This document shows positions 1 through 64,000 of a stretch of 64,000 bases of DNA, in pieces (within the stretch, counting starts at the first letter, position 1; the number at the start of each line of letters is the position of its first letter). The notes below the pieces were generated by a model that did not search any database, was not told where the DNA came from, and saw only the letters and a program-made list of their open reading frames with translations. Made by a program: the position numbers and the translations under genes. The DNA lies in the NCBI RefSeq assembly GCF_963576615.1, contig NC_088711.1, positions 9,976,869 through 10,040,868 of the forward strand, given 5' to 3'. This DNA is from Watersipora subatra (taxonomy: Eukaryota; Bryozoa; Gymnolaemata; Cheilostomatida; Watersiporidae).

Positions 1-843
1 AACCATTGCACTAATTGTTTTGGTTCTTCCTCTCTTTGAATAATTTGTCGTTGAAATAAGACGCTAGCATCTCCATCTAGTTTATAACATATTCAACTGA
101 ACACACTAGGATAAAAAAGAACAAAAAATCTGTAAGTTAATTTAATATTAAGTTCTATGAGAATGTCATATTTGATAAATAAAAAAAGGCTGCTTACTAA
201 AAAATTTTTATGTTGACTTTTGAATTAGGTGGGAGGGTTGCATGGATGGAATAGTTGTCATCACCTAGCTGTAGAACTTTTAGAAAAGAGTTATTTTGCT
301 GAAAATATTAAGGCTTCATTAGAATAACCAAAAATCACATCAAAGTGGAGCATCGTATAAATATATTTTACCTTACCCAGTTGTCCTCGAAAAAATCTCA
401 TTTATATAGGTAACAATGAATGCTCTATTTTAGAGTTTCTGCTGTAGAATTAATTTTTTGCAAATGGTTTTGTAATATGAAAAATTATTCATCTTTGTTT
501 GGCTTTATGCATGACTTTCTTGCAGGTTGTTTATATACCCTGAAAACAGTCATCCCTTACAGACTATCGAGGCCGAATCTGACAGCATTATCAACCTATA
601 TTTATGGTTTATCACCAACTTGAGCGACTGACCTCTCTTTTTCCTTTTATCGTGTATTTACAAGAATCTCCATAGACATCATTGGTGGATTCAACTCTTA
701 CGCTTATATTGCAGATTTAGTTTCTATTCTGTTAGAAGTTTATATTGTTATTTTTATTTTGTTTCTGTCTTAACCAAATATTTATAATGATTTGTCTATT
801 TTTTATGCAGTTAACATTTTTTTCTCAGGAATTACGGCTTTCA
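1..843. other. No feature recognised
   Basis: AT-rich; only a 67-codon chance frame, nothing repeated. Confidence 0.6.
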
Positions 844-1013
844 AGTCATGTGGTCACCTTACGAGTCATGTGACTACCTTGCTAGTCATGTGTCACTTTG
901 CGAATCATGTGTCACTTTGCGAGTCATGTGACTGCCTTGCGAGTCATATGGTCAACTTGCGAGTCATGTGATCACCTTGCGAGTCTTGAGGTTACCTTGC
1001 GAGTTGTGTGATC
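844..1013. repeat. 20-22-bp degenerate tandem repeat
   Basis: About eight units of the form GAGTCATGTGATCACCTTGC with point and length variation. Confidence 0.88.
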
Positions 1014-4000
1014 ATATAATTATTATTAGTAGTGAGTTATTTACAACTCAGGACTCGGTTTTATTTGCTGATCCTTTTGCTTTGATTGAATAATGCTGTG
1101 TATCTCATTAATTACTTTATTTGTTAATATGTAGGTCTTACATACCTTCCTGCAGACAGTTGATGTAATGAATGTATTATTGTTTTATGATAAAATGTTG
1201 GTTGCAGTTATACTTTACCATAGTTTGCTTTGCAAGCATCACAAAATGGCTGGTGCTTGAAATTGCTCGTAATAAAACAAGGTTAAATGCAACAAAGTAG
1301 CTTTTTGGGGAATAGTATAAGATGGAAAGTAACAATGAGAACTTCAATAGATCAGCACAGGGTTACCTTTGAGATTCATTCTCTCAGCAATATAATGTTC
1401 ATATGAAGGAGCAGTTCAGTGACTTTGAGACATGCTGCAATAGTTTAAGAATGATCAAGTCTTTTCCAGAAGGTTGGTTATAAAAACATTAAAAGAAATA
1501 ATCTGCAGGAATCTGCTTCTCTTCAAATATTTTGTGCACGAGAACTGCATGTAGGCTGGCTCATGTTGAAAAAGTCAATCAATCTGTGTAGCTGAAGGTG
1601 GTCGTCGTGACAGCTGTATCACCATGTGTGTTATTTTACAATGGCATGAGAGCGCGCTTACCTGATGAACTCTGGTGGACAGGTGAACCAGCAGAAGAAT
1701 CTATTGCATGGGAGTAAAAAGCAAAATGTAATCCAAAAGGTTTTCTATAAATTATGATTGCATGGAGAGAGAATACAGTTAAGATGTATATGTCTAATTG
1801 ACGTTGTAGAATAAACAGATGTATAAAGTATTTATGAAGTTACTACCAGATAGTATATAAGACAGCTGTGAATATGGTAGCCTGTTCTAACAGACTAAAA
1901 TCATGTGAGATATCTGTTAAAGATGTAAGGAAAAACTAGAAACTGTTGTTAAGTGCTTACAGTTGAAGTCAATTCAATGACAACCAGTAGGTGAACTTGA
2001 TGTTAGCGAGTACGTCTAAAATCTTGGTTAGATAACAACATGTGGAAGAATTCTGGCTGAAGGAATTCTACATTAGCAATTAGCCAGATACACTCAAAAT
2101 TAGGCCCTCTCTGAACCATCCCGACTAGTGATGAACCAGTGATATAGATGTTTTGTATACTGTAGATATAAAATGAGATATAGTAGGTGTAGACATCAGT
2201 TAATAATATAGGCAATGCTTCATTTATGGACTAAATATATAGGAAGACTACTTGTGTGATTCTATAGTCATATACGTATAGTTATATCTTGGGTCAGTTT
2301 AGGTAATCGTTCTCTCCCATCTGTGTTTCAAGTGATGAGCTTTCTGTTTAAGAGTCATCCTTGTTCATCATTGCCAAAAATTATACACTCTTCATTGCAA
2401 CTTCATAGCAACCACTGACTATTATCATTTGTGTTTTTTTTGTAATATTCACAGTTGTAGATATACATCACTTTGAGCAAACTTATTTTGACATCAAATG
2501 TATTGGTATTTTTCTAAAAATGAAATAATTATACACAAAAATTGTAAAAATCTCTGAACTCCAAGTTAGGGCAATCATACCCATAAGCATTAAATCAATC
2601 AAACCCCAACGCTAATGTTCAAGGCCAATGTTCTATATTGTTTCATTGTGGTATTGTTGTAAACTACAGCTGTAGTCAGCGAACTCATTAAAGTAGATCA
2701 TATTAAACATTGTTTTTATCAAAGGAAGCTTTTGACATCCAACTCTACAAGTTAATACTAGACAAGTATATACAGACCATCTGTAGATAATCTCAATAAT
2801 ATTTTGAAAGATGCCTTTTACTCTCTTGTAATAGGCATCCCTATACAACAGCTGTACCAACGGCGCCTATCTCTCTTAGCTTATGCAACATATTATTTTC
2901 ACCTTGAATATTGATCTGACCCGTACTACCTTACTCAACAGTCTAAACTCTCTTAACCTAAGAGTGCCGCTATGTCAAATTGTGGCCAGAGTCAGGTCTC
3001 ATACCAAAGTTTTCAGGCTTTGGCCAGTCTTTCTGTTTATCTCAGAGAGATGAGATGTATTACTAAATTTAGAGTGGTCCTAAGACAGTATCTGTTAAAT
3101 AATCTGAGATAGCCCACCCCGGGTTGCTTGCTGACTTTCAGGCCAACACCTTGATTAGCCATGCTGTTATGGATTGGACCTGCATCCCTAGTTTCATGGC
3201 TAATAATTGATATAATATTTACGTATGTATTTTTTCTCTTCATCAATGTTACTACTTTCAGATTGTTTATAATATATTCAAATAAGGCAAACAACCAGTA
3301 CAACAGAATATTCACGGTAGCCGTTTTCTGGTGGTGCTGAGTAAGTGGAGACAACTCCCAAAAGATGAAGGATTACAAGTATATTAGTGTTACTAGTCTC
3401 TGAGCTCGATACATAATCCTAAACATACCACTGTTAGCTCTGCTGCTGTAATGTGTGATAACACTCAGTGCACTGTTTCCCATTCTCTACAGTGTCTCAA
3501 ACATACATTATAGCACAACAAATTTGGAGGAATTTAAGATTTGTATTAATAATTTTGATTTGCATTTTCTTCTCAAAAAGAGAGAAATAATTTTAAAAGT
3601 TCTAGTTTTGACATGATTTTTAAAGATACTGTTAAAACCACACACTCTCAAATTTCATTATGATGACATAAGGAAGAGAAAGGTAAGTGAAAATATAAAA
3701 TACCAAAGCACTGAGAAGCTGAGGAGGGTACATACACATACAACTCTGATCAGAGTAAGTAATTACATGACAGCCCATGTGAGGAATGACTAGGCTACAC
3801 AAAAGAAATGTTATTATCGCTTGTGAAGTGCCCTGCTATCTCTTCTTTGCATCTTAACACACACTGGGGCAGATTCAAAGCTTAGCAGGAGAAATGCCCA
3901 CTGCAGCTCAATACATTGAACTCTTGATTGGGCAGTCTAATGAGGTAACCCTTCGGCCAATGAATGAATGACGTTACTGTGTACCGTCTGCTCATGCTCG

Positions 4001-4484
4001 GCTCGAGCTGCGATATGTACTGCTTAGCATACATTTGTACAATACTCTTCTGATTTATTGGTAATCACTCGTGCTCAAATCTATCCTAGATTATTTGCAG
4101 GCTACTGTGTTTCACGTAAGCAATCGGCTGCGTAGTATATCTACACTGCATTGTGCGTGCAGAGGTCTAGTCACCGCTACTGTTTATCAAGGTATCAGCT
4201 CTTATAACCGTTCCTGAACTAATAGCTTTTCAATGTGGCAGGCAAACCTTTCTCTGCAAACAATATAATATTATAGAATATTATCATTTTGAAAAATTTA
4301 ATAATTGTTTCTATTTTTGCCATTAGAAATTCTTTTACACGTTCTTGTTACTAGGCGATTGAAACCTAAGAAAATTATATGTACAAGTTTACATTCAAAA
4401 TATTCAATTATATAATGGCTTTTAGCAATTTTAACTTCGATTAGAAGCTCATATCAATGTAATTTAACGCACAATGAATAGCAA
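1014..4484. other. Gene-free stretch before the 35-bp satellite
   Basis: Only short frames, the longest 105 codons on the minus strand at 3037-3354 with no recognisable motif. No tandem or inverted repeat stood out. Confidence 0.55.
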
Positions 4485-5612
4485 GTGTTATATATCAGTA
4501 TGTTATATCTTTACACTACCTACTATATATCAGTATGTTATTCCTTTACACTACCTACTATATATCAGTATGCTATATCTTTACACTACCTACTATATAT
4601 CAGTATGTTATATCTTTACACTACCTACTATATATCAGTATGTTATATCTTTACACTACCTACTATATATCAGTATGTTATATCTTTACACTACCTACTA
4701 TATATCAGTATGTTATATCTTTACACTACCTACTATATATCAGTATGTTATACCTTTACACTACCCACTATATATCAGTATGTTATACCTTTACACTACC
4801 TACTATATATCAGTATGTTATACCTTTACACTACCTACTATATATCAGTATGTTATATCTTTACACTACCTACTATATATCAGTATGTTATATCTTTACA
4901 CTACCTACTATATATCAGTATGTTATATCTTTACACTACCTACTATATATCAGTATGTTATATCTTTACACTACCTACTATATATCAGTATGTTATATCT
5001 TTACACTACCTACTATATATCAGTATGTTATACCTTTACCCTACCCACTATATATCAGTATGTTATATCTTTACACTAGCTACTATATATCAGTATGTTA
5101 TACCTTTTACACTACCTACTATATATCAGTATGTTATACCTTTACACTATCCACTATATATCAGTATGTTATATCTTTACACTACCTACTATATATCAGT
5201 ATGTTATATCTTTACACTAGCTACTATATATCAGTATGTTATACCTTTTACACTACCTACTATATATCAGTATGTTATACCTTTACACTATCCACTATAT
5301 ATCAGTATGTTATATCTTTACACTACCTACTATATATCAGTATGTTATATCTTTACACTAGCTACTATATATCAGTATGTTATACCTTTTACACTACCTA
5401 CTATATATCAGTATGTTATATCTTTACACTACCTACTATATATCAGTATGTTATATCTTTACACTAGCTACTATATATCAGTATGTTATACCTTTTACAC
5501 TAGCTACTATATATCAGTATGTTATACCTTTACACTACCTACTATATATCAGTATGTTATATCTTTACACTATCTACTATATATCAGTATGTTATACCTT
5601 TACACTACGTTC
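4485..5612. repeat. 35-bp satellite array, about 32 copies
   Basis: Units of 35 bases with core TATATCAGTATGTTATATC followed by TTTACACTACCTAC. Within 5085-5400 a 141-base block (four units, one with an extra T, TACCTTTTAC) recurs: the marker is at 5103, 5244 and 5385, then 5491. The unit lacks stops in all three forward frames over most of the array, so long frames here are not genes. Confidence 0.97.
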
Positions 5613-5951
5613 TTGTATATTAGTATGTTAAGGCTAGTAGTCAGGTGCCACATATTATAACCTTTATAAGCTTCAGGTTTTGATTGTGAGACTGTGTCAA
5701 GATGGGTCAGATGCAAATGTCTGTATGAATGCGTTAGACAAAACCACACTAGCCCAATGTACAAAACACAAAAAGGTTTTTCCATCGGAACAGGAGCAAG
5801 TTAGAATGTAGCAATCAATCCATGATTAAATGTACAGTTACAGCTGTACAGCTGAAATAGATCAGTTTCTATAAATCATGATGGGAAAGAAATGATCACA
5901 TAATCACATTAGGTGTTGATAAGAAATAATGTATTCCCTTGATACACTTTT

Positions 5952-6015
5952 ATTGGCCGGCTACCCTCCTATAAAGGCTCGACATAATCACATGCCGAGC
6001 ATACTATTTCAACTT
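5952..6015 (+). promoter_or_regulatory. Core promoter of the MCT-like gene
   Basis: An inverted CCAAT pentamer (ATTGG, 5952-5956) precedes a TATA-like TATAAAG at 5970-5976. A start site about 30 bases on would fall near 6000, giving a 5' UTR of roughly 35-40 bases. Spacing is good but the boxes are short and untested. Confidence 0.5.
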
Positions 6016-6037
6016 CACTGCTTATCAATATCTCAGC

Positions 6038-6320
6038 ATGGCAGCATCACCCAATACCAGCTCGCACCAGAGCAAGCATCGCTCTCACCACTCGCACAAG
6101 GAGAAAGAGGAAGCAAAAGTGACGAGAGTTGAATACGAGGTACCAGATGGAGGTTATGGCTGGGTTATTGTTGTCTGCGCTTTCGCATTCATATCAATGC
6201 CAATGGGGGTGAGCGCTTCCTTTGCACTCTACTATGAAGAATGGATCGACGTTTTTGACGCTGGCAAAGTTAGGACATCCCTGGTTGGATCAGTCGGGTC
6301 CGGATGCGTACCATTGCTAG
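6038..6320 (+). CDS. MCT-like gene exon 1
   Basis: Holds the start codon, a hydrophilic N-tail rich in Ser, His and Lys (residues 1-33), the SLC16 signature and TM1, and the start of TM2. The donor is CTAG|gtatgt and the exon ends in phase 1. An ORF reading through the donor stops 18 bases later. Confidence 0.92.
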
Positions 6321-9300
6321 GTATGTGGATGGCTTGCTAGTAGTCAAGCTAATATCTTAAGCAAGACAAAGTATTTTTACACTCTTAAAATGACTGTTCA
6401 ATGATTAGCCAGTATTGGGTCAAAAATATTTCTGGCTTTATATAATATGGTAATTGCATTTCTTGCCTTTTGAGAATGGAAATTCAGCAGTTTATTTTGA
6501 AAGCTACACACTTGTCAATCCGTAGAACTTTTTAAAGCTAATTGTACGTATAACTTATTGTTGACCTGGTAATCATCAATGAAAGGATGTTTTTCATTAC
6601 ATATCAAAAGGAAAAAATAAATTAACAGACAGAAATCAAGAAATATTTAGTAAGTTGAACATAGGTGTTTTGAAAGTTGATAGTCCAATAGTATTTTGGA
6701 GAAGTTGGAATAGTGAATTGAAGGTTGTAGTGACATAATAAATGTATATTATAATCTCAATTTTGTTAAAATCGCTATTTTCATGTAGCGGTATAAATAT
6801 TTGTGCCAAGACAGTTTTATATTTTCTCTGAAAACTTGAAAGCGCAAGGCTTTCACCTGTTCAATGCTTTTAAGGTTAGCCGACCTACACTTCACAATAC
6901 CACATATACGTATGCTTGACCTAACAAATATGATACAAATTGCTGTCATCTCTGCATGAATCCTCATTGGAAATTGAAGCATATCGATAATCAGGTGACA
7001 ATTACCATGTCATCAGTCAAATAGAAGATAAATTACGTCTTTTATAAATTGAGTTGTCATAGAGTTACAGTTATTGAATTTCTTTACATGCCAGTGATGC
7101 CTGTGGCAGCATTTTTTAAGGCAACACCTTGCTAGCTAACCGTTATTGAATCCAGTCGAGAGTCTACAACAGATCCTCCTAAGAATATGTGAAACGTTTA
7201 GCTGCTATTAAGAAAATACTTCAACATCTGGACTGCAGATGACATCAAACATTGCCTTTATTGAGTCCGATTCTTTCTATAGATAACTTTTAACCTTCTT
7301 AGAACTAACCTAGCTGTCAGACTGGCGATGTCCGCGACTTCTTTCATTTTTGATCAAATAGTCAGCAGGTGGGTGTCTATGTGGCTGGTTCTCAGGAACC
7401 AGATGGAGTTTTGGAACCAAATATTTTAATCCCATGGTGGAAGGCACAGAGCATATGGGTGTGAAGTTTAGATGAAATCTGCCAAAAAATGTGGAAACCC
7501 TTAGTGTTTAGGCAGACTAACAGTCAGACACAATGGGATTTATTGATATAAATGTATAGTTTGCCAATATCATTCTCGGGCAGGAAGTGTATTTACAAAA
7601 TGAACTAATAGTTCTATCTACATGTAGGTCAATAACAAAACATGGTAAGTGTGTTGTAGAGATTCAGAGAACTGACAGATATTTGAGAGCATAATTGAAC
7701 CTTTCTGCATCATTCAGTCTTGTTAAGAGTTTAGTCTACAAGAAAAATATCGTCAAGCAGCTTGCTTCTAGATATGCCCATATCAGTCTTGTTACATAGA
7801 CATTGATAAAATCATTGCAACCAGTCAAAATCAATAAAATACTTAATTTGACCTCAGTGGTCGAGCAATGCCCTTTAAACTAACAATTTTCATAAGACTG
7901 GCCAAGCTAGGTCAGGTTATAAGTCATGCTAGCCTTGGATAAGGGGTGTGGATATGTCGTCAGATGCAGAGCTCATGTATACAAATATATGGCCTGTCAT
8001 TTGATGCAAGGATTATAATGAATTCAGCCCATACATGTATGCATAAATATATAACCAGAATAAACTCTACAACAGTTCATAAACAGAGATAAAACTAGCC
8101 CTGGCTAAGGTGTGTTAATATATCATCAGGCATTACACTAGACTTCACTAATATATAGCCTATAAGAAGTTGTCTTACACAGAGTTTGTATTTTTCATCT
8201 TAGCGTTTTGACCGTGATCACGTTTTGTCGTTTTAATTTTGAGCCATCTTGGCAGTCAGATCACTTTAAACATCAAAAACAATCTCAAATAATAGAAACA
8301 TACCGATACTTTCTGATAAAATCTAATAAAATTTTCTGTAAATTCATCATTAAACTGGTCTAAACTCCATTGATATTGATGGTTCATTTTTATGTTTGAA
8401 TTTTCATTAGAAATGAAGTGCTAAAGCTTTAAATCAATAGTTAAATTAAGCCAACAGGCCAGCGCAGTGTTTATACGACTTTAACATAACAAGATACAAG
8501 TTGCAACACTGTAAATATTGATAAATGACCATTTGCTGTCTCAATGAATACGTGAGTTGTTGACGAGAATGTTTTCAGCACTTCCGAAATGTTCTTTGAT
8601 AGCCAACTTTGTCGTATTCCAAATATCTTTTAGAATATCTTATCACTATTTGTTTTGTTTTTTTCCTTTGAAGCCTTTTTTTCACTTCTTGTGTTGCGGT
8701 TGTGATTAGATTTGGTAACATCAAAATTCAAAATGTTTTAGATGTCGCTTAACCTTAAGGTCTTTCACATGATCTACAGTACTGATCACAGCAGTATCTA
8801 CTTATACTTGATCCGCAGACAATATCGACAAACGTAGAAATTTTAACAAAGTGTTTAATCACATTCAAAAGAAGCAAATTCTTTGAAATAGTTGAACACA
8901 GATATTATCTATGCCACTTGTTGACCTGTGAAAGTTTACATCAAGGATTGAAACATTTGGTGTTGTTTGCGAGGTGGTTTCCCTGGGTTGAATAGCGTCA
9001 TAAGTGAAACGTTTCGTGTTATTGTTGAACAGGAAAGGCTTAAATATAAATATCACCAGAAGTTTTAAGCTAGTCTAATAACTGAAAGGCTCTCAAAAAT
9101 GCATGATTAGTTTTGATTGGCTACAATGTAGCCAATCAAAACTAATCATTGGCTACAATGTAGCCAATCGAACTTATTTTTTACCCAAGCAATTTTATTG
9201 CAAAATTCATTTGTTGTTGTTTTTCAATATTGGTTTGCAAAACCTAACCTAATTTTTTATAATTACTCGGTCTATAACTATGCATGCAAGTAAAATAAAT

Positions 9301-12300
9301 ACGTACTGGTTAAATTTGCAGAATTCGCATCATGGAAAATCTCTTACAATCATGCTGCCGGCCAGTCTGCTAACTTTGATTATTATCGTCCTTAAAAGAA
9401 GGAGGTTGTTAAATTTTGTCACTAGAGCATTTGCTGCGGTTAGCTGACGCCTGATTCAAAAATATCTACCAGTTTGTTGACTTTTATTTTATTGCCCGAG
9501 TGACTAACTCAGTCATGTTGTCCGCACAGTGGCCTTGTCAATTGTCAATTAATTTTTATTTCTAATCGTCTCCATTTAGAGAGTTTATACAGAATAGTGT
9601 AGAACCTTCTTCCATATTTCAGGCTCTCTAGGAGGCATGATACTTACAAATTTGTTTAATGACATTCGGCTTGTTGGGATAACAGGCTGCATAGTTGCTG
9701 CCTCTGGACTGATTCTTTCCTACTTTGTATATGACATCAGTTTGTTGGCCTTCACTTATGGAGCCATTGGAGGTCAGTCTTTTTTATATCTTACAGTTTA
9801 AATATTTTTATTTCCTTATATCAGCACTTCTAACTGTTTGTATAATTTAATGTTTTATGACTGTAAATTTTTATAGTACTGCTGAAATGATATAATAAGC
9901 TTCAAACAAGTGAAAAGATAAAAAACACAACAAAAATGCAATACATTCTGTTTAAAGAATTTGTTAGCATTTATATAAGTAACAACCAGCAGGTAAACAA
10001 TAATTATCTTACATGTGATAACTGCAGTTGATATACCTGCTTGATGCATATCATCAGACTAAAAAGAGAACTGTTTAGTATTGAAAACCTAGTCAAAGAA
10101 GAAAGATTTTAATCATTTACAGATCTGCTGCTACTTATGCAAAAGGTGACTGGCAAGTACAAAAGCTTTTCATAGTTATCAGCGTTCCTTTGATGAAAGG
10201 ACAGCTTGAGAAAAGAAACTTGAGAAAAGTGAAGACGCTGTCTTATGACAGCAAGTCATGTATTTCAGAGTGCTTTCATATGCTATTATATATGTTACTA
10301 TAGCCAAAGTTGGTAGAATTCAGCTTATGAGTGCAATGTTCATTGTATCTCGCCAAAAGGCTGATTGAAAAATTTTGTTTGCTTGTTTCATACAGTGTAA
10401 ACAGTGATGCAGTTTGCAAGCTGCCTTAGCATTGTTGTTAAACCACAGTATATGCGAGAAATCTGTTGCTGTTGCTCTATTACTTGACTATTTGATACAC
10501 AGAGCTATCGGTTGGCTAATGATATAGTTGATTTCAAAACTGTCACTATGTTGACCAACGTCTAACAAAAGGCCTCTTTTTCACAGAAACTTTGATTTAT
10601 ACCGTCCGACACACCGATAGTATACTGAGCTTTTTCAAGTATGCTGTATTCCTATTTTGTTTTTGCTATAAGCCTTTTATTTTTTCTGCTGCCTTTTTGG
10701 AAGTGGCAGCAGGTAGACAGAGCACAAGTATAGGTAAAATATAATGATCTCAGTTTTGTTTTGCCAATTTTCATAACTTATTGTGCATCTGTTGCGCTAC
10801 ATCCTCCTTGACCTGCACATTCTGATCATAATAATTTCCAGGAACAAACGGTTTTCATAAAAAGTTCCTAAAACTGATTCCATTTAAATGTTTTTCTTAT
10901 AACCTCTAAGTGGTTTACACGGACAAGTTGATCACTTTCAAACATGATCAGATCGGTTGGAGCAGGCTGCAGTTGTAATGTATGATCTGTTGTAGGCCTT
11001 GGCATGGGACTGATGTTCAACTGTGCATATCTATCTGTTGGATATTATTTTGATAAAAACAGAGCATTCGCGACAGCACTTGCTAGCTCGGGAACAGGTA
11101 ATATGTTCTAGCTCTAAGCGTGGCATCGACTATCCTTAGTTACATTGTCATAGAATAATGCTGTATACAACCATATATAACCATATTACGTGCTGATCCT
11201 TTGATAAGATACTAGTTTCGCTGACTTGTTTAAAAGGCTTTCAAGTCAATACAGAGAGACTGCAAAATTCATTTCATATTGTTTTTAAGTTTGGTTTGCG
11301 AAACCTAGGCTCAGCTCTTTTAGATATGAAATTTATAATTTTGCAAGTAAAATAAATACCGGTTAAATTTACAGAATTCGCATCATGGAAAATCTCTTAC
11401 AAATATGCTACCAGTTAATCTAAAAAAAATTTAACTATCATTCTCATTAAAAGAAGAGAATATTCAAATTTTGTTGCTAGAGCATTTGCTGTGGTTAGCT
11501 GATGGCTGCTTCAAAAATATCTACCAGTTTGTTTGACTTTTATTTTAACGCCTGAGCGACTCAGTCATGTTGTTCGCGCTGTGGCCCTGTCCATCACATT
11601 CCTTTCGGTAATTGAATCAAACTGAGCAATGTGAGGCTAAATTGTCGATCAGTGAAACTACATCCGTGTTTGTAAATTTAATGAAGATGTCGCCTGATTT
11701 GATTAGCCAATATCTATGCTTAAAAATTTTAGGGTTCGGGACTCTCATATCCCGTTTGATCAACATGGTGATTAAAGCTTACGGTTGGAGAGGAAGTTTA
11801 TTTATTCTTGCTGGTATCTGTATACAACTGCTAGTTCTAGCGTCTCTCATACGACCTCTCTACGCTAAAAAGGTCGCTAATAACGATACAATGGCCTTGA
11901 TTGAAGAAGAACTCCCAAAAATCACTGATGATAAGCATACAACCGCGAAAGAAAAAGATGACATTAATGCTTTCTCGTCTCATGAAGGAATAGGAAGAAG
12001 GAAACTGTCGATCGCACCGATAACCCATCGGAACTTCTCATCGCACATGCACATGAGCCAGGTCGTTAAGCATAATGATAAAGCTTTGAGACACCACACA
12101 GGAGATATCAAGCTGAATCCCTACAACAGGGACGATTTATTTTTTAGCGGTAGTTCGTATGATATTGCGAAAATAAAAGGAAAATCTGGGGAGTCTCCAC
12201 AGAATTTCGCCAGTCAGCTAACAATCGACAGCGTACAAATTAATGAATCTCGTTGTGGCAAGATTCGTAATAATCTTAAACGAAATTTCAACCTGCGAAT

Positions 12301-15300
12301 TTTTAAAAGCTTAACGTTCTGCTTAGTGGTAATGGGTATGACCTTGCACCACATGGCATTTTTTGTGCCATACACTTACATCATCAGTCTAACCAAGGAG
12401 AAGCAGATTCCTCCAGAGAAATCAGAGTATCTTATCATCTGCTTTGGTAAGTAGTTTTACTAGGTCACATATTAAGTAGGCCACATGGTGGTAGATTAAA
12501 ATCAGAACAGCTGCTTGCAATTTCACCACTACAACAGCATGTGTCATCATTGCATTTCTTCCATTAGTTTGCCATGATGTTAATAACTAAACAAACGCCA
12601 TTGCATAGATTGTATGGTTATTTAAAAGATAATAGCAATACCTTCGGTTGAATAAACAACTAACGTTTTCTTTACCATGTGCCATCGCTTTTGTAGGAAT
12701 GTCCAACTTTGTGTTCAAGCTTCTGATTGGCCGAGTAATGACATTATACAAAGTTGAGCAGCTCTACGTTGTGATGACGACACTTTTTTTGGGGGCGCTC
12801 GCGGCTACCCTCATTACATTTTGTCAAGAATTCTACCAGTTTGTTTTAGCTGCCATATTGTATGGAGGCACATCTCGTAAGTTGCTATAACCTCAACAAC
12901 ATTGTGCTCTGAATGAAGACAGTGTGAAGCACTCATAACTGTGAAGTCAAACATAACTTTTGGGTCAACTCTTTGAAAAAATTTTAAGATTTAAGATTTT
13001 AAAAATAAATTCAAAAAGTATTATTCGAGCTTCATTTTTGCTGATAGCACTTTTTCAATAGGAATTGTTTCCCATATGTTCAATCTGTATGTGATGACGA
13101 CTCTTAATCAATTAATTGACCTCAAGTTCTGCCACTGCAAGGTGAGCTGTGGTGAACTATTCATTGGCACATGCTGACAAAATGATCTTCACATAAGAAA
13201 TTTCCAATATTATTGATAGACAGACTTAAAATGTACAGCAGTATTTGTATCTCTCTGCCAAACTATTTTTATTTTAGAAGAGTGATTTGGTTACCTAAGC
13301 TTTCCTATTTCACTTATAGAGGAAGGCCTCAAGAGTGCATAATTTGCTAATTCCTAACAATAACTGAAGTTCAACATAGCAAAGTCTTTTATGGAATTCT
13401 CTAACTGTTATATATCAGCTTTAAAAAGTCTGTGTCTATGTGACTATGTGTCTATGTAACTATGTGTCTATGTAACTATGTGACTATGTAACTATGTGAC
13501 TATGTAACTATGTGTCTATGTAACTATGTGTCTATGTGAGTATGAATCAATGAACCGTTTACAATCATGGGGCAACAAGGACTGAGCTTTCCTTAGCAAC
13601 TAGCAAACAGATTTAAATTGAACACAACCAGAGAGTAAAACATTTGAACGATCCTATCAAACATTCACATATCTAAACTATTCCCACCAAGCAATGTGCT
13701 AAAGAATATTATTGTTGTGAGGAAGGCTCGGGCACAACAAATGCTGTGTTAGCTACATGTATTTCAAGTATTTGAAACAAAATAAAGGTGATTCATAGAC
13801 TAACATCAAGTATGCAGATTTTATACATTGTTCCCTTCTAGTGAACATGATATATTATGGTTGTTTTTACTGGTGATTATACAGAAATTGTGAGATACGT
13901 ACATAGGATAAATTTTATAATGTTATTGCAATTGTGATTTAGCACCTTGTTATATTTTGCAGCCATAGTGACGATATATCTGACAAATATACTCGTGAAA
14001 TATTTGGGAATTGAAAATCTGACAAACGCCTTCAGCCTAGTCACAATCATTAGAGGCATGGGGAGCTTATCAGGACCCCCATTGGCTGGTGAGTTCTCCT
14101 AGTACGTTATACTCAGGCTCTAATCAGGGACAAGACAACTCCAACTTCAAATGCGGCTGAAGTAGGTGATGTGTATTGTCTTCTCACACAAAAGAAGTTA
14201 TTTTTAGAAAAAGAAAGCTAACTTGCATGGCTGATTTCAAGTTTAACTCTTATACAATATCATATATTCTGTAGATTCCAAGAACTAGATAGAGAAAATT
14301 TAACAGTTTTATCTGGGAGCAAAATAATATAATATGAGTTTTTAGTGGGTATACAATTTTAAAATGATAATTTTTATCACTTTTAACAAAATAGCAAAAT
14401 TGCCAGCTTGTAAATTGCAAACTTATGAGTATTTCAGTGAGCAAGTCACAAATAAGTTGCCAATATTTACAAATTAGCACAATCTTTCACTTTTATTCTA
14501 AACAAAACTACTATATTATATGTAATACAAAACCATGTTTTATCATCGTTTATCAAACTTATGTAAAAGTCTTTTGCGCCATAACCTCTAATGATCACTC
14601 AGTTTGTATACTTGAGGAGCAGGTACTGCCAAGTTTTAATATTTGAGGAGCAGGTCCTGCCAAGTTTGTATATTTGAGAAGCAGGTTCTGCCAAGTTTAA
14701 ATATTTGAGATTCAGGTCCTGCCAAGTTGGTATATTTGAGGAGCAGGTCCTGCCAAGTTGGTATATTTTAGAAGCAGGTCCTGCCAAGTTTAAATATTTG
14801 AGATTCAGGTCCTGCCAAGTTGGTATATTTGAGGAGCAGGTCCTGCCAAGTTGGTATATTTGAGAAGCAGGTCCTGCCAAGTTTAAATATTTGAAGAGCA
14901 GGTCCTTCCATGTTTGGATATTTGAAGAACAGGTCCTGCCAAGTTGGTATATTTGAGGAGCAGGTCTTGCCAAGTTGGTATATTTGAGGAGCAGGTCCTG
15001 CCAAGTTGGTATATTTGAGAAGCAGGTCCTGCCAAGTTTAAATATTTGAGATTCAGGTCCTGCCAAGTTGGTATATTTGAGGAGCAGGTCCTGCCAAGTT
15101 GGTATATTTGAGAAGCAGGTCCTGCCAAGTTTAAATATTTGAGGAGCAGGTCCTTCCATGTTTGGATATTTGAAGAACAGGTCCTGCCAAGTTGGTATAT
15201 TTGAGGAGCAGGTCTTGCCAAGTTGGTATATTTGAGGAGCAGGTCCTGCCAAGTTGGTATATTTGAGGAGCAGGTCTTGCCAAGTTAGTATATTTGAGAA

Positions 15301-17080
15301 GCAGGTCCTGCCAAGTTTAAATATTTGAGGAGCAGGTCCTGCCAAGTTTAAATATTTGAGGAGCAGGTCCTTCCATGTTTGGATATTTGAAGAACAGGTC
15401 CTGCCAAGTTGGTATATTTGAGGAGCAGGTCTTGCCAAGTTGGTATATTTGTGGAGCAGGTCCTGCCAAGTTGGTATATTTGAGAAGCAGGTCCTGCCAA
15501 GTTTAAATATTTGAGATTCAGGTCCTGCCAAGTTGGTATATTTGAGGAGCAGGTCCTGCCAAGTTGGTATATTTGAGAAGCAGGTCCTGCCAAGTTTAAA
15601 TATTTGAGGAGCAGGTCCTTCCATGTTTGGATATTTGAAGAACAGGTCCTACCAAGTTGGTATATTTGAGGAGCAGGTCTTGCCAAGTTGGTATATTTGA
15701 GGAGCAGGTCCTGCCAAGTTGGTATATTTGAGGAGCAGGTCCTGCCAAGTTGGTATATTTGAGAAGCAGGTCCTGCCAAGTTTAAATATTTGAGGAGCAG
15801 GTCCTTCCATGTTTGGATATTTGAAGAACAGGTCCTGCCAAGTTGGTATATTTGAGGAGCAGGTCCTGCCAAGTTGGTATATTTGAGAAGCAGGTCCTGC
15901 CAAGTTTAAATATTTGAGGAGCAGGTCCTGCCATGTTTGGATATTTGAAGAACAGGTCCTGCCAAGTTTGGATATTACATTACCGTATCATCTTTTGCAG
16001 GTTTTGTTATTGAGTTGACAGACAAAACTAAGTCAGCATTTTATGTCGGAGCATGCGCTGACCTATGCTCAGTCACTATGTTTGGGCTGGTGCTTTTTAT
16101 AAACAGGAAACGGTTCACTCCAGCCACGCGCCACTCCTCCATTTCGATGAAGCAAGCTGTCACCGATGAAGAACGTGATTCTGGGGTAGATGAGGTACTA
16201 GCGTTATGATAAAATATTAGTGTTGCTCCTATCTCAGCTTGATCAATTGAGAATATGCAACTGTAAACTGAAGCAGAATTTTTGATCAAAAAGATTGGGC
16301 TGTCTTGGGACTAAATCAATTTAATTTTATAAATTTGTTTTTAATTAATGTTCAAACGCCATGATTACAAATAACAAAAATCTAGCAGTATTTCAAGCAT
16401 TTACAAATGTTTTTGCATAGATCCAAATATTCATAGAAGTTTTTAATAGTTTGTATGAGCGGCAAATTTTGGATGTTTATTTTACAAACTGTAGACACAA
16501 AATCTGAAATATACTTAAACAGAATACTACAAACATGAAAGATATGATGAAGAGAACTATTTTTTCCATAAATTTTGCAGCATTTGATGTGCGCTGAAAC
16601 TGAGGCCAAATTTATTTTGCATTGTATAAATACATAAATTGTGTTAATATCTTTCATAATTATGCCAAGCTAACTCACAGCGTTTATATGAGCTTGTATC
16701 ACAACAGGAATTGTACTCTCTTATATGAACAGTAAAAAGTGGCACAACTCCCATTCTGTGACATAATTTATCAATTATTAAAAATGCTAGTGACATTATA
16801 TATTATTATTATTATATATTATTATATGTTTGGTTTCAGTAGCTCAAGTCTGAGTCGTGAGAATGCTGTAAACTCATTTTTAGTCTCCCATTTTCTTTAG
16901 GATGAGAGCCTGTTGTCACCAAAAGTAATAGTTACTGTACCGACAGCAGAGGGAAATATAGATAAACTTATTCACTACAGCAATGAGAATTTTGATCACC
17001 TGGCAGCCAAGGATCAAGTTGAGCACAACAAAAGAATGAGAGAGCGTATTGCAGAAAACAAAGCGATGGCATCGTCATAA
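6038..17080 (+). CDS. Monocarboxylate transporter-like protein (SLC16 family), 8 exons, 642 aa
   Basis: Predicted proton-linked or facilitative solute carrier of the major facilitator superfamily in the plasma membrane; the substrate cannot be read from sequence. Exons 6038-6320, 9623-9772, 10996-11097, 11733-12446, 12697-12876, 13963-14088, 16001-16194 and 16901-17080 join in frame at GT..AG borders, giving 1929 coding bases. The family TM1 signature (EVPDGGYGWVIV, residues 34-45) and the TM5-type signature (GYYFDKNRAFATALASSG, exon 3) are clear. About twelve membrane segments are split by a polar cytoplasmic loop of roughly 150 residues (220-368). The His/Lys-rich N-tail and charged C-tail lie inside the cell in this family. 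The start is the first ATG after a TATA-like box. The long loop and about 640 residues suit the MCT9/12/14-like subgroups better than MCT1-4, so no symbol is given. Family assignment is sure; substrate is unknown. Confidence 0.93.
7405..7525 (+). repeat. Dispersed repeat, copy in MCT-like intron 1
   Basis: Contains TGGAAGGCACAGAGCATATG and GCCAAAAAATGTGGAAACCC, matching the reverse strand of 36190-36300. Likely an old interspersed element of unknown class. Confidence 0.6.
7925..8175. repeat. Diverged two-copy tandem in MCT-like intron 1
   Basis: TAGCCTTGGATAAGGGGTGT (7930) and TAGCCCTGGCTAAGGTGTGT (8096) start two stretches that stay similar for about 85 bases, 167 bases apart. Confidence 0.5.
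9103..9149. repeat. Perfect palindrome, 22-base arms
   Basis: ATGATTAGTTTTGATTGGCT opens the left arm; arms are exact and the loop is AAT. A second 17-base palindrome (TGGCTACAATGTAGCCA) follows at once, repeating the centre. Confidence 0.95.
9200..9540. repeat. Dispersed repeat, copy in MCT-like intron 1
   Basis: About 340 bases starting GCAAAATTCATT and sharing GAATTCGCATCATGGAAAAT and AAAAATATCTACCAGTTTGT with 11272-11592 in the same orientation. Class unknown. Confidence 0.88.
9623..9772 (+). CDS. MCT-like gene exon 2
   Basis: Fifty codons following acceptor atttcag, ending at donor gtcagt, phase 1 to phase 1. It encodes TM2-TM4 material (LGGMILTNLF, then LVGITGCIVAASGLILSYFV). Too short to stand out as an ORF, but the frame and borders join exons 1 and 3 exactly. 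Confidence 0.88.
10996..11097 (+). CDS. MCT-like gene exon 3
   Basis: Thirty-four codons following acceptor ttgtag, ending at donor gtaata, phase 1 to phase 1. It encodes the highly conserved SLC16 stretch GLGMGLMFNCAYLSVGYYF followed by DKNRAFATALASSGTG, which makes this short exon certain. Confidence 0.9.
11272..11592. repeat. Dispersed repeat, copy in MCT-like intron 3
   Basis: Second copy of the 9200-9540 repeat, clearly diverged, ending about 140 bases before the exon 4 acceptor. Confidence 0.88.
11733..12446 (+). CDS. MCT-like gene exon 4 (TM5-TM8 and central loop)
   Basis: The largest exon, 238 codons. It opens with GFGTLISRL and the conserved YGWRGSLFIL, crosses the membrane, then carries the long polar loop and re-enters the membrane at about residue 369. 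The reading frame stays open upstream to an ATG at 11612, but that stretch is intron: the acceptor attttag|GG restores the SLC16 consensus with exon 3. Donor is gtaagt. Confidence 0.9.
12697..12876 (+). CDS. MCT-like gene exon 5
   Basis: Sixty codons following acceptor cttttgtag, ending at donor gtaagt. It encodes the TM8-TM10 region (MSNFVFKLLIGRVMTLYKVE and the next two hydrophobic helices). The Gly-Arg pair sits where SLC16 members usually have a conserved arginine in TM8. Confidence 0.88.
13430..13545. repeat. 8-bp tandem repeat in MCT-like intron 5
   Basis: Alternating CTATGTGA, CTATGTGT and CTATGTAA octamers, about 14 units. Confidence 0.9.
13963..14088 (+). CDS. MCT-like gene exon 6
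   Basis: Forty-two codons following acceptor attttgcag, ending at donor gtgagt, phase 1 to phase 1. It encodes TM10-TM11, ending in the typical late-SLC16 stretch IIRGMGSLSGPPLAG. Confidence 0.88.
14613..15977. repeat. 31-bp minisatellite array in MCT-like intron 6, about 44 copies
   Basis: Units of 31 bases built on GGTCCTGCCAAGTT plus TTTGAGGAGCA. Monomer variants (GTTTAAATATTTG, CCTTCCATG, GAAGAACAG, CTTGCC) recur in blocks: the CCTTCCATG variant starts at 14904, 15152, 15369, 15617 and 15803, always a whole multiple of 31 apart (8, 7, 8, 6 units). The reverse strand stays open through the array, which is an artefact of unit length. Confidence 0.97.
16001..16194 (+). CDS. MCT-like gene exon 7
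   Basis: Follows acceptor tcttttgcag, only about 24 bases after the end of the 31-bp minisatellite. It encodes TM12 and the start of the cytoplasmic tail (RKRFTPATRHSS). Splicing at GATGAG|gtacta is preferred. Retention of the intron would end the protein after five more codons (TGA at 16207-16209), so a short isoform is conceivable. Confidence 0.87.
16901..17080 (+). CDS. MCT-like gene exon 8 and stop
   Basis: Follows acceptor ttttctttag in phase 0. It encodes 59 hydrophilic residues (DESLLSPKVIVTVPTAEG onward) ending KAMASS and TAA. The tail has no membrane segment. A poly(A) signal follows at 17377. Confidence 0.82.
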   Translation, partial: DESLLSPKVIVTVPTAEGNIDKLIHYSNENFDHLAAKDQVEHNKRMRERIAENKAMASS

Positions 17081-17376
17081 CCTGTATTGGCATGTCAACA
17101 ATAACAGGGGCTGTGCTCAACTTACTTATCTATAAATGTATATAAGTGGATTATAGCAACTAACTAATCTACCTTGAATACCCAGTCACCAATATACCCT
17201 CTACACCTGCATGTATATACCTATATGTAAGTGTTTTATGCGTATGATTGTGTACAGACGAATACTAATACGCGGCAAAAGGCTAGTAATACTGACATAA
17301 TTAAAATAACCAAATATGTGAATATACAGATACACTACCATATTGGTACTTCTGTATAAACTTTTCTCTCTCAAAC

Positions 17377-17382
17377 AATAAA
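17377..17382 (+). terminator. Poly(A) signal AATAAA of the MCT-like gene
   Basis: First canonical AATAAA after the stop codon, about 300 bases into the 3' UTR and followed by AT-rich sequence. Confidence 0.6.
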
Positions 17383-19289
17383 AATATATTTATAATATAA
17401 TAACAAATTATCTGCATGTATTTTTTAAAGATTTCGCTTAATACTTTGGTTCCAAACAGTTTCTATAGGAGTAAACTTGTTCAATACAAGTGAAGGATTC
17501 TTGCCTTGCAACTAGATCAGATTAATGAATTTTTAGCATGCTGTAGCAAATAGTAATTTACCTATTTAGAAGAAAAAAGCTAAAATTTCAAAAATCTATA
17601 GCTAAAATGTGAGAATTTTGAAACTAAACAGTGATAAAGAACTACCTAGTTTAGAAATAGAAAGCAATTTACAATTACGATACCAGAAATATGTTGTTAT
17701 AATAGCTTGTTAGTTTAATAATTAGTTTATTGTCAAAAAACAGCAAAACAAAATTTGAGTTAAACTTTCTATCATTCATTTCACTTGACATACAGCAAGC
17801 AATGGCGTAAAACTGAATTTCTTCATAGAAAGCCGAAGAGTTTTAACGCAGAAGCAACGATAGAAGCAAAACAAATTAATAATATAGCCAAAATATAGTG
17901 ATGAGAACTAGACAGGTGCTACTGCATTTACAAATATGCAAACCCAGTATATTTGCAGCTTGTTCACTGAGCACTTGACGTAAGCTATTGTTAGTAAACT
18001 TAGGTAGACAGTGGATATACGTGTACATATCTATAATTAACAATTGTCCCAAACATTTACAAAAATCAAACATTCTTCTTTTCAATAGTAATTAGAAAAG
18101 GAGCAGACAACTCCCATTTGATAAAACAACATGAACATGATAACATTATACAGTACATTTATTCAGGATAGAATGCCAAGTTTTATTGACAAATGGTTGC
18201 ACTTTTCTATTATGTAAAGTTGTTGCATAAAATTAAACAATCTAGACAGCTGCAGTCAAGCTACACTGCAGTTTTGAGAAAGTTGAGCACTATATACATG
18301 TATTATACAAAATTCAAATATTAAAATGCTAGCATCTACGTGTAGGTTTCACTTTTTTGATAGCAAACACTCCGAATGTATGTAAAAATGTTCTATTTAC
18401 TATCTTTCGGCCACAATCAATAACCTAAATTAAATGAAGATTATAAAAAGCCACTACTTGAGCTTATACAAAAGAACAATGTGAAGACGATTTCTTAGCA
18501 CCAACCACTATGTAAAGTAGATCATGTTTGTCAGTGCCAGTTTTCAGCTAAAGAATTAGTCGGTGTAGTAGGATTTTAAGCAAAATGAGATGAGAACATT
18601 TCAAATTGAAAAAATAATTTAAGTTTTTTCCTATAGTATGAGATGTGTTTTTGCTACAAGAAATTTCTGTATGACATCAAAGTAAAATATGGTGGTACAT
18701 TAGTACAGTAGCAGAACATTTGGTGAGCGAATTGCATTAATAGATAGCATGACACAAGGAAGTTGTAGGCTATGTTTAAGCAATGATATACAGCCCCCAT
18801 GTGGGGCTGTATATCATTAGTTTAAGTCTTGCTTCATGTTAGTTATTTTGGCAAACCCGATATATCGTTATTGCTTGAGAAAAGGTGAGATAAAGAGAGA
18901 ACTTGAAGAGTAGAAAATAATTTGTTTATATTGTTTATTGCTTGTGTAATAAAGCAAGATGAGTTCTTTGTAAGTAATGATCAGTTTAGATGTTGTAATA
19001 TTCAAGCCTAATGAGATGGACATCTACATAAACGTATTTACAAACATAAATTGCTATGGTTAATTATCAGAGTTAAGAAACTATACAGCTATTGGTACAA
19101 ATGATGTTGGGAAGGTATGATGCAAGCATATACATGTTCATGTATGTAGCAATTTAGCACAGTCTGTGTCTCTATTTTCACATACATTTCTCATTTTCTG
19201 TGTGAATTATTTGGAATAAATAGTACTCGAATGTTAACCTTTTAACTATAAACCTGTTAATTCAAAATAAGCTTCACATGCAAGAGTGT
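17383..19289. other. Gene-free stretch downstream of the MCT-like gene
   Basis: AT-rich; apart from the palindrome at 18782 I see nothing structured. Confidence 0.55.
18782..18818. repeat. Perfect palindrome, 16-base arms
   Basis: AATGATATACAGCCCC, a 5-base loop, then its exact inverse, in the gene-free stretch after the MCT-like gene. Confidence 0.95.
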
Positions 19290-19298
19290 GTTCCAAAA

Positions 19299-21777
19299 GA
19301 ATTATGGACGGTTGGGCGACAGTCAATAGGGCGACAGACACTTAGGCGACACTTTCGGTTCGAAAGGCGACAACTTCAGACGGAAAGGCGACACAGCGGA
19401 CAAACAGGCGACAATTCTGGACATTGAGGCGACAATTCTGAGGGCAGGATTAATTCAAAATATTAAGTCCTGCTATGGCCTGTTATGTTGTTGTGAATTA
19501 GTAGTGAACACTAACAAGACACCAACTTTATTGATGCCCAGATCGGAAATCTTGCATTTGCATACTTTTTACGCATTGCTCCACCTTACTTCCTTGGCAT
19601 CTATTACCTGCTTATATCCTCATTAATGCCATTAATCTGATTACACTATTCTTTTGCACACAGTAGAATTTCGTATTGTATTAATGAATGTACCAAATAT
19701 TTATTTAATTGAGATAGTTGTTATTTAAAAAAACTGCTGAGATTAATCTGTCTTTGATCGCCCAACTATTCTTCTGTTCATCCTTTTCTACAAATTTAAC
19801 TTTAGAGTCTGTCAACACGCTCAGAAGTCATTTAGCCAGTCACTATTTTCTTTTTCACTTCCTTCCTTGAATGCTTGGAAAAACTGGCAAGATGCTTATC
19901 AGTATGGCAAGAGTCTGAGATTCCTTACCGCCTAATTTATGACATCATAGAGGTACCAACTTTTTCAACCCCTTTGAAGCGATGCATTCTTGAGTCACTA
20001 GCATACCGCTGTTGATGAGTCATTATACTACCTTTGGCTCCTGTATCATGTATTAGGACCCTCAGTAGTAGATCTCAAATTAATGTATATTCTTGTTCTG
20101 GTCGCAGTATGAAAATAAATACATACATATGGGTTTAGCTTTATACATTTTAATAAATTTGCTTTTTGGTACATTTATACAAATATTAAAGCTGATTTTT
20201 ATCATATATAACTTTTAAAAATACGTATATCAATAGTTTGCAGCATTAATTTTTTTTACAATGACTTTATTCTGATTGATACTATGTAGATAAACTCATC
20301 TAGCGATAGAACTTCTCTTTCCTATCTAGAATGACGAGATCAGGTTCACGGTTATAAACTGGCAACTGAATATTACTTTCTACTAATTCTAAAACTTACA
20401 TGAGAAGATACTTTGAATTACAGGAGTATAATTGTACACAGTGACTCGCAGGTGCTCGAATGCACTTGCTCTTCCAATCATACACAAAAAGAATTGCAGG
20501 AAATTCCCTAAACCACTATTTAATAAAGTTGTTATTAAAGTTCAAGCCAATGGCTGTCTATGTAATATCTTCCCATCTTTTCTGAAGTCTGTCTTTTGTT
20601 AAAATAGTCGCATATAAAAAAGATTCATAGTGCGTGTTAAAATGCAAAATATAGTATATGATGTGGTACATGGCAGCATTAACCTGCAACTGAGTATATA
20701 TCACAAAGGTCTTTGAGGTGTTGATCACTCCTCATTGTCTCAAACTGCAGGTTGTGTGTGCCATCGGGATCTGTGACAAGGGTAATTCGGTCAAATATCT
20801 CAAGTGACTCTAGGGTAACATAGCATCAGGACCAGTTGATTTCTATGCTTTGAAGTGGATCATTTCTCCATAAGCTTTCTGTGATGCTGTTTAGTCTTCT
20901 TGCAACAAGCTGCAGAAGTTAGTAAAATATGGATATATCTTAGACACCTATGTCAGAAAAAGCCTTCACTCTTCATACTCAAATAAAATCTCAACAAAAA
21001 TAGATCCGTGTGAACCGCAATTTAGCCTATTGAGTCTGCATTATAATGACATTGAATTATTATCATAATTGTAAAGAAACAAGGATAAGGAGATCATTAT
21101 TTCCACAAGTAAATGAGAAATTACAATAATAGGGAATTGTCTTTTCATCTCACACCAAGAGCAAACTCTTCTCCCAGCTACGGTGAATTTTGACGATCGA
21201 AACCATAAAACTATTTCTTTTCGAGGTAAGATAACTCTAAGGTTTCAACAATCAGAGAAGGGATAACTCTAAAGTTTCAATAATCAGAGACAAGATTGTC
21301 GACAATTCAGCCGAGAACGTGACTTTTTGAAAAATTTTGAACAAACATGCTGATACAAAAACAAGTTTTGGTGTTTTAATTGAATAAGCTAGATGCATTT
21401 TTAGAAAAAAATACCTCAATATTTTGTTAATTGTCTGGGCTAGCATAATTAGAGAAATCCCAATCCCACCAATGGCGTTTAAAAATACATGTTGCAATTT
21501 CGATTTATAAAATAGTCTGTAAAAAACAATAACACTTTCAAGGCTACGTTTCAAAAATATACGTAAGCATAGCACACAACGACAGCATCTCATAGTTTGT
21601 CAGTACATTACCTTGCCTTTAACCACACAGCAAACCAATTTGTCGCCTTTTAGTCTAGAATTGTCGCCGGTTTGTCTGCCATGTCGCCTTTCCGTCTGAA
21701 GTTGTCGCCTTTCGAACTGAAAGTGTCGCCTAAGTGTCTGTCGCCCTAATGACTGTCGCCCAAAAGTCCAGTTACCG
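19299..21777. mobile_element. Non-autonomous DNA transposon with GGCGACA-rich TIRs (2.48 kb)
   Basis: Long inverted termini of roughly 140 bases face each other (19299-19440 and about 21640-21777). Each carries about seven copies of GGCGACA spaced 16-21 bases apart. A 9-bp direct repeat GTTCCAAAA flanks it (19290-19298 and 21778-21786). The interior has no transposase-like frame; the 113-residue reverse frame at 21252-21593 resembles nothing I know. A 9-bp duplication and long TIRs would fit a Mutator-like element, but the termini match no family I can name. Confidence 0.85.
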
Positions 21778-21786
21778 TTCCAAAAT

Positions 21787-23150
21787 AATCTTGATAAAAT
21801 TTATAGTATTTAATTTAGGATTATTATTAATTCAAAAGTTTTTGAACCTAAATGATTTCTAACAAAGTTAATCGGCATATCTTTGTGAAAAACTAACCAT
21901 GAGTCACGAATATATCGCCTAAACTATAATAATCTTTAACAACTTGCATACATAGGTAAGTAAATGCCAATAAGTCTACATGAAGAAAAAAGTTGTCTGT
22001 TCATGTTAATAATGTAGCCGTTTATCAAAAGTGTGTCGTAAGAAGGCGACCCCTGAGTGAAGCCAATTTGTAGCTTCAGATCGTGGTAAGAAAAAAGAGG
22101 TTTCAGATTGTTGTTAGCGAATCCATTTTAAGTATCCTTTGACGTCGTATCACTAATTTGTATTAATGTAATACGGAAAATAAACTTTATGAGAAGGGAG
22201 GTCAAAAAGCACGTCGAAGGATTTTGGCACGTGAAAAATCCAAACGGTAAATCTTATACAATACATGTATTTATAGTATTATAGTATTATTAGTTAATAT
22301 TTAGGTACGTTAAACGTTCACACTAAAGGCACTAGTTTATTTCATCGTATAAATAAATGTGCGACCGATAATTACGCATAAATTCAGGCGGGCTACAATA
22401 CTGTTGTATATTTAGACACTGAATCATACGAAAGAAACTCATCTCTGTTGTGAGATTATGTAAATCAAAATTGAACACATTTGAACAGCGAGTTAGCGTA
22501 ACTGTTAAATTTTTTCAATGTATCACGTTTTAGCGGTATTACAAATTTTGTTAATACAGGATTAACATTGTAATAAGCTTCAGCTGCGTAGGAGTTTACT
22601 TCATAATATTTCAGATTTCTATATAGAGCAACTTCACACCTGATACGTAAGTGTATAAACGGTCTGATACCCTCATTCAGAATAACATACATGAGCTGTA
22701 TACGTTTTTGGCATTCCGCTTTCATGTGCTACCTAATTGGACTTGATAGATCTTTGGCTAGTGTGACAATTGAATAAGAATGCTATCATGTATTTCTTTT
22801 TTACTACTGCTGAACTCTCCAGACACACTGTTATCTCCTAACGTCCTGCTATTCAAGCGAGCTAACAATAACCTGCTAGAGGACAAAATAACACGAGGAA
22901 CGCAACCATAAAAATAGTAAAAAAACCAGTATTTACAAATAATAGGCCTATACATATATTGAATGTTATATAAACAAGGCATAATCCATTGCCACAGCTA
23001 GAGCGAAATGTGCTTTAAATTTACCGTCTAAAGGGCTCCTCAGTTATCCTTCAGTCATTCTATGGCGCTCCAATATCAATTAAAGATATATGGAAAGCAG
23101 TGATTTAGGATTTCTGGAAAAATATGTGATCATTGACTCAACTGATCATA
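21787..23150. other. Gene-free stretch between transposons
   Basis: Short frames only; no repeat family recognised. Confidence 0.5.
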
Positions 23151-23253
23151 CCTGCCAACTCTCACGGATTGGGCGTGAGACTCACGCAATCACCCCAAAG
23201 AAAAAATGAAAATGCGTGAGATTTTTGCCCCAATTTCCACAATTTTATATATA

Positions 23254-24372
23254 CAGTCAAACATGGATAACTCGAACTTCACGGGACCGAGCAAAAGTGT
23301 TCGAATTATTAGAGGGTTCAAGTTATCAGAGCACTGTCACAAGTCCATGTAATTACTTATTTATTAGTAGATACATGTACATATGCAAACTATAATATAA
23401 ATCAAAAGCACAAATGGCTTGTTTCAAATTAAATGCTTCTAATGTAAAGTTTAAAACGTTTTTATCAAAAAGTATAGAGATTTTTCTATCATTTGAGATT
23501 GGTTTGTTGTTTGAGGTGATGTTATTGCCAGGACATTTTTTAGATTGACATTGGCAAAACTTGATCGTTGTTGAAATGCTCAAAAGAAAAGACATTTTTT
23601 TCTTTTGAGCGTTTTACCCACGATCAATTTTGCCGATTTTTCTTGAAGTTTATGCAAAGATTACCTTACTTTACCTGGGATTCGTTAAGAGCAACACTCC
23701 GAGGCAGTTCAATTAGAAGTTTTACGAGGTTTTACGGTACATTGTATATCACTCACGCTTTTTGAATGGATACTTATTGAATGTACACACGTATTCTGTG
23801 TTTAGGTCAAACGATGAATAGTTTTTTAGCTAAGACAACGTATACATTTAATTACAACAATTTTTAAGACGTTTTAAACATTCAACATTCCGACGTTGAT
23901 TCAACACGGAATCAACGTCGGAAAACTATTCATCACGGGCTAGCCGGGTCACGCACTCAAGGATTTTCGCCACGCACATACAAAACAACATGCTGTTTTT
24001 GTTTTGTATGTGCGTGGCGAAAATCCTTGCGTGCGTGACCCGGCAAGCCCGTGCTATTCATCGTATAGCAGTATAAATCAAATTTGACCGAACCTTTAGA
24101 AAAGTCGTTGACAAAAATATTTTGCCGATGGTAATAACAACGCTTATGAATTACGAAAAGATGAGGTTTACCTCTATGGCTTTGAATAAAGTGATTTTCT
24201 AAAGCGGTAACAACCGTTTCGGTAGCCATTGGGCAAAAAAACAGTTCGAATTAACAGTGTTGAGTTCGAGTTATCTATAGCAATTTATCATTACGTGGGA
24301 ACGGACCAAAGAAACCGTTCGAATTAACCATGTGTTCGAGCTATCCGTGGACGAGTTATCCATGTTTGACTG
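23254..24372. mobile_element. Pogo/Tc-like non-autonomous element, copy A
   Basis: Termini CAGTCAAACATGGATAACTC and its inverse, flanked by TA on both sides (23252-23253, 24373-24374), the target site of Tc1/mariner/pogo elements. Subterminal TTCGAATTA-type inverted motifs recur. 1119 bases; contains an extra internal block with a long hairpin that copy B lacks. No transposase was seen. Confidence 0.9.
23934..24053. repeat. 120-base hairpin inside copy A
   Basis: Arms of about 56 bases start CACGGGCTAGCCGGGTCACG and end with the near-exact inverse (CCCGGCAAGCCCGTG). The short loop is near 23992. Absent from copy B, so probably a separate foldback insertion. Confidence 0.9.
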
Positions 24373-24833
24373 TACTATCATTGATACATCAATTGCCCCA
24401 AAACCAAATCTCACGCATTGTCCCACTCTTGGGTTGGCAGGTCTGCAACTGATAAAAGTGAACTTCGAACACTCAAGCCTTGTACGCTTAAACTTAAGTA
24501 TTAATCACTAAGTGTCTGTTTTTTTAGACATGTTTGGCTAGTTTTCCATAGATCTAGGAAGTTTAATTATACACTGGTAGACATTCAGGTCTAAGTTCAG
24601 CCTTACATTTTACTAGTTGAGTGATCTGTGTCTTTCGGTATAATGCGAGCCAATAAGTCAGCATTTATTGGATAAATTGACTGCTGGCAGTATAGCCGGA
24701 GAACAATTCTGTGGTATTCTTAGGTGCTTTCAAGAAACTAAAACATTGCTTTTCAATCTTCTATCTCTTTGAGCCACATTGCTCCGCAAACAGATTTTGC
24801 AAGCATATAATGATATACAAGAAATTTTAAATA

Positions 24834-25593
24834 CGGTCAAACATGGATAACTCGCCCACGGATAGCTCGAACACATGGTTAACTCGAACGATTTCTTTGG
24901 TCCGTTCCCACGTAATGATAAATTGCTATAGATAACTTGAACTCAACACTGTTAACTCGAACTGTTTTTTGCCCAACGGCTACCGAAACGGTTGTTATCG
25001 CTTTAGAAAATCACTTTATTCCAAGCCATAGAGGTAAACCTCAACTTTTCGTAATTCATAAGCGTCGTTATTACCACCATCGGCAAAATATTTTTGTCAA
25101 CGACTTTTCTAACGGTTTGGTGAAATTTGATTTATACCAAACATCCGCTTAGCGATCACCCTTCGGAAGCAAGGTAAAGTGAGGTAATCTTTGCATAAAC
25201 TTCAAGAAAAATTGGCAAAATTGATCATGCGTAAAACGCTCAAAAAAAAAGATGTCTTTTCTTTTGAGCATTTCAACAACGATCAAGTTCTGTCAACGTC
25301 AATCTAAAAAATATCCTGGCAATAACATCACCTCAAACAACAAACCAATCTCAAGTGATAGAAAAATCTCTATACTTTTTGATAAAAACGTTTTAAACTT
25401 TACATTAGAAGCATTTAATTTGAAACAAGCCATTTGTGCTTTTGATTTATATTATAGTTTGTATATGTACATGTATCTACTAATAAATAAGTAAATACAT
25501 GGACTTGTGATAGTGCTCTGATAACTTGAACGCTCTGATAATTCGAACACTTTCGCTCGGTCCCGTGAAGTTCGAGTTATCCATGTTTGACTG
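24834..25593. mobile_element. Pogo/Tc-like non-autonomous element, copy B (inverted)
   Basis: 760 bases, same termini (CGGTCAAACATGG ... CCATGTTTGACTG) with TA on both sides (24832-24833, 25594-25595), in the opposite orientation to copy A and closely similar over both halves. Confidence 0.9.
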
Positions 25594-25595
25594 TA

Positions 25596-26776
25596 CTTGA
25601 TTATTGTGAGCCTCATCTACAACATTTGGATTTTTTTTAAAGGGGGTGGACCAGTAGCAAAGTTGCATTTTGCAGGAACAGTTACAAAATGGAAAACTTA
25701 TTTTTTATTCAGACTGGTGCAATCATCACTAGTTGTGCATTCATCCACGCAAGTAGTAGCGCAAGTCGATGATATATGTAGGTTATTAATATCACAATGT
25801 AGCTGGCTTGCTGAAAAATAATGTTTGACAATATATATTGTCATTATGTTGTTCAGTTATTACCCATATTTTTATAGAAACCTTGTTTAATATATCCTAA
25901 CATTACTTAAAATAACAACCCGTACTTTTAGGACACATTTGGGTTCTTTTCGGCCAAGTGTAACTTCCATAAGTGGTGTTTTTTTTTCAAAGAGCCACTA
26001 CTTTTTAAAATACTGAAACGATCATTTAATGGAAAGGAGAAAACCACTTACTTTGCTAAGTATAGCTGAAAACATAGTGCTGCCGGTTAGGTTGACTGCA
26101 TTACGTGTGACAGCAAATCATGCCGTATCCTAAATAGTAGTGTTCTGCTTTCACTCATTGTCTTCATATAAAACAACCATTTATATAAGTTTGCCATAAG
26201 TTAGAGCCATGGACTCAATTGTTGCAAGTGATCATATTTGATCACGAGTTGTCAAAATGCCAAGCTAGTTGCCTCACTGTGAAAGACTTGTCATCTCAAC
26301 GCCAACTTGCCAATGATTAAACCATTCAGACCAAATTCTGCGACTATGTCTAAGGGCATATATTCTAAATATGCCCTTAGACAGCATTGCTAAGGGCTGT
26401 GAGTTTACTACATGATGATTTATATCATTAGTAACTCTGTTCAATGGTTATTGAAATATTTTAAAATGCAAGAACTTTTGCCATTATTAAATTAAGATCA
26501 AGGTGAATGATGCAAAATATCCTGTTTGTAGCTACATGATTCCATTTTCTAACATTTTTTGATATATGTTCAAGGTCCATAAATTCCTTCACAAGCATTT
26601 ATAAAAATGCATAGATGGCAAGGTTTGAATATTAAAGTTCTTTAGCCTAAAGTTTTCACAAGTTATAGCCATCTTTCATATCTCCCTTCTTAATCCCCAA
26701 CTCTCAATACTACAACACCTATCAAAAACATAGGAATATTCTCTCGGTGATTTGGTCATAACGTTGTTTGCTATTG
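25596..26776. other. Upstream region of SHQ1
   Basis: Should hold the SHQ1 promoter and a possible 5' non-coding exon. I found no TATA box or clear first-exon donor. Contains the palindrome at 26347. Confidence 0.4.
26347..26383. repeat. Perfect palindrome, 15-base arms
   Basis: TGTCTAAGGGCATAT, a 7-base loop, then the exact inverse, about 440 bases before the SHQ1 start codon. Confidence 0.93.
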
Positions 26777-26821
26777 TTGCAGAGCATATACCAACCTTAC
26801 ATAAGGCATTACATTTCTAAG

Positions 26822-27521
26822 ATGCTGACTCCCCGGTTCACACTATCACAAAATGATGAATTTATCATCGCAAAAATTGAAACTCCGTATGTCAAGTTCT
26901 CTGATGGAGAGATGTGGATGCAGGACAATGAATTTTCTTTTTACTGCAAGCCTTACCATTTAAAACTCTATTTTTCTGGAGAGATTTTCGAAGACGGAAC
27001 AGAATTGGCCAGGTATGACGTCGAATCTGGCATTTTTACTATTAACATCCCTAAGATGGTAAAAGGTGAAAAATTTGAGAATCTTGATATGCTTACAAAA
27101 CTGGTCACTCCATCGACGGCGAACACTTCTGTCAAAGGTTCTGCAGTCATTGAGGTTCTGAACAGCTCTACCTATGATGAACTAGTCGATGAGACTACTG
27201 AAATTGATTGGTCGGTTGAGCAAGTTCTTCCAAAGGAAGATGAGGTAGATATAGGTTTGTCTCTATGTAGTTGCAACTATGGCTTTAATCTCAAACACAA
27301 GACAGTTTTTACCAAACTGAGGGAAGAAGCTCATGAGCTGTTGGACATCTTGAATCCGGAAGAAGCACCAGTGCAACAGCGACCAATCCTGCAGAAGCAA
27401 CAAGAAGTGAAGGATTTTAATTTAGAGCATTACATAGCTGACTTTTGTGACGACTCACTGATAGAAGAGTTAATTACATATACGTCTTCATCGGAGATAG
27501 CTTATAAGAAGTATCGCGAAG
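26822..27521 (+). CDS. SHQ1: SHQ1 exon 1 (CS domain and start of SHQ1 domain)
   Basis: Encodes residues 1-233 plus one base. The ATG at 26822 is chosen because SHQ1 proteins begin MLTPxF; the frame is open upstream to 26768, but that stretch crosses a likely acceptor. Donor GAAG|gtaaat. Confidence 0.93.
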
Positions 27522-30500
27522 GTAAATGACTAGAGATAGTTATATGCTATGCTGCTTTTAAGAGGCTTCTAGTTCAACTAATACCATATATCTATTATAA
27601 TATATGACAAAGTTTAAAGTGTTTGATTTATTTGAGCTTTTTTTTGATGGTTTGGATCAATTTTTAAGTTTTGTTACATCTCAATGCTCGTGTCACAAAA
27701 TCTTTCCCTTGTGCTATACACAATTCATTTGCTAAAATCTTTTCTAATAGGTAATGAGCTTTGGCACTGATTTATGTAAGTACTTACCTGTCGTTAAATC
27801 TCACATTATTGAATACTGATCGCTGTTGCTAAAAGTATAATGTAACTTATAAGTGGAACTAGCTTCAAGTGAAGCGTTTTATTGAAGCCAAGTTTAGCAG
27901 TTGAACCAAGTCTCATTTTTCTGTATTGACTGCGGTCTATCTTGTTGTTACGAGCATCATATAAATCAGACAGTGAATATAGCAAGAAGTAATATTTGAT
28001 GTAGTTAATGTTGGGTAAATATAATATAATGGTTACTATACCATACCAAGTGCTTTAGCTGGTCCACTCTGTATTTTTTCATTCATACCTAGTCAAACAT
28101 GTTTACATAAACTAAGTAGGGTAAAATATTCTTTGCTTCATATCTAAGTAAGATCAGATCGAATTGAGCTCCTAAGCATCTGCTGCTAAAATGGGAGATC
28201 TCTTTGGTTGCACTTTTATCTGCCTAATCCCTTTTCTCATTTCTCCCATCAGGAACAGCATCGCTGTCAAATCTGATTGTATACAGCAAAGACGAAGTTG
28301 AGGATCTGTTAAGATTACCAAGGAAGGACTATATACTAGACTCTGGAGAGACGAAGTCAGCACTGCTGGGATTGATAGATGTGCTATTCGCTTATCTTTA
28401 TGATATGAGGTTTGTTCGCTGAGACCCCAGGGCTGATACTCCTCCCTAAAAGGCCCATTAGGTTCGGCCCAAAATCACGTTTTAGGGGGGGTTTTCAGAC
28501 CATGAGGCACTGTCAGTGAATTTGCTACTTTAGGGGTGGCTTCCACAGCCAAGCCAGTAAAAGGGCCCATGCTCATTAAGGTTTTATTCAGCCAAAGTAA
28601 TACCAAAAAATTGCACCGAAATTCCAGTCTTCATTTTAATACAAATCGCATTAGAATCTGCATGCTTGCTGACGGGAAACAAATGGAAAAGAGACAGTCA
28701 ACACTGAATCATCTTAGCAACTCTTTAGCCATATACTCAGAACGAATGATATGCTATTTCTTTCATTGATATTTACTATGTTTTCCTTTGTAAATTAAAA
28801 TGATGATCTGATGGTTGATGTTTGGAATCAGTTTTATTAACCCTTTTTGCAGGCTTAGTGACATTTTGTCGTTTTGCGATACTGACGCTAGTCGGCAGAG
28901 CAACTATTATGTCGCCACACGAACGGTTTTTATAAATTGATTTATGGTTAGCTAATTGCCTGTTTTTGTTTAATTTTTTATTAATAGTAAACTACAATAT
29001 ATCAGTCTCTGTTAGCAACAAAAAATAAGCCGTTTGCAGAAAAAAAAACGATCGTTTTTGCAATACTAAACAAACAAAAAATTCGAAATCAAAACGTATC
29101 TAAATAAAATTGGGAATTTTGTTTGTAGGTTTTTTCTGCTTTATTAATGAATCATATTGGATGTTTAGCAGGGCTTAGAACCTGGGCGCCCTTTAGAAAA
29201 CTCCCAGTGTTTAGGGGGTGTATTTCAAATTGACCAACCAGGTGATTGGGGGTAGAATATCCAAATTCAAATTGACCAACCAGGTGATTGGGGGTACAAT
29301 ATCCAAGTCTGGGCCTATCCAGGTGGGTGTTTCTTTCAGAGTATCAGCCCTGGGGCTGAGACTCCCTCTTTTTGATCTAAAGTATATAAAAGGGTTTTGT
29401 CTTGACATAACTAACCCTGCATGATGAAATGAACGTCTTCACCTATCTCATATAGCAATAATTCCTTTGTCTAGCTCATCTATACCATGAGGTAGGTTAG
29501 GAGGCTCTATAGAGGCAGGGAATGGGTGATCGATTTGTAGCATAAGGTAGGTTAGGAGGCTCTATAGGGGCAGAGAATAGGTTATCAATCTGTAGCATGA
29601 GGCCCACTAGGTAACGAGATTTGTTGTCTAGTGGCAGAGGATTTGGTTAACAATTTTAGTGGGTATTCAATATCAACTGCAGGTTAAGCGTCTAATGTAC
29701 TGTCATAGCCTCTTTTATCATCTGAATATGCTAGTTGTATATAGCTGGTGCATTATGTGTACTAAAGTATACATATGATAAGGTCTGCTCTGTACACAGT
29801 AGTGTACATATGATAAGGTCTGCTCTGTACACAGTAGTGTACATATGATAAGGTCTGCTCTGTACACAGTAGTATACATATGATAAGGTCTGCTCTGTAC
29901 ACAGTAGTGCGCATATGATAAGTTCTGCTCTGTACTTAGTAGTGCGCATATGACTAGGTCTGCTCTGTATAAACTAGTGTGCATATGACTAGGTCTTGCA
30001 TGGAAGAAAACACTGTTGAGTCTTGCTGGACAGTAAGGAAGCTGAGCTCCTGCCTTTCATGGCTTGTCGTGCACGCTGACCTAAAGACTACGCTGTGTGG
30101 CTGCCTTAGACGAGCCTTGTCTTACCCTCTCTACAGACACTGGGTGCTTGCTATGAAGGTACTCATTTACTCTTTCCTCTCAGCTATCTCTCTTTCTTCC
30201 CCTTCTAGATGTTCTCTAGTTACTAGTTGCCAGCTATATATGATGTTACCTCCTGTATTGCTGGCAGCAGACTGGATACTGATGCGCTGTAGCAGGTGTT
30301 GGCATGTGTCTAGTCTGGTTGCTAGCACTCTATCGAGCTCGTACTGCATTCTCTCTGATTTGAACGCCTCTGCTCATCATATTTAGATGCGTATAGCTGC
30401 GCTTGTGGAGAAAGTTTTTGTTATCTCGGGAAAAAGTAAAATTTCATTAATTTCTAAAATGTTTTCATACTGTTTAGATGTTAGTAGTGCTCGTCATTTA

Positions 30501-33500
30501 CAAATACAACTCAGAGCAAGAAATTGAAGGTTTAAAAACTGTCATATGTACAGAATATTAGTTATAGACAACATATTTACCATCTTCAGCTACCATATTT
30601 TATGTGCTGCATGGATAAGATGCACTGGATAATAAGGCACAGCATTAATTAATATTTCAATTTCTGTCATTGTCCACACATAAGGAACTTCAGATTATAC
30701 GTAGGGTAACCTGATATAAATTCTGTCCAATACGATTAAGGGTGACTAGTAATGCTCAGGCATGTACAGTCACTTCTAAGGTTATATGAGATGGGTTTAT
30801 ATGGGCCTGTAAAGTATATGTCTTACCTTTTTCCTTTTATTCAGCTGAGTAGAGTCTATAAAAATGTTGCTGTAGATGGTTTTAAAAATTTTAGATATTA
30901 TATTTAATCAACATTAACTACGTCAAATATTACTTCTTGCTTTATTCACTGTCTGATTTATATGATGCTCGTAACAACAAGATAGACCGCAGTCAATACA
31001 GAAAAATGAGACTTGGTTCAACCGCTAAACTTCAACATTCTAATTGACTTCTTGCACCAACCATCGGGTACAAAGACTTCTTTTAGAGAAGCTTTCGTCG
31101 TCGGCCATCACTTTAGTAGGTTGGTGCGGGCTGTGAGGAAAAGTTTAGGCAACGCCTGGACCTTTAAAGCTGAATGAATAGCTAAACGTTTCATTAAGTT
31201 AAGGAAACTTACACTAGATCAAGAAAAAGGATGCCAGCTTTTCACATATTAAATATGCTGTTTTCAGTGTGTTGTGACAAACCAATGAAAGTAAATACCA
31301 ACCCCTGCTTCATTCCTAGCTCCCCCTAGTGCCAAATATGAGGAAACTTGAAGGTTGACTTGCAACAAAATTCACATGGCAGTTATTTGATATCAAAAGA
31401 TTTACCATGTCTTACTCTGCTGTGTTGTAGGTGCAAAATATGTGGAAATGTGATTACAAGCTCTTAAAAGCTCAAAAACGAACAGTTAATCGCAGCTATC
31501 ACGAACACACCGTAGATTGGAATCCCATTTCAAAACGGCTCAAATGGGACATAGCTGAATAAGATGGCTTCTGTTTACACTTTCATGCAACCTCATTCGT
31601 CGAAATATTTTCACAAATATACTTCACGCATTCAATAAAACCATGTCTATAATTGTCCTTACGTGTCTATTTCATGATCATTGTAATGCTGTCACTCTGA
31701 GCACTGGTTTCTTAAAACCTACCATAAAAATTCATTTAATTTTTTAACCTTAGCTCGAAGGAGTGCATATCATATTCTGACAAACATGACGAGCCTGTTG
31801 GTCACCTGTGATAGTCGGAAAAATGCTGCAGAAATTGTTCGCGCTATTTGGCAGGAGGTATGGGTCACATGATCAAATTATGAATAAATGATTAGACCAA
31901 GCTGAAACGAAACTGTAAAGTAGCGAGCATCTATATTTGATAAGGGTTTTTTGGTAAAACCCGAAGTGTTTGTCATAAACTAGTGCTACGAGACATTTTA
32001 TATTCAGCATTTTATTGGCCTTTAATTTCACGTGATAACATCACATGTCAAAACAATAGCGACAATGTTTGAGTACGTCATCGAAATAAAGAGATTCCAA
32101 ACTATGACGTTTTTGTGATGGCTGCGATTAATTGTTCGTTTTTTAGCTTTTAAGAGCTTATAATCACATTTCCACATATTTTGCACCTACAACACAGCAG
32201 AGTAAGACATGGTGAATCTTTTGATACTAAACAACTGTAATGTGAATTTTGTTGCAAGTCAACCTTTAAGAGTTACGTAAGGTTTGCTTGTTTGAACTTT
32301 GCAAGAACAGCTCTTCTCAACTGATGTGCATCCACGTGTTGTCTTCTATGCCTACTTTTATTTCTGCTAGTAATAGTCAGGTGTAATAACTATACGTGCA
32401 ATTATTCTGCAAATTCTAAGGGTGATTGATTGGTGCAATTGTTGAAGTGTTGGTTTGCAATGCTAAAAGTTGTGAGTTCGAATTCCACATGGTGCAATCT
32501 GTTTCGCAAACTCAATTGGGTCTTCGGATGGATGCAGAGACACAGTTTACTTGTACACTTATAGTTTAACTATAAACTTGCAGTTTATTATACACTTGTA
32601 CACTTATAGTACAGAATGCATCACAGTACCAGTATCGGAGAAGTAGTAACACGCATGCCTGTGTGGGTTATCATTAGTTTTTTTACAGTTTTACTCGTAG
32701 CAGTATGGTCATAAAGCTCATTCCACCAATATCTGCTGCTTTTTTATGCTGGGAAGTTTTAAGCAAATCTGTGAGCCAGTTTACCATCATGCTTTCAGCT
32801 CTTTATAAGCTAAACCCTACTCTAAACTTTTAGTAATAAATTATTGGTAGCTCAAACCATGAAACTCATCAGTTTACTCTAGCTAGCTAATTTTTTTAAC
32901 ATTTCAGAACTTGAAGTTTCATTACTTTTACTATTATTGTTTGTCGTTCATTTTCTTCGTATTTTATAGAGAAACCTGTAGATGTTTGTCGGTTCCTTTA
33001 GCTGATAAGAACTTTATAAGTTTTTTAATATCTTCCGTCAGTTTTTGGCGCATAACTTTGGAGCTAAGATGTTCAAATAGCAACAGTGTAACATAATAAC
33101 ATTTTATTGATTCAACTGCATTCCTGGTTTAGCAATGACCTATCTCAAATTGATAACTGACTATTGCCCAATTGCCTACGCTATATGAATTTTCATATAT
33201 GTATGAATTCCATGTTGATATAATTTCATAACTTACTATATGTTACTAGTAGCGTGACAGTCCAGCGCACTGAGATATAGGTGTGCCAATAGAGCACAGA
33301 AAATCACTATTTGCACAATTATGCTGAACTACTTGATGGTGGTCGATTGGCTCAGGTGTTAGACTATCAGTCCTTCAAGCCAAAAATCGTGAGTTTGAAT
33401 CCCGTTAACAGCTATGTTTTTTTCTTAACATTTGATATATTCGAACAGATGAATGGATGGACACTGCTGTTATTATAGTAAAAGTACTGAATGCCTGGCG

Positions 33501-34853
33501 TTGCACATGTAATAAAAAAAATTTTGTATAGAAAATTTATTTTCAATTGAATAATTTTTTATACCCAATGAATTTGAGTAACGTAACCTCGTCTAAATCT
33601 TTACTGTAATAAGAGCCGTGGGCGTTTCTCTGAAGCCGGCGTTAGGAAAAAAATTGCGCCATGATCCCGCACGCAATCACGATCTTCAGGCATGCTAGTT
33701 GAAACATGAGGCATGAGCATTTTAACCAATCAGCATGAAAGATTGGCCGGTGTAATAAATATGACGTTCACAATTATTCCATAGTACAGCCAGTTGGACG
33801 CATAGTGTAATGGATAGCATGCCTCTCCACAGAATTTGAGGTTCCGAGTTAATTCCAGCGTGAAGGGGGTTTTATAACTTTTATTGCTGTAACTGGACAA
33901 ACGATAGACAAACAAATGCTAATATTTATATAGATTGAATGGTGATTAACCCCTCGTTAGTTTGCAGATTTCAATCACTTTTACAATAAGTCAGCTCAGC
34001 TAAGAAAGAAATGCTGTAGATTGAATTTCCTTCTTCATGACAGGTATATTTTGTTTCTGTACACTAATTAGCCTTATATTTTGTTGCCCACTCATAACGC
34101 ATCACACGGTTGTCTATTTAAAAAAATGGTTTGTAGAACATTAATAGATCTTCAACTGCAATGGAACTACTGGAGCACACATTCTTTTTGTAGGTCCTGG
34201 AGGATGTATGCATTGCACTCTGTCTTGGAAGAAAACATGTGGTGAAATGTTTGCTAAGCATCCATCGCTTATTCAACAACAATGAGCCTTACCATGTCCT
34301 CAATGATCTCTACATAACTGACTACTGCACTTGGATACAGACCGTTTCAAATGATACCTTGATGTCTCTCTCGAACCAAATCCGTTGCTGTCATCTCAGT
34401 AAGGATGATCTTGGCTTGGATCTACTTGCTGTCGAAGAGTCTAGTAGCGACGATGGATCCTGTGATACAGAGGATGATAGTGAAGAGGATCAGGAAGAGA
34501 TGGGAGTGATATCCTGTTTGGGGCAAAGCGGAGCCGTCAGCCACTCTAAGCTGATCACTGAACTCGGTGATAGCTGTGCTCTAGTGCATGAAACAGTCAC
34601 TACTGATAGTCTAGTTAGTGAAACAGTCTCTACTGATACTCTAGTTAGTGAGACAGTCACTACTGATAGTCAAATTGGTGAACTTGTCTCCTGTGCTACT
34701 AATGTTACTCAAAGCATTACTAGCATTGCTAAAGCTAGTGAGGCAGTTACTATAGGTACTCCAGCTAATGATAAAGTCATTAGTGACAGTTTAGAAACTT
34801 TAGATGGTGAAGGTTTGGATAGAAAACTTGCACAACTAAATGTCTCAGATTAA
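26822..34853 (+). CDS. SHQ1: SHQ1 homolog, H/ACA ribonucleoprotein assembly factor, 4 coding exons, 560 aa
   Basis: SHQ1 is the chaperone that binds the pseudouridine synthase dyskerin before H/ACA snoRNP and telomerase RNP assembly, acting in cytosol and nucleoplasm. Exons 26822-27521, 28253-28409, 29993-30158 and 34194-34853 join in frame (1683 coding bases). The N-terminal CS-like (HSP20-fold) domain starts MLTPRFTLSQ, with the conserved FYCKPYHLKL and GIFTINIPK. The SHQ1-specific helical domain follows, with DHYLADF-like EHYIADFCDD, YPLYRHW, KCLLSIHRLF and LNDLYITDYCTWIQ. The length is close to the human 577 residues. The C-tail has an acidic Ser/Asp/Glu run (about 422-444) and 10-residue repeats. 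An acceptor-like ttgcag at 26777-26782 suggests an upstream non-coding exon that I could not locate. Identity is secure. Confidence 0.95.
27882..28025. repeat. Inverted-repeat arm in SHQ1 intron 1
   Basis: About 140 bases (contains CTGCGGTCTATCTTGTTGTT) repeated in reverse at 30898-31035 with only a few differences by eye. Together the arms bracket exons 2 and 3. Confidence 0.92.
28253..28409 (+). CDS. SHQ1: SHQ1 exon 2
   Basis: Follows acceptor tctcccatcag, phase 1 in and phase 2 out. It encodes the weakly conserved segment ending ALLGLIDVLFAYLYDMR, equivalent to the human SLIDILLAYCYETR region. The donor gtttgt is a weak match to consensus, and a transposon target duplication begins nine bases into the intron. 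Confidence 0.85.
28426..29354. mobile_element. hAT-like non-autonomous element in SHQ1 intron 2
   Basis: 929 bases with termini CCCAGGGCTGATACTC and the exact inverse. A perfect 8-bp target duplication GCTGAGAC flanks it (28418-28425, 29355-29362), the size typical of hAT elements. The interior holds a 42-bp unit twice (29225-29305) and no transposase frame. Confidence 0.87.
29490..29610. repeat. Two-copy repeat of about 62 bp in SHQ1 intron 2
   Basis: GAGGTAGGTTAGGAGGCTCT and its follow-on GATCGATTTGTAGCAT occur twice in tandem with small differences. Confidence 0.8.
29757..29992. repeat. 35-bp minisatellite at the end of SHQ1 intron 2
   Basis: About 6.5 units with core CATATGATAAGGTCTGCTCT plus GTACACAGTAGTG. 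Copies drift toward the 3' end (GATAAG becomes GACTAG). The last partial unit holds the exon 3 splice acceptor. Confidence 0.93.
29993..30158 (+). CDS. SHQ1: SHQ1 exon 3
   Basis: Encodes SCMEENTVESCWTVRKLS through YPLYRHWVLAMK, matching the human NVESAWNIRKLS...YPLYRH block. The acceptor catatgactag lies in the last, partial unit of a 35-bp minisatellite and has little pyrimidine tract. Donor AAG|gtactc, phase 0. Confidence 0.88.
30898..31035. repeat. Inverted-repeat arm in SHQ1 intron 3
   Basis: Reverse complement of the intron 1 arm. Separated from it by about 2.9 kb containing exons 2 and 3. Could be two copies of one element in opposite orientation. Confidence 0.92.
31347..32270. mobile_element. 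Long-TIR element, copy 1 (SHQ1 intron 3)
   Basis: Arms of about 150 bases begin CTTGAAGGTTGACTTGCAAC and end in the inverse, 924 bases in all. The same element occurs, turned round, at 60942-61836. No clear target duplication. Confidence 0.87.
32430..32570 (+). repeat. tRNA-derived SINE-like copy
   Basis: Ordered A-box-like and B-box-like motifs (GAGTTCGAATTCC is a good B box) followed by a GGATGGATGCAGAGACAC tail block, in SHQ1 intron 3. It does not fold as a tRNA by eye. Confidence 0.5.
33340..33480 (+). repeat. tRNA-derived SINE-like copy
   Basis: TGGCTCAGGTGTTAGACT (A-box-like) and GAGTTTGAATCCCG (B-box-like) 45 bases apart, then a GATGAATGGATGGACACTG block like that of the copy at 32430. 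Confidence 0.55.
33497..33940 (+). repeat. Composite dispersed repeat with tRNA-like module, copy 1
   Basis: Begins near TGCCTGGCGTTGCACATG, includes ACCCAATGAATTTGAGTAAC and AATAAGAGCC, then a tRNA-like stretch at 33793-33860 (TAGTGTAATGGATAGCATGC). Shares head and tail blocks with the copy near 44.9 kb. Confidence 0.55.
34194..34853 (+). CDS. SHQ1: SHQ1 exon 4 and stop
   Basis: Follows acceptor ctttttgtag in phase 0. It encodes the conserved KCLLSIHRLF and LNDLYITDYCTWIQ, then an acidic stretch and three near-identical decapeptides of the form ETVTTDSLVS (34590-34680), and ends at TAA. The tail is probably disordered; in other SHQ1 proteins it is also Ser/Glu-rich and poorly conserved. Confidence 0.92.
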   Translation, partial: VLEDVCIALCLGRKHVVKCLLSIHRLFNNNEPYHVLNDLYITDYCTWIQTVSNDTLMSLSNQIRCCHLSKDDLGLDLLAVEESSSDDGSCDTEDDSEEDQEEMGVISCLGQSGAVSHSKLITELGDSCALVHETVTTDSLVSETVSTDTLVSETVTTDSQIGELVSCATNVTQSITSIAKASEAVTIGTPANDKVISDSLETLDGEGLDRKLAQLNVSD

Positions 34854-34955
34854 GACTAGTTATTCTCCTTTCTAACATCAAGCTCCTGCCTTCCGGATAC
34901 ATCTATTCTTTTATTGTATGTTCAAGAACGGCGAGCATTGATTTACCTGACTAAA

Positions 34956-34961
34956 AATAAA
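34956..34961 (+). terminator. Poly(A) signal AATAAA of SHQ1
   Basis: Canonical hexamer about 100 bases after the SHQ1 stop codon, the first one downstream. Confidence 0.65.
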
Positions 34962-35498
34962 AATATATACATGTATATTTCAAATATCAAATTTATGTGT
35001 AAAAATATTATTCTTTTGCTACTATTTTGCAGTTCTCTGAAATTTTAAGCAATGTTTGCGCTGTGAACAATTAAAGCATTTTTGAGTACAAATCTTCTAG
35101 ATAATGTGATGTCAGCTGTAGAAACAGTTGTTGTTCAGGAATGATCTGGTCAGTTAATAAATTCTTGCTCAAATGTTGGGTGCTGTAACAAGGATGTCTG
35201 AGGGGTTAGAAATACAGATATTCAATCATTAAAAAAACGAAGTTGGGTGTACGTATTTCCCAAAAAATGGCATCTTCACTTCAGACCATTAAATGATCAA
35301 AATATGCACCTGATAAGGATGTTATACAAGACTGGAATAGCTTCATTTAGCAGCATAGGTTAAATCTAACCATGGTGAGAGCAGCGTAAGATCAACTAGC
35401 TTACCTATTTAAGAAATTTTTAAAGCATTAATGATTACCAATTCGTTGCAACAAAGCCTATGCTCTTTACAGTCTGTAAATCTTTGGTATAGTCCATG

Positions 35499-35615
35499 GT
35501 ATAGTCTGTGATTCTTGTTAGACGGTAAACAGTAGGCGGTATAGTCTGTGTTTCTTGTTATGAGGTAACCAGTGGGTGATATAGTCAGTGATTCTTATGA
35601 GGTAAACAGTGGTTA
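35499..35615. repeat. Three-copy repeat of about 40 bp
   Basis: Units start GGTATAGTCTGTGATTCTTG and end GGTAAACAGTGG; the third is shortened. Lies between SHQ1 and the 14-3-3 gene. Confidence 0.75.
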
Positions 35616-36189
35616 GTAACTTAGTATGGCTTGTGGTTGTTTGCACATGTCCTAATTAGCAGACAACTCGTGAGTTAGATGATGTTCATGTCAGCAGAGT
35701 TGGAGTTGCATTCCTATGCTGAAGTTCTGGTAATCCTTATAAATCATTGTTAATTATTAGTAATTGGCAATCATCATTGGAAATCATTATTAAGAAAACT
35801 TGCTGTTTGCGCACATCTTGGAGATAGGCTCACCAAATCTTTCAAAAGATAATTAGAGAGAGTGATTGGTTATGTAATCAATACTGCAAAGCATTAGTTT
35901 CAACAGTATAAGATGCTCACTATTGGAGCAGTGATATATGAAAGCTAATTCAATCAAGCTGAGTGGATTCAATCTGATTTTTTTCAAATTTTGTATTGCT
36001 ATCATTTAAACTCACTAAACATTCTCTAAAAGTAAACAACTTGCAATTCCCCATGTACCTCATTGCAAATATAGTTATGTGAATATTTGAACGCAATCAT
36101 TTAGATTAGCGGGATAGTAAAAATGAGATAGCGTTATAGATCATAATCAATAGCGTATTTGTGCATGCATATGTGTGTGTTAGTCTACA

Positions 36190-36300
36190 TAAACACTCCA
36201 CATTTTTTCACCAATTTGATCGAAACTTCATATTCATCTGCTCTGTGCCTTCTGCCATGTTACTAAACGTATTTGGTTTGAAAACCCAATCTAGGTCCTA
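36190..36300 (-). repeat. Dispersed repeat, second copy
   Basis: Reverse strand carries GCAGAAGGCACAGAGCAGAT and a TGAAAAAATGTGGAGTGTTT stretch, partner of 7405-7525. Confidence 0.6.
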
Positions 36301-37044
36301 AGGATCAATCACTTCAACACCTGCCTGCGGGCTATCTGACCAAAAATGAAAAAAATCCTGGTCAATAACTATTACTTGACTGCTGATAAGCCCAATGCAG
36401 ATAAGCTTGAACATACAGACGAGTCTCAAAACAGGCGACTGCAAATCCATTTTAATTAGCTTATTACGTTGCTATCAAATGAGATAGTTGTTTGCAGTGG
36501 TTACGGTTAATCAATTCTATAAACCTCTTACGAGCCCTGATAATGCTCAATTGTTCTATTTTGTTAGTATTTGGTAATGACATAGTATAGACTCATAAAA
36601 ACAATTAAAAGTTTTACGCATCTTGTAGTTTTACTAGACTGTAATAGGCAGTATTGATCTAATACACTAATGACCTCTAGATTATTTTCTGCTGCTCTTG
36701 ATCATTGCTGGTTCCAACTAAAAACTTTGATGTTAATCATTGGAGTTGTGCACACTTTCAATGATGTTTATGTTTTTCTTTTGCTAAAACCGAACAAACA
36801 CATGAAAACTTGAACTTGTAAGCTTTTAAAAAAAGCCAGACCAGTCTTACAACCTTCTTTTTTACTGATTAGGATTGTCGCTCTTTGGCCCACAACTTGA
36901 AAATTTTGAGTCAGAACTTTTAGACCAATTATTATATACCAAAAATAGCATTTGCCAACTGGACAAGCAATTTGTTTAGTCAATTTAGTATTGAAACTTT
37001 AGTGGTCAATAAAATTGAATAACTTTAAAAAAGGGTTTGCCTTT

Positions 37045-37115
37045 TGTCAGCTCAGTTGGTGTATGAGCTGCCAACATAGATGCCTGAGCTTCACTCCCCA
37101 ACTTTTCCATAAATT
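37045..37115 (+). repeat. tRNA-like fragment
   Basis: GTCAGCTCAGTTGGTGTATGA is a good tRNA 5' half (A box); the 3' half has no clean B box or stem, so this is a SINE-type relic, not a tRNA gene. Confidence 0.35.
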
Positions 37116-37491
37116 ATGTATGACCTAAGCTCACAACAGAGCCAAATAATTTATTAAACAATTTCTCTGAATAATAATGTTTAAGATGAGTACAAAAAAT
37201 ACCTGATTATTGTATTGTCAACAGTAATGGTGATGAGCTGGAAGAAAAAGCAAAGCTTTTATTTACAATGACCTCAAACGCGAAAATGTGTACAAAACAT
37301 GGCAAATTGGCTTTGATTCATATTCTGTATATAAAAACAATGATGTAGCGTTTGCTCAAAGCGAGCTTATAAAAAGTTGTATTTTGTTCAATTCCTCTGT
37401 GAAAGAAAAGAGATTTTAAGACAAAAACTTTTTTGTTGCCTTAGTCAGCTTAGCCTCAGAGTTGTCTTAAAGCTTCTACTTACATGTATAT

Positions 37492-38417
37492 GTACTAATA
37501 GTGTTTCGAACTATTTAAGCTCAACAGCATTGGAAATCATAATGGTTTTTATTTTCTGTTTTTCGCCTTGTTACAGCAAATTTTTTGTTAATAATTTAAT
37601 GAATGCGCATATTAATGTTGACTAACTAGTGGTGACTGTAAAGCAAATTGTGTTGCTGTTGCAAAGCAAATAGATGTTGCTTATTATGTGGATTAACTAA
37701 CCCTTGCTTTGGCGAACAGCTACCTATCTTTATAAACTTCACAAAGAGTAGGCGCTATTTTGGCTGATTATCTTGTTAAATAACTAGTTTTAGTAAATCA
37801 TACTTAAATATAAGTGACTTTTTGTTTAATATTAGGTAATGTATTATTTTCAAATTTTTCAGCATCAGATTAGTGCATTTGTATATTATAGGTAATGCGT
37901 ACGATCGCGTTGTCAAATTATGGAGTTGTATACTCGTTAAACTACAGCAATGACGTACTAATAGTGTTTCGAACTATTTAAGCTCAACAGCATTGGAAAT
38001 CATAATGGTTTTTATTTTCTGTTTTTCGCCTTGTTACAGCAAATTTTTTGTTAATAATTTAATGAATGCGCATATTAATGTTGACTAACTAGTGGTGACT
38101 GTAAAGCAAATTGTGTTGCTGTTGCAAAGCAAATAGATGTTGCTTATTATGTGGATTAACTAACCCTTGCTTTGGCGAACAGCTACCTATCTTTATAAAC
38201 TTCACAAAGAGTAGGCGCTATTTTGGCTGATTATCTTGTTAAATAACTAGTTTTAGTAAATCATACTTAAATATAAGTGACTTTTTGTTTAATATTAGGT
38301 AATGTATTATTTTCAAATTTTTCAGCATCAGATTAGTGCATTTGTATATTATAGGTAATGCGTACGATCGCGTTGTCAAATTATGGAGTTGTATACTCGT
38401 TAAACTACAGCAATGAC
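37492..38417. repeat. 463-bp perfect tandem duplication upstream of the 14-3-3 gene
   Basis: 37492-37954 and 37955-38417 read base for base the same as far as I compared them, with GTA repeated after the second copy. It ends about 370 bases before the 14-3-3 start codon. Either a very recent duplication or an assembly artefact. Confidence 0.95.
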
Positions 38418-38421
38418 GTAA
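38414..38421 (+). promoter_or_regulatory. CRE-like site TGACGTAA upstream of the 14-3-3 gene
   Basis: An eight-base match to a CREB/ATF-type element about 370 bases before the start codon, at the junction of the 463-bp duplication. The matching place at the end of the first copy (37951-37958) reads TGACGTAC. Function is inferred from the motif alone. Confidence 0.35.
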
Positions 38422-38785
38422 GTCCTCTTTGAATTCATGTACGCAAACGCTTAGCGGGTTAAAAGAAAACTAGTCCGGTAGCCAAAAATGAGTTTTGGTT
38501 TAGCATAGAAACTAAAATATCTTCCGCCATTATATTTTCTTTCAATACGCAATTTTAAAAAAATCGTTTGTTTTATATATTGATAAATGTAAAAAAATAC
38601 AATTATAATTTAATTTTACACACTGTTCAATGCACAAATGCAAACAATCGACTGATTTTATAACGCCAAGGACGGATGAACACTGTGTCATCAATCGGCG
38701 GATGTGCGCACATCTATTCACAGCAACAGCGCGTGCATATGATAACAATCGTAAGAATTTTGTCGATTGACCACCGGTGTCTGCA

Positions 38786-42901
<4,116 letters not shown>

Positions 42902-43412
42902 ACTTGTGCTGTAGTCATTGTAACATTCAGCCAGGGGTAGTTTCTTCTCTAAGTGCTTGTGGCCATTCAGCATGTAGCTGCCTGTTTTTGCGCTGACTTC
43001 TTTTTACGCTAAACTGAAACTGCTTCTGGGTAGTCCCGCTTTGTATTGAATGCTTACTGTTATACTCGGCGATGGTTAGATGCTCAGATTCAGCTGCAGT
43101 ATTGTAGCCAGACATTCTCACATTTGCACTATTTCTTATGTCTACTAACTTGATTTTACTCTTCGATCAGTGATTTGTCTTCAACATTTTGTGTTAGGAG
43201 ATAATATAGCTGATCGATTTTTTTGTTTGTTGGCACCTTTGGATTAGCATTCTAAGATGATAGTAATTAAAATATCTTTCACAATTTCTTTGTTGCATGA
43301 GTTAATTGGGAATTTTACTATATTGTGGCTTTTATAAAATATAATTATGGAAAAACAAAGATCATTCAAACCTTCAAGTTGAATTTACAACCTCTCACTC
43401 ACCACTCTAGAT

Positions 43413-43599
43413 CAATGGTGACTAACTGGTTGGTGAGTCAGAACTCACCAACCAGTAGAGGTACTGCACCTTGCAAGTCTTATTACACTCTTTGAAATTT
43501 TTGTCGTTAGAAACATTTATATAAGTGTGATTGCAAAAAATATGCTAGTTTCAATGAACCCCTGAGAATGCCTCACTGAACACATGTTAAGAACCACTG
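43413..43599. mobile_element. Short hAT-type MITE
   Basis: 187 bases between CTCTAGAT (43405-43412) and ATCTAGAT (43600-43607), a 7/8 matching 8-bp duplication. The right end read inward is CAGTGGTTCTTAACATGTG, a classic hAT terminus. The left end CAATGGTGAC matches it imperfectly. A 14-bp-arm hairpin lies at 43425-43456. Confidence 0.8.
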
Positions 43600-44636
43600 A
43601 TCTAGATGCTGAGAAAGTTGTGCTTGGAATTTCCATTATTTTTGCTGGTTTCTAGAGAATTTGTACAAAGACACTTCATGCATATTTTCTAAACAGGGTG
43701 TCCCCGTGTCTTAAGCCAGCTCACAGATCATATTTAGTCACACTTGAACCCGTTTTATCATCATTGTACAAAACTAGATGTGTCTTGTCTCAAGGATGTT
43801 GTTTTTACAACCATTTTCTTGTGAGAAAATGCCACCCTCTTTTACCAGCACGCTGCTGAGTAACAAAGAATAGTTATGATAACATATCAACTTCACACTT
43901 TTTCGATCACCAAAGGTCTTGCCATTTGCTTTGTAATATTAACGCTAAAGCTACCGCATATAAATTAATTTTAGACAAAAATTCTCAAAATCGTATCATT
44001 TATTTGTATTATAAACATAAAATAGATGTATATCCAAATGGCAGAATAGCAAGATAAAGTTTTGAAGTGTTAATTTAAATCATAAAATTAATCGATACAA
44101 ATAAGAAATTTTGTTTGCCCAGCAGCATCGGAGTTGTGGTTTCATGTCTTCAACATTTACCTTTTAACAGCAGTTGTCTGTTCCTGCTGGACCACTTTTT
44201 AATTAATAGGAAAAATACTGCTTGCAGGCATAGGTAATGCTGTAATAACTCATATAGCCATTATGGTATTTGAATTTCAAGGTGGCTCGCTAAGAACAAG
44301 TAACATGAGATGACGATGGAATATGTAATGTGGTTATTCCAAACTGATATGCCATCCTTTTAACATGACTTTGTTGACACACTTCCGATGTGCACCATTT
44401 CTTATTCTAATCCTTCATTTCTTTCTGGATGTGATCAAACCTTCTACATATAAGTGTTATCCTATCGACCATGTAAATTTCATGTAAGCTCAATGAACTT
44501 CCCTCATATGTGGAACTGCCCACTGGAATATGAGTCCACTTGCCCACTGCCCAAGTGAATATGCTCGGATCTGTTTTTGATTGGCTTAAACATCTTTGTT
44601 TGCCAATAATTCAACTAAAATATTTGCTAACTAGCC

Positions 44637-45265
44637 GAATTTCAGTGTTGCATGGGTAATAACAAAGTTTTCACATAGTAAATATATTTTTAATCAACAT
44701 ATACAACACAACATTCATCATTTTAACTTTTAAATGGAGGTATTGGTTTATTTATGTGTGTGTCTGGCCAATGCGTAATTCAAATATTTGAAAACTCGAC
44801 ACATAGCTAAACCAGATTGTTGAAAAAAATTTCTTACTTTCTATGCTACACATTCTCTTAAAATTAAAAACAGCTTATAAACAGTAGCATTTAATGTAGT
44901 TGCCATTGGCTAATTTTCTTTACCCAATGAATTTGAGTAACTTAAGCTAGTAACTTGAGCTAATATTTCAATCTTTACTATAATAAGAGCTATGTCTGTC
45001 CGAAGCCAGCTAAGAACGTTATGAAAAATGGCTGCGTTTCGCAAAAATCGAACCGGTACATTCGAATGCGCAGATGAGAAGCTAAGTGCACTACCACTAA
45101 ACCATGCAGACACCTCCAAAATAAGTGCACATATAATCTTTACACATTATAATCTCTCGTTGTGCACTGTACTGCAAGTGTGCATATTTTAACCAATTGC
45201 TATTAACTGGACATGCAACAACAGACAAAAACTTGGTTTTATATATTGGAATCGTTAATCTAAAT
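44637..45265 (+). repeat. Composite dispersed repeat with tRNA-like module, copy 2
   Basis: Shares the GTTGCATGGGTAATAA head, ACCCAATGAATTTGAGTAAC, AATAAGAGC and the TAACTGGACA tail with copy 1. The tRNA-like module here (45030-45115) reads on the minus strand: A box TGGTTTAGTGGTAG, B box GGTTCGATTTT. Confidence 0.55.
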
Positions 45266-45734
45266 GGCAATAATAGTTTTTTTCATTATAAAAAGTGACA
45301 GTACACTTCTCTGATACATATACATGGTGTATTAGCTAGCAAACTTTAAAAGGCTTTTGCAAAATGAGCTTTTCTAGTAGAAGACATAAATTATTCTGTT
45401 AAAAAAGCTCATTTTATCTGCTGTACGGTCATTGAATTTAGGTTTTTAATTTTTTCCATTGTATATAATTTACCATAGCGCTTATGTAATGTTTTACGCT
45501 CTTCTGCATATCTTTTGCATTTATCGAGTCTTCGCCTATGAGTAGGACTGTCATTATGTCATCTTCCAAGCTTCACAGGACTTTTCTTCTGAAATGCATT
45601 TTATCGAATCGACAGAAGCAACGGCTTTAATTAAAATTATTGAAGAATTTATCGTTTTGTCAATCGCATTGTGTTTTCACATCAAACCAAATAAAACACA
45701 AGATAGCGCTCCATTATATCCTGTTTGCTAAAGC

Positions 45735-45949
45735 TGATATATTACTGTAATAAAACAGCTTAGATCAAGCTTACTTTGCGCTATACTATCTGATAAATAT
45801 ATTTTATGATTTGTTTAGCTATTTATTAAATAGCCATAGCTAATGGTTATATAAACTAGGTTTCGGAGGCAACAGTTCGTTACATACTATGAGAGTGAAT
45901 AAATTACATTTGTTATAGCTTGTGTTATTATTTCTACAGAAACATAACA
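45735..45949 (+). repeat. 5' LTR of the gypsy element
   Basis: 215 bases, TG...CA, with a TATA-like TATATAAA near its middle. By eye it differs from the 3' LTR at roughly 16-18 positions, so the insertion is not recent. Confidence 0.93.
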
Positions 45950-45950
45950 G

Positions 45951-45972
45951 AAGTTGTTGGCGACAAGGATGG
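45951..45972 (+). other. Primer binding site region of the gypsy element
   Basis: The bases just after the 5' LTR (AAGTTGTTGGCGACAAGG) sit where minus-strand primer tRNA pairs. The TTGGCGACxAGGATGG form is common in animal gypsy elements; which tRNA it matches was not determined. Confidence 0.55.
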
Positions 45973-46059
45973 AATATTCTTGAGCAGTACAACTAAATAC
46001 ATGTAGTTACAAGAATATAATCCAGAAACCTATACAACATCCTCAGTATATATACAAGT

Positions 46060-46985
46060 ATGTCTTCGGAAGTGGATAAGTTAATTGAAGCAATTACGGC
46101 TCAAAACCAAAAGATGAAAGAGCAACCAAAAACTCATCAAGAACAACTACTGGTACAAGCTTATTTGGGAGAAAACGAGAAACTCATATAACTACTGGTG
46201 AAAGGTCAAACTAAGGCAGCAGCTAAGCTAGCACCATCAGCAGCCTTACCCAAGTTTTCAGAGTATGATTCAGCCACAGAACTACTGACTGATATGACGC
46301 TTTTGTAGCAGCTCACTCTATCCCTGAAGAGAGGAAAGCTAACGTGTTCTAAATTAATCAGTCACCTGTTTTCTACAAACATCAGCAACATGGCTGGCCA
46401 CATGGAGACTCCGAAACGTATAAATGAAGTTACCATAAAAGAAATAGACAATTTTTTAAAAGAACAATATGATCATACACGATTTTTAGTACGTGTACGT
46501 TATAAATTCTGAAGTACTATGTAAAGAAAACCTGGAGAAACTATTAATGAATTAGCAAATAGAATTAGACAGGAAGCGACTACTTGTGACTTTCCTGATA
46601 TTAATTATCCATTAGATGAAGCTATGAGGACATGGTTTGTCTGATAAAAAATAATTAAGCTCTCAAACCTTCAATGTAAAATAAAATGAGCTATCTTTCA
46701 AAAAAGCTAATAAAATTAAAATTGCAACTGAAACAGAAGATGCAGCCAAGATAGCTAAAGAAACTATATATGGAGAGCAACAGAGAGTCAAGAAGGTACC
46801 ACCAGATCTCAGAACTAAAAAACCAACAGGAACTTCAAACAACAAAGAAACAAGACAGAAGACTTTTAAATGCTACAGATGCAATAAAACTACACATACC
46901 GCCAAAGCATGTCCTTATAGATCTGCTACATGTCGTTTCTGCCAGAAATTAGGATATTTAGGAGTTGCTTGCCCAAAAAGAAAAG
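46060..46985 (+). pseudogene. gag remnant with two zinc knuckles
   Basis: Begins at an ATG 110 bases after the LTR (MSSEVDKLIEAITAQ) and is broken by stops and frame changes. Two CCHC-type knuckles at 46871-46972 bind nucleic acid in intact elements. The first is regular (CYRCNKTTHTAKAC). In the second the histidine is tyrosine (CRFCQKLGYLGVAC). Confidence 0.85.
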
Positions 46986-47059
46986 CAACTACCAATCAAA
47001 AGTTTATAGCACAGAAATCTACATTAAAACAACAGCTTAAAACTTTTCGAAGAATACAT

Positions 47060-47332
47060 ATGAAACAACTTCAAAAGACTATTGAAATAGAAGAACAGAT
47101 CGTAGAGTTGGAGTTAGATACAAGAGCCTGTGACAACTTTATTACTCAGGAAGTCTGGCGTAAACTTGGAAAGCCTGTACTCTCTACAACAACTACAAAC
47201 TACGAAGCTGCTTCAAAGCATCCTATAGAAGTAATTGGACAGTCCCAGCTGAATACTAAAACAGTAAAAGAAAACAATATTGCTTTGAACTTTGTAGTTA
47301 GCCAGGTTCCAAACCTCAATCTGATAGAATGA
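47060..47332 (+). pseudogene. Retrotransposon aspartic protease remnant
   Basis: Segment IVELELDTRACDNFI shows the retropepsin active-site context, but the Gly of DTG is replaced by Arg (codon 47123-47125). Followed by a stop at 47330. Confidence 0.8.
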
Positions 47333-47519
47333 GGAGCAATCAATATATTAGGGATACCAATAGACAACCTGCTGAACCAACAAATTACTACCACTTGTAA
47401 AGTAGTAGACTAGGAAATAGCTGACAAAAGTCTACAACAATCTTGCGAGCAACTCTGCAAGGAATTCAGTGATCTATTCAACAACGATTTAGGCTGTCTA
47501 AAAAATTACGAGCTAGAAA

Positions 47520-48330
47520 TAGGATTTAAAGTAGATGCAAAACCAGTGTTTCACAAACCTTGACCTGTTCCATTTTCTACTCAAGATGAATTAAATCTAG
47601 ACTACAAAAATGGTATTCAAAGAGGAATTTGGAAGCCAGTACAGTTTAATCAATATGGTATGCCTGTGGTTCCGGTCAGGAACGCACAACTCTCTAACAG
47701 TCGGCAAGGATCAATCATAGTATGTGGAAACTACTCACAAACAGTCAATCCACAATTTGAGACTCACAGACAGCCTATACCTTTACCCAAAGACCTGAAG
47801 AACAAGTTAGGAGGAGGGTACGAATACACTAAAATTGATCTAGCTGATGCATACAACCAAATCCCATTAAGACCAAACAGCCAGAAAAAGCTTGCTCTTA
47901 GCACTCATAAAGGAACACTACTACAGATGAGACTTCCATTTGAAATCAGTTCAGCACCTTAATATTTTCAAGAGATAATGAAACAGTTAGCAGCTGATCT
48001 ACCAGGGGTAGCTGTATATTTAGATGGTATACTGGTTAGTGGTACTGATGCTACAAGTCATTTACAGAATTTGTGACAACTACTTACAAGACTGAATGAG
48101 AAAGGTTTACGATGTCGTAAAAAGAAGTGCCATTTTGCTCAACCTTCAGTAGAATATCTTGGTCATCACCTTTCAGCAAAAGGAATTTCTAAAGGACTGA
48201 AAGCAGATGCTGTAAAACAGATGCCTGCACCTACTAATATAAACAGTTTACGCTCATTCCTTGGACCAGTACAGTTCTACAGCAAAATCTTACCTAACCT
48301 ATCAGTATTAATGAACCATTACATCAGCTA
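47520..48330 (+). pseudogene. Reverse transcriptase remnant
   Basis: Contains YTKIDLADAYNQIPL, LPFEISSAP, YLGHHLSAKG and FLGPVQFYSKILPNLS blocks of a Ty3/gypsy RT. Stops interrupt it after SSAP and after LQNL. The catalytic YxDD reads YLDG at 48017-48028, so a metal-binding aspartate is gone. Confidence 0.9.
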
Positions 48331-48395
48331 ACTAGAAAGAATGTGCAGTGGCAGTGGACTGCAGAACATGAAAGTAGTTTTTTTGGCTAAAGCAA

Positions 48396-48810
48396 TTGTT
48401 GACTGCTGACACAGTTCTTACACATTTCAACTCAAAGCTGCCTATAGAAATAACATGTGATGCTTCTGAAACAAGAATGGGAGTTGTCTTATTTCACAGA
48501 TATGAGAATAGTGAAAAACCTATTATGCATGCTTCTAAAACATTGACTGACACTCAAAGAAAGTATGGTCAAATTCAAAAAAAGGCACTAGCTATCATAT
48601 TTGCGTTAAGGAAGTTTCACCAATTTCTCTATGGCAAAAAATCACCATTGTTACTGACCACAGAGCATTAACATCAATGTTTGCACCTAACAAAGGAACT
48701 CATGCACTTGCTGCTAACCGATTAGCAAGATGGGCTCTCTTACTCAGTCAATATGAATATGAAATAAAATATAGAAAAACCAACAAACATGGGAATGCAG
48801 GTGCTCTTAG
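48396..48810 (+). pseudogene. RNase H remnant
   Basis: Shows LPIEITCDASETRMG (first catalytic Asp intact), HASKTLTDTQRKYGQIQKKA and FALRKFHQFLYG. The frame shifts near 48655, after which TDHRALTSMF continues in another frame. Confidence 0.88.
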
Positions 48811-48925
48811 GTGATTACCTGTTGGACCAGATGTAGAGTTTGACAAAGAGGAAAACGATGCTGACATAGACATCATTTGCACCATTAAAACTATTGGAGC
48901 TCAACTAAATTCCACAGATCCTGGA

Positions 48926-49760
48926 GTGATAGTCAAAGAATCTTCTAAAGACATTGTTACCTCTCCAGCAATGGGATATACAACAGGATGGCCACACAGA
49001 GAGAAAACAACTCCAACTACTTCTGATATCAAAGAATTTAAGAAATTAGAAAACTCACTATCTGCATGTAATGGTTGTCTACTTTATGGAAACAGAGTAG
49101 TAGTCCTTACCAGCAGCCTACAAAAAGAAGTACTGAAGATATTGCATCTCGAATATTTTGGGATACAAAGGATGAAGCAGCTAGCACGCACCACAGTATA
49201 CTGGCCTAGAACGGATGCTGACATGGCGTAAACAAGCAAGTTGTGTACATCATGTGCTGACAATCAAAGACTACCTTTAAAGTATCCGCTACATCCCTGG
49301 ATGCTTTCTGAGAAACCATGGAGTCGTCTACACTTAGATCATGCTATTAACTTTATGGGAAGTAACTGGCTAGTTCTCACAGATGCTCACACTAAATATC
49401 TCTGCATTCACAGGACCATTTCTACCTCGACCAAATCAACTACTCACCTCTTAGAACAAGATTTTTCACACTTTGACTATCTACACATGTTAGTTACAGA
49501 TAATGCTACTAGCTTCAAATCAGAAGAGTTTTAATATTGGTGCAAAGAAAGAGGAATTATACATTTATCAAGAGTTCCTTCTCATCCTGCAACAAATGGA
49601 GCTGCTGAGAGAATGGTGCAATCATTTAAACAAGCTTTGAGGAAGTCTAGCTTACCACTTAATGCAGCCTTATTAGAATTTCTGATGCATTATAAAAAGA
49701 CACCTTTAGAGACAGGATATTCACCAAGCCAACTGCTACATGGAGGGTAAATCCGATAAA
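48926..49760 (+). pseudogene. Integrase remnant
   Basis: Zinc-binding region (HLEYFGIQRMKQLARTTVYW, then CTSCADNQRLP) and catalytic core with HLDHAINFMG, VTDNATSF and NGAAERMVQ; the last two acidic residues have D-35-E spacing. Stops fall between the zinc region and core and after SEEF. Confidence 0.9.
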
Positions 49761-49829
49761 AAATTGACACAATTATTCCATCACCAGTTCATTCTGCTCA
49801 AGAGAGACAATTAGAAGTGCAAAGCTTCT

Positions 49830-50235
49830 GAATGACACAGTAAACAAGGTTCACACCTATCAAGCTGGAGATCCATGCTATGCGTTATACTGTGGCCCTA
49901 GAAGATCTAATCAGCCCCGATGTGTTCCAGTACTAGTGACTAAAGTCTATGGCCAGCGAAGTGTTAATGTTAAAGTATGGTCAAGTGAACCTACATGGAG
50001 AAAAAATGTAGAGCAACTGCAATCAAGATTTAGCACAGAAGAAGATCTAGACCCTGGAGATATATCTCACACTTCAGATGAAGATATTGACAAACTTCCT
50101 ATTCCTGTACCTCCTGATGAACCAGCGTGTCAACCAAGGAGACCAAATCCTAGATACCTTCTGGACAGTGGTTATGGACCAAATAAGCCACATAGATCAT
50201 CCAGAAGGAAACAGCAAACACAATTTTATCCGTAA
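49830..50235 (+). pseudogene. Integrase C-terminal tail of the gypsy element
   Basis: Best open part 49936-50235 encodes VYGQRSVNVKVWSSEPTWRK, an acidic linker and a basic Pro-rich end (CQPRRPNPRYLLDSGYG). Such tails follow the integrase core in animal gypsy elements. Confidence 0.75.
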
Positions 50236-50260
50236 CATTTCGTCTGTTTATTATATCTCA

Positions 50261-50275
50261 AGAATAGTGAGGAGG
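50261..50275 (+). other. Polypurine tract of the gypsy element
   Basis: AGAATAGTGAGGAGG directly abuts the 3' LTR, the position of the plus-strand primer; it is interrupted by two pyrimidines. Confidence 0.6.
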
Positions 50276-50489
50276 TGATATATTACTGTAATAAAACAGC
50301 TTAGATCAAGCTTACTTTGCACTATATACCTAATAAATGAATTTTATGATTTGTTTAGCTATTTATTAAATAGCCATAGCTAGTGGTTATATAAACTAAG
50401 TTTTGAAGGCAACAGTTCATTACATACTATGAAAGTGAAAAAACTCCATTTGTTATAGCTTGTGTTATTATTCATACAGAAACATAACA
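50276..50489 (+). repeat. 3' LTR of the gypsy element
   Basis: 214 bases, TG...CA, aligned to the 5' LTR end to end. Directly preceded by a purine-rich tract. Confidence 0.93.
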
Positions 50490-50494
50490 AAAGC

Positions 50495-53264
50495 TAAGAT
50501 TCTAGAATGTCCCTGATACTTCTTGGGCATGCAAGCATGTTTTGCTGGTCACAAGGATGACTAGTGAGCTACACATGAATGGGTTCAATTGGCTAAGAAA
50601 GCTCTTAGTACAGTTTATTTATTTTGTCAAGGTTAGTAAAGTCCACCTAATTTATTAATAAACATCATGAAATGATAACTCTCGATTACTGCATTCACAG
50701 AATCCTATAGGAGAGTGAATACTGGTGAGGATGAACACTAACAACATCTTGGGATAAACATTGATAAAGCGATTAGTTAACAATTTTTGTTTTTGGAAAG
50801 CTGCCATTTGGGTTAGGTTTGATGTACTACTGCCACTAGCTCTTAGCTAGTTTACAATAGATGAACAATGCCACAAATTGCTCATTCTACAGGACCTTAG
50901 TCTATTTGATATGACCTTTGCTAGGCAGTTCACTTATATGGGGGTTAGGTCTAGATTAACAGCAATGCCATGGCTATCGCTACAGATTACGAGGCTAAGA
51001 TCATTTTCGTTACTGTCATCCATTATGTCCATTTCATAACAGTTTTCATCATAGCATATGCTCACCCATTAATTTTTTCCATTTTGTTTTTCCTATTACT
51101 ATAACTATCTAAGGAGGACGTGGCTCTTTGAGTAAAGCTCTCTCCATATATCATATCTGCAGCATATATTATCTTATCCTCATCGCTACCATTTTTATGT
51201 AGCAATTAAATCTATTTTGTATAATCAAAAGCATTATGATCGTATATGACATCATACGAGGTATGACTATTCTTAAATCTCAACAATTATCTTGATAAGA
51301 TAACTGGTCAAATGAGCTGAAAAATCTTAGCTTATTAAAAGCAAGCATTATGTTATCTCAAACTATCTTTCAAATGAAAAACAACAGCCCACTATGATAG
51401 AAGGTAAACTTTATACATTGAATGATATAATCGGAGTTGTGCCTTAGGGGCTATTTTGGGTTTTTATAGTTGCTAATCTATATACTGTACCATAAATGAG
51501 CTACTAGAAATCACGAAATGGCTCGATGTAATATTATGCCCAAATGATGAACATCAAACCTCTCAAGGGTAGAAATATATCGGCCTCGATAAATAAAGTA
51601 AATGAAGAACTATGGTTGTTAAAAATTACTGCAACACAAACTTACTTTGAATTTAGTTGAAGCAAAGTAAATAGTTCTAAAATGCATTAAAACGAAAGTT
51701 ATTTTGATGCATTTTATAATGGATCAAAATGAGCATGCAGAGCAAGAAAAATATTAAGACTGCTTAAAATAGTAATATTTTAGGGCTTGAAATCTTCCTC
51801 TAAAAACTTAAATGGTGTTATATAACTTGATCATAAACTAAAGAATTAACTACTTTTTTGAATCATAGAAATGTATTGAAAAAACTTGTTATGATCAGAT
51901 TTACATTTTACGGAAAAGGACAAGTAACATTATTTAAAACAAATGTCCATGAACTCATGGACAGTGTCCATTTTTTAGTCCTGTTAATTGCGATACATAC
52001 AAAATTGTAATATTACATGCTCATCTAATATTATTGTCAATTACACATTGATATAACATGAACATTCATTGTCTATTACACTTGCTTCCAGGTTGTAACA
52101 GCAAAGAGCATGTTCGTTATGTTTAACATGTGCAAAACCTTAACATGTTTTCATTCAACACCCTGTTGTTGTACTAACATTAACATTTTTGGAGTAAAAA
52201 TATTTGCATCGTTTGCTCCTCCAGTTGCGTTCTGATTGATGCTTTTGATGTAATCAACATCTTCTGGCTGCTCAGTACTTTTCACAATATTTTCTGACCT
52301 CATCTCTTTTTCCGCATGGATCAACTAGTCAATATTAGCGCCCAAACAATTTTTTAGCAGGGCAAAACTTTTACGCACTACATTTCTACATATAATGATA
52401 AACTTTTAGCTGCATGTATGTTAAGCACAGTTTTTAGCCTAAAACTAGTCGTTCGTGTACCATTGTAAATGTAAACCATTTTTTACATACGTCAAAGCAT
52501 CAAGATTCCGTTAAACAAGAAACTGCTACCGGTATTAGCCTGATACAGTTAGCAATTATTTCTATGGTGCTGCTTTCAAAGTTTTAACGAAAAAAACCAC
52601 AGGCTTAGGAGTTGGAAAACGGACTTCGATACCAACAGAAACAATGAAAGAATTTATTGTTATTGATGCGACCGAGTCATTATTAGTATGATTTTGTAGA
52701 CACTTTTTTACTGATCACTTGCTATTATGGGTTCGTAAAGATCAAAGAATGTCAAAGTGGAGGCCGAATGAAGGCGGCGCTCAATTAAAAGGTGGTGCTC
52801 TACTTTTCAACTCTTTTCCTATAGTGACGGTCAAATAGAGGTGGCGTTCAATTAGAGGTTTTACGGTAGATAGAGAAGCTAGAATGCTTGCGTAGACTTT
52901 GTGTTAGAGCGATTATGTCTCAAGAAGACTTATGACCAATGATTTGAGGCCTTTGGGCTTGATGAACCTTTGTTATTTCTGAATCTCTGCTGTGTAGAGT
53001 ACCCGAATTAAGACTATCCCTTATACCCAACCACCTACTTCATAGATATTGAAGACAAAAACTACTGACCATATCAAACAAACATCTTGCCTGTACTATA
53101 TCTAAAACATTCTTATATTATAAAAATTTTCTTGTTAAACCTATAAAAATATAAAGCTCAAAGTTTAAGTGTGTGTGTACATGCTCTTCAGTATGTCTGC
53201 CTATAACTATTAAAATATTGGAATAAAGAATCCGTATTACAGAAGATATGATCACAGAACGTAC
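50495..53264. other. Gene-free stretch after the gypsy element
   Basis: AT-rich with one transposon end near 52.8 kb; no coding frame above background. Confidence 0.5.
52738..52869 (-). mobile_element. Single end of a TIR transposon
   Basis: Read leftward from 52869: CCGTAAAACCTCTAATTGAA, followed by repeated GCGCC(A/G)CCTTnnATT-type motifs, the look of a transposon terminus with subterminal repeats. No partner end was seen in the window. Confidence 0.45.
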
Positions 53265-53515
53265 TGTTCACCAGGCAAATACCTTACCAATTTAGCCAAA
53301 CGAGATTGATTGTATTCTTTGAGCAATATATGTCGTTATGTGGATGAAAATATGCTACTGCTCTTCATTACGGTGCAATGTAACGGCGCTCTTATTTGTA
53401 GGCTTACTCAAATTAGCCATTGGCAATGTGGCAGGCTTAATGGCAGGCAACTGCATATACATGTAAGCTGGTTTTTAATACCCGTGCAATGCTGGGCATA
53501 CCGCTAGTACTATTT
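53265..53515 (-). repeat. Composite dispersed repeat with tRNA-like module, copy 3
   Basis: On the reverse strand: GCATTGCACGGGTATTAA head, CCAATGGCTAATTTGAGTAA, AATAAGAGCG, then an A-box-like TGGCTAAATTGGTAAGG. Confidence 0.5.
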
Positions 53516-53861
53516 AATTTCCATGTTACTATTTTGCTTTATTTATTTTTTACATGTGACCTAATTTGCTTTTGTCTGCTTTAGCCAATGAAATAACGTT
53601 AAGGTCAAATAAACTAATAAAATTATTACAAAATACATGTATTTAATTGACCACAAACAGAATCAATAATAAAAAAGCAACTGGTACATCCTGTACCTGT
53701 CTATGTATAAAGCTACAACTTGACCATTGACCAGTCCGATCATTTTCCACATTCATTGAGACTATTATATAAACTCATACAAAATGCAACTAGACTGACA
53801 GACTGTCAAAAGTCATTACAGAAACATTCTTTGCATGAAAGAGCTGGTGTCAAAATCAAAT

Positions 53862-55199
53862 TTATTGTGTTCTTAATCTTGCAGCAGCTTGCAGTCCTTC
53901 CTCTAGACGTAGATGTAGGTCTGACTGCAAAGAGCTCACAGGAAGGATGTGGTTGACCATCGATTTCATGTAGATGATGATGTAGTTCACTATTTTGCTT
54001 GATGGAAAGTAACAAGGTCTTTGTCTTTTCGCCTGCCGCAGGGTCATATACTCTGTTTGACTGTTGTGGTTTAGGTAGGTGCACATCCTGATATAGCTCG
54101 CCAAGGCCAGTAGATTGTACAAAGCCGTTTTGAAAGAGTAGGAGATCCGATGCTGACTCGACAGCAGTTCCAGAGCATCCCAAGAAGAGGAAGCATGCAA
54201 CTCATAAAGAATACTCAGGTCTAGAATGATGAGCGATGGGTAACGATATATCTTCTGTTTCACCTCCACCACCCCATCTTCTACAAATGTAGCTTCATCC
54301 AACTGATAGTCTTCCACGTCTTGTTCAAGCATCTCCTTAGTTAACTGACGGCGGTGCTCAGTCATTGGAATAGCTTGCTGCTGTCGCACGATTCCTGGGA
54401 GCAGGTTCCTCGAGTTGCTGTAAATCTCCCTTGTAAATGCTAACATTGCGGAATCGTCTCCTCGAAGGGCATCTTCTGGATTTGGTTCATTGTAAATGAT
54501 CTCAAACTTTTTTACAAATTCGTCAGGGCTTGTGATGTATTTATTTTTTCGTTGAGTTACACCGTTGCCTGTAGGAATGTTTCCTGCCCCTCGTTGCAGC
54601 CCATCAATCTTAACTCCACTCATCTCTAAGTCTTCAAACCAATCCAATTCACTTATGTTCATGTACTTGAGTTTCGTCTCTTGCATGTTTCCAATGAGAA
54701 AGTATATGTTCATAGCTAAGCTCATGAAATATTCCTTGGTTTCTGCTGTTTTCGTCTCAATAATGAAGAAAAATTCCAGATCAGAATATGGAGTTGCTTC
54801 ACCTCGAGCTAGCGAGCCTTTAGCAGCAGCTGTAAAGAAGCAGGGTGGCGTTCCGACAACATTCACCGCATCTTCTATGATCATCCTTGCGAAGTTCAAC
54901 ATACTTTCATTGCAGGAAGTGACTGCATCTTTAATGGAGCACGAAAGTCGTGAGACGCTGTTCTGCATCGACTTGCTTCTTCTTATTCTCAAACGCAAAT
55001 GCCGCATATCATTTCGAGTACACATTCGGATCTCTGATATGCGCGCCTTGTGTTTGTCTCGCAGAGATATCATTTCATGTAGCGACATTGTCCTGTAGCC
55101 CCATCGGTATCGATTCTGCACAAGAAGAGCTTGTTCTTCAAATGCCACAGCAGCAGCACCAGAGCTTCGGAGAGCACATGAATTGTATAGAGCATGGGC
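53862..55199 (-). CDS. Nucleotidyltransferase gene exon 2
   Basis: 446 codons with stop. Holds the catalytic motif and the whole remainder of the protein. The frame is open upstream to a TAG that is the splice acceptor itself, so the GTG at 55148 is not the start. Ends ARLRTQ and TAA. Confidence 0.8.
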   Translation of the reverse strand, partial: AHALYNSCALRSSGAAAVAFEEQALLVQNRYRWGYRTMSLHEMISLRDKHKARISEIRMCTRNDMRHLRLRIRRSKSMQNSVSRLSCSIKDAVTSCNESMLNFARMIIEDAVNVVGTPPCFFTAAAKGSLARGEATPYSDLEFFFIIETKTAETKEYFMSLAMNIYFLIGNMQETKLKYMNISELDWFEDLEMSGVKIDGLQRGAGNIPTGNGVTQRKNKYITSPDEFVKKFEIIYNEPNPEDALRGDDSAMLAFTREIYSNSRNLLPGIVRQQQAIPMTEHRRQLTKEMLEQDVEDYQLDEATFVEDGVVEVKQKIYRYPSLIILDLSILYELHASSSWDALELLSSQHRISYSFKTALYNLLALASYIRMCTYLNHNSQTEYMTLRQAKRQRPCYFPSSKIVNYIIIYMKSMVNHILPVSSLQSDLHLRLEEGLQAAARLRTQ

Positions 55200-58100
55200 C
55201 TAAAATTACAACAACAACAAATAAATGTGGTTGTTTGCTAAAACCTTGTAAAGGTTTTATCGTTTTAGGAGAAAACGGACAATAGGCTTGTTATGTTCCA
55301 CCAGTGTTTTCTACCACGTACAGATCAAAGGCAAAGAACCATGAATTTGTTGACAAACTTAAAGTAAATCATTTGAAATATACTACCAAGCAAAAGCAAA
55401 TAACTTTAAATTCAAAAACATTTCGGAGCTACAAAGTTGCTGCAATAGCAAACATATTGACCAAAATTTAAACTGCATGAAAAAAATCTTATTACATGAA
55501 TATTACACTTGCAATCAAGCCTATGCATATTGATACACAAATATACATTTCCGTCATTAGAAGATACTCTTCACAGAAGTTGTAAACCATTTGAATGCAT
55601 ATTTACAGTTTTATGCTAACAAAGAACATCATACATATATTTTAGCCTAATCTTTAACAGCCAATCATAAACCCTTAATATTTTGCAGTGAAAGTAGACA
55701 TTCAAGTACTTTGAAATGTCGGTTTACAATAGTTATTTTCAACTTGTCATTATTAGCTTCTATTTGTAAACATAGCTAATCGACAAAATTACACAAGACA
55801 TTTTTAATTAGGTTCAACCCCTACCAAGTATAAGTGGCGGCATTTTTGTAAGAACTGTTTTTATTTTGTGTGTTTTATTCTGGTGGAGATTGTAGGAAGG
55901 CCAATCTTACAGCTGATGTATGAAAACGCAGTGCATACAGGTATATGCTACTAGAACCGAATGAAGGCCATACTAACTTAGATGAAGGGCCATAATTTTA
56001 GACAATATTATAAAGCAGCCTATATGATATTACACATGACTACACTATGATATTACACATGACTACACTATGATATTACACATGGCTACACTATGAGATT
56101 ACACATGGCTACAATATGATATTACACATGGCTACGCTATGATATTACACATGGCTACATTATGATATTACACATGGCTACACTATGATATTATACATGA
56201 CTAAACTATGATATTACACATGGCTACATTATGATATTACACATGGCTACATTATGATATTACACATGGCTACACTATGATATTACACATGGCTACACTA
56301 TGATATTACACATGGCTACACTATGATATTACACATGGCTACACTATGATATTACACATGGCTACACTATGATATTACACATGGCTACACTATGATATTA
56401 CACATGGCTACACTATGATATTACACATGGCTACACTATGATATTACACATGGCTACACTATGATATTACACATGGCTACACTATGATATTACACATGGC
56501 TACACTATGATATTACACATGGCTACACTATGATATTACACATGGCTACACTATGATATTACACATGGCTACACTATGATATTACACATGGCTACATTAT
56601 GATATTACACATGTCTAACTTAAGTAGTCACTACAGCGACCTGATGTTTTAATTATAATAGTCAGGGTCAGATAATAGGTTTTGAAACTGATCAATATGA
56701 GTTACTTATTGACAGTATCGATAGGCGAGGCTAGTGAGTACATGGTAAGGAAATAGTGACTGATGCATAAGCAGTAAGAGTGAGCTGTCAGATATTGTCA
56801 GATATTAGAGTAATGTTTAATGTGAAAGGAGAAGTTAGAGATGGTAGTTGAAGGCTGACTGACCTCTGCAGACATGCTGGACAATACATCCAATTTTGTA
56901 ATGATCGTCTCAGGAAAACCACTACTTCTTCAAAGTTTCATTTATCAGTTGCATTTTCGCTTAACTACAGCTACCCTGGGGTACTAAATCTAGCAGAGTA
57001 GAATATGATTTTTTCAAAAAACAATTACGCTAACAATGTAATACTTTGTCCTGATGATCTACATACAAGCTTCTATTTTCAAAAAAAGCCATAAATTCAC
57101 CATAAAATTTCATTGAAAGGTAAAAACTTGGGACAAAAAGGCTGTTCTTGAACATTTTCATTGAAACACTTTCTTGAAGCTAATGCATAGACCCCATTAA
57201 CATCTTCTGTTTTTATTGCTGCTACCTTTGAGCAATCTATTGATTTTCTTGATGCAATGACCTGCTCAGTTGGTTGCAATAATATGTAGTAATGTAGGCT
57301 AATGTGAGTAACCCTTTCAAGCGTAACCTTGTACACACAAGCAATACCCCTGATCCTAGACAGTATTAACGGCTTTCAATCTACTGTGAAAGTACTTAGA
57401 GTAGCACAATTCTTTTGAACTGAATTTCATCTTGAAGCTTCAAGCTTGTAGAACTCGACAGAAAAAAACATAGAATACAGCAAATAGTTTTTTTCACACT
57501 CTTATAAAAATGTGTTGTTATAGAGGTAGCTGAAGAAACATAATAGTTGATGCAAATCGAGCCTGATAGAGTGAGTATGTTTTTATGAATAAACAAAAAA
57601 GTTTTAGTGTAAAGCTTTTGTTGCTGAGGAGAAGCTTGTTAGTTTGCTTTTAGTTAGTTTGCCTACTTGTTATCTTCATGACTCCGTATTTCAACCAGTG
57701 GATCATTAAAAACTACTGTTCTGACGACAGCAATTCATCATTTCTTTTTAGTTAGAAGTGTCCTCGGTATTTTGGCAATTTTACCAACGATAATAGTTCA
57801 ATCGACTTAAAAATTTTGAAATATGCTGACAATATATGCCCATAAAGCAATGGAAGTTTGGTAATGCTACGTGGACCGGAAATACAAAAAAACTAATGTT
57901 TTGTCTGCAACCAGTTTTCCTTTTAGGGTCTGTTAGATGTGTCCCCCTTATTATAGCAATATTTTAAGAAATAATTGTTCAATCAACTTGAACTACACTG
58001 AAAGCATACCGCACAAAGCCCTTAAGGTTTTGTAATTCTAAGTAAGCCAGAAGTCTCGAATCGCACACAGAACTAGTGTTCCGTCAGCAGCCAGTTTTAA

Positions 58101-59215
58101 TTTATTGCTTAGATAAAAGCATTGTCAGTATTTTTGCTAGACCTGAAAAACTAATACTCCAATCGACTTGAAGCTTTGGAACTATACTGAAATCCTACAT
58201 CCCACAGAGACGTGAGTTTAATAATTTTTCATAAATCGGACGTACGTAAAGATCAAGCGAAACTACGAATCCGAGTTTACTCGAGTGTAGGATCAGATGG
58301 AAAAATATTTCTGAGTCAACTCGGGGCCAGGCTTCAAAGCCTTAACACAGTATTGTATTTAACTAACAATCTTAGTACGAAACAGCATGGTGAGAATGGT
58401 GTTTCCACTTCAGAAATAATGCGCTACACTAAGTAAGCTTATTATGTTGTTGTTTTACTAAATGGCTCTCTTCATGCATTTTACTAAATATACTTTTTTA
58501 TAATCAGGATAGCACGACTCTATAGACGAGCATCATCAAATGCATCGATTATCTATCTACTTAATGATATTTGTAAGTTAGTTTTGACTGTTAAATGTTG
58601 CCCATGCTAGCTAGTGCCTTGAACTCTTCACACAAGTTGATGTTAAGACATCCTTTGATATAATTATAAACCACTTTATAAACAGACCTCATTCATTGCA
58701 CAACGACTATCAATTGATTACAACCACAATAAGCCTGAAGGTTATTTTAACCTACAAATCTTTCAACCAGGGAAACAACAAGTACTGCTTAGTGGATACC
58801 ATTCAACTTCAACAAATAATTAACTATTTTATAACTTCTTAATGTTAACTCCAGCAATATTCGAAACAATGATTTATCTTGAATGGCCTAAATCCTTAAT
58901 AACTTTGGACAAATCAACTTGGGTGAATTGCCATAAATTCCAATTTTGGTTCATCTGGACAAACGGATAGACACACGAAAAAATTGATACATAGCAATTT
59001 ACTAAACTTACCTTCAACATGTCGGACCAGTTTATTTTAGGATCAGCATTTCCCTTCTTCCAGTAGATCTCTGCTATTTCAGACAGAATTTGTATTTCTG
59101 CTTTCCGTCTTGCTGCCTGATTTTTTTTGCGATACCTCCCGCCATAGGTGTTCAAATATCTTTGCTTTCGGCTATTCATTGCTGTATATCTAGCAAGGCC
59201 TGGAGCCAGAGACAT
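53862..59215 (-). CDS. DUF294/GlnD-type putative nucleotidyltransferase, 2 exons, 513 aa
   Basis: Transcribed leftward: exon 1 59215-59012 (ATG to ATGTTGAAG|gtaagt), intron 55200-59011, exon 2 55199-53862 (aattttag|GCCCAT to TAA), joined in phase 0. The joint gives a plausible helical N-terminus (INWSDMLK then AHALYNSCALRS). The nucleotidyltransferase-fold motif GSLARGEATPYSDLE (about residues 196-210) has the Gly-Ser and the paired acidic residues (D208, E210) that bind metal in this superfamily, in the arrangement of the DUF294/PII-uridylyltransferase group. About 300 residues follow, mostly helical-looking, with no motif I recognise. Donor nucleotide and target are unknown. No signal peptide or membrane helix is evident. 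Exon 2 alone lacks an ATG near its start, which supports the spliced model. Confidence 0.75.
56027..56614. repeat. 23-bp minisatellite array in the nucleotidyltransferase intron, about 25 copies
   Basis: Units of 23 bases, core GATATTACACATGGCTAC. The central copies (about 56270-56590) look identical and the edge copies carry changes such as ATGACTAC, ATGAGATT or TTATACATG, the usual pattern of an array homogenised from its middle. Confidence 0.96.
57716..58250. repeat. Old tandem triplication, unit about 182 bp
   Basis: Landmarks recur at similar spacing: TTCAATCGACTT at about 57797, TTCAATCAACTT at about 57978 and CCAATCGACTT at about 58161, each preceded by a GTCxGCAxCCAGTTTT-like stretch. 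Copies are clearly diverged. Lies in the nucleotidyltransferase intron. Confidence 0.7.
59012..59215 (-). CDS. Nucleotidyltransferase gene exon 1
   Basis: Sixty-eight codons from the ATG at 59215: a basic N-tail (RKQRYLNTYGGRYRKKNQ) and a helix LSEIAEIYWKKGNADPKINW, with donor AAG|gtaagt. Linked to exon 2 by matching phase and by continuation of the helical pattern, not by homology I can verify. Confidence 0.65.
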
Positions 59216-60439
59216 GTTTGATCAAGATGTAGCAGCCTCAGCTGACCGATCACAACAAGCCTAGAACCTTCTATTCTAATGTCACCTAATGCTGACGTCA
59301 TCTGATTACTTTGTTAATTGTGTTGGAAAATCCCAATTCCTACAACAAGGGAGTTTCCCCTCCAGTGTGAAATCCAAGATTGGTAATGAAGATTACAAAG
59401 CCACTTGCTGTATTCCACCTGTATTATTGCCTATCCCTGAACTTTTGTGAGAGACACTTCTTAGCAGACTTGTATAACGACACGTCATTATTAGAATTAC
59501 TTTATGTAACTAGGGTCAAACTGACTCAACTGCTATATAAAGAGTAATACATCGTAATAAGAAAATTGCAACAATTATGGTTTCAAACCAGTACATGGCT
59601 GTCCCACTTCTGGTATGCGAGATGAACAGTTAGACTTCAACATGATGTGGAACAATATTTATGGCTTCTAATAAAAAAGCAGGGCTATACGACAACTGAC
59701 ATTCATATATATTCAAATGAAGCGACTGACGTTGACAGTGAATCGTTACACTGGTCAGTAGTTGTCCTGGTAATAAATTATAATTTGTTCTACAACTGAG
59801 AAACTTACAGCAAATTTTTAATAAATACCGCACACTATTACACATATCAATAAACTAAAAGCCTTGTATAAAAAGATAGGACAAAAATAAATTAAAAGAG
59901 CATCTAATAACAGAAGGGTTTCATTGTTACTTTATTTTTGCGACAGATAAATGGAAGTGTACACTTACCAATGCAGAAGGTGATTGGTGCTGAGGTAGAG
60001 GTGGTGATAGAGGTACACAATATAAATTACTCTTACTTAAACTAAGTAAAATTACAACTACTTGGTTTGTTCATTTTTATTATACACAACTGATATTTTG
60101 TAGTTTTTACTTTAGACAGTGTAGAGTCATATATCTTTTCGATAGTCACGGTGCGTATTGGAAAATCCTGTTGATTAAAATTTTTTTATTATGAAACAAC
60201 AAATTGTCAACAAGTCAAATTGCTAGTATTAATACAATTGACAACTGTATGTTAGTTTCAACTTTCTCAGCATAAATTAAAAAGCAGTGAAAATTTGCTA
60301 TGACAGAGGAATAAATATATTAATTGAAACTGAACATAGGCTATTAATTTCACTTGTAGGTGAGATTTGTCAGTTTTTGGCCAGCTAGGGGTTAGGTTAG
60401 CTAGCTAGGGCTGAGGTTAAAGTTGAGGTTAATAAAGCT
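59216..60439. other. Upstream region of the nucleotidyltransferase gene
   Basis: Presumably contains its leftward promoter just right of 59215; no TATA box recognised. Nothing else seen. Confidence 0.4.
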
Positions 60440-60688
60440 ACGATTATATGGTTTTACGTACAGCTAGAGGCGATGCATTTGGCTGACTTATTGAGCCAAC
60501 CTAATGGACAGCATCGTTCTGAAAATGTCACAGATGAAAGAAAAGAAATTGATAATTTTGTTATCAGCTGCGTGAGTGCTGATGATTCCACAGACACATT
60601 AATGATAGAAATAAGGTTCGAGATGCTCAAGGACAGTGTAGCTGTAGAGTGTTTAAATATGTTGTATAGAAGGTTGCTGATTGGCTGA
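60440..60688 (+). pseudogene. Fragment of a second gypsy-like pol (RNase H-integrase linker)
   Basis: The open frame MHLADLLSQPNGQH ... EIDNFVISCVS ... KDSVAVECLNMLYRRLLIG has the shape of the linker between RNase H and integrase in gypsy elements (HxADxLSR, then DSV near the zinc region). No other domain is near. Recognition is by pattern only. Confidence 0.4.
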
Positions 60689-60941
60689 GATGTGAAAAAA
60701 GTTTAGCAATAAACTTGTAAAGCTTTATAGTGCTAGAGAATAGCTTACCAACCATGACAATTTGTTATTTTTATGTACGAAGTGTACATACCCAAGTTTA
60801 TGATGCAATCCTATTTTAAAACGTCTCATGTTGGTCATCAAGACATTGATGACAAGTGATTGACATTGATGGACGAGTGCCGGAAAAAGGCTCAGTGGGA
60901 TTTTTTGTGTTGCCAAGAGTGTGTGTTGACATTTTTGAATT

Positions 60942-61836
60942 CTTAAAGGTTGACTTGCAACAAAATTCACATTAGGCCTACAGTTATTTAGTATCAAAAG
61001 ATTCACCATGTCTTACTCTGTTGTGTTGTAGGTGCCAAATATGTGGAAATGTGATTACAAGCTCTTAAAAGCTCAAAAACGAAAAGCCGCCGTAGATTGG
61101 AATCTCTTTATTTCTCTGACGTAGCCATTACAGTTTGGTTATCGTCTTGTCACGTAACGTTATCACGTGAATTGAAAGGCCAATCAAAAGCTCAATTTTA
61201 AACTCATCGTAGCACTAGTTTATGACAAACACTTCGGGTTTTACCGAAGACCCCGTATCAAATATAGATGCTCGCTACTTTACAGTTTTGTTTCGGCTCG
61301 GACTAATTGTCAAGTCGTAACCTGATCATGTGACCCAATACTTCGAAAATAATTTTTCCATCACTTCTGGATTATCACAAGTAACTAACAGGCTCGTCAT
61401 GATTATCAGACAATGATATGTACTCATTCGAGCTAAGGTTGAAAAGTTTAATGAATTTTTACGGTAAGTTATAAGGTATCACTGCTCAAAGTGACAGCAT
61501 TACAATGACGATAAAACAGACGCGTAAGAACAATAGACATGGTTTTATTGAATGCGTGAAGTATATTTGTGAAAATATTTCGACGAATGAGGTTGCATGA
61601 AAGTGTAAACAGAAACCATCCTGTAACAACTACGTCCCATTTGAGCCATTTTGGAAAGCGAATCCAAACTATGGCGGTCTCGTGTGGCTGCGAATAACTG
61701 TTCGTTTTTTAGCTTTTAAGAGCTTGTAATCACATTCCCACATATTTTGCACCTACAACACAACAGAGTAAGACATGGTGAATCTTTTCATATCAAATAA
61801 CTGTAATGTGAATTTTGTTGCAAGACAACCTTCAAG
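60942..61836. mobile_element. Long-TIR element, copy 2
   Basis: Same termini (CTTAAAGGTTGACTTGCAAC and inverse). The interior matches copy 1 in reverse orientation, for example the stretch around TATTTTCACAAATATACTTC. No coding capacity. Confidence 0.87.
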
Positions 61837-61958
61837 TAATGCAATACTTGCATCATCTACGAGACTGCTAAACATAAACCTATGGCTAAATAATATTTAG
61901 CGGCAAGGCTTTGAGAAGTTATTAGAAATGACTCATTGGTATTTGGTGGCATGTTGGA

Positions 61959-62694
61959 CGGTCATACCTCGACATACGAGTGCTCCAGTATACGAGAAAA
62001 TCAAGATACGGACAGAATTTTGAGCAGATTTCTTCTTTGAGATACGAGTAATCTTTTACATACCGACTGGTTCTCGATGGCCACTATATAGCCAAGTATG
62101 CGAGATACCGCGTTCAAGAACAGCACCGGTCGGTTTTTTCCTCAAATCAATTTGAAAAGCTTTTAAAAGGTTGGCTAAAAGTTATAGTGATCACGAGTCA
62201 AAACCCACCAAACCAAAAACAGATAATCAAAATTAAAACAACAACATTGAAGTAAATTTATTAAAGGATTAAAACTTAGCTTCAAGTGTGTATCTATTAA
62301 GCTAAAATAATTTAAATTAAATTCAGTTTCTGTTACGTATAGTGTCACAAAGGTTTAGTGTACCGAACGCATTGCCGTCAAACCTCTCAAACCGCCGTTA
62401 ACCGCTACATCTGTCTCGGAGATAAGAACTCCATACAGTACTGTACGTAGCGATATTACATTTTATTGCAGATTTTAATAGCTAAATAGGTATTTGTTAC
62501 CTTTTTACAGAATTACAACAGTTGAAAACATGTTTTTCCACCATAATATCTGGTTTTATGTGGTTTTTTCATAGTATGGTAACAGATTAATTTGTATTTA
62601 GTTGTTTTATATAAGAAATAATGCGTGAGTCACGAATAAATTGACATGAGCTCAGTCTCAGAACGCATTAAGCTTGTATGTCGAGGTATGACTG
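61959..62694. mobile_element. Tc/pogo-like non-autonomous element
   Basis: Termini CGGTCATACCTCGACATACG and the inverse ending CGAGGTATGACTG, 736 bases. TA follows the right end; the left flank is GA, so one target base may have mutated. No transposase. Confidence 0.78.
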
Positions 62695-63025
62695 TATTAT
62701 TTGAATATAGTTATAATCCCATATAGAGCTGGCACAGGTAGCTCGTCCGGTTTTGACCTATCGGGTCAGAGGTGCCCAGATCAGGCTACCCAACCCTCGA
62801 GTCTTCCTATACACAGACAAGGGTAGGTTTATGGCTAAACGAGAGCGATTGTATATCGCTTTTTAAGTGTGATTGAAATAGAGTCGCGCTTAGTCCTAGC
62901 GCTGAAGGACTAGGCAAAATAAAACAAGGTGAGTCAAGACTATATTTTTACGTCTGCGACAATAGTCTTTGGACTATAGGTTTCACACCGTTTTTTGGCA
63001 AGAAATAATCAATCAGAAGTCAGTC

Positions 63026-63395
63026 ACAAAAGGAAAAGACCAAGTTATTTGTACAATATGCAAAAGCAAGTTAAGCTACAAAGAAGGGTCTACCACAATA
63101 CTATTGAGGCATTTACAATGAAGGCATCCTGAGGAACTTAAAAGCGCATCTAAGAACCTTCAATCCAGCAAAGAACAGAAGAATGATAAAAAAGAAGGTA
63201 AACAATCGACTTTAGCTGCTTTTATGAATGAAGAATCAAAATTGTCAGCAAGCACCCTACAGGCGATAGGTATTATGAAGAATATCATCAAGATGATCAC
63301 AGTAGACTTGCAGCCTCTTAGTTTCACAGAGAACAAGGAATTCAGAGACCTGGTGGCATCGTCTTTCACTAATACCAAAAGTTTTAGGGAAGTGA
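63026..63395 (+). pseudogene. BED zinc finger / hAT-like transposase fragment
   Basis: In one frame the sequence gives CTICKSKLSYKEGSTTILLR, then HLQ, a TGA stop (63118-63120) and RHPEE, a BED-type C2H2 pattern. It continues as LQAIGIMKNIIKMITVDLQP, which matches the start of the transposase-like region of ZBED proteins and hAT transposases. Similarity ends near 63390; no RNase-H-like core follows. A dead remnant. Confidence 0.65.
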
Positions 63396-64000
63396 TGGAT
63401 TTTTGCTTTCCACTATGCTGGGTTATCTATTTCTGTATTTGTAAAGTATTTCTTAACTAATCTTTTTTTGTTGATTATAATAGCAAAGTTGAAAATAAAA
63501 TCTGTAATAAAAACCCTCTAGCCAAAGTCGTGCCATTAATCTATCACCCATTGAATAGCATTGATCCACCAATGTTTAGCCATAAATTGTAGATTGCATC
63601 TATAAACCAAGCCACAAAATATAATGATTGGTGTGATAATGGGTTCTTTTATTTTAGGTTATTGATGTCACAACATTAGGCTGTAATAGAACTATCTCTT
63701 AACCTTAAATGAATAAAAGATCGCGCATGCTGACCAGGCCCGACTCGATCTTGGCCCTCAGTGCTAACCCTGAGTCTGGCCCGACCCTGCATTCCTTGGT
63801 CTCATTCCAGCTCTAATCCCATACTATATTAAGTGGATTGAAGCGCTTTGCGATAATGCTCACACATCTAAGCAGAAAATAGCGCTGACATAACAAGTAT
63901 CTGCCTCCTTTGGTGTATTGAACTTTATATGTTCAGATAATACAGTAGATCATGCTATGACAGCTAAGAAATAAGATATTTTGCAGACTTTCTCAGAAGC
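63396..64000. other. No feature recognised at the right end
   Basis: AT-rich sequence after the BED-finger fragment; only short chance frames. Confidence 0.5.

Follow-up and report, generated by a model that had tools for sequence, protein, structure and literature searches.

The second intron of the SHQ1 gene in the 64-kb stretch of DNA that was analysed (the window) ends in a 35-bp minisatellite whose last unit runs through the best-supported splice acceptor of exon 3. We consider it probable that this array is a splice-junction minisatellite, or 'mirage', born from the old 3' splice site of the intron. The window sits on contig C4, and the genome searched comprised 784 Mb in 239 contigs. 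Its gene structure is eukaryotic, and the genome resembles that of an animal. The gene is laid out as follows:

ends 27521, + strand, SHQ1 exon 1 (CS domain), part of the joined open frame
28253..28409, + strand, SHQ1 exon 2, ending in ..LLGLIDVLFAYLYDM plus AG, part of the joined open frame, genome match E 7.4e-26
28410..29992, + strand, SHQ1 intron 2, GT-AG (GT at 28410-28411), 1583 bp
29993..30158, + strand, SHQ1 exon 3, Pfam SHQ1, genome match E 4.1e-32, donor GT at 30159
34194..34853, + strand, SHQ1 exon 4 including the stop, genome match E 4.1e-37

The open frame is unbroken across the joined exons 1 (CS domain), 2 and 3, which agrees with the end of exon 2 as given in a preliminary description of this DNA, and exons 2-4 are covered by Pfam SHQ1 in a single stretch of 200.2 bits. 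A 182-residue query found SHQ1 at a single locus in the genome, with three exon matches; no retrocopy from which the junction could be read was found in the genome with this query. Exon 4 holds an in-frame 30-bp tandem repeat (34589-34682), encoding three 10-residue units (ETVTTDSLVS-like) in the C-terminal tail.

Intron 2 had been described as consisting almost wholly of repeats, and repeats do occupy 1311 of its 1583 bases (83%), counting both target duplications and the 55-bp repeat. The following were recognised:

28418..28425, unstranded, left target site duplication (TSD) GCTGAGAC, by sequence reading
28426..29354, unstranded, hAT-like MITE of 929 bp with TIRs CCCAGGGCTGATACTC.., by inverted repeat, dispersed copies and TSDs
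29355..29362, unstranded, right TSD GCTGAGAC, by sequence reading
29478..29602, + strand, 55-bp tandem repeat of 2.3 copies, from the tandem-repeat listing
29752..29996, + strand, 35-bp minisatellite of seven units, the first diverged; unit 7 contains the acceptor and four exonic bases

Most of the intron length is contributed by the MITE, which starts 16 bases into the intron and represents an independent insertion close to the donor. Its earlier placement at 28418-29362 is correct when both TSDs are included. The TIRs are complementary at 17/17 bases, 16 of which fall within the element as bounded by the TSDs. In a genome search 42 matches were listed, counting the window copy (from 40 scored of 951 first-look candidates), and among the matches listed other full-length copies were up to 98% identical. 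An 8-bp TSD with at most one mismatch was found at all 20 MITE loci that were cut out (L011-L030, window copy included), of which L013 and L018 also allow an alternative end pairing that has no TSD. TSD length and TIR are the criteria by which a hAT element is placed. Sharing the 8-bp target duplication, the short inverted repeats and the many copies of hAT MITEs, the element appears to be an ordinary member, its superfamily being assigned on these two criteria. Elsewhere in the window, LTR-retroelement-like pieces in two frames were seen at 46685-50235 (reverse transcriptase, RNase H and an integrase zinc finger, with the integrase core slightly below the cut-off), and a 445-residue open frame on the minus strand (53862-55199) matched the nucleotidyltransferase family DUF294 with 24.4 bits (cut-off 21).

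The 35-bp minisatellite had been said to reach the acceptor at 29991-29992; its seven in-register units run through that AG. TRF gave a 35-bp period, 6.6 copies and 91% matches. Identity between different units is 20-35 of 35 positions, against 6-12 of 35 with three flanking 35-mers, and the best match of the array consensus elsewhere in the window is 20/35. Units 2 and 3 have the same sequence, unit 4 departs from it at one base and the outer units have drifted, the best identity to any other unit being 27/35 for unit 1 and 30/35 for unit 7. Every one of the seven units has an AG at the equivalent position, and six have AGGT. The sequence CATATGACTAGGTCT, allowing up to two mismatches, occurs six times in the window, always within the array, where 0.14 occurrences were expected. 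The acceptor context is indeed shared upstream, as proposed earlier, not by several units but by one, which has the identical 15-mer (29947-29961). In the other upstream units, four carry CATATGATAAGGTCT and one CATATGATAAGTTCT where the acceptor 15-mer stands.

Three AGs were of interest as the acceptor of exon 3:

AG 29956..29957, + strand, decoy acceptor in unit 6, carrying the acceptor's 15-mer; frameshift, stop 10 codons on
AG 29976..29977, + strand, in frame in unit 7, a decoy or an alternative acceptor; its use would insert SVHMT, with a lower Pfam score
AG 29991..29992, + strand, best-supported acceptor of exon 3, by the frame test, Pfam and the ungapped junction against 3zuz

The unit 6 AG bears out the expectation of a decoy at most 35 bases upstream; the nearer in-frame AG, only 15 nt upstream, had been overlooked. 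The frame test combined GT and GC donors from 28380-28439 with AGs from 29700-30018. The frame stayed open in five donor/acceptor pairs, of which two have a GT donor (28409 to 29977 and 28409 to 29992). Of the 18 AGs from 29760 to 29991, 17 led to a stop 10-16 codons past the junction. It is unlikely that splicing goes to 29977, or to both 29977 and 29992 with a five-residue SVHMT variant as the result. Position 29977 is in frame with donor 28409 with no stop and is the first AG to follow a UGAC (29951-29954) by more than 15 nt, but the Pfam SHQ1 score is 9.6 bits lower (190.6 bits, against 200.2 bits with 29992). Moreover, the 29992 form aligns to the solved Shq1 3zuz, which we take to be the yeast protein, without a gap at the junction, although that stretch is weak (20.1 bits). 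The conserved SHQ1 protein is best restored with the terminal AG 29991-29992, which on that ground is taken as the site in use. The pyrimidine fraction at -20 to -5 is 0.94 at the acceptor of intron 1 and 0.44 at the array acceptor. On reading, two nearby 14-3-3 acceptors were AT-rich too, so weak acceptors may not be unusual in this genome. A few hundred bases 5' of the first 14-3-3 exon match lies a 463-bp tandem duplication (37492-38420; 2.0 copies, 100% matches).

According to the accessible text of one study, an AG within about 12-15 nt of the branch point can be skipped over; apart from such AGs, the first one downstream is used (PMC1431707). In unit 7 alone, TATAAAC replaces the TACACAG of units 2-5, leaving one decoy AG fewer. 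The As of this TATAAAC precede AG 29992 by 19-21 nt and AG 29977 by 4-6 nt. It could thus be a candidate A-rich branch-point-like stretch, from which the spliceosome would bypass the too near AG 29977, and the upstream AGs of the array would be decoys, nearly all terminating translation shortly past the junction. At the corresponding place and distance unit 6 carries TACTTAG, in addition to the same acceptor 15-mer; this discrimination model is therefore weak, and use of AG 29957 is compatible with it. There was no full match to yUnAy among the candidate branch points listed. Since the acceptor sits in the last unit, gain or loss of inner units would alter the length of the intron and not its terminal site, which speaks against a strong form of the copy-number effect on splicing that the preliminary description had raised.

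That the array regulates SHQ1, through decoys or AGGT dual-specific sites leading to nonsense-mediated decay tuned by copy number, seems very improbable. The early stops behind the upstream AGs (17/18) and the AGGT in 6/7 units would fit such a role, and the part of the literature seen states that AGGT, a motif enriched in tandem-repeat genes, can function as a donor as well as an acceptor (PMC10809524). However, early stops are expected from most intronic sequence, a conserved RNA hairpin is absent from the array, and lancelet mirages reportedly leave splicing undisturbed, as far as the accessible portions of the reports go (PMC3087553, PMC3902484). Our reading is that the array is a tolerated and presumably neutral by-product of local duplication and no regulator.

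A hairpin that would mask the decoy AGs (TGTACAC-AGTA-GTGTACA) was considered and rejected, as it is not conserved across units and gives no covariation signal (0.248, against 0.247 in shuffles). Its folding energy is -8.3 kcal/mol in unit 1 and in unit 2, to which unit 3 is identical, with z of -2.5 and -1.3. Unit 5 forms it weakly and with an interruption, and in units 4, 6 and 7 the best fold is a different one or none is found; folding of the whole array gave a z of -0.24.

As to the origin of the array, a short stretch containing the old 3' splice site would have given rise to tandem copies on its intron side, which would have grown to seven 35-bp units by slippage or unequal exchange; homogenisation of the middle units and drift of those at the edges would have followed. 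The preliminary description had the array spread from, or into, the splice site. We favour 'from', by analogy with two sister cases in the same genome (L066 and L054, below) and in view of the single-place flank; SHQ1 itself gives no direction, because only four exonic bases lie in the repeat. Both direction of birth and mechanism at SHQ1 are proposed on this analogy. A recent array predicts relatives that have a unique acceptor and no array, and finding such relatives would not contradict the observation.

A foreign or dispersed minisatellite might instead have grown into the intron and been halted at the exon by selection, the acceptor then being a unit that happened to be usable. We regard this as rather improbable, even though the SHQ1 unit takes in just 4 nt of exon and arrays are dense in this genome: there are 13 in the 64-kb window and 8 in 57 kb of MITE flanks, and arrays make up about 4-8% of the sampled sequence. 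Three long minisatellites lie in the window at 4489-5630 (35 bp), 14601-15976 (31 bp) and 56023-56617 (23 bp). Open frames of 392 and 349 codons overlap the 35- and 31-bp arrays, respectively, so a long open frame in the window can be an array artefact. The SHQ1 array is present in full length at one place in the genome and also has 18 other matches, of which C2 accounts for 15 and C7 for 3 (E down to 9.6e-18), and which fall in arrays of 34- and 28-bp units; the 34-bp units at C2:76812736-76814981 share a 14-base identical stretch with the SHQ1 unit. In a circular alignment of units, C2 scored 16 and C7 scored 8, each above 200 shuffles. For C2 the shuffle maximum was 8 (n=200), which would favour a dispersed family, but the unrelated window array at 4489-5630 likewise beat 200/200 shuffles, making this a lenient test. 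Among 11,929 random window units, 3 reached a score of 12 and none 16. A Gumbel fit gives 1.2e-3 for a score of at least 16, and the counts drop faster than this (1.1e-2, 1.5e-3 and 2.5e-4 at scores of 8, 10 and 12). By extrapolation there would be about 1e5 arrays genome-wide, among which a best score near 16 is unsurprising, and the C2 array is therefore taken as probably no kin of the SHQ1 array; the C7 arrays are judged in the same way. Against a foreign minisatellite, moreover, the array flank (29363-29770) matched only itself genome-wide, in a search that passes over very common words, and in two sister cases it is exon code that was copied into the intron. An exact 26-mer of the array had no occurrence in viral contigs.

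An origin of the entire intron 2 from the tandem array, of the kind proposed for AGGT duplications, is extremely improbable. The units contain AGGT, the array terminates at the acceptor, and tandem duplication is a supported route of intron gain in the portion of the source that was accessible (PMC3443670); however, 1.3 kb separate the array from the donor upstream of it, next to which no array is listed.

The preferred reading, birth from the splice site, has three sister cases in its favour, all in further housekeeping genes of this genome. In the AP-1/2 beta gene at L066 the acceptor, TTTTCCCTAG followed across the junction by GTTGTTATGAAATACCTTGA.., opens an exon encoding VVMKYLELLDK, and the protein aligns to AP-2 beta over the junction ungapped. 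Copies of a 38-bp unit stand 38 and 76 nt upstream, with 30/38 and 26/38 identical positions (shuffle maximum 24). The exonic part is repeated in them at 19/20 and 17/20 (shuffle maximum 15), and the AG is lost in the nearer copy and kept in the farther. At L054 the CCT-eta acceptor (GTTGCAG followed by GAATACCAGGCTATA..) opens an exon encoding EYQAIVDTEWDIL. One imperfect copy (27/36) starts 60 nt upstream and reaches the exon code, with GTTGCGGG replacing the acceptor; this is a two-copy duplication and no array. Because the exon in both is conserved protein code, the intronic copies at L066 and L054 would most simply derive from it. A donor is involved at L065, where the AP-3 beta donor (CTCCTAAG followed by GTAAAA) lies within 38-bp units and the junction is ungapped against AP-3 beta. 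Three of five copies, at +38, +996 and +1034, are 29-31/38 identical (shuffle maximum 24), and those at +958 and +76, with 23 and 20, are not above shuffles. On reading, the donor array is interrupted by an inserted repeat (approximately L065:1182-2062), which appears to be the same inverted-repeat element as that of SHQ1 intron 3 (approximately 31353-32268). L067, which like L065 and L066 was chosen for a long open frame, had no array.

We surveyed the frequency of junction duplications by comparing a 36-mer with sequence at offsets of 20-120, counting at least 26/36 identical positions as a duplication, at exon-hit ends and at control positions. As L065-L067 had been chosen for long open frames around exon matches, they are uninformative on frequency. 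In the CCT set (18 of 30 cut CCT loci, those with introns, plus L067), 1/71 exon-hit ends was duplicated, against 58/895 controls; at L068-L071 the figures were 0/33 and 9/162. Pooled, leaving out L065, L066 and the window, this amounts to 1/104 exon-hit ends against 67/1057 controls (Fisher p=0.025, an optimistic value, since loci overlap and controls are not independent). By script, L065 and L066 together gave 0/8 duplicated ends (controls 8/95), because their repeat-bearing exons, found by TRF and reading, were absent from the profile hits. The window gave 1/14 (controls 3/58), and with L065, L066 and the window included the totals are 2/126 ends and 78/1210 controls. Hit ends are profile ends and not always exon ends, and the sample is small. 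By TRF, none of 69 exon-hit ends in the CCT survey lay inside an array; at L056 an array was read to begin 26 nt beyond the hit end, leaving the donor free. In the window, 1 of the 11 splice sites checked lies within an array (the last 14-3-3 sites were left out). Local duplications are thus common and seem depleted at exon ends, where a few survive. Among the chaperonin matches, twelve Cpn60/TCP-1-like ones of about 1.1-1.2 kb cluster at C3:22.6-30.7 Mb (L037, L038, L040-L046, L048, L049, L052); each is in one piece with a frame of 391-519 codons, four have one internal stop, and by the look of it this is an intronless expanded family.

The SHQ1 array has a minisatellite unit length, a unit spanning the boundary and further units that keep the splice AG, and its exon side is thin (4 nt). 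Splice-site copies as units are also reportedly found in the IFI6 (6-16) minisatellite, said to have been described by Turri in 1995 as having multiple splice donors of which several are used; there the site is a donor, whereas in SHQ1 it is an acceptor. The dual-specific sites of UBC likewise consist of tandem AGGT copies, but the UBC repeats are coding and their sites are used stochastically, according to the text available (PMC10809524), and any use of the copies in SHQ1 would be hypothetical. In the accessible portions of the lancelet papers, mirages are minisatellite-like repeats across intron-exon boundaries, reported for Adh3 and the globins BflGb6 and BflGb9, and for troponin C and PGBD5 as well (PMC3087553, PMC3902484). 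As far as these portions go, the likeness extends to repeats over the 5' or 3' splice site, many units with AG or GT, and boundary units that escape homogenisation. The differences are the host genome, in which contig numbers reach at least 11 and the five contigs with a length given measure 64-77 Mb, unlike a lancelet karyotype, and the small exonic share of the SHQ1 unit. No report of mirages outside lancelets was found in a literature that was partially covered, thin in subscription journals, and in which a pine paper uses the word. The SHQ1 array thus fits the anatomical definition of a mirage, thinly on the exon side, and would apparently be a known kind of structure found outside lancelets.

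Tentatively, and with the balance somewhat against it, we suggest that junctions in this genome, far from lancelets, undergo recurrent and continuing duplication in units of 35-60 bp, leaving about one mirage per hundred housekeeping splice sites and feeding acceptor shifts and new introns. In the sources as far as accessible, mirages have so far been described from a handful of lancelet genes, and four cases in one genome that is not lancelet-like would make the process countable. How the spliceosome picks out a real site when an almost identical one lies 35-38 nt off would become testable, and the four cases offer concrete places for watching intron boundaries slide.
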